A stretch of 64,000 nucleotides of DNA from Romanomermis culicivorax. Its lineage: Eukaryota; Nematoda; Enoplea; Mermithida; Mermithidae. The position numbers and the translations under genes were made by a program. Positions 1-64,000 of the stretch are shown piece after piece (position 1 is the first letter of the stretch; every line of letters begins with the position of its first letter). The stretch is from contig CAWUHX010000005.1 of NCBI GenBank assembly GCA_963922205.1, positions 930,001-994,000 on the forward strand, read 5' to 3'. Below the pieces are notes generated by a model that saw only the letters and a program-made list of their open reading frames with translations, was not told where the DNA came from and did no database searches.

Positions 1-5
1 AGAGT

Positions 6-635
6 ATGATGAAAAGCAACTATAGCAGACGTGGAAAAGGAGTTGCAGGAAAACTGAATCCCCATTGGATAGGACCTTATGAAATAATTGCCAGGACCTC
101 ACCAGTAAACTATATAATCAGGTCCTTTAATACTCAAGCACCAGATCGCGAAGTTCATGCTAATCAACTTCGTCTGTACTACAATCGAGAGGATGAGAAT
201 ATTGAAAAGCAGACAGCAGATGCAAGTCTTGTGACTGAGGAACTCCAAACAGTACAAAATAGAGATATCACATTTCAAAAAACAATGCCTAACATTATTG
301 ATGCTTATAATTTTAGTAGGAGAGTTGTAACACCAAATGAAGGTCGAGTAGGAGACTGAATAGTAGTCCCAATCGATAAAACTTGGAAATGTGCCTTAGT
401 TCTTTGCCCTGAGGAAACCAAAAATCAGTTTCCTCATTGCCCGGACGATGTATTTTCTGTAAAATTATTTGAGAATGAAAAGATCATGCTCTTTAAATCA
501 GATCAAATTTTCCCATATGCAGCCAAACAGTCTGAACTACGTTCAGTGACGAGGCGTGAAAAAGCTGTTCAGGCTAAAGTCGAGAATTATTTAGAAGAGT
601 TAGCCATGAAGGATGATCAATTTTTAGGAAAGTGA
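6..635 (+). pseudogene. pol: gypsy-like pol 3' end: integrase C-terminus with PWWP/Tudor-like tail
   Basis: The window opens inside a reading frame that resembles the C-terminal module of Ty3/gypsy integrases: a basic stretch, then the GPY-type core (HWIGPYEII) and a segment ending VHANQLRLYY, which in this family contacts DNA after the catalytic core. The frame has a TGA at 357-359 and continues in frame to a TGA at 633-635. The downstream part contains a pattern like GD-x-IVVP-x4-W-x2-ALV, reminiscent of PWWP or Tudor-like chromatin readers; the TGA falls where an aromatic residue such as Trp would fit. Some gypsy integrases carry chromodomains at this position, so a different reader here is plausible but inferred. 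The 5' part of the element lies outside the window. The integrase call is fairly secure, the reader-domain call weak. Confidence 0.6.
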
Positions 636-761
636 CCACAGAATATTAAATTTTAAGATCATTTCTTTTTCTCAATTTCAATTGTTTCTGACAAACCTCT
701 GACCAAACCAAAGTCTAAATTATAAAGTCCAAGGATATTTTTAGAAAAAACCTCGACCAAT

Positions 762-2165
762 GTGAAACTACCTTTCGCTGATGGTCCCTGGGAAGTTTTA
801 GCATGGGAAGAAAATTTACACCGTCAGCCTGGTGAAGGAATTGAACAAGCCATTGATGTTACAAACGATCGAGAAGGCGAAATTGTAATCCGTCGATTGG
901 TAGAGGATTCTGAGGAAAGTGAAATACCAATTACTGTAATTCTGCCTCTTGGTTATACTGAAATCCAATTTTTGGAAATTATAAATGATTACCAACCAAT
1001 CCACCACATTCGCGGTTTTTTGATTCCCATTTTCAATCCATCAAATCCGAAATCTGTTTATTTTTTCCCATATTCTGTTTTCGAAAATAGCCAAACTTTT
1101 CGCAAATATCTTTTTGAACTATTTACTGATCCCTCTATTGCAAAAGTAACATATGGTCTTAGCGGATTGAAAGATCACATCGAATCATGGGTCTCCAAAC
1201 AATTTTTCAATAAATCACAATCAATTTTTGAGGTTGCAAATTTTTATCATGGACAGCCTGAACTAGCTTTAGAGCATCCTGGGTCTTTCATTGGTTTCAA
1301 AGACATTATGGATTTACCCAACTGTAGAAGCTTAAATCAAATTTTCCGGAGTTGCTTCCATTCTTCACCGGTTTCAGTCGAAAAACATATTTTCGACCAT
1401 TATTGGAGTATGGATCATGATATGATTGATGAGGGTCACAAGGCAACCGCCACCCTCTTGGTTACACAAACCTTGGATCTAATGTTGTATTTTCTGTTGG
1501 TTGGTGAAGCCAGTCTTTGGCCGGAAAAGTTGCAAAGACTGTCCAAGGACTTGGCTGCCCGTATACCAGAAAGTGGAAAATGGCCATCGTCTATCAAGAG
1601 TAGACCTAGATATTTCACAAAGGAGGTGGCTGAAATTGCTCCTCGCTTTGATGTCTCATGGGCTGCACCAACTCGAAATGCTGTAAGCATTGATCCAATG
1701 TTATTGTGCCATGAAATCATTGAGTTGCCAGATGAGCCCGAGGAAAGTCCATTATTAAATAATGATGATGATGTATGCAATACCATACTGGAAGAATTAG
1801 CTGACTTGAAATTAGCAGCTGATTATGGTCAAGGGTCAATGGAATCGGAACTATTTTCTGAGACCATGGATGTGGAAGAGTTACAATTATCAAGGCTTTG
1901 TATTGGAAGAAAAGCGAATGGAAGTGACCTACTGTCATTAAAGTTCTTGGGCACTAACTACCGGACAATCAACTTATATTACGAACTATTTCTTCATTTT
2001 CAATTTTATGTGAGCCTTCATCAGTATCAGATCGACTTGACCAATTTCTATATTTTTTTACATCCAAAGTATATTACTCATTTCTTGGATAAAAATCATC
2101 AACAATCACAAACACAAACAATTTCACTACCAAATTTTAAATTTTCATTGCTAGAAAATGTTTAA
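762..2165 (+). CDS. ORF in env position with RNase D-like (DEDD exonuclease-like) fold
   Basis: A 467-codon open frame follows the integrase after 126 bases, in the position where errantiviruses carry env. It opens at GTG and no early ATG is present, so the start is uncertain; the sequence ttttag at about 739-744 could be a splice acceptor for a subgenomic mRNA. I see no signal peptide or membrane anchor. Residues ~80-250 have the rhythm of RNase D/DEDD 3'-5' exonucleases: a strand KVTYGLSGLKDHI (Exo II-like, Asp retained), then IFEVANFYHG, a SLNQIF helix, and a YWSMDH...TQTLDLM segment like Exo III. The Exo I Asp-Glu pair is not visible, so catalysis is doubtful. Residues ~330-370 are acidic. 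The TAA at 2163-2165 is followed by more coding-like sequence in the same frame. The fold assignment is inference from pattern only. Confidence 0.4.
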   Translation: MKLPFADGPWEVLAWEENLHRQPGEGIEQAIDVTNDREGEIVIRRLVEDSEESEIPITVILPLGYTEIQFLEIINDYQPIHHIRGFLIPIFNPSNPKSVYFFPYSVFENSQTFRKYLFELFTDPSIAKVTYGLSGLKDHIESWVSKQFFNKSQSIFEVANFYHGQPELALEHPGSFIGFKDIMDLPNCRSLNQIFRSCFHSSPVSVEKHIFDHYWSMDHDMIDEGHKATATLLVTQTLDLMLYFLLVGEASLWPEKLQRLSKDLAARIPESGKWPSSIKSRPRYFTKEVAEIAPRFDVSWAAPTRNAVSIDPMLLCHEIIELPDEPEESPLLNNDDDVCNTILEELADLKLAADYGQGSMESELFSETMDVEELQLSRLCIGRKANGSDLLSLKFLGTNYRTINLYYELFLHFQFYVSLHQYQIDLTNFYIFLHPKYITHFLDKNHQQSQTQTISLPNFKFSLLENV

Positions 2166-2810
2166 AAAGGAAAGCAATTGCCTCCTGATCTCTATAAAAT
2201 CGTTAAATCCTATGTTTCCGAAGCCCTAGCATACAAACACACCTTCCCTAAATCTGCGATTTTTCGTTCAAATTATTTCTTCGCCAAAGTTCAATATTTT
2301 ACTCATCGTCTCTGCTCAATTTTTCTCGATCTCCCTCAACAAAAATTGAAATATCTTTCCAAAGCGATCAAGCTGATGAAAAAATTAATTTTCACTCATC
2401 TTCTATCAAACCCTGGTGCTAATGCAAAGAAAGCTCATCAGAAACAACGAAAACTACTCAAAGGTAAGTCGATAAGCGAGCGAAGTCCTTTCACTCTTGC
2501 AAAATCAGTTCATATGAAATTGACAACGGCAAGACGATTTCGGCCAATAGTTACATCACAGTTACATACTTCTAAGGACACGAAGTTGGTTATTAACTCC
2601 TTGAGTAAAAGGTTCAAAAGGGGAACCAAAGACAAAGAAGCACATGCAGCTTTAGTAGAACTATCTTCCATGAAAACTGCATTGCAAACTGCCGAGAAAA
2701 GTATTCTTGGAACGACCTGTTCACCTGAACAGAAGGTCGTGGGTCTAGAGCAAGTAAGATTAAAGTGGCTCGAAAATTTTGTCAAAAAAATTATAGTGAA
2801 GAACGAGTGA
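2166..2810 (+). pseudogene. basic region continuing the env-position ORF
   Basis: This stretch stays in the same frame as the preceding ORF after a single TAA (2163-2165) and is open for about 210 codons up to a TGA at 2808-2810. The predicted protein is strongly basic with many Lys/Arg pairs (for example KKAHQKQRKLLKG) and mostly helical composition. I do not recognise a domain. The most economical reading is that it is the middle of one larger protein broken by stops. A separate protein starting at TTG 2178 is possible but there is no early ATG. Confidence 0.35.
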
Positions 2811-3316
2811 GTGAAGCATGAGGAAAGTAGGTGGGTGAATTGTGAACTATATTCACAGCATCCAGATTCTCAAAACTCAGCATCTGATAACTGTGGATCG
2901 CAGATGAATCAGCGAAATTCTATGTTCCCCCTAATAATCGAAGCTCAGACTTTTCCAGATATCATAGTGATTTTAGTTTCAATAGCAACGATCGTCATTA
3001 CAATCCATATCAAAACCGGCCTTTTCACAGTAATCACTTCACTTTTTCACAGTAATCACATCAGCGTTTCTTCTACCCACGAGCAAATGAACGAACAGGC
3101 AATTATCAACCTCGACGCCCAACTGCAGTTGGCCGCCCATTGGGCAACAATTTTAATCAACACCGGCAGTTTCAAAATCCACGTTTCGACCAGCGAAATC
3201 GTCCATTCTATCCCAGTCGTCCTTTTCAACAACGACCGATTTTCGAAAACCGATCGTACTACAATTCGTCGTTTTGCCAAGAAAGCCAAAATATCGGCAA
3301 GTATCCAAAAATTTGA
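2811..3316 (+). pseudogene. frameshifted Arg/Asn/Gln/Phe-rich low-complexity tail
   Basis: The frame runs on from the previous segment to about 2920, where coding potential switches by one base. From ~2930 to the TGA at 3314-3316 the new frame encodes a low-complexity sequence rich in Asn, Arg, Gln, Phe, Tyr and Pro (short stretches such as HYNPYQNRPF and FDQRNRPFYPSRPF), with an internal TAA near 3053. Such Arg/aromatic-rich tails are typical of RNA-binding disordered regions. The frame called open over the same bases (2811-3401) looks like a shadow because it lacks this bias. The link to the upstream exonuclease-like ORF is inferred from continuity only. Confidence 0.35.
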
Positions 3317-3481
3317 AATTTTCGACTTCTCATTTTTGTCACATTTACTTATTTTTTCGCCTGTTGTGTCTCTTTTTATGTCTAATTTCGTATATTCCTA
3401 AGTTTTTTTTTGTTTTGTCTTGTTTTCCGACAGATCTTCAATTTTTTTGAGTTCGCAATGCTCACTTTGGAAAAGATGAAG

Positions 3482-3859
3482 TGTAATATGATCCACCGAA
3501 AAAAAAATATTTTCATTGTGTATGCAAATTAACCGTTCTCATTTATTATTCTTTTGTATCAAGTTTTCGCCACCCATGAATTTGTTTTTCTTCATTTTCA
3601 CTTATAATTATGATTGATCTGTCATTTGTTCATATTTTTATTGTTTAGTTTTTGTGTGTTTTTCAGTAGAGGTGTCCATATCATCTGAAGTAAAGTTCGG
3701 AACTCGTGTGCCTCTCCACTTTTTCTTGGGTGGGCTCATATCCCTCCTCTGGGTTGTCCAGCTTTCCCTACTATCCATAAGTGACCAAAATATTACATGT
3801 GTTATAAATATTTGCCTGTGCATTTTGATAATAAACATTTGTTTGTGGTACCCCAAACA
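3482..3859 (+). repeat. candidate 3' long terminal repeat of the first retroelement
   Basis: A purine-rich run (ggaaaagatgaag) ends directly before TGTAATATG at 3482, and 378 bases later the sequence ccccaaaca closes with ACA at 3859. An AATAAA lies at 3830-3835 near the end. This is the layout of polypurine tract, then LTR with TG...CA ends and a polyadenylation signal. No second copy is in the window, so the boundaries are a guess. Confidence 0.3.
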
Positions 3860-4252
3860 GTAGGCTTGATAAAAGATAGTCCTATGGTAGATTCTCATCA
3901 ACAAACTATCTCTATCTTTCCAGATGGTAAAGAATTCAGAACATAAACAGGTACACTGCATGCTGATAGAATTTAAATTAAATTAATTTGGAATAAAAAC
4001 ACAAAATTCTTTCTGTTTAGTAGTCCAGCAATTTTACATGATAAACTTGGAAGTTTGCTGATGGCATTTTTTCCTTAAAACATTGTGGGCAGGATTATAG
4101 AAGGCTGAATAGTGCCATTCAGAGAATAGTGGCCAGAAAATAGAGATATTCCCTCAATAAAATCATCCTATAAATTTATGTGATATGACAGAGGGCTGCA
4201 TAACTCATTTTGTGTATAAAATTCGATCTTTATATTCCCCTATTTTATATAT

Positions 4253-4990
4253 GGGCCCTGTTGCATAAAACGTTTTCATTTGTAATAAGTTATGGATTCA
4301 TAAGCTATAAGTCTAAATTCTGTTGCATAAAACAATAAGTAATAAGTAAAAATTCATAAGTGGGTTTTCATAAGTGATTTTCACATTATGTTGCATAAAA
4401 CTTATGAATTCATAAATTATTAACATATGAAAAATTGTCAAAATTTCAATAACATCACATGACTTATGAGCACTGTCATAAGTGGTGATTTTCTATTTGT
4501 TGAAAAGCTTGTTCTGCAACATTTGATTCATCAAGTGTTGATGATGATCTGAATACTGTTGCCCATCTGCGATGCCATGTATTCAGACCAAGAATTAATT
4601 TTGACAGAAATTTTGATGAGAACATTTCTGAGTTCCATTTAACTGATGAACATGTAGCAATGGTGATTGAGAGTTTATAGGATTTTATTCAGTATCCATC
4701 TTGTCCGAATTCCTCTTTGTCCCCAGAACAACAGATATGTCTATCCTTGCAGTATTTGGCCACAAATGGAAATTTCAGTCTGATTGACGATCCTCATGAC
4801 ATACATGAATCAACCCTTTGTCTCGTATTACTAAAATTTGTTGATGTTTTGAAGGATAAATTGGTACACTGTGTACATTTGATCAACTGCATGCTTGTTT
4901 GTGGGGTTTCTTTTGCTTGTTATGTGGCCACACAGTGTCTCACAGATACTTCCCACCTTCTTCAATTAATCATGCAACTCAATTCAGTTC
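4253..4990 (+). mobile_element. PIF/Harbinger transposon remnant, 5' part
   Basis: The sequence GGGCCCTGTTGCATAAAAC at 4253-4271 looks like a Harbinger-type terminal inverted repeat. The sub-motif GTTGCATAAAAC recurs at about 4322 and 4392, embedded in a TAAGTAATAAG-like simple region. A HARBI1-like transposase fragment follows. No matching 3' inverted repeat was seen: the element stops at about 4990 where a minus-strand gypsy remnant begins. The region 3860-4250 before it holds nothing I recognise. Confidence 0.5.
4530..4900 (+). pseudogene. HARBI1-like transposase fragment (N-terminal part)
   Basis: In one frame from ~4530 the translation reads like the N-terminal half of HARBI1/PIF-Harbinger transposases: FRPRINFD, then a helix resembling the 'L-T-D-E-H-V' segment, and LSPEQQICLSLQYLAT followed by the helix-turn-helix-like DIHESTLCLVLLKFVDVL. 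In this family that region precedes the DDE nuclease core. There is one TAG at 4678-4680, and the catalytic DDE part is missing. About 120 residues remain of a usual ~350. It is non-functional; the family call rests on the LSPEQQ block and its spacing. Confidence 0.55.
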
Positions 4991-6404
4991 TTGACAATAG
5001 TCTGCCAAACTGCTGATTTGACAATAGTCTGCCAAACTGCTTTCTGAGTTTTAGGTGGTTGCATTTTCACAATTGCATCAAGTTTCTTTATAGCAGGTTC
5101 AAAACCATTTGTTGATATTTTGTAACCTAGATATTCCACTTCAGAATAACTGAACTTGCATTTGTTTAATCTCAATTTCATGCCTCCTTTGTCGAGGGGA
5201 TGTAATACTGCCTTATGTCTGTTAAGCATCTTAGCATGCATTTCTCTGAAAACAAGAATGTCATGTAAGTATACAAGGCATGACGACCATTGAAGTCCTG
5301 ATGACAGTATATCCATGAGTCTCTGGAAAGTAGCTGGAGCATTACATAACCCAAAAGGAAGAAAATTAAATTGGTGTAAACCAGTTGGGGTCAGGAATGC
5401 AGTTTTTTACGGTCTTCTTCAGCTATGGGGATACTCCAGTATGCATTTGCTTGATCTAAGGTTGTAAAGAATTTCATGCCATGTAGAGAGTCTAGAATAT
5501 CGTCCATTCTTGGTAAAGGATAAACGCCCTTTTTGGTGACTTCATTCAGAGTTCGAAAATCAATGCATAATCAAAAACCACCATCTTTCTTTTTGACAAT
5601 GACAGAATTTGTTGAATAAGGGGATGTGCTTTTCTGTATTATGTTTCTGGCTTCCAAAGCACCAACTTCCTTAGTTATTATCTGCTTGTCATTTGGTGAA
5701 GTTCAAAAAGGATACTTTCAGGATTGGTTTGGAATTACCAGTATCAATGTTGTGGTAAACTAGATTTGTCTTCCCTGTATCTTTTTCATCTTTTGCATAA
5801 AGATTTGGACAGAGTAAAAGTAGATTAATTAAATTTTCTTCTTCTGTATCTGAAATATATCCTGAGATTGTTAGATTTTGTGTCATCTGTTGTTTTGTAA
5901 GTGAATTTTCAGGAAAAATGGATTCATTCATATTTACAGTATTCTGTTCTTCCTCGGGTTTATGGCATTTAATCTGTCTAAGGGAAATCCCTGAATAAAG
6001 TGTTACTGTATATTAGGATTTAGTATCTGAATAGGAATCCTACCATTCAAAACTTTGCTTATTGATGCAGCTAAATAAACACCCTGATTGTTCAAATGAC
6101 TTCGTTTGCAAATTACCTCACTGCATTTAGAATAAAGATTTGATACTCATGCAGAAATAATGCACATGCTTGCTTCGAGTCTTAATGACAGATATTCATC
6201 CATTATGATTTTTCCAGGATTTAAGAGTGAATTATAATGCATACCTTGACAAGGTATTCTACTTTTTTTTAAGCGAATGTAAGAATTTTGCCAGTTGGAT
6301 TCAATGATTTTGAAACGATTAAAAAAATTAGTACCAAGAAGTAGAACAGTAGTACAGTTCTTTTGTATCTGAGGGAAGACGCACAATAAATAGAAGATGA
6401 ACAT
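4984..6404 (-). pseudogene. pol: Ty3/gypsy protease-reverse transcriptase remnant
   Basis: Read on the minus strand, this is a decayed pol fragment. From 6404 downward it shows a protease C-terminal block (LLLGTNFFNRF), then from 5931 a linker ending LYAKDEKDTGKTNLVYHNIDTG, which closely parallels the linker in the 13.4-22.5 kb gypsy element. Reverse-transcriptase pieces follow in shifting frames: a DDILDSLHGMKFFTTLDQANAYW-like region around 5430-5510 and, at 5316-4984, the YLHDILVF block (YxDD box altered to YLHD) and EYLGYKI. Multiple frameshifts and stops separate the pieces. It is a different, more decayed copy of a related gypsy lineage, truncated at about 4984 where a 24-bp repeat joins it to the Harbinger remnant. 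Confidence 0.75.
4991..5041. repeat. 24-bp tandem duplication at a transposon junction
   Basis: A 24-base segment at 4991-5014 (starting ttgacaatagtctgcc) recurs exactly at 5018-5041 after three bases. It sits where the plus-strand Harbinger fragment meets the minus-strand gypsy RT, and it duplicates eight codons (AVWQTIVK) of the RT frame. Confidence 0.8.
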
Positions 6405-6565
6405 TAATGAGGGAATATTCTTCAGTGAATTTCAAATCACTCCAGTATATATTGATGATTTGTGTATAAAAAAATTAGGAGGAAATGTAAAAGGATTTAA
6501 TAACCACCAGGAAACGTTATGGTAATATTTGCCATAAGCAGCTAATTCCCAAATGGGAAAATTGA

Positions 6566-6622
6566 TGGAACAGTAGTTGAGTCAATGATTTTATATTCCT
6601 GTTTGGTCCGTTCAAATCCTGG
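6566..6622 (+). repeat. degenerate tRNA-like unit (copy A, unit 1)
   Basis: TGGAACAGTAGTTGAG resembles a Pol III A box and GTTCAAATCC (6610-6619) a B box, about 40 bases apart as in tRNA genes. No cloverleaf is claimed; it reads as a tRNA-derived SINE module. Confidence 0.45.
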
Positions 6623-7475
6623 TGAATATATATGTCATTCATGTATATAAAAAAAATGTGGTGAAACATTGTATGTACGGGTTAATACAGAATAAAAGCA
6701 GGTAAAATGGAATATTTGAATTTGTATTATGTTGAACTGCACCTGCAGGTTTGAATGACCAATTTTTACTTCAAATCCGACCTGTACTAATCCTAATATG
6801 TTGGAAACATATTTATATTATCATTAGAAGTTTTAAAAAAACAGTAGTCCAGCTGTAAATAAAGCATTTAATTGCTTATCAAATCAGATGCATGTGGTTT
6901 AATGTCAGCATAACCAACAGTAGCTGTCCTACTGTCATGTTTATCTTAATTTCCACTTGTATATCTATCTACTGGATTTTAATTAAACATTAAATCCACT
7001 GGTTGAAACAAATATTCAGCATGTCTTTTCAGTTTGTCCATTTATCCCACATGATCTGGTCACCTTGAAAAGTTTGTAAAAGAAATATGAAAAAGAAGAT
7101 TTTGTGAAATGATTGAACAACAACAGTGAAGTGAATTCAATAATCCCGACTAACATCAAAAGGATGTTCAAAATCTGATAGTACAGTAGTGAAGCCATTG
7201 ATGTTGCATTATTTTTTGGTTATGGGATTTTTATTCAGTTGCTTCAATTACATAACGAAGTCTCTTGTGCAGGTGTACATAAAGAAGAGAAAAGCATTGA
7301 AACATCATATCCACGGGATGACAGAAAATAAATGCATGTGGGAAAAGTTTACGGATCTGGATCTGTGTGTATAGTTTTTATATGAATGGGTTTTGTCGAT
7401 GTTTAACTTAAACTGCAAAAGGATTGAACAACCCCAAGGTTCAATAATTCCGTAATCGACTGAATAAACTTTGAT

Positions 7476-7528
7476 AGCACAGTGGTTAAGTCGTCGATAT
7501 AAAACTCCTCTCTGGTTTGTTCAAATCC
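7476..7528 (+). repeat. degenerate tRNA-like unit (copy A, unit 2)
   Basis: TAGCACAGTGGTTAAG (A-box-like, from 7476) and GTTCAAATCC (7519-7528, B-box-like) have tRNA-like spacing. This is the best-preserved A box of the series. Confidence 0.5.
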
Positions 7529-8399
7529 TAATGAGCCCATATATGGCACATGTATATAAATATTAGGAAACTGTTGGAGCATCAAATTTTATGGGTTGGC
7601 GCGAATTTTCAATGTGTGTCAGAAACCACATTGAAAGTAGGCAAGTGCAGTCACCAGATCAATACATTTTGTTGTCAATGCTGAAATACATTTCCATTCC
7701 ATTATTTTTATGTTTCAACAGGAAAGTTGAGAATATATACATGATTGCTTCTCAGCCAGTATGGTAGAACAGTTGTTAAATCATTGAAATAAAATTTAGC
7801 TCGTTTTATTTTTGTAATTTTGAATAAAAAGATAATTCAAATGAAAAAAATCAAAATTTTTTTTAAATAATTCAAATGGATTAAAAATGAAAAAATGTTA
7901 TGAAGATGCAGTCTAATGGCAGTTTAATTCTATTAATCTGTCATTAAACCACACAAACAAATTTAAATGGAATTTTTTTATATATCGGTGTTTTGGTATG
8001 AAACTTAAAAACTATGGGTTGGGAGAGAATTAATGCATATAGTCAGAAAACTCATAAAACGAGTTGGAAGAGAGATGGATTATCTATTTTTCATTCAATC
8101 ACAGGATTCCTATTAGTATGTACCAATTTTTATTTACATTTAAACAAACAACTATGTTCATGAAACGTAACAGAAATATAGTAAAAAAATGGAGAAAAGT
8201 AAAAACGTAAAAAAAAACAAAACAAAAGAAAAGACAAAAAATAAACAAAATAAGCAATGTAAAATAATAAAATTGAATAATAATATTAAAAAAAATAGAC
8301 AAAACTCTGTCACATTAACTAAAATTGGGAGCCATGTCACATTAAGCAGATTGGTGATCAGTCACATTGATGGGAAAGCCCATACCATATCCCATAGGA

Positions 8400-9370
8400 A
8401 ATATGGCCATGACACTGTAGGTTGCATGCTGTGACCCCATGGGGTGGCTTCGTTAATGGTTTCAGTTCGGGGAACCTAACCCAGTTGGTACTACCACAGG
8501 TGAACTTATGGTGTACCTCAGCCTTGTCCTTGGGTTATGCTGTAGAATAATAAACAACGCAGCCAGGTCAGGGGTGCCAATCCATAGTCCTCATTCACTG
8601 GGAATGAGAGAGGGTGCCATTCGCAGAATGGCGTACTGTAGGGGACCCGATTGTTAATTTAAATCCCCTTATTGGCCCTGACCTTAAGGGTCTGAGGGCT
8701 TTCTCAACTGAGGATACTTCCAAGGGAAACTAGCTTAGGGGAGACTCCCACAAATATACCCTCAACAATAATAACCCCTGAGAAGACTCACTAAATCCTC
8801 TTCTCAAAGTACTCCGCACTGGGCGACAGGTTCTGGGGTCAAAGCTGGGTCCTACAGACAGTGGTGAGCAGGTACGGGAATCCAGAGTGATTCGGTGTAA
8901 GCGGTAATGCAGCTGCGGTTCGGCAGGCGGCAATATCAAGCGTTTCCTCAGGGAGGGGGATGGGGGTTCTCGATCAATGGTGATGGGTGGTGAACTCCAA
9001 TGGTTGGATTACTGTAGCAGGCCAGGTAAAGGAGACCGAAGGCGAGAATATGCAAATTTTATTCGACGAATGGCAAATGCAGTTGACAATATAAAAATAT
9101 AATAATCGACAAGCGGCAGACGCGAAACGCAGGCTAAAATGCAACAAGACGATTAGAGTCGAAGACAAGACACAAAAATGACAAAACAAGCCCTTTTAAA
9201 AGTCTCCAACAACTACAATATGCTTTGGGCGGAGTTAACACTCCCCCAAGCTAACTTCTGCAGCCGAAATGCTGCAGAAGATGCCTATGGTCACATAGAA
9301 ATTTTCCAGTTCACAACATTAAGCATTGGGGCAAGTTTTCACTCTCTATGCCTAACATAGGAACGTCAAC
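8400..9370. other. GC-richer non-coding block, unidentified
   Basis: This block is visibly richer in G and C than its surroundings, with sharp edges after copy A and before the 9.4-kb repeat. It contains a small hairpin (GCCATTC-gca-GAATGGC near 8612-8630). I find no convincing ORF, LTR ends or RNA gene. It could be the untranslated part or LTR of an unknown element. I record it only as a compositional island. Confidence 0.4.
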
Positions 9371-9407
9371 TAGTGAGAACTTTAAACTAGTCGTTTCACC
9401 TTGCAAA

Positions 9408-9590
9408 AGTCTATTTTGAATGGAGATTTTATTCGAATGTGTTTTTAACACATTCCTGAGGATTTTTTCAATTTTTCTATCAAGTATATAATTATCATGT
9501 TCTAACAAGGTGTGTTCCAACTGTGTTTGAAGACAAGTTCTTGATGGAAAAACAATGTTAAACATGCAAAATGTTGCCTTATTATCCACC
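9408..9590. repeat. short dispersed repeat, deleted copy
   Basis: Matches 11,246-11,490 along its length (for example GTTCCAACTGTGTTTGAAGA and AAAACAATGTTAAACATGC) but lacks about 70 bases present in the other copy just after AAGTTCTT. Minus-strand ORFs across both copies are similar in sequence but end differently, so coding is unproven. Confidence 0.6.
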
Positions 9591-9599
9591 AAAAGAGGA

Positions 9600-11240
9600 T
9601 ACTCACAATGGAAGATGAATTTTTGGAATATGAATATTTGAAACTTATTTTTTCATATTGAGAATGTAAAATTTTATTGATAAAGTAAAGCAGGCATAAT
9701 CTGTATAGTGCTCAATTATCATGAAAAAAAGACTAATTATTATCTCAAGAGACAACATAAGTTTAATGTTGAAATGTCAATGTTTTGATGCAAACTTTTG
9801 CAGACTTTCCCAAGGTTTATGAATTTTCAGATTTCTCATTGTTTTCCTTTGAATACCTCAATTTGAGCAAATGAGCCTCCTACTTCATAATATTAGAATA
9901 GTACATTGATGAATGGTTTGGACCAAATATTCATTTCTTGAAGCAGTTCATCTATTCAATTGTGAACAATATCAACTCTCAACCTGTTATTTTAAATTTC
10001 TGAAATGGACATCATTTCAAAAATGTTGTCACAAACAAGATTGACCAACATATTGACAATATTAACCATATTCATGAATGATTGAACTCTCTTTATCTCT
10101 TGAGCTACACTCCATATCAACTGCAGGAAATGCTTGAGATTAATGTGCTCAAAATGGATAATGAAGATTGCTACTATAAATTCAGCCCCCAAGTAGAAAT
10201 ACCAACAGGTAGCAAAACAGTCGAGCAATCCAAACTTCATCATTTAGCATGAAAAACATTTATTTTTCACAATGACCTTTGAAGCCAGAGGAGTTTGCAG
10301 CAGATCAGCCTTTTACATCTGCCTTAGAATCATATTCATGCCATTATTCCAATCACTCTTAGGATGGGGAGGAAGGAGCTAAATTTTTATTAAGGAGGAA
10401 ATAACTGTGCTTTTAATTCATTCACCATGCAAACCATTATGTCAAGAGCAGAGTTATTCGACTGAAAATTAATGATACAGTAAAATAATCACATGGCTCA
10501 GTCAAATATGGCTGATCATTACTTGTTAAGAGACAGAATAAGCAAAATACCTATTTCAACATACTTGAAAGATGAGTACATTTAGGTTGTGAGTTTTCAT
10601 GTGGAGTAAAAGATCATTTTGGAGGATTATTTTGGAGGGATATTTTGGAGGGTATTTCAATTGCTATCATGTTCACAAAACTATTTTCACATAGCTTTCG
10701 ACTCAGTTTGGAATTTGCGTGATGTGCGGAGCCCTCATAAAAAGTCTGCAAAATAATAATCTTGTCTCATCAAATTAAAAGTGTATAGCTTAGTTCGCCC
10801 AGTCATTCATAACCAGGATGGCCTAGAAGAAATAAATGCAGCTCATCGTAGCTCAACCTCACCAATGAGGAATTGAAGATTTTGACAGTCAGCTTGCTAA
10901 TAACTGATGACCAGCATACATGTTCCATGGAGAAAACACTCTAGGGTCAACTGTCATGATTTCATCCACTAGTATGTTAGAAATCCATACAAATATTCTA
11001 GCTTGACCAGCTGGGGTACCAGAGTCAACTTAGTTAACTTAGATTCACATTTTTGAAGTGCATCAAAAACATTGACATTCTCAGTCATGTACTGTATTCT
11101 GGATTGAGAAAATTAAATTCCCCTTCTTGTTGGTGAATTTTTCTGCTTTTTTTGCAGATTTGTATTCACCTGATTATAAAATTCAATAAAATAATAATAA
11201 TTATATTCATATTATTATTATTATTTTATTCACAACTGTA
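9600..11240. other. no recognisable feature
   Basis: About 1.6 kb of AT-rich sequence. The only open frames are short and without recognisable motifs. An ATT/AAT microsatellite-like inverted stretch lies at about 11,180-11,226. Confidence 0.6.
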
Positions 11241-11245
11241 AATTT

Positions 11246-11500
11246 AGTCTATTTTGAATAGAGATTCCATTGAAATGTGTTTTTAACGCATTTCTCAGGA
11301 TTTTTTCAATTCTTCTACTAACTATATAATTATCATGTCCAAACAACCTGTGTTCCAACTGTGTTTGAAGACAAGTTCTTGGAAGAATTCAGTACCTCTG
11401 GTGATAAATATCTGGTGGACTATGCTGAGGATATAACAAATGATTAGAAGATAATGGAAAAACAATGTTAAACATGCAAAATGTTGCCTAACTCTATAAA
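11246..11500. repeat. short dispersed repeat, longer copy
   Basis: Longer version of the repeat at 9408-9590, including the ~70-base segment missing there. Its right edge abuts the Polinton-2 capsid fragment that starts at about 11,508. Confidence 0.6.
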
Positions 11501-11553
11501 TACTTAGGAAAAACATCACATATCACAAAAATTTGCGCCACGTAATTCCAAAT

Positions 11554-12780
11554 ATGCCAGGAAAAATTGAAGAAATTGACATTTCCTCTGTAATAGGGGA
11601 CAAGGAAATAGAATTTTATCCTATAAACCCCTTAATATCTGGGGAACCCATTCAATTTGATATTCCTGAGAGTTTTACTCAGCTTACTGACCCTAATATT
11701 TTGATAAAAGTTGCCTGTAAGATTGTCATAGGGGACAATACTGATTTGGCGGCTGATGCTAACGTTTCTACTGTCAATTCAGCTCTACACACACTATTCA
11801 AAGATGTAGTCCTCAAGGCTAATGGGGTCATTGTTAATCAAGCTACTGGAACCTATCCCTACCCAGCTTACATAGAAATGGTCTACACTTACACCACAAC
11901 AGCTAAAAATGAGGCTGTCAGAGTGCCTCAATTATATTACAAGGAAACTGCAGGGAAATTCAACATTTCCACTGCAGATGTTAATTCTGGTTTAGACACA
12001 AGAATCTCAAAATTTGCAACAAGTAAGCTGGTTGTAATGGCTGGTCGTCTTCATCTAGATTTATTGTTACAGTCTAAATTAATTATTCCTGGTATCAGAC
12101 TTTCTATCAGCCTGTTTCCTCTAGACACTAAATTTCATCTGATGTGGGCAACAGTTGATGCTTCTAAGGAACTTGTAATTTCCTCAATAGTACTAAAAGT
12201 TAGATGCTTGAGTTTGAGTAATTCTGCTTTGCTTGCTCTAGAAAGATGCTTACAAGCAAACCCACTGTATATAAAATAAATCAAGCTGCAGACAGAACTG
12301 CGAAACTCACTGCAGGTCAGACATACTTGAGCATATATGTTGTTCATAATGGGCAGATACCTCGTTTAATTATTGCAGCAGTAACCCCCTCCCTTTCCAT
12401 CTCTGGAAATTATTAAGTAAACCCATTTGCTTTCACATGGCAAAATAGCCTTTCTGCACAAATCACTATGAGGAGTAAACAGTACCCTCCCCTTTCTTTG
12501 AAACCTCTTGATTCTATGATAGAACCATACTTTAATTCCTTGAGAATGGTCCACAAACTACATATAGACTCAGACACGGGTCTTAGGCTAGATGATTTCT
12601 TATTCTACCTTTCAACATTATTCTTGAAGAGGGAGGAGCTCACCTGACCAATGGAGTAGTAAGTTTCAAAGCTCAATGGAAAAGTGAAGCTTTTGACCAA
12701 AATTATACAATCTTTTTCTAGATTTTATGGGAGAATGAGATAAGTTTAGATAGTCGCAGAAATATCATTATGGATTATAT
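11554..12780 (+). pseudogene. Polinton-2 major capsid protein (copy A)
   Basis: The first ATG of the 248-codon frame is at 11,554 (upstream codons start at TTG). Translation matches the Polinton major capsid family of double-jelly-roll proteins: EIEFYPINPLISGEPIQFDI near the N-terminus, LHTLFKDVVLKANGVIV, then GTYPYPAYIE, and GRLHLDLLLQSKLIIPG. A one-base loss near 12,255 relative to the 61-kb copy shifts the frame. Later capsid blocks (GQIPRLIIAAVTPS, EEGGAHLTNGVVSFKAQW, ILWENEI, RRNIIMDY) follow in broken frames to about 12,780. A TAA after SGNY near 12,415 is shared with the other copy. The expected full length is about 400 residues. In the virus-like particle this protein would form the hexons. 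Confidence 0.8.
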
Positions 12781-12982
12781 TCCAAAATGTATAAAAATTA
12801 AATTGAAAGAGCAATTCAGCTGGATTCTACATCTTCAAACAACTTTGGAGGTGTATTTTCAGGTTATAGTTTAATATTAAGAGGAGAGATAGTTGTAGTC
12901 AATACAGCTCCTAGTTTGCATTCAGTTCTTCATCGGGTACTATTTTTCAAGTTGAAAACACAGGCAATATTTTCCAATACTT

Positions 12983-13260
12983 TTGCAAAATGATCCCTCT
13001 TATTATGGAGAATGCCTTGCTGATGCATTCAGAAAATTCACTCGAAGAAGAAAAATCATCAAATCCTCAAAAATCTTGCAGTCAGACACTTCCTCAATTT
13101 GTGGAATTTACTGCATTTATGCCAACTACCATTTAACCCACGGAAAAAGTATAAATAGTCTTGAGAAAAAATTTACAAATCACAGTAACGAAAACGATAA
13201 ACTATTATGTAGCTGGTTCAAAAAATTTTTGCACTGGAGAATTCTCACTTGTGAAAAAGG
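12983..13260 (+). pseudogene. Polinton-2 adenain-like cysteine protease, C-terminal half
   Basis: One frame from ~12,983 carries the C-terminal half of an adenovirus-type (Ulp1-like) protease: SKILQSDTSSICGIYCIY contains the catalytic Cys in the S-x-x-CG-x-YC context, followed by HLTHGKSINSL and a C-terminal SWFKKF. The N-terminal half with the catalytic His and Asp is not readable, so the gene is a remnant. The position directly after the capsid and before the ATPase fits Polinton morphogenesis genes, where this enzyme processes capsid precursors. Confidence 0.65.
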
Positions 13261-13284
13261 CCAAAACTGTATTTGCCAAAAAAT

Positions 13285-13398
13285 ATGGAAGATTTTTCGG
13301 ACAATGTAATTTTTCTACGATCACCAGCAAATTTCATCATTTCAGGAGCTACAAATATGGGAAAAACGTATTTACTGCTTAAATTATTGTCAGATTAA
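13285..13398 (+). pseudogene. Polinton-2 packaging ATPase, N-terminal fragment
   Basis: From ATG 13,285 a 37-codon frame reads into FIISGATNMGKTYLLLKLL, a Walker A loop (G-A-T-N-M-G-K-T) in the same setting as the FtsK/A32-like genome-packaging ATPase of Polintons. The frame hits TAA at 13,396-13,398 and the gypsy LTR begins at 13,409, so the rest of the ATPase was disrupted by that insertion. Only the P-loop region can be judged. Confidence 0.6.
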
Positions 13399-13408
13399 CC
13401 CTACCAAC

Positions 13409-14295
13409 TGTCAAGGAGTGCAAAAATTTGTATAATTTTTATGTAAGTTTTCGCAAAAATATTTATTCCTCATTTTCTCCTCACATGCACAATAATTAGA
13501 AATCCATTAGTGTTCTCTATTGTTTTCAAGAGTCTGGGTTCCTAGTTGGAAACCAGACTATTTTTCAAGTACTTTGTTATTGTCACATATTTTCGTACTC
13601 GTAATTTACTCGGCAGGAAACGAAAAGATTGGCACATGTTAAAAACAAAAAACACTTTTCCTCAACATACAAAAATGGGTTCATATGTTTTGAACCCTCT
13701 GACAAATTGGAAACTAATTATGCACAGCGGGGTTCCCAGAACCACGCCCCAAGAAAGTGGATGTTGACTCGAAAATGGAAGAAGAGTGGTTCTTCTTTCA
13801 GTCTTTTGGTTCTGCAGTTTTCGAGTTGGCTGGTTGGACTTTACGCGATTACGCTCGCTGTTTTAGTGTGCTGGAACATTACGCGACTTCGCTCGCTGCT
13901 TTGGTTGGTTGATCTTTACGCGACTACGCTCGCTGCTCCAGTTTGTTTGTCTTTACGCGACTTCGCTCGCTCGCACCTTACAGTCCGTCGGACTTTGAAA
14001 CGATTTACGTTTTGGTTTGAGGCAATTGCATTGCCTATACTTTACGGGACTCGGGCTTCGATACCAGCCATTTCCCAGCTTCCAAATTGTCATCCGATAC
14101 CCAGAAAACGAACATTTATTTTCAAGTAAATTGTGCCAATCTTTTACGCCCAATCGCTACCCGCCACTCTCGCGCCTTTTTGTCACACCTTTGTAAGTAT
14201 TGCCTTACCCACGTTATTTACTGTAAGTTATCTAATAAATATCAAAAAACCCCAGTTCTACAGTAATTCACTTAAACTCTAGAAAGGTCGTGACA
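13409..14295 (+). repeat. 5' LTR of gypsy element
   Basis: Begins TGTCA (13,409) and most simply ends TGACA (14,291-14,295), giving a 5-bp inverted terminal repeat and an 887-bp LTR. Its first ~478 bases match the 3' LTR with few differences. AATAAA occurs near 14,233. The 3' boundary is inferred because the 3' LTR is truncated. Confidence 0.75.
13841..13975 (+). repeat. CpG-rich tandem motif in the LTR
   Basis: The motif TTACGCGACTTCGCTCGCTG, with small variants, recurs about four times at 30-40-bp spacing. It is far richer in CpG than the rest of the window. The 3' LTR breaks inside this array (ACGCGA at 22,531-22,536). Confidence 0.7.
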
Positions 14296-14302
14296 TAAAT
14301 CT

Positions 14303-14320
14303 TGGTGACCTAATAACAGG
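14303..14320 (+). other. candidate tRNA primer binding site
   Basis: TGGTGACCTAATAACAGG starts seven bases after the proposed LTR end. TGG-x-GACC...ACAGG resembles the tRNA-Arg-type site used by 412/mdg1-like elements, but I cannot align it to a tRNA here. Confidence 0.35.
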
Positions 14321-14633
14321 GGGTAAAGTTAGAAAAACAACGAGCCTTTTCGAATTTTGGTGGGGACATATTTGATCGTCCCCCTCTTTCTAAAAAAAAA
14401 AGAAAAACAAACATATTTTTGTCTTTTTCCGATCTTCTGATAATCGGCGTGGAAAAATCAATCCGATTTCTCCCCTTGCAAAAACAAGACAACTTTTCGA
14501 TTCACATAAGCTTTTTTTGGGTATCATAACTGGGTTTTCGAGCATACCAAATCTGGAAAGTAAACGTGCCGAAACCCTAAGTGAAACATTTCTGCGCATT
14601 GAACAAGAAGCTAAAAGCCAAATTATTAGAAAA

Positions 14634-17600
14634 ATGTCTTTTCAAAATCCAGACCCACTTGTTCGTGTTGTTCAGGATGCATTAGCTGCGGTCTTGGATC
14701 AGAGGCTTCAAAATCTTGAAGCCCAAATGAACAGAAAAGCAGCCCATACAGAATCAACCATGAATGAAATTCGAGTAAATCACTTGCGTGGTGACATGCT
14801 TTCTGCCAAAATTAACGATTTTCCGTTCTTTTCTGGGCTTCCCCATGAAAACTTTACTGAGTGGGCCAAAAAACTCGAAAAACAGATGATTTTGAAAGGG
14901 ATAAAAAACGAGGACGATCAGTTGAAAAGAATTTTTTTGGAGTTTCACCTTAAAGGTGATACCCTCACGAAATTTGAAAATATTTCGAGTTCCGAGGATC
15001 CACCCACTGACTATGAACAATATAAAGTTGCTTTGGAGAGGGCATTCCCCAGCCAACGGGACGCCCTGTTTCACAGACAAAGTTTGAAAGATCATAAGCA
15101 AAAAAGAACAGAAACAGTAACCGCGTATTTCAATGAACTTGAAAAGATGAGAAGGCTTGCCTACCCTACTCTTGACACAAATGCAAGAAATACAGTTCTT
15201 GAATCAATTTTTTTAGATGGGCTTCAGGCGGACGTCCGAAAAGCCCTAAAATTCAAACGTTTCACTAATCTGAATCATTTAATTGAGGAAGCAACTTCTG
15301 TGGAACAGGAAATTCTGCGGGATGAGGCCAATGTGGTCTTTTCCCCTTCGGCAAGGTACAATGTTGGGTTGCAAGAGCCCGTTCTTGCTTTGCAACCCTC
15401 AGGAAGTAGTACAAACAAACAAATCGATGAAATAAATGAAAAATTGAATAAATTATGCCTACAGATGCAGCAAAACCTACCACCAAAACAACATACAAAT
15501 AGAAAACCCATCACTTGTCATACATGTGGCAAGGCTGGTCATTTTGCCCGAGAGTGCAGGTTTAGACTGCAATGCGAAATTTGTGGGCGAAATGGTCACT
15601 TAAAAAATGACTGCAAATCAAAATGCTTTCCCTGTAAAAAAACGGGACACAAGAGCAGATTTTGTAGGCAAGTGAGAGATGCTGAATGCTACACATGCAA
15701 AGGAAAAGGGCACATGAGCAACAGTTGCCCCCAAAAATCAAGAAATGCCCAAAATAACATTCAAGGGTGCCCAAATGGGTACCCTCTTGATGGTGATGAC
15801 CCTGATTTAGTTGCAGAAGTCAATAATTCATCGCAACATTGCTTTTTTGCAGGGTCTTTATTATCGATAATGTTCGATGATGGGTCTGAATCACTTGACT
15901 ACGATGATTCACCGACCCCAACATCCAACATAGGCGTGGGCCGCCCGGCAAGTCAATCGCCCGACAGCCGCCCACCAACTACACCACGCTCGTCCTGTTC
16001 CGACGATAAAACGGAAATAATACCAGAGGGCGAAAAAGAAAACGGCGCCCCACAATTGGAAGCGCCACAAGTAGACAGCAACGGGCCGGATGAAAAGCCA
16101 AACGTGGCCCCGCTGATCGAAAAATATCGAATCCCAAAAATTAAAAGACAACCCAGGATTCCATTATTGGAACCTGGCTCTTTGGAGCCAAACGTGGCGG
16201 CATTGCGAGAGGAAGCTCCCCAAATGCCTATTTGGAGACGGTTAGGTAAAGTTGATTGCAACAAAAGAAACTCGCATGCACACACAATAAAACAAAAATT
16301 TTTTCAGGGTGTAGCGGAAATGACCGTTATTGCCCTTGTAGCCAATGCAAAGGCAAACGCACGCAGGCCCGCCAAACCCAATGAAAGGCTGCTAAGGCCA
16401 GAAAGGCATGATGAAATTAAAAAATTCGTGCAAGGATTTTTTTTTCATTTATGCATACTTTTGTGTGTATTTTTGTGCCCCCTGGAGGGCGGACAAATAA
16501 AAACCTTTCAACTTTGTGGAACTTCGACCAGTGGGCATGCCATAGAAATCCCAAAAACTGTTGCATGTGTTAGGCCACCTTCGAGTGAAATTCCAACTCT
16601 TGTCACAGGACAGGTCTATACACCCCTGGCCCAACCGAAACATACAACAGGGTTCAAGTGTACCCTTCAGACACGAAAAATCTGCACACAAGTTGGGTTT
16701 TTCGGCTCAAAAAGTATAACTTTTGACCAAATTTCCATGAAAACTTTGACCCCTTTTGAATGCAAAATAGCAATGGAAACGAAAACCTTCCAGGGTCAGT
16801 TTGTGAATGAAACTATCTCTGGCATTTGGTCAACAAACAATAAACTTGACCTACAGTATAAGTGGTGCTGTTTCGATAACTGTCAGACAGTAGAAAATTT
16901 GATTGTTGAAGAGGGACAAGTTGCCTCTTGGGACGGCAACAATCTTATCAGCACCCTTGGAGATTTAGGTGGTTGTAAAGCAAACGCCGGCCATTGCGTC
17001 ATGGCCGACGGTGTCGTGGTGTGGGATGAAACCCCTTTAGAAAGAATTTGTCCATTCAAACTCAAAAACTCGTACAAAATCAAAATAAGTGGGTCCCATA
17101 TGGTCATTGATGATATACAAGCAGCATTTTTTGTTACAAATAACTCGTTTGAGCACCCAAATTGCCCAGAACTAAAAAACGCACTTTACACTGAGCAGGG
17201 CATTGTGGTTCGGTTTGACCCATCAAATCTTACCCAAGGTGAATCGAGTAAACAAATAAGGGCTCTTTCTACGCATGATAATGCAGAGTTTGACCCCATA
17301 AATTTAAAACTCAATTTTCTTGAAGAAAAAATACATGATTTTGAACTGCAAAGTTTTCAAAATGTGTGGAATGAACTTTGCTGCCAAGGCCAGCGCCATC
17401 TTGACTTGATATGGCAGTTGTTGCGCCTGGATGCAACCCTTGGAGCAAGAGCTTTTCTCCAACGAACTGACATCACAGCAGAATTTACAGGAGAGGCCAT
17501 GACCCTATGGCCCTGTCATCAGATCAATGCGTCTATGGTGTATAAAAATCACAAAATTAATGGGACTTGCTTCAAAAATCTACCAGTGGTGGTCAATAAC

Positions 17601-18695
17601 AAACTCATGTTTGTGACCCCAGGTGGCACTGACCTCATGGAAGAAAGTCAGAAGGTCGACTGCAACCATATGCACATGCCCCTTTTCAAAATTAATAAAA
17701 CTTGGTCCAGTAAAACAGGAAAAACCCATGTTAGCAAGATCCCACTTGAAGTGATTTGGAACGGCAGCTTCACAGTATTCCATTTCAATGCACCACCCCT
17801 TTTTCACGATAAGCTGGCGGCAGTGTCCACTAGTTTGATTTTTTTGAAGCAGTACATGTACAAAACACACAACCTAGAACAAGTTGTGAACAGACTAATC
17901 AATTACACATCAGAAATGTCTCTTCACTCCAGCTCCATGTATGAAGTTCTTTCAGGGAGCGGCCAAGCTCTTGGTCACACCCTTTCAGGGGCCAGTCAAG
18001 CCCTAGAACACGTAATTGCCGGTACCCAACAAGGTATGACACAGGGTTTAAACAATTTGCTCAAAGGACCCCTTCAAATGTTGATTAATTTGATGGTCAT
18101 AGTTGCAACTATAGTTGGAACCCTCTATCTGTGCTTTTGGTTAAAGGGATGCTTAAACGTTACGAAACAAAAAAGAAACATCACGTATGAGCTACCAACA
18201 AGACCTCAAAATCGATCACAAACGCAACCCCTACCACCCAGTTTGGGTCAAGCACTCTTAGAACTGGCAAATATGCGAAGTTCCCATGCTAGCCATAGAT
18301 ATATTGCAGTACCGGATCACCAAGCTCCTTCAGCCCCAAAATTGGAATACATAAATAGTATGAAACTACATGATCAGAGAACCCCTCACATAAACCTAAT
18401 TGTAAATAAGCGGGTTCTAGCTAATGCCATGGTTGATTGTGGAGCTACTTACACGATAATCGACAAGAAAATCACAGATAAGATTGAAGATATTGAAATT
18501 AACCCAACAAACGTTGTGCCCATAGCAGCCAATAATTTAGGTGTGGAACTTGTCGGTTCGGCTTTCATCACTGTGCAAGCAGGCACAGAAAGTCAAACCC
18601 TGTTAGCATACGTACAAGAAAATTGCACTGCTGACCTACTTTTGGGTTCAAACTTCTTGTTTCTGTTTAGAGAATGGGCGATAAACAATGAATAA
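14634..18695 (+). CDS. gag-env-pro: Gag / envelope-like glycoprotein / protease single ORF
   Basis: The first ATG of the frame is at 14,634; in-frame codons run upstream to 14,517. The ~1350-residue product has, in order: a helical Gag region; four CCHC zinc knuckles (15,516-15,730; the first is CHTCGKAGHFAREC); a Pro/Glu-rich linker; a hydrophobic signal-like segment (16,436-16,485, FFFHLCILLCVFLC); a Cys-rich ectodomain-like region of ~530 residues with NxS/T sites and the block VVVWDETPLERICPF; a C-terminal membrane segment (18,078-18,152, LINLMVIVATIVGTLYLCFW); a basic tail; and an aspartic protease with active-site DCGA (18,429-18,463) and the LLLGSNF flap-distal block. The order gag-env-pro is unusual, since env normally follows pol. 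The frame closes with TAA 18,693-18,695 at the protease-RT junction. The Gag and protease calls are firm; the glycoprotein call rests on topology and Cys/Trp pattern. Confidence 0.85.
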   Translation: MSFQNPDPLVRVVQDALAAVLDQRLQNLEAQMNRKAAHTESTMNEIRVNHLRGDMLSAKINDFPFFSGLPHENFTEWAKKLEKQMILKGIKNEDDQLKRIFLEFHLKGDTLTKFENISSSEDPPTDYEQYKVALERAFPSQRDALFHRQSLKDHKQKRTETVTAYFNELEKMRRLAYPTLDTNARNTVLESIFLDGLQADVRKALKFKRFTNLNHLIEEATSVEQEILRDEANVVFSPSARYNVGLQEPVLALQPSGSSTNKQIDEINEKLNKLCLQMQQNLPPKQHTNRKPITCHTCGKAGHFARECRFRLQCEICGRNGHLKNDCKSKCFPCKKTGHKSRFCRQVRDAECYTCKGKGHMSNSCPQKSRNAQNNIQGCPNGYPLDGDDPDLVAEVNNSSQHCFFAGSLLSIMFDDGSESLDYDDSPTPTSNIGVGRPASQSPDSRPPTTPRSSCSDDKTEIIPEGEKENGAPQLEAPQVDSNGPDEKPNVAPLIEKYRIPKIKRQPRIPLLEPGSLEPNVAALREEAPQMPIWRRLGKVDCNKRNSHAHTIKQKFFQGVAEMTVIALVANAKANARRPAKPNERLLRPERHDEIKKFVQGFFFHLCILLCVFLCPLEGGQIKTFQLCGTSTSGHAIEIPKTVACVRPPSSEIPTLVTGQVYTPLAQPKHTTGFKCTLQTRKICTQVGFFGSKSITFDQISMKTLTPFECKIAMETKTFQGQFVNETISGIWSTNNKLDLQYKWCCFDNCQTVENLIVEEGQVASWDGNNLISTLGDLGGCKANAGHCVMADGVVVWDETPLERICPFKLKNSYKIKISGSHMVIDDIQAAFFVTNNSFEHPNCPELKNALYTEQGIVVRFDPSNLTQGESSKQIRALSTHDNAEFDPINLKLNFLEEKIHDFELQSFQNVWNELCCQGQRHLDLIWQLLRLDATLGARAFLQRTDITAEFTGEAMTLWPCHQINASMVYKNHKINGTCFKNLPVVVNNKLMFVTPGGTDLMEESQKVDCNHMHMPLFKINKTWSSKTGKTHVSKIPLEVIWNGSFTVFHFNAPPLFHDKLAAVSTSLIFLKQYMYKTHNLEQVVNRLINYTSEMSLHSSSMYEVLSGSGQALGHTLSGASQALEHVIAGTQQGMTQGLNNLLKGPLQMLINLMVIVATIVGTLYLCFWLKGCLNVTKQKRNITYELPTRPQNRSQTQPLPPSLGQALLELANMRSSHASHRYIAVPDHQAPSAPKLEYINSMKLHDQRTPHINLIVNKRVLANAMVDCGATYTIIDKKITDKIEDIEINPTNVVPIAANNLGVELVGSAFITVQAGTESQTLLAYVQENCTADLLLGSNFLFLFREWAINNE

Positions 18696-21600
18696 AGTTT
18701 TGTGCGACTGGGAAACACGACCATCCCATGCACTGGCGTACAGTACCATCCCTTAGGAAGACGTGGTGGTATTCATTTGGATCAAAATCTCATTTTGCCG
18801 CCCTGTTCGGTTATTCAATTGTCCGTTCCCCTTTCGGACATGTATAAAGGCGTGCCTGTGGTTCAGTTTGAACCCAGCAACACCCTAGTTCAAAAAGCAG
18901 GAGTCTGTTTTGCAGCTTCAGTTTCACCGAATATTGAGGGCAGAATTCGAATCTCGGTTATGAATCCCCTAACGGATGAAATAAAGCTTTTTCAAAACAC
19001 TTGTGTGGGCAGCATAAAAAATTTCGCTTCAAAAACAGAAAAAATTCACAGCATGCAACCTGAAGTAGCAAAAACTGAAAACATAAATGAAAAGAAAAAT
19101 TTCAAAAAATGGTTGGTTGATAATATCAATTTGACCAATACTGACCTCAATGAAGAAGAGAAAAACATGATTGTGGAAATTCTAGCCCAATATCCCAACC
19201 TGTATGCTACCGATAAATCCGACACGGGTCGTACTTCCTTAGTTGAACACAGGATTGATACGCAGGGTAATACACCAGTGAAACGACCCCTTTTTCGTAC
19301 TGCCCCCAAAGAAAAAGAAATAATTCAAGAAGAAATCAACAAACTTAAGCAAAGTGGGATCATCAGCAAAAGCCAATCCCCTTGGTGTACTAATACGATT
19401 TTAGTACGGAAAAAAGATGGTGGTTACCGTCTTTGCATTGATTTCGGTGGGTTGAACAATGTGACTAAAAAGGACTCATACCCTTTACCTCGCATCGATG
19501 ACATTTTTGATGCCTTGTGGGGTATGCGTTACTTCACAACCCTCGATCAGGCCAACGCATATTACACCATCCCCATCGCGGAGGGCGATCGGGAAAAGAC
19601 GGCATTCAATTGCCCTTCGGGCCAATACCATTTCAATTATTAGCCCTTTGGCCTATGCAATGCACCAGCTAGTTTTCAACGCCTAATGGACGTTCTTCTG
19701 TCGGGTTTACAGTGGCAGACATGCCTTGTTTACCTGGATGACGTTCTTATTTTTGCAAAAACTCACAAAGAAATGCTTATGCGCCTAGATGAAATTTTGG
19801 GCCGCTTGGACAAAGCTGGCCTTAAACTAAGGCTTGGAAAATGCAAATTCTCACAGTCATCTGTCCAATATTTGGGACACGTCATAAATGAAACTGGAAT
19901 CCTGCCTGATCCACAAAAGGTTAAAGCAATTCTGGAAATTCCAGCTCCAAGAACTGTCAAAGAAGTGAAGTCATTCCTGGGGCTACCATCTTATTATCGG
20001 AGGTTCATTCGGAACTGCTCACAAGTTGCTAACCCTTTGACAAAACTTCTCAAAAAGATGCTACTTTTGAATGGGGCCCAGATCAACAAAAAGCATTCGA
20101 AACTTTGAAGGCACACCTCATATCAGCACCCATCTTGCATCATCCAAATTTTTCAAAACCGTTCATACTCCAAACGGACGCTTCCCTTTTAGGTGTGGGA
20201 GCCTTTTAGGTGTGGGAGCCGTCCTTCCTCCGAACATCCCATTGCTTTTGCTAGCAGAGGATTGAAACCTGCTGAAAAAAACTATCCAATAACCGAACTC
20301 GAAACTCTTGCAGTCGTCAAATTTGTAAACTATTTCCGACCCTATCTTTTTCAGCAGGAGGTCATTATTCACACTGACCACACTGCGGTTAACGCGGTTC
20401 TCAAGAAAGAGAACCCCAATTCCCGAATCGTTCGGTGGGGACTTGCATTAGCAAGTTTCAAATTGAATATCCAGCCCAAAAGGGGCTCAGCCAATAGAAA
20501 TGCAGATGCAGTTTCCAGGTTCCCATTAAAAGATGCAGAACCAGCATTTGATATCGAAAATTTGGAAACTAGACCAGAATTAAATATGATAAACATCGAA
20601 CCTGAAAACAGAATCCTTGCCCTTGGATATGGGCTTGAGGATGAAATTGACGAAAATCAGGAAATAATCAAAAACTTAGCGGAACTTCAACTTTCTGACC
20701 CTGATACACGACAAATCATCAATGAAATTAATAAGGGTCCAGATGCAAAAATAAACGACGTTTACATCATCCAAAATAATCTGTTATACCGGAAATTCGA
20801 AAATGAATATAAAATCTACGTTCCAAAATCATTCCGCCTGGAAATCCTAAAATCGCATCACGATAGCAAATTTGCAGGCCATTTTTCCTCCCGGAAAACT
20901 TATGAAAATGTGCGACAACGATACTTTTGGCCTCAAATGCGGAAATTTGTGGAAGAATATTGCCAAACTTGTCAAAAGTGCCAATTCAACAAGCCTACTA
21001 GACATGCGATCAAAGCTGATTTGGTTCCAGTTCAGGCTTCACAACCATTTGAGCGAGTGGGATTGGACTGCATGGGTCCTCTCCCCATTTCCAGCAACAG
21101 AAACCGTTATGTTGTAGTTTTTATCGACTATTTTACTAAATACATGGAAGCCTTTGCTACCCCTAACATAACGTCACAGACAATCGCTTCTCTTTTTGTC
21201 GAAAAAATTGTTTGTCATCATGGAGCCCCAAGAATCATTCATTGTGACAGGGCTTCCGATTTCACATCACAACTTTTTACAAATATTACAAAGTTATGCA
21301 ACACAGAAAAAGTACACACTACCCCCTATCATCCGATGGGTAATGGAGAAGTAGAAAGGTGCAATCAAACCCTCGTTACCTGTATTCGCATGTACGTGAA
21401 TGAAAATCATTCAGATTGGGATGATTATCTTCCCTACGCGGTATTTTCTACAAATGTTCATAAAACTGAAAGCAGGGGTTATTCACCTTTCCAACTCGTG
21501 TATGGGCGACAACCCTTGCTGCCATCTGATGCAGCATTCAGTCTCAAAAAGTCACCCTATATGGTTGATCTCAGCGAATATGCCAACGAAATAAAAAATC

Positions 21601-22049
21601 ACTTGTCAAAAGCATTTGAAAACGTACAGGCCACCCTGTTGGCTTCACAAAATTGGTACTCAGAACAGTACAACAAAAAATCACACAATGTACAATATCA
21701 AACTGGAGACCTAATCCTTCGGAAAACTAGACTCGTTCGTAAAAATCAGAGTCCTAAGCTAGTCTCGCAGCAGCATGGACCATACAAAGTCGTCAAAGTT
21801 GCATATCCAAATGTCGAAATTGAGCACCCGGATACACGGAAACTTTACAAATTGCACGTTAATGACACTGTCCGGTTCCATCCCCGCATCTCTGCCGTCC
21901 ATCGTACCACATCATCTAACCAGTCCAGCAACGTCAAACGTGTCAGACATCATCAACAATCAGTCGGCTCGATTTGGCGTCATTGCTTTAGTCGGCACGG
22001 CGTCAAAACCATGGGAGAAGGTTGCGACCGAGGGCGTTCGCCTTTGTAA
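18696..22049 (+). pseudogene. pol: gypsy pol: reverse transcriptase, RNase H, integrase
   Basis: Pol continues in the gag-env-pro frame after TAA 18,693-18,695. RT blocks are clear: SPWCTNTILVRKKDGG, LDQANAYY, PFGLCNAPASFQRL and the catalytic YLDD (about 19,733). RNase H includes the TDAS and ITELETLAVV region; integrase has an HHCC zinc site (20,857-20,985) and a D-D-E core (GLDCMGPL at ~21,064, HCDRASDF at ~21,241, GEVERCNQ at ~21,346). Lesions: TAG 19,641-19,643 inside RT, a one-base frameshift near 20,057, a 17-bp tandem duplication 20,187-20,220 and a one-base loss near 20,228 in RNase H. From 20,193 the integrase frame is open to 22,049. The copy cannot make an intact polymerase. Confidence 0.9.
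20187..20220 (+). repeat. 17-bp tandem duplication disrupting RNase H
   Basis: The unit TTTTAGGTGTGGGAGCC occurs twice back to back (20,187-20,203 and 20,204-20,220). Seventeen bases is not a multiple of three, so this breaks the RNase H frame right after its TDAS motif. It looks like replication slippage. Confidence 0.85.
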
Positions 22050-22058
22050 GGAGGGGAA
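22047..22058 (+). other. polypurine tract
   Basis: GTAAGGAGGGGAA-type purine run directly abutting the 3' LTR start TGTCA at 22,059. This is the expected plus-strand primer position. Confidence 0.75.
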
Positions 22059-22536
22059 TGTCAAGGAGTGCAAAAATTTGTATAATTTTTATGTAAGTTT
22101 TCGCGAAAATATTTATTCCTCATTTTCTCGTCACATGTACAATAATTAGAAATCCATTAGTGTTCTCTATTGTTTTCAAGAGTCTGGGTTCCTAGTTGGA
22201 AACCAGACTATTTTTCAAGTACTTTGTTATTGTCACATATTTTCGTACTTGTAATTTACTCAGCAGGAAACAAAAAGATTGGCACATGTTAAAAACAAAA
22301 AACACTTTTCCTCAACATACAAAAATGGGTTCATATGTTTTGAACCCTCTGACAAATTGGAAACTAATTATGCACAGCGGGGCTCCCAGAACCACGCCCC
22401 AAGAAAGTGGATGTTGACTCGAAAATGGAAGAAGAGTGGTTCTTCTTTCAGTCTTTTGGTTCTGCAGTTTTCGAGTTGGCTGGTTGGACTTTACGGGATT
22501 ACGCTCGCTGTTTTAGTGTGCTGGAACATTACGCGA
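22059..22536 (+). repeat. 3' LTR of gypsy element, truncated
   Basis: Nearly identical to the first 478 bases of the 5' LTR, then breaks within the CpG-rich motif array at ACGCGA. Loss of the second half removes the 3' end and the target duplication. Confidence 0.85.
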
Positions 22537-22572
22537 AGCATTTCAAGAACAGACTATAGAGTAAAATTTTTC

Positions 22573-22920
22573 GTATTTTTCCGTTGTGATGAGTAAATTA
22601 ACCTCACATAATAAGATTTTGATCCAGATCAATATTTTTGATCCGGATCAAATTTTTTTCATCTAGATCGAATTTCTCTCGAATTTTTTCGTTGTGATGA
22701 GTATTTTCACGTCACATAAATAGATTTTGATCCAGATAAATATTTTTGATCTGGACCACATTGTTTGCTCTAGATCAGATCATTTCGAATTTTTTCGTTG
22801 TGATGAGTATTTTCACGTCACACAATCAGATTTTGATCCAGATCGGTATTTCTGATCCAGATCAAGGTTTTTTGATCTAGATCGAATTATTTCGAATTTT
22901 TTCGTTGTGATGAGTATGCA
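22573..22920. repeat. ~107-bp minisatellite with paired GATC-type palindromes
   Basis: Three-plus units, anchored by TTTTTTCGTTGTGATGAGTA at about 22,573, 22,681, 22,787 and 22,894 (periods 106-108). Each unit carries two to three short near-palindromes of the type GATCCAGATC, GATCCGGATC and CTAGATCGAA. It begins about 37 bases after the truncated LTR. Confidence 0.8.
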
Positions 22921-22969
22921 ATTCATCGAAACCTTATTTCTACAGGTTAGAACAAAAACTTAGCATGTG

Positions 22970-23610
22970 TTTTGTAAAAGTTTGTAAAAGAATTTTGAAA
23001 AAGAAAATTTTGTAAAAGGATTCAATCATCCCCAGTAACATCTATGAGATGTTGAACATCTGATAGTATGGTAGGTAAGCCATTTATGTTGCATTCTGGC
23101 TTAATTATGGAATTTTTATTCAGTTGGTTCAATTACATAAGGAAGTCTCTTTTGCAGGTGTACATAAAGAAGAGAAGAGCTTTGAAACATCATGTCCACG
23201 GGATGACAGAAAATTAATGTATGTGAAAAATTTTTTATGGATCTAGGTCCATGTGTATAGTTTTTATATGTGAATACATAAACTGTTTTTATTGCAATTT
23301 TGTGTACGGATCCGGATCCGTCTATAATGTTAGTTGAGCAAACATTAACCAGTTTTGCCATTTTGTATTTGTGCGTCAATAGGTGAATGAATTACACATT
23401 TTTTACAGTTATTATGAATTTGTTTTGACTTTTTACCGTTATCTATTATTGATTTGTCAACTTTAATGATGTGCAATTAAAATGCTTGCTAATATATGTG
23501 CTCTATTGTGCAATCAAGAATCGGCATAATTTTCTGCCTGACTGGATTAAAGAAATGATCAGGTTAGTCATTGAACAAATTATTTGTCTTCGATTCCATG
23601 ACTCTTTATA
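22970..23610. repeat. extra partial unit of the dispersed repeat
   Basis: 22,970-23,270 resembles 7,070-7,380 and 24,225-24,530 (shared blocks such as TTCAATTACATAA and GTGTACATAAAGAAGAG), so part of the repeat unit is present twice about 1.25 kb apart in this locus. 23,270-23,610 holds nothing else I recognise. Confidence 0.55.
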
Positions 23611-23719
23611 TATTTGTGTATAAAAAAATTAGGAGGAAATGTAAAAGGATTGAATAACCACCAGGAAATGTTATGGTAATATTTGCCATAAGCAGCTAAT
23701 TCCGAAATGGGAAAATTGA

Positions 23720-23773
23720 TGGAACACTAGTTGAGTCAATGATTTTATATTCCCGTTTGGTCTGTTCAAATCC
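23720..23773 (+). repeat. degenerate tRNA-like unit (copy B, unit 1)
   Basis: TGGAACACTAGTTGAG (A-box-like) and GTTCAAATCC at 23,764-23,773 (B-box-like). Counterpart of 6566-6622. Confidence 0.45.
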
Positions 23774-24625
23774 TGGTGAATATATATGTCATTCATGTAT
23801 ATAATAAAAATATGTGGTGAAACATTGTATGTACAGGTTAATACAGAATAAAAGCACCTAAAATGGAATATTTGAATTTGTATTATGTTAAACTGCACCT
23901 GCAGGTTTGAATGACCAATTTTTACTTAAAATCCGACCTGGACTCATCGTAATACGTTGGAAACATATTTATATTATCAGAAATTTTAAAAAAACAGTAG
24001 TCCAGCCGTAAATAAAGCATTTAATTGCTTATCAAATCAGATGCATGTGGTTTAACGTCAGCATAACCAACAGTAGCTATCCTACTGTCATGTTTGTCTT
24101 AATTTCCACTTGTATATCTATCTACTGGATTTTAATTAAACATTAAATCCACTGGTTGAAACAAATATTTAGCAAGTTTTTTCAGTTTGTCTATTTATCC
24201 CACATGATCGGGTTACCTTGAAAAGTTTGTAAAAGAATTGTGAAGAAGAAAATTTTGTAAAACGATTAAACAAGAACTGTGAGGTGAATTCAATAATCCT
24301 GACTAACATCGATTCAATGTTCAACATCTGATAGTACGGTAGTTAAGCCATTGATATTGCATTCTTTTTTTTGTTATGGGATTTTTATTCAGTTGGTTCA
24401 ATTACATAACAAAGTCTCTTGTGCAGGTGTACATAAAGAAGAGAAAAGCATTGAAACATCATATAAACGGGATGACAGGAAATAAAAGCATGTGGAAAAA
24501 GTTTACGGATCTGGATCTGTGTGTATAGTTTTTATATGAATGGGTTTTGTCGATGTTTAACTTAAACTGCAAAAGGATTGAACAACCTCAAGGTTAAACA
24601 TCCTAGTCGACAAAATGAACTTTGA

Positions 24626-24679
24626 TAGAACAGTGGTCAAGTCGTCGATATGAAATTCCTATTTGGTTTGTTCAAATCC
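24626..24679 (+). repeat. degenerate tRNA-like unit (copy B, unit 2)
   Basis: TAGAACAGTGGTCAAG (A-box-like) and GTTCAAATCC at 24,670-24,679. Counterpart of 7476-7528. Confidence 0.45.
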
Positions 24680-25506
24680 TAATGAGCCCATATATGGCAC
24701 ATGTATATAAATATGAGGAAACTGTTGGAACATCAAATTGACAGGTTGGCGCGAATTTTTAATGTGTGTCAAAAACCACATTGGAAGTAGGCAAGTGCAG
24801 TCACCAGATCAATACATTTTGTTGTCAAAACTGAAATACATTTCCATTCCGTTATTTTCATGTTTCAACAGGAAAGTTGAAAATATATACATGATTGTTT
24901 CTCAGCCAGTATGATAGAATGGTGGTTAAATCATTGAAATAATGTTTAGCCCATTCTATTTTTGTTATTTTGAATAAAAAGATAATTCAAATGAAAAAAA
25001 TCAAAATTTTTTTTGAAGAATTCAAATGAATTAAAAATGAAAAAATGTTATAAAAATGCGGTCTAACGGCAGTTTAATTCTATTAAATTCTATTAATTTA
25101 AATGGAATTTTTTTATATATCCATGTTTTCGTATGAAACTTAAAAACTATGGGTTGGAAGATAATTAATGCATATAGTCAGAAACCCCATAAAACGAGTT
25201 GGAAGAGTGATGGATTATCTATTTTTCATTCAATCACAGGATTCCTATTAGTATGTATATGTACCAATTTTTATTTACATTTAAACAAACAACTATGTTC
25301 ATGAAATGTAACACAAATAAAGTAAAAAAATGAAGAAAAGTAAAAACATAAAAAAATGAAACAAAAGAAAAGACAAAAAATAAACAAAATAAGTGATGTA
25401 AAATAATAAAATTGAATAATAAAATAAAATAATTGACAAAACTCGAAAAACATAGCATAAATATAAAACAAAAAGGAAAAATGTACATCGAGTTACTATA
25501 CAAATA

Positions 25507-25649
25507 CAATAAAATTTTAACAATGAATAATAGGCGAGATAAAATTTATGAAGCCATAAAATTTTGACAATGACTAAAGGCGAGATAAAATTTATAAACC
25601 AATAAAATTTTAACAAACAATAACAGGCGAGATAAAAATTTAAACTTTT
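25507..25649. repeat. 47-bp tandem repeat, three units
   Basis: GGCGAGATAAAA recurs at about 25,532, 25,579 and 25,626, each within a 47-bp unit containing AATAAAATTTTAACAA. It lies at the end of dispersed repeat copy B. Confidence 0.75.
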
Positions 25650-26300
25650 GATAAAAAATTTTAAAACAAAGCTATGAAAAATTACATGAGGTATCGAAAC
25701 CAGTAAATAAAAAAACAAGAGAAAATTAAGACAAACAATTAAAAATATTATTTAACAGTCTAAAAAATACAAGGCATATTGTAAAAAATGCCCATTTCCA
25801 TTACCTTCTGTTACCCATTCCCTTCTTTCCTGCGAATCATCGCAAAGGAAATACTCTTTTGTCCTAGTCCCGGGGCGAAGGAGGATGCATGCAAAGTGGT
25901 TGCTGATATTAACGATAACAGACAACAGATGGTATCTGAAAAATGTAGAGTGAAAAAAAACCAAAACCCAACACCAGTTTGTTTTTACCATCGTCGATCA
26001 AACATCAACTCTGTCAGCAATTCAAAAACGTCATCAAATGGTGTGTTGCACAAGTAAACTGGCAGCAGCATGAGTCGCTGTTGCATTGTGAAGGTAGGTG
26101 CAAAATGGACATTTTGCTGACCTGTTGTCATGCCTTTGTTCATATGTTTGCTTGTGTTTGCGGAGTTGTTTATTTTGCAAAATTTTCCATCATTTTAGGT
26201 ACTACAACATTAGGTACTACAACATGCAAAAAAAAATAAAAATGTAAAACCTTATTTAAATTTTCCAAATTTTTAGAAAAATGTTGAAATTTAATTAAAA
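25650..26300. other. no gene recognised
   Basis: A short non-AT-rich island (about 25,790-26,160) shows overlapping open frames on both strands with no recognisable motif. TAGGTACTACAACAT is repeated at about 26,196 and 26,211. Confidence 0.4.
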
Positions 26301-26308
26301 TGTGTATA

Positions 26309-26675
26309 GAAATGTCCGGCGTGCTTAAAAACCATCGGAAAACAATTTTTGGAAACCCCAAATGCAAATTTTGACTTTAAAAAATGAGTGATCCGTATAG
26401 GCTACCCACGGATCACCTAAATTTCTGACTCAAAATTGTCGAAAAAAGTTGGAGAACTTGTTCAAACCACCCACCAGGGTCAGGGGAACCCGTTAAAACC
26501 AAAATTTTAAAATTTTAAAATTATTCACAATTTAATAAAAAAAATTAAATTTTTTCAAAATCATAATAGAAATGTCGGATGTGCTTAGAAACGTTGGAAA
26601 ACAAGTTTCCCAAACCCCGAACGCAATATTTGACTCTAAAAAATGAGTGATCCATATCGGCTACCCACAGATCAG
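26309..26675. repeat. ~108-bp direct repeat pair, 260 bp apart
   Basis: 26,309-26,416 and 26,569-26,675 are diverged direct repeats sharing AAAAAATGAGTGATCC and GGCTACCCAC. The first contains an imperfect palindrome GTGATCCGT...ACGGATCAC. It lies just beyond the 3' end of the MULE-like gene, so it could be part of that element's terminus. Confidence 0.6.
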
Positions 26676-26876
26676 TTCATTTTCAAACTAACAAAAGTTT
26701 GTAAAATTTGAGGAAGTTGATAACGGGAACACTTCGAAAGAAAAATTGTAAAGTGTTAAAATTTTTAAATTGGGGATGAAATTTAAAAAAACAACTTTTT
26801 TCCCCAATTTTTTTGATTTATTTCCTATTGTTATTTGTCCAAAAATTGCAACTGATTAAAAAGCAAAAGACTTACA

Positions 26877-27190
26877 TTGCGTAGCCTGTAATTTCTTGTG
26901 TATTAATTCGCATCCGGCATTTGGCTATGGAACACTCGCTATGGCATTGTAGAGTGTACATGCAGGTGACCTGACGCAAAAAAAACTTGTTGGCAGCACC
27001 ATATAAATCGATTAACTTTGTGCCCGAGCTGTTAATGGTTATCATTTCTTCTGGTACCGCATTTTTGTGGAAGTGTAAGTAGTTGACCCATTCCAATGCA
27101 GCTACCCTGAATTTGTGTTGAAGCGCCATTGTCAAAGTGTTTTTCAACATTGACAATTCGATGGGTAGCTGTAATGTTCTAAAATAATTC
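26877..27190 (-). CDS. terminal exon-like ORF near the MULE locus, unknown function
   Basis: Bounded by an acceptor-like attatttta g at about 27,192 and a strong donor (GCAAT/GTAAGTC) at about 26,877. The open stretch reads QLPIELSMLKNTLTMALQHKF, EWVNYLHFHKN and a Cys/His cluster (TCMYTLQCHSECSIAKC). I do not recognise the domain. The presence of a donor implies a further exon downstream which I cannot find. Confidence 0.35.
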
Positions 27191-27429
27191 ATGAATGTTA
27201 TGTAACATAGCATTTAAATTACCTGTTGCAGGAATTTTGGGCAAAACTTTGCTTTAATATAGAATGTCGTTAGGCCAGGATCGATTGTACAAGTTTTCTG
27301 TAGTTGGTATTTTGTCAGAGCTGAATTGATTCACCATGAATTTGGGAAATAGTGACGAATGAAACAATGCGCACATTCCCAATAAAATTCACTTTCAGGA
27401 TTTTTTTCAATTGTTTTTAAGTGAAAAAT

Positions 27430-27685
27430 AAATTTGGGAAATATTTTTGCACTCCGGATGGTACCATATTCAGCAAATGTCTTCAACTTGTGCATCACAT
27501 TCAAGCATGTGATTCACTGTTTTATCCACTTGACATTCGCAGAATGTCCACTTTGGATCTTTCGATTTTAGTGTTATGTTCAATAAAGCCTCATTGTCAA
27601 CATTGCTAAGGCTGCCGATTATGTTCTCATCCCCTTCTGCTTCCATATTGGAGAGGTTGTTGCTAATTAGCGTTTGTAAGTCCAT
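27430..27685 (-). pseudogene. PHD-finger-like segment
   Basis: From ATG 27,685 the frame reads MDLQTLISNNLSNMEAEGD and then WTFCECQVDKTVNHMLECD...EDIC, a TGA at about 27,470, and IWYHPECKNIS in the same frame. C-x-C ... M-x-E-C ... C-x-W-[YF]-H-x2-C is the pattern of a PHD finger, a chromatin-reading zinc module. The TGA falls between the third and fourth metal-ligand groups. It probably belongs to the C-terminus of the MULE locus protein. Confidence 0.45.
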
Positions 27686-28134
27686 CTAAATGCAAACATT
27701 TAATTAATTTAACTAAAAATTATTTCAAATAAACTTCAATTATTATTACTGGTTTGGGTCACATTTCACGTAATTTATATGAGTCTTCGTTTTCATCACA
27801 GGATGGAATTTGTGAATCTATTATGATTGTAGCCCCAGTACTGTTGATCTCTTTTCCTAAACAGAAAATGTAAATGTGAAAAAAATAATTCGGAATATGT
27901 AAGTTTATTAGATGATAAAAGTGTAGATCCTAGTGGGGTTTAATGTTTACCTTTTTGTATTTAGAGCTTCAGTGGTTTGTGATTGTGAATCAACCAAAAC
28001 TGTAGCCTGTGAGTTGAAATTGGGCGGAGATGCATTACCATTGTTATCGAATGGTTCACATTCTTCTTCTATGCATCTGAATAATATGTACATTTGAAAT
28101 TTGACCACAATGATAACAAATAAAATTTAACCAC

Positions 28135-28596
28135 TTACTCAAGTTGTTTTATATTTAATCGACCGGCATCATAAGCACAATTAGTTGTTTCTGCTGGATG
28201 CTCATGGAAATTTGTAAAATCGCTATTATTTTTTTCCATGAGGTCACTTTGGGAATCGTAATCACAAGTAGCTGTTTCTACTTGAGTGTCGAAATCAAAA
28301 TCTTTTTTAGTGGGCTTCCCTATTTTGTCGTCATAATCACAAGTAGCTGTTTCTACTTGAGTGTGGAAATCAAAATCGTTTGTAGCAGGCTTCCCAATTT
28401 TGATGTCGTCAGCACAAGTAGCTGTCTCTACTTGAGTGTGGGCGGGCTTCCTGATTTTGACATCATCATCACAAGTAGCTGTTTCTAATTGAGTTTCGGA
28501 CTCTTCATCGCCAAATTCAATATCAGTAACTTTTGGCTTGACATTCTTGAAGTCCTCCTTGGGAGGACGTTTACGTCCCAACTTTGACTTGCTCAT
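28135..28596 (-). CDS. acidic repeat protein segment of the MULE locus
   Basis: A 153-codon open frame starting MSKSKLGRKRPPKEDF, directly downstream of the SWIM exon. It carries four near-identical units built on TQVETATC (one is TQLETATC), each followed by an acidic linker and usually KIGKP. The DNA repeat is also visible on the plus strand as CACAAGTAGCTGTTTCTACT. The conserved Cys at each unit end suggests spaced metal-binding or disulfide positions, but no family is recognised. The frame is intact, unlike its neighbours. It may be an exon of the MULE protein or a separate small gene. Confidence 0.45.
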   Translation of the reverse strand: MSKSKLGRKRPPKEDFKNVKPKVTDIEFGDEESETQLETATCDDDVKIRKPAHTQVETATCADDIKIGKPATNDFDFHTQVETATCDYDDKIGKPTKKDFDFDTQVETATCDYDSQSDLMEKNNSDFTNFHEHPAETTNCAYDAGRLNIKQLE

Positions 28597-28639
28597 CTTT
28601 CATTTGTCTGCACGTTGCAAAGTAGTGATGTTTCGCTGT

Positions 28640-29227
28640 TGGCCTTTACCGTGACTGGTAAATTGCAAGACAAATGAGTGGCTATCAAGTGGGTACATGC
28701 CTTGTCGCCACAACTGCAGCTGTTAGGGTTGAATCCAATTAGATAGACGTTGCCATTTTCAGTTAGGTTGAAGCACTAGAAAAAAGTTGTAAACTAATTA
28801 AAAAATATAGACAACCAAGTCAATAACTAAATTATGAATTATTACCCTTGATAGTGTGTCATGCACCACCTTTCCATTTTTGACTAAAAATTGACTAATT
28901 CGGAAATTTGAATCAGCATCTCTGTTGGGATGTGATTTTGGCTCTACCTGCTTGGGTAGCTGTACTCAAACTTGGCCAAATCGACATTATTGTAAAATTT
29001 TTAACGGTTGGATTGTTTCTCTTTTCGACATTTAGTTTGCAGGCCTCAGAGGAATGTGGGTGTTGAGCTTGAAATCCCCCAGTCCATATTTGGCTCAGTC
29101 ATAATCAAGGTTGTAATATCGGAAAAGGTTGTAGAAAGCCAGAATGGCCACATTGATGGGCATTTCTCTCCAAGAAGTCCAGGTCTTGAGGACTTTGTAG
29201 AAACTTTCACTGGCGTTGGTCGTTAGG
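28640..29227 (-). pseudogene. MULE C-terminal exons with SWIM zinc finger
   Basis: An acceptor (atattttag) precedes LTTNASESFYKVLKTWTSW at 29,227-29,170, a hallmark region after the MULE core, followed by YYNLDYD, a TGA and AKYGLGDFKL. A second exon (~28,970-28,850) reads QLPKQVEPKSHPNRD and FRISQFLVKNGKVVHDTLS. A third (from 28,777, acceptor ttttttctag) reads NVYLIGFNPNSCSCGDKACTHLIAT in pieces, giving a C-x-C-x4-C-x-H SWIM finger, a DNA- or protein-binding module common in MULE transposases. Exon ends are approximate. Confidence 0.6.
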
Positions 29228-30119
29228 CCTAAAATATGTATTTAAATAAATTGATTAAAACTATAAATTATTCAATTAATTAATAAGTGACTTTCTTAAA
29301 TGCTTGTAAATTAGAACCGAAGAAATTTTTTCCAAAATTTTAATTAATTAATGGCATTTTTTGAGTTACAAATAAAATGTAAAAATTACACTAATGTGTG
29401 TATCAGTCTTAAGCTTTTGACGTATGGGAACATTTTTTTGTACAGATGTGTAATGTACAAAAAAAACCTGATCTGTACGTGTGTTGAAACTAATATACCT
29501 GAGAAGCTAGAGTACAACCCGATTGGTTCTAACACCCACTTTCCACATGTTCGAAAAGCTGGTGCAATGGACAAATGTTGTATTTGTAAATGAGTTGGGG
29601 GCTGATGAGTCACAGCAGGATTGGGATCCCAGGGTTGGTCCTCAATGTACATGTTTCCCGCACCCATGCTTACCCGATCAACTTAACTAATAATACTCAA
29701 ACCCGACACTAGTAGTCCTACCAATTAAGGAAAAGATGTTTTCCTTATTTGTCTCCCCAATTAAATATAAACCGAAAGGAGAGACCTTTTCTAATTTTAT
29801 CTTATAAAATCAAAAAACACTTACTTACAAGCGAAACAGGGCGAGAATACAAGCGAATCACTCCCATGCACTGGGAAGAAAAAAAACAAATAAAGATGTG
29901 CGTGCGGAGAGGCGGCGAGTAGAAATAAGGTGGCCAGCGGGGCACAGGTTAAAATAAAACATATATGAATAATACACAATGAGAGAGCCAGTGCACGCAT
30001 ACCGACATGCACTACAGTAAGACAAATGTTGATAGTCTGCATTGCTCACTCCACTTGGTACTTGCGAGCCTCATGCGCAGTTTGACAAAAATGATGAAAA
30101 TAGGCGGAAACACACTACA

Positions 30120-30788
30120 ACACAAATAGTAATACTGTTTGAACTTTTCAGGCCATCTTTCACTTAGTTCTTCAGCTTTTAATGCTGCTAGATTCTTGGA
30201 GTCGGATTTTAGAATCGAATATAAATTGTTCACTATCGCGACACGCAAGTCGTTACTTTTGGGACATAACTTGGTAATTTTCTGAGTAACATTTTCTACT
30301 AAATGTTGCCAGCAATAAACCTGCACTGTATTTGGCGTCAAATTTCTGAAATCAAATTCGCGATCAGTAATTATAATGGTTTTGATGTTCTCATTCGTAA
30401 TATGAATGGGTAGCTGTCAAAAAATTCTTTGTATAAAGCCACAATGGTTTTGTTTGAATTTTTTTTCGTGTATGAGGACGCCGAGCGGGAAAACTGGTTG
30501 GCCAATGAGGCTTTTTTGGCGATAAATTGCTGCTGACGCATAAAAATCGCCCAATTCAAACATCCTGTCGTGAAGAACAACAAATGGCTCGTTTGGATAT
30601 TCCGTTATTAATTCGTTAATTATTTCGGGCGTGTCCAGCAACATACATGATACCAAAAAGTCTTGAGCGGTTTGTTCTATGCTCATTATAAATTGGCATT
30701 CATTCTCGCAAATGAATGTGTTTAAATTGTAAATGGCGCCCTTTGTTGGCCGGAATTTATTTTGAATGCCATATTTGAAGTTGGCCAT
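30120..30788 (-). pseudogene. MULE transposase DDE core exon
   Basis: The exon opens right after the acceptor ctgttttag at 30,789 with MANFKYGIQNKF. It contains FVVLHDRMFELGDFYAS, PVFPLGVLIHEKKFKQNH and, after an in-frame TGA near 30,420, KTIIITDREFDF and VQVYCWQHLVENV. That is the order of the MULE RNase H-like core: first Asp region, the liHe-K-x4-H block, second Asp in T-D-x-E, and the C-x2-H helix. It would cut and join transposon ends. The 3' boundary near 30,120 is uncertain. Apart from the TGA, the frame is open from 30,788 past 30,100. Confidence 0.65.
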
Positions 30789-30856
30789 CTAAAACAGCAA
30801 TTTCAGTTTGTCGCATATTTATAATTTATAAATATGAGTGTTATAAAAATTGTACT

Positions 30857-30864
30857 ACTTGAGA
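30857..30864. repeat. hAT target-site duplication, left
   Basis: ACTTGAGA, identical to 32,583-32,590. Confidence 0.9.
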
Positions 30865-32582
30865 CAGGGCCGTAACCAGGATTTTCCCAAGGGGTGGGTA
30901 ATGACCAGACCATATAAAATGTGCCTAAACTAAAAATGTGAGGGCGCGCAGCGCCCGAGCTGGGGGCTGGGGGGTTTGGGGTGGCGCGCCTAAGCACCCC
31001 CCAACGGGGTCTGGGGCGGAGCCCCAGAAACTTAGAAAAATACGCATTTTATATGCTGAAGAAACATTAAAAATTAGTGTTTTTGGACCACGCTTTTGTT
31101 ATAATTTGCTGAAAAATGTGGCATAATCCAGCTTAAAACTACAATTATCTCATATTGAAACATTTCCACAAGAATATTTACATTTCAGTAAATCTAACGA
31201 CTATTTGAGTTCCATAATACAATATATACTTGTTTTGCGTCAGAAAGACTCTTCTTCAATATAATGTTTCCACAAGCCTCGATAATCAGATTTTGTACCA
31301 GCGGGCTCGTGTATGTAGCGGTTTTTTGGGGATTCAATAAATGTTTCTGCAATGCGACGTCGCCAGAATCGACTCTGAATTTCAACAAATTTCTGAAATT
31401 GCCCTCTTGAAAAGTTTCAACATTTGTATCCAAATTGATTGGGCCACTATCATTTGTGCCTCTGAGCGCAAGGCCTGATCTTCCGATGAAGATGATCGTT
31501 TTGATAATTGGTCGTAATCTAAATATTAGAATTTTAAAATACTGTTCTACTAAATTTTGTCTAATCTACTTTTCAAGATTTTCCTCAATCTGATTTTTCC
31601 GTCCTTTGCTGATAACGTTCTCGATTTTCGGGTCGGGGAATTTTGTTAGCGAAATGAAAGTTGCACTCTGTTGCAAGGCCGTGGTGTGATATTGAAGCGT
31701 ATCATGTTTTGTTAAATAGCCTTTTTTTCCAAGTAGACAATCGAATTTGTTCACTAACGGTTTTGTGACCAAGAAACCCAAATCTTGATCTGATCACAAC
31801 CCTTCCTTCTTTTTTGTCGAAAAGCAAACAGACCTTTAAAATAAAAAGTTCAAATTCATTAGTGAAACATGAAAAGCTCAACTTACTTTACACCACAGAC
31901 CATTAGTCGATTCAGAATATGCCAACCACTGGCCGAACGTATCAACATGTTTTTGACTAAAAAAACAACGCACCGGGTTTCCTTTGATCACTCGGTTGGT
32001 GAAAGGCCAGGTGAAACTGTCTGGTGCTTTCCATTTCATTGATAAAATTCTGTAGTAAAATTCTGTGGTTCTACATTCAAAGTTTCGAAAATCAAAACTC
32101 ATTTACTTATATTTCAAATTTTTGTCCACTCCATTTGCCGGTAATTTGGATAAATCGTACAACTCGTCAAAGACTTGAGGGACCCAATCAGATGTTTCAA
32201 CATCGACTGTATCAACTGCGTTGGTTTCGTCGTTATCAACTGCGCTGGTTTCGTCGTTATCAACTGCGTTGATTTCGTCGTTCTCATCCGTTTCTGCTAC
32301 GCTCGAATCATTATTTTCAACCGGACAATTATCGACACAATTTTTTTTTAAAAATACATCTAGACTAGTTTGATTTCGCTTCAGACTAGAATGATTGCGC
32401 TTCATTCTGAATTGAATACACTTTCAAAACTGTTAGGAAAATGAGTGGTGAACAATATTATTAAATAAAATAGTGATTCTATACACTATTGTTAACACAA
32501 CAATTGACAAAATTGAAAAATTTATTCAATCGCCAAAGGGTGGGTAATTACCCTCCCTACCACCCCCTTAAATACGGTCTTG
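30865..32582 (-). mobile_element. hAT element (DUF4371/TTF type), 1.7 kb, with perfect TSD
   Basis: The 8-bp sequence ACTTGAGA flanks the element exactly on both sides (30,857-30,864 and 32,583-32,590). Termini are imperfect inverted repeats: CAGGGCCGTAACCAGG at the left and, read inward from the right, CAAGACCGTATTTAAGG. A GC-rich block sits just inside the left end (about 30,936-31,033). An 8-bp target duplication is diagnostic of hAT. It lies in an intron of the MULE gene and carries a 5'-truncated set of hAT-type exons, so it is a deletion derivative. Confidence 0.85.
31194..32405 (-). pseudogene. hAT/ZMYM-like transposase, N-terminal exons (TTF, DUF4371)
   Basis: Four exon-like pieces on the minus strand. 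(1) 32,405 to about 32,107: MKRNHSSLKRNQTSLDVFLKK, then an acidic repeat (AVDNDET twice). (2) about 32,062-31,890: WKAPDSFTWPFTNRV...CFFSQKHV...WLAYSES..LWCK, a TTF-type zinc finger, with donor GTAAGT. (3) about 31,822-31,567: GFLVTKPLVNKFDCLL and HDTLQYHTTALQ, apparently with a frameshift at its start. (4) 31,516-31,194: GRSGLALRGTNDSG, GNFRNLLKFRVDSGD, ATYTSPLVQNLIIEACGNII, the DUF4371 signature, ending in a stop. The catalytic C-terminal half and hAT dimerisation region are missing. Confidence 0.7.
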
Positions 32583-32590
32583 ACTTGAGA
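32583..32590. repeat. hAT target-site duplication, right
   Basis: ACTTGAGA, identical to 30,857-30,864. Confidence 0.9.
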
Positions 32591-33499
32591 TATCTATTTA
32601 AATATATTTACCTGTTTTCTATCTCTGCCATTTACGACAGCTTCCAGGCCCGGTGGAGCAGGATTGTCTATTTTAAGTTTCTCGTACAACTGAGAAGGCC
32701 TAGTGTTCGGGTCTCGCTTTAGTTCGACTTCAACCAGTTTTTTGATGACAGGAGCATTTCGAATAAAGACTTTGTCACTGTTTGAATTAAAATGCTTTCA
32801 TCTGACACCATCTTTCTCATCACCAATGTAGTGGACTACTCCGACGAATAGATGATTGTCTGATGTTGGATTTATTTGCCAATATTCCATTCTTTTAAAG
32901 TTCTTCTTTGAATTTGAATGTCAGTCACACGCAACCACATAGTGGGTCGCGGAATACTTTGGATTTTACCTTGGAATTTTTTGTACTCCATCATTTATCC
33001 AATTGTAACAATTGCAGAGGAAGGATTCTATGAGGAAGTACAAATGTTATTAAAGGTTAACATAAATAAGGTGACAAGTATATTACTATCTTCTTTGTAG
33101 GAGTACGGAAACAAGTAAACGTCTCCTCCTTTTGGACAAGGTGAAGGTTTGTCAATTAATCGCTCTGGGTTAGCTGAAGCTGAAATATTAGATACAGTTG
33201 AAAAATATACAAACAACTGATATTCAATTTAGGACATAAGTTTCAAAAAATATAGGATTTGCTTACCTATTAACTTATCTAAATCCCTAGGTTCTAATCC
33301 TGATTGTTTGTTTGTCATTGCGGGAATCGAACATCCTGAAGCTGGCGTTTCTTCTGCTTCGTATGATGTTGCATTATATTCTATCTTCGGCAGATCATCT
33401 TTTGGATTTTCAACTTGCGATGGTAGACCTGGAGTTGGCTTGAAGTCATCATCTGAGTCGTATGGGTTGTCGTCGGACTCAATTAAATGGGTAGCTGTA

Positions 33500-35730
33500 A
33501 GTGACTTCGTAGGAGGTCAATATCCTGGAATGGAATGTCAATTATATTTGATGTCTGTGTAGCTGACAGCACAGAATGACTAAATTTGAAATGCTACATG
33601 GTCTTGATCAACAGACAAATATTGTTGACATGTGAGTAGCGAATGTTAAAGGGATAAATTGACAAATTTTTATTTTTGACCATTGATGTTAAGCAGCTGT
33701 GGATTCTATCACGAAATTTTGAAGCAATACACTATCATTCGTTTGCTTAAGGCAATCCTGTGGAAAAAATAAAAAACAATCAATACCTTGTGAAAGTTAA
33801 GCAAAGAAGGCTTAAACAAAACAAATATTAGTTGTCAATCTTACTTTACAGATAGAAGTTACTATATCATTGTTAGGCAAAAAATCAATTTGAATTCAAA
33901 TGTGAGCGGCATTCTGCCAAGGGTGGCACTTTAACCTAATTTCACGATCCATGATATACAAGGGGGTATTGTACAAAAAAAGTTGGAAAATTTCTAAAAA
34001 TGAGTGTGACCTCCACTAGTCAACAAAAAACACTCAAAAGAGTGCCTCTCATATGTGGGCATTTATACAACATTGTTGTGAGTCTGCCTTTCTGACTAGA
34101 GAGAAATTGGTAGAGGTGTACTCACAAAAGTTTAAAAATATTATTAGCTTGAGGTCAATTATGTTTAATAAATTCAGGCAAAGCAGCAAGAAAAGTAAAG
34201 AAGATCCTGCACAAAGCATCAAAACTTTTTTTGGATTTTTTATTAGAACACTGGATATTGAAAGCATGTGACTTGAAAGGCGGTATGATATGAAAACTGA
34301 CTCCTGCACCCTGCACAAAACGCCCTAAAAAATTTATGCACCAGGTACAAAAGCTGTGCTCAGTGAACATAAAAAACACTGACCAGGAAGCATTCAAATT
34401 CAACAAATTAACTTTTTAACCCATTTTAACCTGAACATTAAAAAATCTTTCTTCCATGTAGGCGTGGCCTAACAGGAATTCCTTGATGACTCAGTAGCTA
34501 GGCCTTCATGGACAAGAATGATTGGCTGATATAGAAATAATGTTAGTCATGCATGAAATAGATAACATGTTTTTCCTTGCAGGATTCCTTCTCCATTCTC
34601 CATTTCTATTTATAGATAATCATAAAGAGATTGGTCCTGGGAAAAAAAGAAAAAGAGGGATATTTGGGACAGAAAGAATGGGACAAAAGTGCAGTGCATA
34701 AACAAAATAAATGTAGACCTGATAACCCTAATTAGTTCCTTGATTTAAAACCTAAAAAATTTTCCAGGAAAGGGGAACATAAAGTATAAAAGCCTCTTCA
34801 CATTGATATTAATTCTTTTGTGCACAGTTAGGCTGGAATTTTATGAACATTCACTTGACAAATAAGCCTATTTCACTCAGAATAGAAGTTACATTAATAA
34901 TTATGATGACGCCCTAAATTGTTCAACAACCACTTATAGAAAAAAATTAGGAAACTCATGGAAGAATTAATAATTCAGAGTTTGAAACTTACATAACATG
35001 TACAACTATTTTTTCATAACTGACATGAAACTGAATGATAAATTTTTTTGACACCATGTTTCCTCCTCATTTAATTTGTATATGTATCAATTTTTCGAAC
35101 AGTATTCTTTTTATTCTGTAAAAAAAATATTTTTATGTGCACAAAATCATGCATGCAATCAATAACTGATCATCAAATTTTCTCGATCAGTCATTCGAGC
35201 AACGGAAAAGCTTCTGTTATACAAAACCCCAAAAGAATGTAAAGATGTACTACCTAAGAACTTATACACAATGTCCTCCCTAAAAGTGTATGTCCAGTAT
35301 CATGTCGAAAAAACTGCCTAAACTAAGGGGCACAATGCACCCTGAAGCCCGCCTACATGATAAAAATCAGTAGAAACTTTTAGTTTCGACTATTGAAAAT
35401 CTTTGTCTAGTGTATGTGTTGCTTTTCTGGTGTTTTTCATATTTTGGCCGATTTATCTTATTAAGTGTGGATTTTATTTTTGTGTCAGAACTAGTGCTTA
35501 GCTGGTGTTCAAATGCATGTCATTAAGTCAATCGTCATAATGAACTGATGAGCTTAGCTTCGATATTTGAAAAGAGCTACATCATAAATGTCAGAAAAAA
35601 TTTTTATTGATATTTCCATTATTATTTGCTGTGGTTTGCATTGTACTTATCATGCCATCAGAGTCCCATCTTTTGAAAACTGAAAATGAAGAGTAAATTT
35701 CCTTCCTTTGAACTTTTTTCTTTTTTTGCT
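33500..35730. other. no recognisable gene
   Basis: AT-rich sequence without convincing ORFs; open frames on both strands near 34,050-34,400 have no recognisable motifs. Confidence 0.6.
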
Positions 35731-35738
35731 TCCACTCC

Positions 35739-37846
35739 TCAGTCATTCTGTTTTGAGTAGAGCACAATAGATTTCAGAAACAGGATAAATCGTCATTTAT
35801 TTCGTCTATAGTCTTTTTTCTTGAAATGCTTCCAAATAAATGAAGTGCAGATCAAGTGGCATTTCAGATTTTCACGATTTCCTGATAAACAATATATTGT
35901 GTAGGGCTGGAAATTTGTGAGCATACTGGACCAACCTTTAACATTTTTTCGAGTAAAAAATTTTACAATAAGTGCGCTATGTAAACTGTTTTGACAGTAC
36001 TAATTTGTTTCACTTTTCTATTTCGAAACATTTTATAAAAAATAGACTACAATTTCTATTATGACCTGAATTTCGTGTGGAGTTTCATGGAAAAAATTTT
36101 CCAAGTGGGGATCTTAAAATTTATAACTTTTCTAAGATAAATTATCAATTTACAAAATACAATTTAAACAACCTTCATCTATTTTTGGGGAAATGGGATT
36201 GGACAAATTTGGAGAACTAAGGGAATTTCCTAAGGCGAAAAACAAACATCAATGTTTGATTTAAAACACTCTTGGGGGAAACGCGATTTTCAGGCAATCG
36301 GAACATTGAGGGAAAAGGCACCTTTGCTGAATTGGGACACACCCTCCTTATAGGGCACTGGCTGGTTATCAAGGAGCATTATATGGTGGTACACAGTTCC
36401 TATGTGGATGCAGTCGGATTTGCTGTTTAGGATCTGACACTGCTAATTGCAGTTTCCTTTATTTAGACATTCCCAGTACTTGGGGAATAGGGATGTTTTC
36501 GGGAAATAGGGACATCCCAGGAATAGGGACACAATCATAAGGGACACATCTTTTTTAGTTGCGATTGGGGGTTATTGAATAGAGAATATTTTTAAGACTT
36601 TTCGTTTCTGCTTTGGAACAATTTTTCTCATAGCTGGCTAGCAGATTTTTTTCAGGCCATCCAGAGTTTCTTTGTTGCAGTAAGGTTTGTTATAAAATCC
36701 AATCAATTGTGTGAGAGTGCACCCATAACAATAGAGTTTACAAAAATGGTGGCGTCAGGATAGATGATGAAAAATTTCGCCTTTGATGCATTTGAGAGAA
36801 AAAACAGAGGAAAAATAAGAAGATCCAAAATGAAAATTTGTTTTTTTTTCAAAATACTGTAAGCACTATTGTGAAAGTAGCTGGAAACCAATCGTAGCAT
36901 CAGTTAAAGAATCCAATAGTCTGTAGAATTTTTAGAAAATTCTATGGTAAAAGACTGCACTACTTTCAGTAATACAGAAAAAACATTTGGAGGCAGTACT
37001 TTTCTCAGTGTTTTTTAATTCATAAACATTCTGTGAAAGGCAGGCTCAATGGAACCAGGAATCATTGTTTAAGATCTCTGCATCGAAAACAACATGGGAC
37101 ATTACGAATACAGCAAATGTCATTACTATAAAATTGGTTGTTGTGCTTTCTGATATTTTTCTATCTACTTTTTGCGCTGTAATAACGACCCATGAAGCAA
37201 GAGCTGACATTGGACAGTTTTTAATATATTTTGTCATTGTGATGCTATGCCCATTATTAGACAGTTATCGTTTTTACTATGTACATAGCTAATCATATCT
37301 ACTACCTCATGCTGAAATTTCGGGAGCCTACAATGGCAGTAATTCTGAAACAATTTTTACATCATGATGTTGTTTCTATGGTTTCAGTGTTTGTTTGTGT
37401 GAGAAACTAGACTTCATTGCCTGTTTTTGATCTAAACAGGCAATGAAGTAGCTCTGATCATCTAACCTAGCCTGAACCTTGACTATTTCTAAAACTTTAA
37501 CATAAATAGAAGTTATTTCTGGATTATTAAAAGCAAGTACAAACCTGTACTGTTCTGATAGATCAATTTGCATCACCGTGGAAGCAGCGATATTCATCAT
37601 CCCAAAAAGTTTGACATCAGTAAGATATTAACTGAATAAAAAGTGGTGCAAAGGGATAAGCTTGAGATTGTACAAGGACAGCTTTTCTCGCATGAAAATT
37701 TTCGCACAACCCGAGCACTTCTCAGCTGTATTTATTTACCGTATGGTAAAATTTCCATATTGGTGCCCTGTTTTTGTCATATCTACAGTACTGCCTCTCA
37801 AATCAAAATTGTGATTTTTTCGATTTCTAAAAGTGGAAAAGTAAAA
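35739..37846. repeat. 2-kb direct duplication, copy 1
   Basis: Matches 40,771-42,785 along its whole length (for example GAGTAGAGCACAATAGATTT at the start and CGATTTCTAAAAGTGGAAAA at the end) with numerous substitutions and small indels. Contains repeated GGGAAATAGGGACA-type motifs near 36,480-36,540. No ORF with recognisable features; the ones present differ between copies, which argues against coding. Confidence 0.85.
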
Positions 37847-38105
37847 ATGCTTTTGAATTCCAGTGAGACAATCGAAATGATATCAGTCAAGGATATTTTA
37901 CACTGGATTTTTGTTTTTCTCATAAAAAAACTCGTGAGAATGGAAACAGTCCGTTTTTTACAAAATTTATGTAAAATGAAAAATGACATAGATATGTACT
38001 GACTTGAAGGTCATTTGCACAAAGTTTTTACAGTAAAATTTTTTACTAAAAAAAATCTGACTGACAATAAATGGTCTTACAAGTTTCAAAACTAAATAGT
38101 CCCAC

Positions 38106-38210
38106 AAATTTCCCAGGTGAGTGGATTCCCAAATGAGCGATTCCCTGGTGAACAATTCCCAATTGAGCGAATTCCCAAGTGAAAATATTCCCAATGGGGC
38201 AATTCAAAAC
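38106..38210. repeat. minisatellite of ATTCCCAA-(T/G)GAGCG-type units
   Basis: About six imperfect units of 15-18 bp (ATTCCCAAATGAGCG, ATTCCCAATTGAGCG, ATTCCCAAGTGAAAAT and variants). Confidence 0.75.
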
Positions 38211-39283
38211 AAGCGATTGAGAATGTAATAACATTTTCTTTACATTTTCCTTCATTACCTGACACTTTAGTTTGTATATATTTCATTTTTATTTTGTTTT
38301 CTGAGTGTATTGTTGTTTTCGTTTTTGTATGTTTTAACGTTATCATCTTTCATCTCTGGTTTCTTTCCTTATCGTTTTTCTTGCCATCTACCCTTTGCTT
38401 TTTTGCGCATGAAACAAAACATTACAGGTTGTCATTTTAAATAATCGTGGTTTCCTGTACAATTCTTGTACAGTTCGACATGCTCGTGTTTCATCATTGT
38501 AAGTGAAAATCTTCATGAAAAACGTAAAGAAAAGAATGCTGAAACAAACAAACATCAAGGGAAAGAAAACGTCAACAAAAATAAAGACAAGCATAAGTGA
38601 AAATACAGAGGAAAAGCATTAGATAAAGAAACAAAACATGAAGACAGTGACAAAAAAGAAGCAACATAGAGAAAGCAGCAAGAGAGAAAGAAATATATAT
38701 TGCTTGTATGGTCGCATATTATTCTCGAAACTATTACGTTTTTAAATTAGTGAAAAAAATGAAACAGGCAAGTAATGTACCAGTCTATAAATATAATGTT
38801 TTTAATTTCTGCACCACAAATTTTTGAGTCGACTCAATAAACATGTTGATGATCTCTCTGAAATGAATAATTCACAAGCCTTGAATAAATGATTCCAACA
38901 ACATTTTTCGTTGGTGTCATGTTCCTATTAAAAACATTTAATAGTACATGAAAATCAGTCGATCCTCAGAAATGCATGAAATACAATGTGTCGATAAAAT
39001 TTGTACTAAAATTGGAATCAGGTGGTGGGATAGCGTCAACCTATAATATAAAGCTCCATACTTCAGTCTTAGCATCTTGAGAGTGCAATATCAGATGTGA
39101 TTTTTCTTTTTTGAAAATATGGCCTCAATTCAACTGTATGGTGGTCCAAATTCCCTAATTTCGTTATATAATACTTATGGCTTTCAAAAAAATAGTTTTT
39201 TGCAGACTTATGCACTGCGCTGCCCAAATTTTGTGCAGTTTCAATTGAACTGGTATCCATATTGGGATTTTTGGGCTGGTTGG

Positions 39284-39655
39284 GTTTTCGACCATTACGA
39301 CTTCAATTGACATGGTCATTTTAGACGAAAAGTTATCCTGAGTGTAAACAAGTGTATTTCCGGAATTTTTTAGTGGGGAAATTTTCGACAACTGGGATAT
39401 CAATTGATGTGGTAACTTTACACAAAATATTTGTCCCAGGTGTAGACAAGCGTATTTCTATGATTTTTGCTGAGTGGGTTTTCGACCACAGAAAATTAGA
39501 TGAATGTGATCACTTAACATAGAAACTTATCCCAGATATAAGCAGACGTATTTTCGTGATTTTTCGGTGGAGGGGGTTTTCAACCAGGGGGGGATGAAGA
39601 TTTCAATGAATGTGATCACTTTACCCAAAATATTATCCCAGGTGTAATTTTTTTT
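39284..39655. repeat. ~98-bp tandem repeat, about four units
   Basis: TTTTCGAC/TTTTCAAC recurs at about 39,284, 39,382, 39,479 and 39,577. Each unit also contains TTATCCCAGGTGTA-like and CGTATTTC-like blocks. Diverged array, non-coding. Confidence 0.75.
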
Positions 39656-40770
39656 CCTGAAGAGGTTCAAATGGACGCAGTCAGTATAGCTCTTTTAGAA
39701 TATTAATGTGTATGTAAATTTCAGAATTTTATTTATATAATATGCAATGCCTGCATCCACCTGGCTATTATAAATCGATCGGCAAAGAACTAAATTTTCC
39801 TGTGAAAACGTCAACAGAAGAACGTTCTACCAAAAAATTTTTACTGCATCAACGTAAATGTAGTAATCAGGCAGGAAAATTAGCATATCAGTCAAGTGGT
39901 CATTAGTCTCAAAGGAACTAATGCAATGAACTTTGATTTCTGAGATGTACTCAGCCATTTCGATCATTTCAAGAACAATCTCTTGAGGTGAATGCATGTA
40001 TTTTTTGATGGGAAATAGACAGTTTTTTTTAGATTCTAGTAGGAGACAATGACAAAGTTCAAGTGCATTGGATAGGCTACAACCGTACATTTGACCAGCA
40101 GATAAAGATAGAAAACTTATTGATCCAGACAAAAACCAAACCTTGTTGGCAAAATTATCGATTTGGCCTTGACAGTTTGGTTAACAATATACTATTCATT
40201 CTGAAAAATAGCCTTTGTTTGGGCCGTCGAACTCGAAAAAAAAGCTGTAGATAAATTGCCTATCCAGACTGATTTATTCAATAATCTTATCAAAGTTACG
40301 TCAGCTAAGAGGTTAAAATGAGGAAATTTCTCATTATCGTATGAAAAAAAACTTTCCGAGTTTCTTGGGGATTACAATAATTGGGCGTTTTGAATTATTT
40401 ATTCTACTAGAGACTTCTGCTTTATCAAGCCGGACTCTATATGTGAAAAAAAAAACCTAAGAAAAGAAGTGAGGAAGAAACAAGGAAAAAGTACGATTGA
40501 GAAAGAGAAGGTAGAGAAAGAAAGTGTCAGAAAGAAAGGAGAGAAAGACGAAAGAAGTAAATGATAAATTTGAAAACATGTCGAAAAAAAATTATTCACA
40601 ATAGGTAATATTGAGAGGTAAAATAAGGGGCAAAAGTTGCCGCTTTTGCAACGGAAAAAGACATTTGGCGTAATTAATTTTTCCTTCATTGGCGTCGGCA
40701 ACTCAGTGGCATGTTTTCGTTCATCTTTGCAAGTTCCTGCAAAAAAATATATTCCACTCTTCTGTTTTTC

Positions 40771-42785
40771 GTCAGTCATTCTATTTTGAGTAGAGCACAA
40801 TAGATTTCAGAAACAGGATAAATCATCATTTACTTCGTCTATAGTCTTTTTTCTTGAAATACTTCCAAATAATTGAAGTGGAGATCAAATGGCATTGCAG
40901 GTTTTCACGATTTTCTGATAGACAATATATTGTGTAGGCCTGAAAATTTGTGAGCATACTGGACCAACCTTTAACATTTTTTCGAGTGGAAAATTTTACA
41001 ATAAGAGCTCTATGTAAACTATTTTGACAGTACTAATTTGTGTCACTTTTCTATTTCGAAACATTTTATAAAAAACAGACTACAATTTCTATTATGGTGC
41101 GAATTTCGTATGAAGTTTCATGGAAAAAAATTTTTGAATGGGGATCTTACAATTTACAACTTTTCTAAGAAAAATTATCAATTCACAAAATACATATTAA
41201 ACAACCTTCGTCTACTTTTGGGGAAACGGGATTGGACAATTTTGGAGAATTAAGGGAATTTCCCAAGGGGGAAAACAAAAATCAATGTTTGATTTAATGC
41301 ACTCTTGGGGGAAACGCGACCTTCAGGCAATGGGAACATTGGGGGAAAAGGCACATTTGTGGAATGGGGATACAGCCTCCCTATAGGTCACTGGCAGGTT
41401 GTCAAGGAGCATTATATGGTCGTGCGCAGCTCTTACGTGGATTCAGTCGGATTTGCTATTTAGGATCTGACAGTGATAATTGCAGTTTCCTATATTTAGA
41501 TATTCCTAGTATTTGGGGAATGGGGACGTGTGGGAAATAGGGACATTTGGGGAACAGGGACACAATCATAAGAGACACATCTTTAATTTAGTTGCATTTG
41601 GGGTTATGATAGGGAGTATTTTTAAGACTTTTCATTTCTGCTATAGAACAATTTTTCTTATAGCTGGCTGGCAGATTTTCTTTGGGCCATCCTGAGTTTT
41701 CCTGTTGCAGTAAGGTTTGTTATAAAAACCAATGGATTGTGTGAGAGTAGGCATTACAGAAAAGTCTAAAAATAGTTACAAAAATGGTGGCATCAGGATA
41801 GATGATGAAATATTTCGCCTTTGATGCATTTGACCAGTTATGGAAGTTTTGGTAAATTTCTGTGGACGGAAGGAAAAACAAGAAGATCAAAAATGAAAAA
41901 TTGTTTTTTCAGGGATACCGTAAGCACTATTGTAAAAGTAGCAAAAAATCAGGCATAGCATCAGTTAAAAAATACAATAGTCTTTAAAATTTTAGGAAAA
42001 TTCTATGGTAAAAGAATGCACTACTCTCAGTAATACAGAAAAAACTTTATTTCAATGTTTTTTAATTTATATACATTCTGTGAGAAGCAGACTCAAAGGA
42101 CTGCTAATCGCAGTTCAAGACTTCTGCATCAGAAACAAAATGTGACATTGTGAATACAAGGAATGTCATTACTAAAAAATTGGTTGTTGTGCTTTCTGAT
42201 ATTTTTCTATGTATTTTTTGTGCTGTAATAACGACCTGTGAAGCAAGAGCTGACATTCGACAGTTTTCGATATATTATGTCATTGTGATGTGCCCATTAG
42301 ACAGTTACCACTGTTTTACTACGTACATAGCTCATCATCTCTACTACCTTATGCTGAAATTTCGTGAGCCTACAATGGCAGTAATTCTCTGGCAATTTTT
42401 ACATCATGATGTTGTTCCTATGGTTTCTGACTTAGTTTGTGTGAGAAACTAGATTTTTGATCTAAACAGGCAAAGAAGTGGTTCTGATCGTCTGACCTGG
42501 CCTGAACCTTGACTATTTCTAAAACTTTAACATAAAATAGAAGTTATTTCTGGATTATTAAAAGTGAATACAAACCTGTACTGTTCTGATAGGTCAATTG
42601 GCATCGCTGTGGAAGCAGGGATATTCATCGTCCCAAAAAGTTTGACGTCAGTAAGATATTTACTGAATAATAAGTGGTGAAAAGGGTTAAGCTTGAGATT
42701 GTACAAGGTATTGATTGTACCTTGAGATTGTACCTCTCAAATCAGAAGTGATTTTTTTCGATTTCTAAAGGTGGAAAAGTAAAAT
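40771..42785. repeat. 2-kb direct duplication, copy 2
   Basis: Second copy of 35,739-37,846, about 5.03 kb downstream. It lacks roughly 110 bases present at about 37,680-37,795 of copy 1. Confidence 0.85.
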
Positions 42786-44068
42786 AAGTGACTGCTTAGT
42801 CATGCCAGAGAGCACAAAAATTACATCAAACACTCTATCAAATGAATAAAAATGACAGCAAAGTACAAAAACAATATATCTAATGAACGAGTAATCACTG
42901 GTGTTATGGAAGCTTGACTGTTGAAGTGAGGCAAATGATAAGATGAATGGTTACAAAATGTCCTAAATTAATTATTTTCTGTAAAAAACTGATCAAAATT
43001 TATGGGTTAGTAATTTCTTATAATGTTCTTTAAAGATAAAAACTCTGGATTTGGTTTTTGGGAATGTTTTTGAAACAACTTGTAAGTGAAGAAATAATCA
43101 ACTTCTTCTAATCAACAAGATTTTATTACTTGGGTAAAACAAAATAGATTTTCATATAATGAGACAAAAATCACAAAATCAGACACTTTCCGAATTCAAG
43201 AATTAAAATAAAATAATTTGTAAAACAATCTTCAATCAAATCTACATCTTCATAACTATGTTTGCTAAATTAGTTTCAAATCCTTAGATGTACAGAATTC
43301 AATATAATCATTTGATAAAGGCAATTATTGAAAAAAACTATGGTTTCTGATCGATATTGTTGATTGTTCTATTCCATCCATACAAAATTCCATTGATGAA
43401 TATTAAAAGGAGGTCAAAAATATAGTTGAAATGAGTATGAGAGGACATAATCAGCTACTCGGTAATTCATCTAATCAGCTGAAAACTCAGGTAGAAATAG
43501 TGTAAAACAGTTCAGTCAACCTCAATCTCAACACAATTGTCAGCTGCTTTTGTTGGAAAGAACTGCAGATCATCTGATATTACTCTGAGCTCAGGTAACT
43601 TCTAATCATCAAGCAAAACTGAGAACTGAGGCTGAGAATTGAGTTATAACTGTAGACTTCCATAGAGGGTGGTACTTCAGAAATCTGGGTCCTAAGGTGC
43701 ATTCCCTCTGGTGTGAGAATATCCTGGATTGTCCAGGTGAAGTAGATTGTATTTGGGTGAAATATCTCCACACAAATAATGATCAATAATGTAAAATAAA
43801 AAGGCTGGTCAGGCCTCCTATTTTCATCTTTACAAATAAACACAATGACCAAAAACATAGAGGAACAGGGTTCTAATGCATGTTGTCTATGCAAATCAGT
43901 GTAAACACAGTTTGTGTTGACTTTGGCTAATTTGCACAACCATGAGATGGACTATGTACATCCCCAAAAATGTTATGAAAAAGTTTTCTATGGTAAATTT
44001 TGCATATCTTTCCCAGCCTTTCAAATTTTGACACCAAAATGTTTTTTAGAATTGTGACTTTGCCAGTG
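42786..44068. other. no recognisable gene (left flank of Polinton-1)
   Basis: AT-rich. One 119-codon minus-strand ORF at 43,580-43,939 has no recognisable motif and I do not call it. The Polinton starts at 44,069. Confidence 0.55.
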
Positions 44069-44380
44069 AGTAGTAGGGAGACCCCCCCTCAGTCGTAAAA
44101 AGCTCCCCGGCCCATGCAAAAGATAGGCGCTGGACTTAAAAAAAAAACGACGTGCTCCCTGGCCTGTACAAAAGATAGGCAAGCATTGGCTTGCCCAGAT
44201 TTTGAACGTTTCAACCAGCTAGCTGCAAAAATATTCATTTTTTCAGCTGGCTAGCTAATAAAGTTTTCAGAACATGACTATCTATCCTGTCATGTACAAA
44301 AGATAGGCTAGCATTTTCTAGCCTAAAGGAATCAACTATAGCTGGCCAGCCACCTTTTCATCATCATTTTACTAGTTAAA
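44069..44380 (+). repeat. Polinton-1 left terminal inverted repeat
   Basis: Inverse complement of 59,859-60,175 from AGTAGTAGGGAGACC to TTTTACTAGTTAAA. It contains CAAAAGATAGG three times, the last two each followed by a short hairpin (GCAAGC-att-GGCTTGC; GGCTAG...CTAGCC), and a pair AGCTAGCTG/CAGCTGGCTAGCT around an AT core. Confidence 0.9.
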
Positions 44381-44488
44381 TAAAAAACTTGTTACATACC
44401 TGTATAGAATTTATGTGCACCGCCACATTTTTTTTGGCGAATACGCAAAATGAATGCATACGAGCTTTACCAAAAAAAGTAACGAAAA

Positions 44489-44791
44489 ATGAGCTCTAAA
44501 ACAATTACTGCCAAAAAACACTTACAACAAAAAAAATCAATGATTATTGGGATGTTTTTTGCAGGCGCCTCCTATGTAAACTACGCGAACATTGCCATAA
44601 AATTCTGTGCAACTGTTCTGCCGCTGTTCCCCTGTGTTGTTGAAAATATGAACATTGGGTCTGGTTGTGGGCAGGCCATAAGTGCATGCACCTCTGAAAG
44701 GTTAAGCAATGTTATCAATATAATAAGGAAGAACATGTTTCAGAATAGAACATGTGCAATGGGAATCTTATTCTTTCTAAAGTGGTATTGA
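44489..44791 (+). CDS. small ORF beside the left TIR, unknown function
   Basis: A 100-codon ATG frame, convergent with the F-box gene. It has a basic N-terminus (KKHLQQKK), a hydrophobic middle (IIGMFFAGASYVNYANIAIKF) and five Cys. I do not recognise it and coding status is unproven. It is the only sizeable plus-strand frame between the left TIR and the F-box gene; 44,792-45,010 shows nothing. Confidence 0.25.
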   Translation: MSSKTITAKKHLQQKKSMIIGMFFAGASYVNYANIAIKFCATVLPLFPCVVENMNIGSGCGQAISACTSERLSNVINIIRKNMFQNRTCAMGILFFLKWY

Positions 44792-45010
44792 AAGTGCTGT
44801 TGCTAGTTTTACAGTTTTCCATGTAACATTTATGCAGTACATTTTTTATTACTGCTTACTTAAATGTAATCAAAGGGGACTTTTCTTCAGTAAAGCCTCA
44901 TGTTATGGCATCGTTCCATGCACTGATAATGCTTGGAAATACATGCCCAGACAATTTGACGTCCCTGTAAAATCTGTGTTAAATTTAATCCCATCTTAGA
45001 TGAATTCTTC

Positions 45011-45852
45011 TTACGTAAAATCAATTTCTTTCAGACGACTATTCAAGATCAAGTTTGTCACTTGATCTGGCCGAAAAATAGGGCAATCAGAAATGCTTAA
45101 TATTTCCAATGATTGCGGCATTTTTTCCACTGCTTGCAAGAATGGCAAGTGGATATATTTTATGTGGGGCATACCAAAAATTTTTTCACAATTTTTAAAA
45201 GCAAAGAAAAATGTGATTTTTTTAAGTGAAAATGGCAATATGCGCCTGATGGTGCAAATAACAGGGCCTGGGCAGGTCATCCCTGCAATTTCCATTGCAT
45301 AAGGCCGAATTTGACGTAACAAGACATCCAAACGGGTCATAATGTCATTGTTGACTATGTAGTCTGTGATTATTTCAACGTATGGACGACGTTGGATAAC
45401 ATTTTGGCCGTACAAATCCACGGATCGTTCCACGGCATCTTTATTCATTCTTCGTACACTGAAGCATGAAATGTTAAAACATAATTATGATGTTTCATGC
45501 CTTTAGACCATTAATTTAGAGGAACATTTTTTTGGAAAGGATGTCATCTTCAAGTGCAGTTTACAAAATATGGGTATGCATGGACATGCATCTCTGTCAA
45601 TTATCACCATATGAAAAAAATAGAATAAAAAATAAAAATGTCTTATTACCTCAATGGACGATCTAATGGCAGTGAGCCATTGAACGTAATATCCAGTGTT
45701 CTATCCGACGATTGCATGACATCATTTCGTAGAAATGTGCAAAAAGATCTGTTTAAATTTTCACACTTGATTCTATCTTCAAGTGATAAAAAATTGAAAA
45801 TTGTCGAAATAATTTCTGCTGGTAATTTCTCAAAGGCACCTTTATCCGCCAT
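45011..45852 (-). CDS. F-box protein, two exons
   Basis: Exon 1 (45,852-45,650) encodes an N-terminal F-box: FEKLPAEIISTIFNFLSLED followed by RIKCENLNRSF, at residues ~7-40. Exon 1 ends ...ttgAG with donor GTAATAAG (45,649); exon 2 starts at 45,458 after acceptor ...atgcttcag, and joining the two keeps the frame (191-bp intron). Exon 2 adds ~148 residues to a TGA/TAA-type stop at 45,011, with Leu/Ile-rich segments near the end (PQSLEILSISDCPIF, LNSRLKEIDF) that resemble two degenerate leucine-rich repeats. The product is about 216 residues. F-box proteins link substrates to Skp1-Cullin ubiquitin ligases; a mobile-element copy could redirect host ubiquitination. The frame is intact in an otherwise damaged element. 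It sits at the distal end of the minus-strand block; the target is unknown. Confidence 0.7.
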
Positions 45853-46167
45853 TGTGACTTCTTTCTATGGATGTCACTGATGCCTATATTATTTTCATAT
45901 TGGCATTCTGATGATGTTTTGTTTTTGATCTTATCTGATTTCATTTTATCTGATTTCATTTTATCTGATTCTGTTTAAAATGCCTGCAAATACATGCACG
46001 AGTTATTGTTCACAAATTTTCAAAAAAAGATAAATGGAAAATAAGCATGACAACTTGAAATAACAATTTTTTTTTATTCCATTATATTTAATTTTTTTTT
46101 TTTTGCATTTTTTCCATTTTTTGTGTTATATTGTCAGTTCTTTACTATCAACTATTTTCTCATTTTA

Positions 46168-46371
46168 TGGCTTCATCTTCTTCACATTTATTATTTTACA
46201 TCCTATGTTATAGTTGTGATCCCAGTGACTTGTCAACATTGACTTTTTTCCTTTACGAATTATCAATGGATCTGGTCCTAATTCCCTATATTTTCCAGAC
46301 TGGACATATTTGCACACTGCATAGTGGGAGTTATGCATGGGAATTTTTTGGCACAACCTGCAAGGCTCCAT
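46168..46371 (-). CDS. small Cys/His-rich ORF
   Basis: From ATG 46,371: MEPCRLCQKIPMHNSHYAVC..., 67 residues, with C-x2-C ... H-x3-H-x4-C spacing suggesting one zinc site and a Lys-rich tail. It lies between the F-box and TBP-like genes on the same strand. There is no family match I can name. The frame is short, so coding is uncertain. Confidence 0.35.
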
Positions 46372-46529
46372 TTTCACAGAGTGATTAAAATCCCTCAGAA
46401 CCTTGATATTTATACTATCTCATACAGTGTCTCTGACAGTGACTCATCTGCTTGAATTTGAGAACTACATTTGTACTTCTCAACAAGTCTGAGAAAATTT
46501 CCAAAAAAGCTTTGCAATTCATCCACTGA

Positions 46530-46991
46530 TCATGCTCCAGTGATAATAATCTTCCCCTTGTGAAAGACTAAGGCACAAGGTCCAAATTTGTTGATTTCAT
46601 ATTTTAATGCAGGAAACAACTCAGGAGTGTAATCACACTGCCTTTTAAAAGCATTGTAGAAATTTTCAACATTGATGGGGCAATCCATTGCATGGGAACC
46701 AACTACATTGCAAAGTCGAAATTTTCTGGGCCTTGGCATATAGCCAAGCTTTAGAAAGACTTCTGTAGCATACTCTATGCCACTCACTGCCTGATCAACA
46801 GTTTTGATGCCAACACAAACCAGTTTTCCATTTTCATACAACAACAGACAGCATTTGGGAGCAGGAATGTGCCAAATTAAGGATTTAAATTTTCCTTCAC
46901 TCAACCTTGTATTAGCTAATTTTTTCAAAAGTGAGTTCAAGTGTAGTTTACAACCTAGTTCAGCTGTTACAGTCATATTTTGTACATCCAT
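46530..46991 (-). CDS. TBP: TATA-binding-protein (TBP) homologue
   Basis: The 153-residue product aligns over its whole length with the two-repeat saddle of eukaryotic TBP. Repeat 1: NMTVTAELGCKLHLNSL ... FKSLIWHIPAPKCC ... GKLVCVGIKT ... YATEVFLKLGY. Repeat 2: FRLCNVVGSHAMDCPINVEN ... YTPELFPALKYEI ... LVFHKGKIIITGA. Of the four aromatic positions TBP inserts into the TATA minor groove, Phe is kept at residues 35, 126 and 143 and replaced by Tyr at 52. There is no N-terminal extension beyond the core. A TGA at 46,530-46,532 truncates the protein at ITGA, but the same frame continues for 39 codons to TAA 46,410-46,412 with a helix-like sequence (SVDELQSFFGNFLRLVEKYK) matching the final TBP helix; so the ancestor was full length. 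It starts three bases beyond the minor-capsid stop. Divergence from cellular TBP suggests an old capture or viral origin. Confidence 0.85.
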   Translation of the reverse strand: MDVQNMTVTAELGCKLHLNSLLKKLANTRLSEGKFKSLIWHIPAPKCCLLLYENGKLVCVGIKTVDQAVSGIEYATEVFLKLGYMPRPRKFRLCNVVGSHAMDCPINVENFYNAFKRQCDYTPELFPALKYEINKFGPCALVFHKGKIIITGA

Positions 46992-46994
46992 TTT

Positions 46995-47783
46995 TTAAAA
47001 TAAACTTCTTTTTCTAAAGTGTAATTTCACAATACTCTTTCCAGTAACAAACTCGATAGCTTTATCAGTATCAGTCCTGATTGAAATGTCAATCGTTTCT
47101 ATATCTTTTATCAGAACAGGAATATAATGAGGGGCTATATATATTTTGTCAATTATATCACTAAAATTACCCTCTATATTGACAATATGCAGAAGTGGGG
47201 CCAGAATATCACCAGCCATCTGCTGCTCAATGATATTACAATAAACATACATGGTTTCTAGCCCTGCTTTCATGTCTGAGGGGTGCTTATCTGCAGCCTT
47301 TAGCCGATCAGGGTTGGTTGGGTCTTTGATGAGTTGTTCCCTTTCAAAGCCGAGCATGTACATTAAATGATCACTCATAATAAAACTTTTGATCCTTGTT
47401 AGATCAATTTTTAAGACAACTACCCTGGCTAGTCTCCTATAAGAAAGATCAATAAATTGTGTATATGGGATCTTTTCCTGATCACTCAATGCTATTAGGG
47501 ACTGTTGAATTGCTTCAACTAAATCAGTAATCACTTCGTACCGTGTGCATGGTATTTTCAGTTTATGACTTGTATTAGTCTGAATATCATAAAATGTAAT
47601 TATATGGTCATCTGGTACTATATTGTACCAAGTATTGGGGTAAATAAATTCACACAGTGCACACTCCTATTCACCTTGCAAAATGAGTCAGTATGGTAAC
47701 CTTACAGTGAAATTAGAGGCAGTATTACTTGCATCACTCTGTGCATTACTTGGTAGGGTTACAAAAAATTGTGAACTATCCAT
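46995..47783 (-). pseudogene. Polinton-1 minor capsid (penton) protein
   Basis: From ATG 47,783 the frame reads MDSSQFFVTLPSNAQSD, NFTVRLPY, and (after TGA 47,690-47,688 and TAG 47,669-47,667) ECALCEFIYPNTWYN, then ITDLVEAIQQSL. It continues openly to 46,995 with KAGLETMYVYCNIIEQQMAGD, APLLHIVN, IAPHYIPVLIKDI, and a C-terminal KSIVKLHFRKR. This is the single-jelly-roll minor capsid (penton) family of Polintons, about 263 codons, here inactivated by two stops in the N-terminal strand region; one stop replaces the Trp expected in the conserved G-x-W-E motif. A TATAAAAGT box lies 39-47 bases upstream of the start. Confidence 0.85.
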
Positions 47784-47815
47784 TTTTATTTTATTTTTCA
47801 TGCATTTTACATAGC

Positions 47816-48322
47816 TCATCTACTTTTATAGTTTCTACATAGCTGATCCAGTATGAAACCTTCATCATGTGACACAGTATTTGTCCTAAAAAGGGCATCG
47901 ATGAATCCAGTTACATAGTCATCAGCATAACTCTGTTCTAAGCTATTAACAATATCTGTCAAGGGGATACCCCTCACCCTCCACAGGAAGAAATAAATGC
48001 ATAGTTGACCACAGGTAGATGTTAAGTAGTTTTGTATACATTTTTCATTGTACCTAAATGAATAGCAGTTTTCTCCAATGTATTTTAGCAGAGTTTGACT
48101 TGGTTCTAACCCATAACTATCAAAATAATCACATTTATGTTTTTTATCAATGTATAGAGCTATCCAGTGGGATCCAGGTTCATTGTGCCTGTCCAGATTA
48201 ACAATGAGTGCAGCAGGCACTGTCTCACAAGAAGGTATAGCATTAATAGGGAATACCCCATTAAAAATTTGTCCAAGAGCCTGATCACTCTTTAATAAGC
48301 TTAAAATCTGACTGGTATTCAT
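47816..48322 (-). CDS. adenain-like cysteine protease (maturation protease)
   Basis: An intact 168-residue protein starting at ATG 48,322, overlapping the end of the capsid gene by four bases. The catalytic triad of adenovirus/Ulp1-type proteases is visible: His52 in PGSHWIALYID, Asp68 in CDYFDSYG, and Cys104 in STCGQLCIYF, with Gln98 near the oxyanion position. In Polintons and adenoviruses this enzyme cleaves capsid and core precursors during virion maturation. Length is normal for the family. No TATA-type box is obvious upstream; expression may depend on the capsid transcript. Confidence 0.9.
   Translation of the reverse strand: MNTSQILSLLKSDQALGQIFNGVFPINAIPSCETVPAALIVNLDRHNEPGSHWIALYIDKKHKCDYFDSYGLEPSQTLLKYIGENCYSFRYNEKCIQNYLTSTCGQLCIYFFLWRVRGIPLTDIVNSLEQSYADDYVTGFIDALFRTNTVSHDEGFILDQLCRNYKSR
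47822..47830 (-). promoter_or_regulatory. TATAAAAGT box, minor capsid gene
   Basis: TATAAAAGTA, one mismatch at the last base, starting 47 bases upstream of ATG 47,783, inside the end of the protease gene. Confidence 0.6.
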
Positions 48323-49577
48323 GCAGTATAGTCATTAAAAATATGTCTGTTTTTATCAATCATTATCAGGTTATCAAATTCTGCATAAACTATTACTTCT
48401 ATACCCATATCAGGTATTCTATTAGCAAAGGTCAACTTAATACTAGTTGTGCCCTCCTTAATCAAATCCCAATGCCCACTGTCATCTTCATCAGGTGTTA
48501 AGTCAAAAGCAAAATAACATTGGCCATATTTAAAGTTGCTTCTAGTTATTCCATTGCCCTTATTGTCTTTGGCAATGTCTAGAGTTTCAAAAAGTTGGTC
48601 ATAAGCTCGAACGTACTTATCATTTGCAGAATCAAGTTTAAACGGTGTGGCTGGGAATGTGAGCCCACCAGAAATAATTTTTACTTCACTTATACTATAG
48701 CATTTAAAATTAAATGGGGATTTTCTCAATTCCCCACGGTAAGCATCTGCATCAACACATGCTATAATCATTCTTTGAGGCAACTGCCCTGTAAACAATG
48801 TGTTTAATGGGGTGGACTGTGTGGTACTTGCGATGTGAAGACTCATCATTTGCACCCTTCTGATGGGGTATTTGGCTGGTATTTTCAGAATGGTCTTTTC
48901 TAATGCCAAACCAACACTATCGAGGACTTCAACTTTTCTTATTAGGAGCTTTATCTGTGAAACTTCAAGTTTTGCATTATCAGCATCACCAGCTGGACAC
49001 TGTAAAACAAATGCATTACTATTTCTAATTAATTCAAGTCAATATGTAGTGGAGCTGTTACTTCCACCATTTTCCCATTATCAAAATATTTGACTCTATC
49101 TTTGAACCCCTTACACTCTGCAGTGTCAATCTTATCTCCAGCCTCTAGGGTGTAAAGAGAGGACTGTAGATGGCTGTTCTTTGCATCATATCCAAAGTTT
49201 AGGTCAGATTCAATAAAAGCTCTATATGCATACTTGTCACCACTGTCATGAACAAGGCGACCATTCAAGAAGAGCTTAACTTGTCTGAAAAAGGTTTTAC
49301 CTATCAAATTGATTGGAGCAATTACAGGGGCGGCAGCTCCAGCTGGAGGAGCTGTGTAAGTTAGTTTCAAAACCATATAAAGATAATTTTTACTCAGTTG
49401 AATCATATGAGGGTCTGGTGGAATTCGGAATTCATATGGTCCATCATTTGTAACAGGATTTATGGGATTTATTTCATCCCACTGGCCCCGTTTTATAACC
49501 ACCTGGGTTGGTGGCACAGTGAAAAAGTCCAGTTCAGACTTTGTACTAATGTTTGAAATTGAATCAATGAGAGACAT
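48319..49577 (-). pseudogene. Polinton-1 major capsid protein (double jelly roll)
   Basis: From ATG 49,577: SELDFFTVPPTQVVIKRGQW, NPVTNDGPYEFRIPPDP, LIGKTFFRQVKLFLNGRLV, KYAYRAFIESDLNFG and APLHIDL, the N-terminal jelly roll of the Polinton major capsid family. At about 49,030 the frame stops; coding resumes one frame over (RNSNAFVLQCP...LEVSQIKLLIRKVEVLDSVG) and runs to 48,319 with AKYPIRRVQMMSL, TGQLPQRMIIACVD, KSPFNFKCYSI, GHWDLIKEGTTSIKLTF and YAEFDNLIMIDKNRH. Between LHIDL and RNSNAF about 15 residues normally present are absent, so the break looks like a small frameshifting deletion. It would form the hexon-like capsomers. A TATAAAAGTT box lies 38-47 bases upstream. Confidence 0.9.
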
Positions 49578-49992
49578 TCTTTTTCTTTTTTCTGGAAAAT
49601 ATGTCTTGCTTTCTAACTTTTATATCCTTTGGTCGACTTCCAAGCCCTTTGCCAGTCTGTTGTTGTAATGCTTCACTAGCTTTGTGTGCTAATGATGATA
49701 GAGCTGATCGTCCATGTTCTTCCAGAGATTCCCTAACAGGTCTACCTTGGGCTAAGTCACCAGCAATGTGGGCCCCAGTTGTGAGGGCTTGTTTTCCAAT
49801 ATGACTAGCTGCTGACTTGATGACTGGTACTGCCATTCTGAATAATGACCTGAAAAAGCTACCTAAACCTCCCCCATGCTGGTATGGGGTGCCTTTGAAA
49901 CCCACCAGTCGTCCATAGCCAATCTGGTCTGCTTGCTCAGTATAGTACTGGAGCCAAGTTGCATAATCTTCAGGATTAAAATATTGCCTCAT
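49564..49992 (-). CDS. small basic virion core-like protein
   Basis: An intact 142-residue protein, starting at ATG 49,992 and overlapping the capsid start by 14 bases. It has a Gly-rich motif (HGGGLGSFFRSLFRMAVP), an amphipathic helical middle (KSAASHIGKQALTTGAHIAGD) and a Lys/Arg-rich C-terminus (RKQDIFSRKKKKN). Proteins with this Gly-FFRSLF-amphipathic-basic design sit next to the capsid gene in many Polintons and are compared with adenoviral core or pVI-type proteins. The role is inferred from position and composition. A TATAAAAGTT box lies 48-57 bases upstream. Confidence 0.65.
   Translation of the reverse strand: MRQYFNPEDYATWLQYYTEQADQIGYGRLVGFKGTPYQHGGGLGSFFRSLFRMAVPVIKSAASHIGKQALTTGAHIAGDLAQGRPVRESLEEHGRSALSSLAHKASEALQQQTGKGLGSRPKDIKVRKQDIFSRKKKKNVSH
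49615..49624 (-). promoter_or_regulatory. TATAAAAGTT box, major capsid gene
   Basis: Exact motif starting 47 bases upstream of ATG 49,577, inside the end of the core-like gene. Confidence 0.65.
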
Positions 49993-50039
49993 TTTTTCTA
50001 AATGTATGTATATTTTTTGTTTCTATAAAGAAAATTGAT

Positions 50040-50049
50040 AACTTTTATA
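50040..50049 (-). promoter_or_regulatory. TATAAAAGTT box, core-like gene
   Basis: Exact motif starting 57 bases upstream of ATG 49,992. Confidence 0.65.
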
Positions 50050-50053
50050 CTTT

Positions 50054-50767
50054 TCATGCTCTTAACTTTAGCCACTTTAGTCTGCCACCACTTCTTGGGG
50101 TGCTTACTTTTTTACTCATAGACTGTGGGGTTTTCAATCCTTCTGGTAGCCCAGTTGGTGAGGCATAAATGCCTTCAGTATCACTGCCCAAATTTAGTCT
50201 GGACTTATTTACAAAAAGATGCCTGGGAACATTCTCTTTAACCAGATTTCTCACAAATATATCTGTTCCCAATGCAGGCTACCTCTTGGAACCCATTCTA
50301 ACAATATCAGAAATCATGTCAACAATATTAGTCCCTGTTATTTTATTACCACTGATAATCATTTCACCCTTATCAGACCAGTTCATGTGGGGATTGTTAG
50401 TTGCATAATCATAGAGCATTTTGGCCTGATTATGCCACTTTCTGGGGACAATTATCATTGTTTTCTGAAACAATACATCTTTATCAGGTGAATGTTTTTC
50501 TTCCACTTCCTTATCCTTTTCTTGTACCTCTGGAAGAGCAACTGGTTCGGAAATCCTTAGCTCAAATGGTTTTGTTTGTTCTTGTTCAGCTTGCCTGTGT
50601 CTATGTAAAACCTGGTTATATAAAATAGCTTTTGCATCTGAGGGTAATGCTCTGTTTTGTAATATTTCACTCATCTCTCTATCTAAATTGGACATTACAT
50701 TGGCAGCTAATTCCTGCCTTCGCCCAATATCATGAGGGACAAGAATCATTTTATTTGTGTGCATCAT
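50054..50767 (-). pseudogene. conserved Polinton protein of unknown function, stop-interrupted
   Basis: The frame from ATG 50,767 (MMHTNKMILVPHD) runs 162 codons to TAG 50,281-50,279, then continues in the same frame to 50,054 (TDIFVRNLVKENVPRHLFVN ... KTPQSMSKK). Middle features are a helical REMSEILQNRALPSDAK region, an acidic linker, WSDKGEMIISGNKI and NIVDMISDIVR. This layout, next to the ATPase and the MAQDRL-type protein, is that of a common Polinton ORF often annotated as hypothetical. About 237 codons in total with one in-frame stop. Its ATG overlaps the stop of the preceding gene (ATGA-type), so the two may share an mRNA. Confidence 0.65.
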
Positions 50768-51108
50768 TTTCTAGTAATTGCATCAGCAATTAATTGTCCT
50801 GCTATTCCTAATATAGGTGCTAATAATATTGGTAAAAATCATCCTTTTTGTTCTAAAATTTCCTTTCTTTGCTTGAGAGCAGTTTTTCTATCAGTCTACA
50901 TGTGTAAACACTTTTTATGAGACTTCAACTTGTCTAGAGTGTCACTGTCAATTTTTATATTACCACTGAGCATGTTTAGGATACATTGACAAAGACAGAG
51001 TATCAAATCCTTATCAGCTGCACTAATTATTGCTTTCCTCTGTTTGGGTTTAGCTTTCGCTATAACTCTGATGTAGTCAATATTATGCCTTAGACGATCT
51101 TGAGCCAT
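50764..51108 (-). pseudogene. small conserved Polinton protein (MAQDRL type), stop-interrupted
   Basis: From ATG 51,108: MAQDRLRHNIDYIRVIAKAK then KPKQRKAIISAADKDLILC and LDKLKSHKK, followed by TAG 50,898-50,896, a TGA at 50,841-50,839, and a hydrophobic C-terminus (ILLAPILGIAGQLIADAI) to TGA 50,766-50,764. A short helical, basic protein with a hydrophobic tail of this design is common beside the Polinton packaging ATPase. Function unknown. 114 codons with two in-frame stops. TATAAAAGTT lies 33-42 bases upstream of the ATG. Confidence 0.65.
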
Positions 51109-51140
51109 GTTTTGTTTTTTTTTCTTCAAAAGAAAAGATC

Positions 51141-51150
51141 AACTTTTATA
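51141..51150 (-). promoter_or_regulatory. TATAAAAGTT box, MAQDRL-type gene
   Basis: Exact motif starting 42 bases upstream of ATG 51,108; it overlaps the end of the ATPase reading frame. Confidence 0.65.
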
Positions 51151-51767
51151 TTTTTGGCAAGTAGACTGTAGGATATTTTGAAAAAATGTCAGTTCTCAGT
51201 CTAAGTTTCTCAGGAGTAGTTTGAGAAAGGTCAATAATTATATAACTAAAAGGATGGAATGTGGCATCCTCAAAAGACTAAAAAATATTTTACATTGTCT
51301 GGAAAAAGCTGCCTAGCTAAAGTTTTCACTTGCAATTTGTCAGAGAGATTCTTCATCAGGACTAGATATTCAGCATTGATTCTAGAGGTACGAAGGCCCT
51401 TGAAAAATACATTTTGTACAATGTGAATAACAGAAACATTCAAGTGATGGCAACCCCTTGTAAAAAGTTCAATTAGATGACTATCACTGCTCATTTCCTG
51501 CATGAGATTATCTAAGACAAGCAGCTGAGGCTTTGGCGACATTTCCCTAATAAAGCTCATATCTGGAAGACCCTGAAGGAAGGATACCTTTCCCTCTAGC
51601 TCCTTATAGACTGGCTGTTTCTCACTATAGTACCACCATACATGCTGGGGAACAGGGGTTATCAAATGTTCTATGTTCAGTATCAGATTTTTGACAAATG
51701 TTGTCTTGCCAGCTTTTGTTGGACCAGCAACAATGCACGTAAAGGGATGCTTGAAATATATACTCAT
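51146..51767 (-). pseudogene. FtsK/A32-like genome-packaging ATPase
   Basis: From ATG 51,767: MSIYFKHPFTCIVAGPTKAG carries the Walker A loop (residues 15-22, GPTKAGKT), and PQLLVLDNLMQ (82-88) the Walker B. SVIHIVQNVFFKG is the sensor-like region. A frameshift in a T/A run at about 51,280 ends the frame at VF; the adjacent frame carries the expected C-terminus (DATFHPFSYIIIDLSQ, PEKLRLRTDIF) to TAA 51,148-51,146. In Polintons this ATPase is thought to pump DNA into capsids. TATAAAAGTT is 38-47 bases upstream of the ATG. Confidence 0.85.
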
Positions 51768-51804
51768 TTTTTTCCTTTTATCATATGGACAATAAATGTC
51801 GATT

Positions 51805-51814
51805 AACTTTTATA
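51805..51814 (-). promoter_or_regulatory. TATAAAAGTT box, packaging ATPase gene
   Basis: Exact motif starting 47 bases upstream of ATG 51,767. Confidence 0.65.
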
Positions 51815-51932
51815 TTTTGCAACACCTGGCATACACCAGAATTGCACACTTTTGTGCATTTTTTATTTTTTTATCTTTGTAAATTTTTTATTTTTTTTTT
51901 ATTTTTTTTCCTCAACTTAAATACGAGTACAA

Positions 51933-52275
51933 TCAATCTGTACAATCAATTCCAGAATCATCATCATCAAAAAAGTCACTTTTCCCCTGTGGAGTCATGT
52001 TCATCCATATTTCATATAACAATGGCTCAGCACTGAATGTTTTAACTAACCCCCCCCAAAGCTTTGGCAAAGTGCCAAAATCCTGTCACCTTTCTTCTGC
52101 CTCTAAGGCCCTCCACTTCATTAATATTTTTGGCCAAACTTTTCCAGTGCCTTTTGTATTTATTAGTCACTCACTCCCAAAAGAAGGAAGCAAATCTGGC
52201 CACATCATGCTGTGTATAGGGTCTGTAGAGGAAAGTACCCAATCTAAGAGCAATGGTTGTGAAAATGCACTCCAT
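51933..52275 (-). pseudogene. small protein with acidic tail, frameshifted
   Basis: Minus-strand frame from ATG 52,275: MECIFTTIALRLGTF, RPYTQHDVARFASFFWE, TGA 52,173-52,171, then YKRHWKSLAKNINE and FWHFAKALGG. At an eight-base G run (about 52,053) coding shifts frame and ends EIWMNMTPQGKSD, FFDDDDSGIDC, stop 51,935-51,933. I recognise no family. It sits between the ATPase and the zinc protein on the same strand, with TATATATAAG at 52,352-52,340 upstream. The consistent composition across the breaks argues that it was a real gene. Confidence 0.45.
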
Positions 52276-52576
52276 TTTTTAGAAACCGACTGACCAGTAG
52301 ACTGAAAATTTTACAAACTGAAAAGGTTACACATTTTTCTACTTATATATACAATTTTTCCAATATTTGTACTTGACAATCACATGTCATTAGCATACTG
52401 TAGGAATATGGGGCCCGCAGCAGCCATCCTGGGTGAAGGCATCTATGCACTTGTGCACTTTGTGCACCTGTGCATGGATGATTGAGTGACAGATTTATAT
52501 ACTCATATTTATAATTTTTTTTGGTTTTATTTATTTATTATATAATTTTTTTGTCATGTTTTTAATTACAAAAGAA

Positions 52577-52855
52577 TTATTCTTTTTTTGGCATATTAAA
52601 TAATAGTTTTTCTCTTTCTTCCAGCTGCTTGTACAGCACAGTTTTACCAGCTTCCTGTAATGCTTGGTTATATTCCAAGCATTTTGGACACATTTCAATT
52701 GTAAAGTATGTCCGACCATGGGATGACTGGAAACATTCCCTTTCTGAACTACTCTTTTGACAAAAGTAGCATAACTGCATCATAAGTGGGTACATGGGCC
52801 GGGGCATATTACGAGCACATAATTCAATGGGAGCTTTAACTTTTTTCGACTCCAT
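52577..52855 (-). CDS. small four-Cys zinc-binding protein
   Basis: Intact 92-residue frame from ATG 52,855. LCYFCQ and MCPKCLEYNQ form a C-x2-C ... C-x2-C zinc ribbon-like site around residues 29-57; the C-terminus is a charged helix (KQLEEREKLLFN). No family assigned. It lies between integrase and the ATPase group, in line with them. TATATAAAG at 52,909-52,901 lies ~46-54 bases upstream. 52,280-52,576 downstream holds no gene. Confidence 0.55.
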   Translation of the reverse strand: MESKKVKAPIELCARNMPRPMYPLMMQLCYFCQKSSSERECFQSSHGRTYFTIEMCPKCLEYNQALQEAGKTVLYKQLEEREKLLFNMPKKE

Positions 52856-52900
52856 AGAAGCAAATCAAAATTGCAGAATGAAATTGTTCAATAATTTCTG

Positions 52901-52909
52901 CTTTATATA
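52901..52909 (-). promoter_or_regulatory. TATATAAAG box, zinc-protein gene
   Basis: TATATAAAG starting 54 bases upstream of ATG 52,855. Confidence 0.45.
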
Positions 52910-52976
52910 GTAAATTCAAGTGCCTAGATCAGCCCAACTAAACTTGCAGATCAATGAACAAATGGTTTACTGTATT

Positions 52977-54029
52977 TTACAATTTAATTAGTTCAGCCAC
53001 CCAACTGTTGAATTTTTCTGGGTACCCTTTCCATTTTATGAGATATTCAGTCTTGCCAGCTTTTTTTCTAGTCCTTACAACTTTTTCCACAATACCTACA
53101 TCAGAGACTTCATCCACCTTTTGTAGTTCTGGCTCATAAAAGATACCCTTTACAATTTCACCCAACTGATCCCTAATCACATAGACTGGTGGCTGCCTGG
53201 CTTTCATTTCATGTACAATGGAAATTTCATCACTCCAATTTGGAGTGTAACCTTTTTCAAAGGTTCTCTTTACTTTGCTGATGCGTACCTTATCACCAGG
53301 TTCCAGCTTGAAGATTGTATGTACTTTGCATTTGCTAAACATTTTTTCTACAATTTCTGCCTTATTTTTATCATTCACCTGAATAGGTGGCACTCCTATG
53401 GTTCTGTGCCTGCTCGTATTATATGCCAACAATAAATGAGGCAAGACATCAAGATATCTGTACGTATTTTTCTTGGTGAAGTACCTCCACATTCTTTCTT
53501 TCAATGTCCTGTTAAAACGCTCCACAATGCTAGCCTTGGTCTCACTATTAGTTATAAAGAAGGTAATGTTTTGCTTTTTTAAGAATGACTGGAAAGGTTC
53601 ATTTGTAAACTCTGTGCCAGCATCTGTTTGGACTTTTTGGGGCTTCCTTCCTGAATCAAGAATAATATTGAAAGCATCTAGAATAGAAGGCCCAGTCTTA
53701 TTTTTTAGGGGGATCGCCCAGGCATATTTGGATAAAACATCCACACAACTTAGTACACATTTGAACCCATCATTGTGCTTGGATAAGGAACTGAGGTCTG
53801 CGAGGTCCATTTGCCACTGTTCATCAATATCACTAACCAGAACAGGATTTCTAGTGTAGTGGCGCCTGGCATATCTGTGTACAGTATAGGTTGACTGCTT
53901 TTGCAGCCATTTTTTCACAAATGATAAATTCACACTTGGATCCTCTTTTTTGGCCCTTTCATAAAGGTTCTGGGCACTGCAGTATCCAGTGTCAGGGTTA
54001 TAGTATATTTCTTCCAATAGGTTATCCAT
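52977..54029 (-). CDS. int: Polinton integrase (DDE) with chromodomain
   Basis: An intact 350-residue retroviral-type integrase from ATG 54,029. Catalytic residues are Asp75 (WQMDLADLS), Asp136 (VQTDAGTEF) and Glu170 (SIVERFNRTLKE). An LLLAYNTSRHRTIG helix follows, then an SH3-like C-terminal region (PGDKVRISKVKRTFEKGY) and a chromodomain at ~308-350 (TEYLIKWKGYPEKFNSWVAE) that would bind methylated histone H3 or related marks and steer insertion. Length is normal for the family. No lesion is seen, which contrasts with PolB. It is followed upstream by the membrane-protein ORF. AATAAAAGTT at 54,063-54,054 lies ~25-34 bases upstream. Confidence 0.92.
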   Translation of the reverse strand: MDNLLEEIYYNPDTGYCSAQNLYERAKKEDPSVNLSFVKKWLQKQSTYTVHRYARRHYTRNPVLVSDIDEQWQMDLADLSSLSKHNDGFKCVLSCVDVLSKYAWAIPLKNKTGPSILDAFNIILDSGRKPQKVQTDAGTEFTNEPFQSFLKKQNITFFITNSETKASIVERFNRTLKERMWRYFTKKNTYRYLDVLPHLLLAYNTSRHRTIGVPPIQVNDKNKAEIVEKMFSKCKVHTIFKLEPGDKVRISKVKRTFEKGYTPNWSDEISIVHEMKARQPPVYVIRDQLGEIVKGIFYEPELQKVDEVSDVGIVEKVVRTRKKAGKTEYLIKWKGYPEKFNSWVAELIKL

Positions 54030-54053
54030 TTTTTATGGGGAAGAGTGACTCTG

Positions 54054-54063
54054 AACTTTTATT
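54054..54063 (-). promoter_or_regulatory. TATA-like box, integrase gene
   Basis: AATAAAAGTT, one mismatch to the shared motif, ~25-34 bases upstream of ATG 54,029. Confidence 0.5.
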
Positions 54064-54293
54064 TACACATTTGCCACATTATACCTAGTACTACTTCTAT
54101 TGCTGTTTGATTTTTTAGTAAAAAGCTGTTCTAAATGCCTTCTTAACAATTTTAGCAGTGTCAAGACTGTTAACACTGCTAATAGGATGATGCAGTACCA
54201 AATCTCATGGTACACTGGCTTTCCATTATTTCTCTCCCAGCAGGCTAAGAAATTTGCAATGCTATTATTATGAGATTCCATTTTTCCATACAT
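54063..54293 (-). CDS. small single-span membrane protein
   Basis: 76 residues from ATG 54,293, or 72 from the second ATG at 54,281. A hydrophobic segment (IWYCIILLAVLTVLTLLKLL) is followed by a basic cytosolic-type tail (RRHLEQLFTKK). Small membrane proteins are common in Polinton virion clusters, but no family is assigned. TATAAAAGTT at 54,317-54,308 is upstream; from the second ATG the spacing (27-36) matches other genes better. Confidence 0.5.
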   Translation of the reverse strand: MYGKMESHNNSIANFLACWERNNGKPVYHEIWYCIILLAVLTVLTLLKLLRRHLEQLFTKKSNSNRSSTRYNVANV

Positions 54294-54307
54294 TTATACT
54301 AATGCAC

Positions 54308-54317
54308 AACTTTTATA
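54308..54317 (-). promoter_or_regulatory. TATAAAAGTT box, membrane-protein gene
   Basis: Exact TATAAAAGTT on the minus strand just upstream of 54,293/54,281. Confidence 0.6.
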
Positions 54318-54339
54318 GAGAATTAATATTCATTCAATC

Positions 54340-54545
54340 AGAGCTAATGTATAAAAACACACTAACATTCATTATCTTAAGCTAATGCATAAAAAGCATG
54401 CATAGCTAGCTTCCAGGCATCAATCAATGTTCATTGCCAAGAGGTAATGCATAAAAAATACAAACACACACAGCCCCCTTTCACACATGGACCAATGTTC
54501 ATAAAAAACACACAAACACTCCAGCCAGCTTCCACACATTGGCAA
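54340..54545. promoter_or_regulatory. iteron-like repeats in the divergent promoter region
   Basis: CTAATG(T/C)ATAAAAA occurs at about 54,344, 54,382 and 54,444, with a variant TGTTCATAAAAAA near 54,495. CAATGTTCAT recurs twice, and CAGC(T/C)AGCTTCCA-like blocks recur at about 54,406 and 54,520. The array lies between the divergently transcribed integrase side and PolB. No ORF is supported here or in 54,546-55,149. Confidence 0.5.
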
Positions 54546-54901
54546 ATATAATGTGCATCATTATAGCTAAAAAAGAAAAAACTCAGCTGGCTTGTGCATA
54601 CGATGAAAAGCTGGCCTTTTACATTGACCCAGACAGGTCAATAAAGAATAAAACTCGTTTAAATAACCAATAATAATTTGTAAGTAATGAGGAAAAACTT
54701 GATAATTAGGTTTGACCACTTCCCCTATCTTACTGTGTATTTGTTTATTCATGTTATGTAACAGTTTTGTCACAATATATAAATAAAAGTTTTGAGCAGC
54801 TAAGGTAAAAAAGATGAAGCTTATTCCATCGTTTTTATTGAAAAGTGACATCATCAAAACAAAATTGTGAAAGCAAAGTAGCCAACATGGCTGCTAGAGA
54901 T

Positions 54902-54909
54902 TGACGTCA
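54902..54909. promoter_or_regulatory. CRE-like palindrome TGACGTCA (1)
   Basis: Perfect TGACGTCA palindrome, the core of CREB/ATF sites, ~240 bases upstream of PolB. Confidence 0.5.
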
Positions 54910-55055
54910 GCACATTCATGGAAGTTTACGGATGCTCACCAGAAAATGATACAATTTTTTATGATCATGTAAAGTCGAAGGCTTTGATCAAAAAAATATA
55001 ATAAAAGCATGAATCATCAAAAAGCAGATACAACTGGAAAAATTCCAGTTTTTTG

Positions 55056-55063
55056 TGACGTCA
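55056..55063. promoter_or_regulatory. CRE-like palindrome TGACGTCA (2)
   Basis: TGACGTCA within GTGACGTCAC, 13 bases before the PolB TATA box. Confidence 0.55.
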
Positions 55064-55075
55064 CATTCTAAAAGG

Positions 55076-55084
55076 TATAAAAGG
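55076..55084 (+). promoter_or_regulatory. TATA box of PolB
   Basis: TATAAAAGG, 66-74 bases upstream of ATG 55,150. Similar to the minus-strand boxes but with GG rather than TT at the end. Confidence 0.6.
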
Positions 55085-55149
55085 CGAGAAAATTTTAAAA
55101 AGTTCATTGTTGAATTTTGTCAGGCTAGATAAAGGTTGAATCTTTCAAA

Positions 55150-58100
55150 ATGGAAAGTGACTTTTTTTTATGTGAGGACTGTCAAAAAGTATTCAAAGAA
55201 TTGCGATTTCTGAATGAGCATATTAATGTAGTTCATAGGGGATGGAGGTACAGATGTCCTCAATGTTCCTCCTTATTTACCCAGGTAAAGGGATTGAAGA
55301 AACATTGGTAAAAACAACACAGTATTTTAAGTTGCTACTACTGTGGAGCAAGCTTTGGAAATCAAACAGAATTATTCAGTAAAACCACAGCAATGTATGT
55401 CTACTAGTAAAGCCAGGAATAGAGGTTTCAACAGAAAGCGACTCAATGAATGGAATGTTAATTTTCAACCAGCACCCATGGATGCCGAAAGTCCAGAAGA
55501 TTTAGATGATTACCCAGAAGAAATGTGGGACGAAATTGAAAATTATTGGAGGCTTATTAGGACAAATAAGTCAACTTTAAATTTGCTCGATCATGTTTAT
55601 AACTATCGTTGGAGTTACATGGGCGGGGATTTCAGGAAAATGTTGGACGACATATATTTTACTGAAAAAAAATGCTTTCGGCTCAATGGAGCAATTGGAT
55701 GTATTTTGCGAAATATGGTAAGTGGGGAACTAAAATACTGGTACGCATGCCAAAATAACTTTACATTGCTTGAACAATCAGTCCTAATTAAGAATGGGGA
55801 AGATATCAAAAGTTTGACTGAAACATTGAAAAATGTCAATATAGAGGAAATTTTCACCCGTCCAGACACAAAATGGGAGCTTTCACTAATTACAAATATC
55901 GAATTTTATGTTACACCTCAAAAAAACTTTGTTGCTGGGTGCAAAGAATATCGTTTGCCTGAGCCCCTCGCACACCAAAGACAATCTTTTGGCCATGACA
56001 CACGATAGCCAAAAGAATAGGTATAAGGATAACCTATGCTTATTTCGATGTATAGCTGAATGTCTCACCAATAATTTTGATGACAAAAATGTTGTTTTCA
56101 AGTTTTTTGTAAAATATTGCCAAAACAAGAAAATACCTTCAGTTGTAGAAACTTTTCCGGGCGTTCCCTATACAGATTTAGAAATGCTAGAAAATTTGTC
56201 CAAAATTGATATTCAAGTATTTCATATAGATGAAAAGACTAGTATAGCACTCTGTTGGAAAAATGTTGTTCAAAAATATGAAAAGCTCCTAAATTTGAAC
56301 GTTTCTTTCACTGAAAAAAGACAAGCTCACTACAGCTACATCGTAAACCTAGAACAGTATGCTAAGCGATATTCCTGCATATTTTGCAGCCGCCTTTTTA
56401 GAAAAAGAAAATTATTGAATGATCATATGAATTTACACTGTAAAGAAGGAAAAACTGTGCACAAATTCCCAGGAGGTGTCTACGAAGTAAAGGAAACCAT
56501 TTTTGAACAGTTGGAAGAATTAGAAATTATTGTAGATGAAGTACAGCGATTCTGCCCATTCTATGCAGTGTACGATTTTGAGTCCATACTGGCCAAAAAA
56601 TCCCAAAAAACTTCAGAAAAATTGGTTTTTATCACACAGCATCAACCTGTATCGTTTGCTGTAGCTACTAATGTTCCCGGTTTTGAACCAGTTTGTTTTG
56701 TTGAGCAAGATCCTGATGTATTAGTTCGACAAATGTTGGCACATCTAGAACAAATCAGTGCAAAGCAAAAAGAAATCTTATGTGATCAGTACAAATCTGT
56801 GTTTGAAGATCTAAACTCTCTTATTGAAACATGCACAGCCTATATTAATGAACTCAAGGAAAAAAAGATAGATTTCAGGAGAGAAAAAGGTTATTTGAAC
56901 TCAATTGCAGCAGTTAAAGGGCGACTGGTAACGTATTGTTGTCAGTCAACTTGTCTCGGGTTCAACTCTGCAAAATATGACATAAATTTGATCAAAAGAA
57001 ACATTTTTCCGAAGCTTGTCCAGGAAGTGAGGGAAAATGGAAAAACTTGGCCTAGGGCCATATTCAGGAATAGACCATATTTATGCCTCTCCACCCAAAA
57101 CTTAAAATTCTTGGATATTTCAATGTATGTTGCTCCCGGTTTTAGTCTAGATTCTTTTATGAAAGCTTACGGAGCCACCCTTTCTAAAGCAAAGTTCCCG
57201 TACGAGTATTTGGATACCTTTGAAAAGTTGAATGAACACACGCTACCTCCTCCAGAAGCATTTTATAATAGCCTTCGAAAAGAATCAATTTCTACCGAGG
57301 ATTATGAAACATGCCAAAAATATTGGGTTGAAAATGGCATGAAACCTTTGAAGGACTTTTTAATATTTTATAACCTCAGGGATGTCGTCCCCTTCTTGAA
57401 AGCAGTTAATGTAATGACCAAGATTTACAGAGAACAGTTTGGAGTAGATATTTTTAGGGAGGCATGCTCCCTTCCCCGCATTACCGAAAGATATCTTTTC
57501 AATAGCATTCCAGACACTCGATTTGCCCTTTTCTCAGGTAAGTCAAAAAATATCTACTACTCACTCAAGTCCAGCATGAGGGGTGGTCTGGCGATGGTAA
57601 TGAATCGGCTGGCAATTCAGGACGAAACTTTCATTCGCAACAATCCAGAGAAACCTGTAAAATTGATCGTAGGTCTAGATTTTAATGCGTTATGTTTATG
57701 GGCCCAATCTATGCCAACCCCAACAGGACATTTCGATCATTGGGTGCCAAAAAGAAATGAATTTCAAAAAGTAATAAGTTCAAAACCCATTTCTGTCGAG
57801 TGGCTCGAGCAAGAAAGTTGGAAAAGTGGGCAAAGCATTCAACATCTTGGGAATGGCAAAGAAAAATGCATAGGACCACGACACTTGCCCGTGGATGGAT
57901 TCTGCCAGACAACCAACACCATCTATGAGTTCTACGGTTGTTATTGGCACTGCCATCACTGCGCTTATTCCAATCAAAACAAGAAGGACAGCAATGGGGA
58001 AAACGAAAAAAGAAAGGCCAAAGAGGCTTACATTCGATCACTAGGCTACAGATTCATTTCCATATGGGAATGTGAATGGTTAAAACAATGACAAGACTAC

Positions 58101-59330
58101 ATAAAAGCAAGGGCGCAGGCGAACCCCCATTTCTTTCGGAAATATCAGTTTCAAAAGTATGTGAAAAAACTTGATATGGAAAAATCAATTTTCGATGGTT
58201 CTGTTTTCGGGTTTGCAAAAGTTGATATCTATACTCCAGATTATCTGAAAAATCAATATGCAGATTTCCCTCCAATAATAAAACACACAGAAATCACAAT
58301 AAATGACATTGGTCAGCTTATGAAGCAATATGCAGAACAGACAGGTCAGATGAAAATGCCAGGAAGAAACCTGATTAGCAGTTTTTTTGGTAAGGAAATC
58401 ATCTTATCGACTCCAATGATTCAATTTTTGATTAAACACGGGTTAGTTCTTGAAAAACTCCACGAAGTTATCCAATTTGATGAAACAAGGCCTTTTGCAG
58501 CCTTTAAAGATAAAGTAACAAAACACAGAATAGAAGGGGATAGTAATCCTGAGCTAAGCATGATTGCCGATACATTTAAACTGCTGGGTAATACCGGATA
58601 TGGAAAAACTCTAACCAACAAAGAAAATCATGCCGAAGTATTTTATACAGATTATGAAAAAGCAGCTGAGCTCAGCATCAGTCCTTATATGAAAAGGATA
58701 AAGTTCGTAGCTGAAGACTGTTACGAGGTTCAAATGAGAAAAAAAGAAATAATTCTAGATTTGCCCATTGTAGTTGGTATTTCAGTATACAATTGGGCGA
58801 AAATCCGTATGTTAGAGTTTTTTTATGATATTTTACAAAAATATTTTGATCCATCGGACTATCAGTGCATGCAAACGGATACAGACAGCATCTACCTCGC
58901 ATTGTCAGCTCCTGATTTGTTGAGCATTGTGAAACCAGATATTAGAGATAAATTTTTGACAGAAGTATACCCGAAATGGTTTGTGACTTCAGATGCTACC
59001 AAACGGACCCCCAGTCTTTTGAAAAAGGAATACGAAGGGACTTCCATGTGCTGCCTAGCACCAAAGACATATATCGGGATTGACTCTCCAACTGGAGAGA
59101 AAAAAATTAGTTCCAAGGGGTTAATGAAAAAAACAAATAATTTAGTGTTTGATCAATACTGATCAGTGCTAGATTCAAAAACCTCCAGTTATGGCACCAA
59201 TATTGGATTCAGGATGCGTCCTGACAATCAAATGTGGACGTATCTACAAGAAAGGCAAGGTTTGCCATATCTTTATATAAAGCGAAAAGTTTTAGATGAT
59301 GGCATAACCACGGTGCCATTGGATTTGTGA
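55150..59330 (+). pseudogene. polB: protein-primed DNA polymerase B (pPolB)
   Basis: From ATG 55,150 the N-terminus holds C2H2 zinc fingers (FLCEDCQKVF, YRCPQCSSLF), broken by TAA 55,309-55,311 and a frameshift before the 55,343-56,008 frame. A second shift near 55,985 leads to the long frame to 58,091: KDNLCLFRCIAECL (the DNLCLFRC block usual in Polinton PolB), another C2H2 finger, exonuclease motif YDFESI (56,566-56,586) and LGFNSAKYDINLI, and polymerase motif A GLDFNALCLW (57,672-57,700). After TGA 58,089-58,091 the same frame continues with motif B KLLGNTGYGKT (58,578-58,610) and motif C TDTDSIY (58,875-58,896), then TGA 59,160-59,162 and the tail to TGA 59,328-59,330. About 1390 codons. 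It replicates linear DNA from a protein primer at the TIRs. At least three stops and two frameshifts make this copy inactive. Confidence 0.9.
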
Positions 59331-59412
59331 GTTAGTGTATATTTTTATTTTTTATTTTTGACTTTTTATTTATTTTCTTATGTCATTTATTTTTTTATGA
59401 ATTCATTTTTTG

Positions 59413-59429
59413 CTTCTACAATGTAGAAG
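59413..59429. terminator. hairpin downstream of PolB (1)
   Basis: CTTCTAC-aat-GTAGAAG forms a perfect 7-bp stem in a T-rich stretch, ~85 bases after the PolB stop. Confidence 0.4.
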
Positions 59430-59514
59430 TCATTATTTTTTTTACTTTCTTTTTATATTTATTTATCATTATATTGTGTTTGTATTTGTCTTTTTTATGT
59501 GTTTGTACTCGTCT

Positions 59515-59535
59515 TGCTCCTGCTATGTAGGAGCA
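59515..59535. terminator. hairpin downstream of PolB (2)
   Basis: TGCTCCT-gctatgt-AGGAGCA, a 7-bp stem with 7-base loop. The central TATGTAG echoes the first hairpin's loop region. Confidence 0.4.
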
Positions 59536-59551
59536 GTGCTTCTATGGGCTA

Positions 59552-59650
59552 CTAGGTGCATGGTGAGGAGCCAATGATGGCCTAGGGTCACTTAGAAGCA
59601 AGCAGTGCAAGGGCGCTAGGTGCATGGTGAGAAAGCCAATGACGGCCTAG
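59552..59650. repeat. 34-bp direct repeat pair bounded by CTAGG/CCTAG
   Basis: CTAGGTGCATGGTGA...CCAATGATGGCCTAG at 59,552-59,585 recurs with few changes at 59,616-59,650. The segment 59,651-59,858 contains one minus-strand 84-codon ORF (59,842-59,588) overlapping the repeat; I do not call it a gene. Confidence 0.7.
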
Positions 59651-59858
59651 AGTTGGGCACTGCGAGTCATACAATGTATGGCCGGTATATCCTGTAAAAG
59701 GGGTATACTTGGCATCACATATGTACCGGCCTCCACGTGGCTGATGCCGGAACTTGCCCAAAAGGTCAGTACTAACGGGTACATATTGTACAACAATACA
59801 TAATTTAAAAAAACTTACGTTTCTGCTGCTAAAACCCTCCATCGTAAAAATAATATTG

Positions 59859-60175
59859 TTTAACTAGTAAAATGATGACGAAAAGCTGGCTGGCCTGCTA
59901 TAGTTGATTCCTTTAGGCTAGAAAATGCTAGCCTATCTTTTGTACATGACAGGATAGATAGTCATGTTCTGAAAACTTTATTAGCTAGCCAGCTGAAAAA
60001 ATGAATATTTTTGCAGCTAGCTGGTTGAAACGTTCAAAATCTGGGCAAGCCAATGCTTGCCTATCTTTTGTACAGCCCGGGGAGCTCGTCGTTTTTTTTC
60101 TAAGTCCAGCGCCTATCTTTTGCATGGGCCGGGGAGCTTTTTACGACTAAGGGGGGGGGGGGTCTCCCTACTACT
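59859..60175 (-). repeat. Polinton-1 right terminal inverted repeat
   Basis: Inverse complement of 44,069-44,380 with minor differences, including a 12-base G run near the end where the left copy has seven. Confidence 0.9.
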
Positions 60176-60248
60176 CCAAACATATTGCTAAAAAACCTAC
60201 ATACCCCAAGGATTCATAATCTTCGATACCACTTAGTGAGATTTTAAA

Positions 60249-60292
60249 GTTCTAGAACAATTTGTTCTTGAACTTACTATTGTTCTAGAACA
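60249..60292. promoter_or_regulatory. paired GTTCTAGAAC palindromes (heat-shock-element-like)
   Basis: GTTCTAGAAC at 60,249-60,258 and again inside TGTTCTAGAACA at 60,281-60,292, with GTTCTTGAAC between them. Inverted nGAAn modules are the building blocks of heat-shock elements. Located in the Polinton-2 fragment's upstream DNA. Confidence 0.4.
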
Positions 60293-60457
60293 AGCCTATT
60301 ATAATTTCTAACACGCAAGTTATACCATTTAGTAGGGCGTACAGAGTATTTTAAAAACTCACCTCGTTCTATGGAGGGGGTACCCACCCAAATTGGTTAG
60401 TTGGGTTTCAGATCTGGTGAAGTTATAAATATTAATTTTTCACATCAAATTTTAAAA

Positions 60458-61195
60458 ATGGGTGATTTCACATCAGGACCAGGGGAATTTTTTCTCCAAA
60501 CAAATCATCGGATTCATTAGTTAAAAAGGAGAATGGTGAATTCACCTATTTTCTACCAAAACCCTTGGAGTTTATTGGGGAATGGGAAGTTGGGGTAGTA
60601 CAGATTATAATGGAACCCCAATTTCCTGCTAAGAAAAACAAGATATCACTAAGTTACAAAGAGACCCCTGATGAAAAACCAAAACTTTCATATATGGATA
60701 TAGGTAAGGATTTCTTTCAAAACAGTCAGAAAATTGGTAGATTTTTTCAATGATTCTATACCTCAAAAAGTCAGACAAAACGTAAAGTTATCTCTGAGTA
60801 GCGAAATATTTGCTCTCTTAAAACTTTCAGACTGTCAAGTACAGTTCGACTCTGACTATTTCAAAAAAGTTCTCCGTTTGAGTGAAAAGTATTATGATGC
60901 ATCTGTTACTGGCATATCCCCTATCCATCTAATGAAAAATATTCCAATTTTCAATCACTTATTTGATTGTGTAACTCCTACTTTGTATGGAAGTCATCAT
61001 ATACCTATCCTTATCACAGACATTTTCCCTGATGATCTGCACTTTGAAAACTATAAATATCAAAATATTTCTTACAATAAATTACTTCAAAGTTATGTAT
61101 CGAAATTATCATTATCTATTGCTGACAGGAAACTTTTAAAATTTCCTATACAGGATCCTCTGATAGTCAAGATACTTTTCAGAAAAACAATATGA
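60458..61195 (+). pseudogene. Polinton-2 minor capsid (penton) protein
   Basis: From ATG 60,458 the pieces read GDFTSGPGEFF, then in another frame ENGEFTYFLPKPLEFIGEW with EVGVVQIIMEPQFP (the G-x-W-E-V strand typical of Polinton minor capsids), then from ~60,734 FNDSIPQKVRQNVKLSLS, YGSHHIPILITDI and a C-terminal DPLIVKILFRKT. That ending parallels the KSIVKLHFR ending of the Polinton-1 minor capsid. At least two frameshifts (near 60,490 in a T run and near 60,740). TATAAATA lies at 60,424-60,431. The stop TGA overlaps the next ATG. Confidence 0.75.
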
Positions 61196-61341
61196 TTTAT
61201 CAACCATTCTCTCCTAAACAGGGTACATCCCTTCCAGAGTTGATGAAATCCTTAGAAGAGAAAAAGAAGAAAGAGCAGACAGAAAGCAAAAAGAGAATGT
61301 CTATAAAAACATCACATATCACAAAATTTTGCACTATGTAA
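61192..61341 (+). CDS. small highly charged ORF between capsid genes
   Basis: 49 codons from ATG 61,192 to TAA 61,339-61,341, overlapping the minor-capsid stop as ATGA. The product is Pro-containing at first, then very Lys/Glu-rich (EEKKKKEQTESKKR) and probably helical. Unknown function. The overlap and the lack of stops suggest it was translated. It does not appear in fragment A, which begins within its last codons. Confidence 0.4.
   Translation: MIYQPFSPKQGTSLPELMKSLEEKKKKEQTESKKRMSIKTSHITKFCTM
61302..61309 (+). promoter_or_regulatory. TATAAAAA box, Polinton-2 major capsid
   Basis: TATAAAAA starting 48 bases upstream of capsid ATG 61,350, the same spacing as the Polinton-1 boxes. Confidence 0.45.
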
Positions 61342-61349
61342 TTCCAAAT

Positions 61350-62548
61350 ATGCCAGGGAAAATTGCAGAAATTGACATTTCCCCTGTAATGGGGGACAAG
61401 GAAATAGAATTTTATCCTATAAACCCCTTAATATCTGGGGAACCCATCCAATTTGATATTCCTGAGAGTTTTACTCAGCTTACTGATCCTAATATTTTGA
61501 TAAAAGTTTCCTGTAAGATTGTCATAGGGGACAATACTGATTTGGTGGCTGATGCTAAGGTTTCTACTGTCAATTTAGCTCTACACACACTATTCAAAGA
61601 TGTAGTTTTTAAGGCTAATGGGGTCATTGTTAATCAAGCGACTGGAACCTATCCCTACCGTGCTTACATAGAAACTGTCTACATTTACACCACAACAGCT
61701 AAAAATTTGGCTGTCCCAGTGCCTTAATTATATTACAAGGAAACTGCAGGGAAATTCAACAGTTTCACTGCAAATTTTAATTCTAGTTTAGACACAAGAA
61801 TCTCGAAATTTGCAACAAGTAAGCAAGTCATAATGGCTGGTCGTCTTCATCTAGATTTACTGTTATAGTCTAAATTAATTATTCCTGGTATCAGATTTTC
61901 TATCAGCCTCTTTCCTTCAGACAATAAATTTCACCCGATGTCGGCAACAGTTGATGCTTCTAAGGAAATTGTAATTTCCTCAATTGTACTAATGCTTGAG
62001 TTTGAGTATATCTGCTTTGCTTGCTCTGGAAAGATGCTTACAAGCAAAACCTACTGTATATAAAATAAATCATGCTGCAGACAGAACTGCTCAACTCATT
62101 GCAGGTCAGACATACTTGAGCAATTATGTGGTTCATAATGGGCAGATACCTCGTTTAATTATTGCAGCAGTAACCCCCTCCCTTTCCTTCTCTGGAAATT
62201 ATTAAGTAAACCCCTTTGCTTTCACATGGCGAAATTGCCTTTCTGCACAGATCACTATCGGGAGTAGACACTACCCTCCCCTTCCTTACAAACCTCTTGA
62301 TTCAATGATAGAACCATACTTGAACTCCTTGAGAATGGTCCAGAAACTATATACAGACTCGGACACGGGTCCTACCCTAGATGATTTCTTAGAAAGGGGG
62401 TTCCAAATTCTACCTTTCGACATTATTCTTGAAGAGGGGGGAGCTCACCTGACGAATGGAGTAGTAAGTTTCACAGCTCAATGGAAAAGTGAAGCTTTTG
62501 GCCAAAATTATGCAATCTTTTTCTATATTTTATGGGAGAATGAGATAA
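61350..62548 (+). pseudogene. Polinton-2 major capsid protein (copy B)
   Basis: From ATG 61,350, collinear with the 11.5-kb copy: KEIEFYPINPLISGEPIQF, LHTLFKDVVFKANGVIV, GTYPYRAYIE, then TAA 61,725-61,727 and TAG 61,866-61,868, both in positions where the other copy has a Gln codon. A frameshift before 61,996 follows, then GQIPRLIIAAVTPS, a TAA at 62,203-62,205 shared with copy A, and NSLRMVQKLYTDSDTG, LTNGVVSFTAQWKSEAFGQN and FYILWENEI, where it is cut by the dispersed repeat. The last ~20 residues are lost. Confidence 0.8.
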
Positions 62549-62782
62549 ATTGGTTCAATTACATAACGAAGTCTCTTGTGCAAGTGTACATAAAGAAGAC
62601 AAAAGCATTGAAACATCATATCCACGGCATGACAGAAAATAAATGCATGTGGAAAAAGTTTACGGATTTGGATATGTGTGTATAATTTTTATATGAATGG
62701 GTTTTGTCGATGTTTAACTTAAACTGCAAAAGGATTGAACAACCTCAAGGTTAAACATCCTAGTCGAAAAAATAAGCTTTGA

Positions 62783-62837
62783 TAAAAACAGTGGTTAAGT
62801 CGTCGATATGAAAATCCTATTTGGTGTGTTCAAATCC
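62783..62837 (+). repeat. degenerate tRNA-like unit (copy C, unit 1)
   Basis: AACAGTGGTTAAG (A-box-like) and GTTCAAATCC at 62,828-62,837. Confidence 0.45.
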
Positions 62838-63107
62838 TAATGAGTCCACATATGGCACTTGTATATTAATATGAGGAAACTGTAGGAACATCAAATTGAT
62901 GGGTTGGCACGAATTTTTAATGTGTGTGTAAAACCACATCAAAAGTAGGCAAGTGCAGTCACCAGATCAATACATTTTGATCTGGCTCTATGTAAATAGT
63001 TTTTATGAGCAATCATGAATGGGTTTTGAGGATGTGCAACTTAAACTGCAAAAGGATTGAATAACCTCAAGGTTCTATAATCCCATAATCGACAAAATAC
63101 ACTTTGA

Positions 63108-63158
63108 TAGAACAGTTGTTAAGTCATCGATTTAGTCCTTTTTGGTTTGTTCATATCC
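63108..63158 (+). repeat. degenerate tRNA-like unit (copy C, unit 2)
   Basis: TAGAACAGTTGTTAAG (A-box-like) and GTTCATATCC at 63,149-63,158, one mismatch to the other B boxes. Confidence 0.4.
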
Positions 63159-64000
63159 TAATGAGCCTATATATGGCACATGTATATAAACATGAGGAAA
63201 CTGTAGGAACATCAAATTGACAGGTTGGCGCGAATTTTTAATGAATGTCTAAAACCTTATCAAAAGTAGGCAGGTGCAGTGACCAGATCGATACATTTTG
63301 TTGTCAATGCTGGAATACATTTGCAGCCCGTTACTTTTATGTTTTAACAGGAAAGTTGAAAATATATACATTATTGCTTTCCGGCTGGTATGATAGAACA
63401 GTCCTTATATCATTGATATAATGTTTGGCCTGTTCTATTTTTGTTATTTTTAATAAAATGGTAATTCAAATGTAAAAAACCAAAAAATTTTTTTAATAAT
63501 TTAGATTGAAAAAAAGTATAAAAATGTGCTCTAGCCGCAGTTTAAATCTGTTAATCTGCCGTTAGACCACACATTCAAACTTAATTCAAACTTTTTTATA
63601 TATCGGTATGTTTGTATGAAACATAAAAATTACGGGTTGGTAGAGAATTTATGCGTATAGTCAGAAAGTTCATAAAACGAGTTGGAATAGAGACGGATTA
63701 TCTATTTTTCAATCAATCACAGAATTCCTATTATGTACCAATTATGTACCAAATTTTATTTACATATATATTTATGTACAGTAAATGAAAAAAAAGAAAA
63801 GAAAAAAAAAGATAAGCTGAAAAAAAGGTAATAAAGTAAAACCAAGAAAAAGTAATAAAAAAACCATAAACAAATAAAAACAAGTACTAAAAAACATAAA
63901 AACGATAAAAAAATAAAAATGGAAAAATGTATACAGAAATACTATACAAATACAATAACAATTTAACAATTATTTACAGTATGCAAAAAATTTATAAAGC

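Follow-up and report, generated by a model that had tools for sequence, protein, structure and literature searches.

A TATA-binding protein gene in the capsid module of Polintons from the nematode Romanomermis culicivorax

A Polinton (Maverick) lineage of the mermithid nematode Romanomermis culicivorax has its own gene for TATA-binding protein (TBP). The open reading frame (ORF) encodes both TBP repeats and is a regular member of the capsid module in two element families, A and B. The ORF lies in a stretch of 64,000 nucleotides (contig CAWUHX010000005.1, positions 930,001 to 994,000; hereafter the window), and the original prediction of a Polinton with its own TBP is borne out: copies are syntenic, intact frames occur among them, diverged family A copies are under purifying selection, and the protein has the TBP fold. 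We also describe a feature newly seen here: in families A and B the gene strand carries TATAAAAG boxes, often 36-57 nt ahead of a start codon.

Results

The window element is bounded by terminal inverted repeats (TIRs) of 314 nt with 96% identity, at 44082..44395 (ungapped part; similarity extends outward to ~44069) and 59844..60157 (extending outward to ~60175). The TBP ORF falls between these arms, as had been predicted. They are 15.4 kb apart, in the Polinton range of 15-20 kb; no matching 6-mers of a 6-bp target-site duplication were recognised beside the apparent ends of the window copy. TIRs, a retroviral-type integrase, a viral-type DNA polymerase B (PolB), an adenovirus-type protease, a packaging ATPase, a major capsid protein (MCP) and a penton are common to Polintons/Mavericks and adintoviruses, and the Polinton gene set found here comprises rve integrase, PolB, protease, ATPase, MCP and penton.

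On the minus strand, the penton (minor capsid protein) gene is open at 46995..47666, its N-terminal part lying beyond a stop at the upstream end. It is 84-85% identical to the family A penton of loci L012 and L013, and a structural model of the L013 penton (pLDDT 73, pTM 0.50) matches mavirus and adenovirus penton. The protease gene (PRO) follows at 47816..48322 (-), with a Peptidase_C5 match of 3.1e-4 and 20.9 bits, just below the cut-off of 21.3. The MCP is split into a C-terminal part at 48319..49038 (-) and an N-terminal part at 49029..49577 (-), the frame being broken between the two. Both were assigned by tblastn to sibling ORFs, which are uninterrupted and 433-444 aa long. A Pfam scan of both window pieces gave no match; we take them to be the MCP from sequence features and from homology inside the locus set only. 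Next come g142 (49564..49992, -), a small capsid-module protein kept beside MCP in sibling loci; g162 (50279..50767, -), likewise a conserved capsid-module protein of sibling loci; the A32-like packaging ATPase (51270..51767, -; Pox_A32 1.2e-6); and the integrase with chromodomain (52977..54029, -; rve 3e-11, Chromo 2.2e-9). A rightward module is headed by a C2H2 zinc-finger ORF (55129..55311, +; zf-C2H2 1.2e-7) and continues with PolB. The first part of PolB (55908..58091, +) is 34-36% identical over ~100 aa to the PolB of loci L022 and L024. The second part (58161..59162, +) lies in the same frame past a stop, in a stop-to-stop frame open over 58092-59162, and is assigned by position. A Pfam scan of the two ORFs returned no polymerase match. 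Several small conserved ORFs of the element carry no assignment.

Between the TBP gene and the left TIR lies an F-box-like gene in two open pieces (45011-45484 and 45646-45864, -). PF12937 matches it at 3.5e-5, just under its cut-off, and PF00646 at 3.4e-4, just over. Among 20 loci fetched from the genome it was matched only in L009-L011, and it is possibly an element-encoded ubiquitin-ligase adaptor.

The TBP gene itself occupies 46530..46991 (-), with 153 codons and a TGA. The original prediction placed both repeats of the TBP saddle in this ORF and proposed a Pfam search as a check; PF00352 matches the 153-aa ORF at E=1.5e-32 in two stretches that correspond to the tandem repeats. Human TBP in the PDB matches it at 1.9e-23 over 151 residues, and fold comparison likewise places the element TBP in the saddle fold. 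The start codon lies 3 nt past the penton stop codon, which agrees with the head-to-tail arrangement proposed for the two genes. The frame from 46991 to 46410 had been proposed as one ORF. It is indeed TBP-coding throughout, but it is not open: a TGA at 46530-46532 closes it after codon 153, so the window copy is damaged. The C-terminal remainder (46410..46529, -; 39 codons and a stop) continues in the same frame past the TGA and is part of a single open 193-aa frame in siblings. This frame is uninterrupted in three siblings, with 97-99% identity to the window copy.

We searched the 359-Mb assembly for further copies. At least 152 genomic matches to the 153-aa protein were found, a lower bound because only 150 of 254 candidates were scored. 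About 60 of the listed matches span all 153 residues without a stop (counted by hand). The 20 loci fetched around genomic matches comprise 12 of family A, 7 of family B and L028, a different element type. The order MCP-protease-penton-TBP on a single strand is found in 18 of the 20. Both g162 and g142 also lie upstream in 17 of these 18; L012 has lost g162 and most of g142. Locus L011 starts within the penton, leaving a truncated penton beside TBP, and L026 and L027 hold near-identical matches 16 kb apart. The original prediction had named absence of the ORF from sibling copies as a sign of a chance host insertion; the ORF is present in syntenic siblings, and the reading stands. A chance insertion of host TBP into one Polinton was ruled out by synteny and copy number.

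Linkage was also examined from the MCP, with 150 of 1073 candidate copies scored: 117 at 60% identity or more, and 33 more divergent. TBP positions came from 150 rows of the main search and 21 of another search. TBP lies within 6 kb downstream in 98 of the 117 copies (median gap 1315 nt), on the MCP strand in 98/98, with a chance expectation of ~0.3% per copy. Among the TBP matches listed, none lies downstream in the other 19/117, and TBP follows none of the 33 more divergent scored MCPs.

Family A is the window type, its TBPs being 69-99% identical to the window ORF (12 fetched loci); family B TBPs are ~36-40% identical to it (7 loci). TBP stands behind the penton in both, and their MCPs are 74-78% identical. 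Judged from sequence, the capsid module is common to the two families by descent. In the family B loci L022 and L024, PolB comes after TBP on the same strand; that of L022 is a single 1310-aa frame with a DNA_pol_B_2 match (PF03175) at 6.9e-41.

A second TBP clade, C/D/E, adjoins PolB in differently arranged elements, whose polymerases are up to 56% (L028, family C), 60% (L043, D) and 33% (L044, E) identical to that of L022 in their best segments. Downstream of TBP, L028 has an ORF that resembles penton and shares 26% identity with that of family A. In L043 and L044 TBP and PolB point away from each other, and neither locus yielded a capsid gene of the element. After the family E TBP, L044 has a Bcl-2-like ORF (5219-5626, +; PF00452 8.4e-6, below cut-off), which a small ORF in L043 (5429-5881) resembles by eye; the latter has no Pfam match.

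The genome also holds a high-copy Polinton family in which no TBP match was found at E 1e-4 in L042 and L054 (17.4 kb read). It is exemplified by C6:2199500-2216900 and accounts for the 33 of 150 scored MCP matches below 60% identity. It looks recently amplified, because 25 of these 33 share one score.

We estimated selection on TBP from 17 sequence pairs. Diverged family A pairs gave dN/dS of 0.09-0.28 in seven of nine, the other two being saturated; diverged family A copies are thus under purifying selection. Close family A pairs are noisy (0.27, 0.82, 0.55 and two undefined). The three family B pairs gave 0.85, 0.26 and 1.01, and the signal is not claimed for family B because two of them are near 1.

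Eighteen element TBPs (12 A, 3 B, one each C, D and E) were aligned and read at the positions of the intercalating phenylalanines, groove asparagines and TFIIB contacts. Both groove asparagines are retained in 18/18. The four intercalating phenylalanines are retained in two of three family B proteins and in the C and D proteins; the third family B protein (B_L023) has Tyr at the third position and E_L044 has Ile at the first. Family A reads F, Y, F, F in 12/12, in line with the predicted three of four phenylalanines and Tyr at the second. The PELFP stirrup is retained. Of the TFIIB-contact residues there, E282 and L283 are kept in A and B while E280 is changed to T, A, S or V; both TFIIB-contact glutamates are kept in C, D and E. 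Families A and B have changed TFIIA-side residues and two altered groove-facing residues of repeat 1 (V165 to T, T218 to V). Over the 18 proteins, identity to human TBP is 12-19/26 at the DNA-contact positions (the DNA face) and 23-35% elsewhere.

Seven TATAAAAG boxes lie in the window element, six of them on the minus strand. Those of the penton(-TBP) unit (47823..47830) and of MCP (49617..49624) are inside the 3' end of PRO and the g142 coding sequence, respectively. Others precede g142 (50042..50049), an 80-aa ORF at 50896-51138 (51143..51150; the sibling counterpart precedes a 114-aa ORF), the ATPase (51807..51814) and a 76-aa ORF upstream of the integrase (54310..54317). The rightward zinc finger/PolB module has its own at 55076..55083 (+). 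The seven compare with 1.4 expected, and 1 of 2000 shuffles reaches this number; the remaining ~48 kb of the window holds one. Over the whole window the count is not unusual (8 vs 5.6 in shuffles; 20 of 100 reach 8).

The boxes are likewise strand-biased in siblings. From locus start to TBP, 18 A/B loci hold 78 on the gene strand and 0 on the other, which are not independent since the loci are related copies. Single loci hold 2 to 5. In four loci that were shuffled the mean was 0.24-0.27, and the observed 5, 5, 5 and 4 were reached in 0, 0, 1 and 0 of 2000 shuffles. In eight loci with 38 boxes, 21 of the boxes are followed at 36-57 nt by an ATG that opens an ORF of 60 aa or more; these ORFs are the 114-aa ORF, g142, MCP, penton and, in L022, PolB. 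Six boxes are 11-23 nt upstream of the first such ATG, and for these a later ATG may be the true start; one is at 88 nt; three have no ORF of 60 aa in reach. Seven are at ~191-202 nt, mostly one conserved box before g162; it lies ~192 nt before that gene in families A and B (for example L010 313-320) and is conserved inside upstream coding sequence. Families A and B have the MCP and penton boxes in common, each placed within the preceding coding sequence or at its end. An extended box, TATAAAAGTT, is found in family A.

Under a uniform ORF rule, whose counts include flanking ORFs in each locus group, TATAAAAG stands within 110 nt upstream of 22/48 ORFs in six A/B loci, of 0/20 in three loci with copies of the TBP-less family and of 0/26 in three C/D/E loci. 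The looser TATAWAWR is found before 25/48, 4/20 and 6/26, respectively. The TBP-less family has three TATAAAAG in 17.5 kb, none within 110 nt before ORFs, and TATAAAAAG ~145 nt before its MCP ORF. Box and TBP together amount to roughly one evolutionary contrast with one TBP-less family, because A and B share their capsid module by descent. For the TBP gene itself, four family A loci show no separate TATA box in the 110 nt upstream. The family B loci L022 and L024 have TATAAATA at -72, and the L043 TBP has TATAAATA at -46.

Two further elements were noted in the window. A Ty3/gypsy-like retroelement (14394-22049, +) has a gag frame that runs on into a Monjiviricetes (chuvirus-like) fusion glycoprotein (PF24664, 2.1e-17), so that the glycoprotein precedes, and does not follow, protease, reverse transcriptase and integrase. 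A second Polinton-like element, very different from the TBP-bearing one, is present as fragments at 60466-62685 (+) and 11500-12279 (+). Its penton-like and MCP-like ORFs, in the order penton then MCP, were named by eye, with weak MCP similarity; TATAAATA lies ~45 nt before the penton-like ORF.

The element TBP is intronless and multicopy. The host encodes its TBP separately (L029), in a gene interrupted by introns; two of its segments share ~73 and 83% identity with human TBP. Trees were built from hand-picked rows, 39 of 120 proteins in one and 20 of 120 in the other, which left out the long rows P0071, P0090, P0101, P0109 and P0112. Host TBP joins the human and rhinoceros rows, with support of 99/93 in the 20-row tree and 82/25 in the 39-row tree. 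Of the phylogeny proposed in the original prediction, one part is clear: two Polinton TBP clades were recovered at 100/100 and 100/99, apart from host TBP and from five IMG/VR viral TBPs, which form a clade of their own. The AU tests, on the other side, reject no joining that was tried: A/B with host (p 0.18), C/D/E with host (0.11), C/D/E with animal TBPs (0.11), A/B with viral TBPs (0.20), and all Polinton TBPs as one clade (0.41). Since the branches are also long, we make no claim on donor, age or number of captures. In the best tree A/B stands beside animal TBPs, unsupported (13/0). The C/D clade stands beside archaeal-looking sequences in the 39-row tree, possibly a long-branch effect. 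A recent capture of host TBP was considered and set aside, the host gene having introns and grouping with human, yet the AU tests do not reject A/B with host.

Environmental relatives were found by profile searches; a single-sequence protein search gave no match at 1e-10. P0001 groups with A/B, and P0002, P0061, P0085 and P0107 with C/D/E, all as candidate Polinton proteins. P0071 joined A/B at 97/87 in the 39-row tree, and P0122-P0124, P0132, P0135 and P0148 resemble C/D/E by eye and profile. Nothing was confirmed by scans of viral contigs with the window TBP, integrase and PolB, with the TBP alignments A1 and A3 or with the MCP alignment A2. Alignment A4 found eight viral TBP loci (IMG/VR), of which five entered the 20-row tree; it did not include L050 and L051, which encode the same protein, or L053, a weak match. 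A single short match to A8 was left unused.

Discussion

Our results agree with the original prediction, which knew of no described Polinton with a TBP. The words TBP and TATA have 0 occurrences in the text of four Polinton/adintovirus papers (PMC11071308, PMC8097293, PMC10120064, PMC11071296), and no report of a Polinton TBP was found in the open-access literature searched, where the broad searches, with the largest result lists, were covered by their top entries. Passages of PMC10675990 describe other viral elements, of a green alga, that are without double jelly-roll capsid genes. Virus-encoded TBP is a feature in common with giant viruses and mirusviruses, whose genomes are far larger than a Polinton. 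Passages of PMC10132985 report TBP in 59% of mirusvirus genomes and the same gene cluster in 0% of Nucleocytoviricota; Megavirus chilensis is described as encoding a TBP, as well as its own RNA polymerase subunits (passages of PMC11464507), and CpV-BQ1 a TBP (in part of PMC12085832). The cellular paralogues TRF1, TRF2 and TBPL2/TRF3 have the TBP fold in common, and TBPL2 takes the place of TBP during oocyte growth (in part of PMC7755920). The Polinton TBP, in contrast, is element-borne, intronless and multicopy, and it does not group with insect TRF rows (two trees, TRF2 left out).

We propose that the element TBP probably nucleates host RNA polymerase II on the element's own TATA promoters. 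The TATAAAAG boxes before many element genes lend support to the idea in the original prediction that the element may control its own transcription. The protein would enter the nucleus, its saddle would bind the TATAAAAG boxes, and the conserved PELFP stirrup would recruit host TFIIB and RNA polymerase II, so that capsid genes could be transcribed free of dependence on, or limits from, host TBP/TFIID and its controlling factors. In family A, TBP would be produced together with penton and the late capsid genes, as a late amplification loop, because its gene begins 3 nt after the penton gene and has no own box within 110 nt; the family B gene has a TATA-type box to itself. A fuller version of this proposal, which we hold only tentatively, is that an old, independently evolving viral TBP lineage in animal Polintons, now in two clades found in differently arranged elements and with environmental relatives, may build initiation complexes specific to the element at TATAAAAG late promoters.

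Since the box is recognised by host TBP as well, its presence does not in itself establish use by the element TBP. Host TBP might instead serve the element promoters, and the element protein might act as an interference factor that titrates TFIIB/TFIIA or occupies host TATA promoters, shutting down or redirecting host transcription. The greater divergence from human at positions away from the DNA than at the DNA face would fit such a role, which we nevertheless consider unlikely: the PELFP stirrup is retained, and the strong TATA boxes kept before element genes point to use in the element's own transcription. TBP bends DNA strongly, and it might alternatively be a bending accessory for replication, packaging or integration. 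The TBP genes divergent from PolB in L043 and L044, and that of L028, whose element has both PolB and an ORF resembling penton, are in keeping with this idea, but the TIRs of the window copy hold no TATAAAAG and most boxes stand shortly before ORFs, making it decidedly improbable.

The nearest functional parallel, by analogy, is ORF24 of KSHV, a beta/gammaherpesvirus TBP mimic: passages of PMC12529657 describe a virus-encoded TBP-like protein that serves late genes, which host Pol II transcribes. The target of ORF24 is TATT, and it acts together with other viral factors, whereas the Polinton protein is by sequence an ordinary two-repeat TBP, next to canonical TATA boxes. A comparable late-gene system, with a TBP specific for element promoters and further element factors as in the herpesvirus viral preinitiation complex, would account for the altered groove residues in A/B and for the extended box TATAAAAGTT in family A. 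Pfam scans of element ORFs revealed no TFIIB-like or ORF34-like factor, and such a system seems quite improbable. That the gene is a functionless passenger, a host copy inserted by chance into one Polinton, is barely credible. The stop codon of the window copy would suit it, and the trees leave an animal donor for A/B possible (the AU test with host TBP); against it stand the many element-linked copies, their constant position across divergent families, the purifying selection on family A, the environmental relatives and the separate, intron-containing host gene.

Transposons and small DNA viruses are generally regarded as borrowing their general transcription factors from the host. If our proposal is true, a small virus-like transposon would instead provide host RNA polymerase II with a general transcription factor that it encodes itself. 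A Polinton family of ~16 kb that keeps a TBP under selection by capsid genes with TATA boxes would mean that the first step of Pol II promoter recognition can belong even to small virus-like elements. This matters for Polinton expression, which may take place in cells short of host TBP, for whether Polintons make virions, and for the source of the TBPs of giant viruses and mirusviruses.
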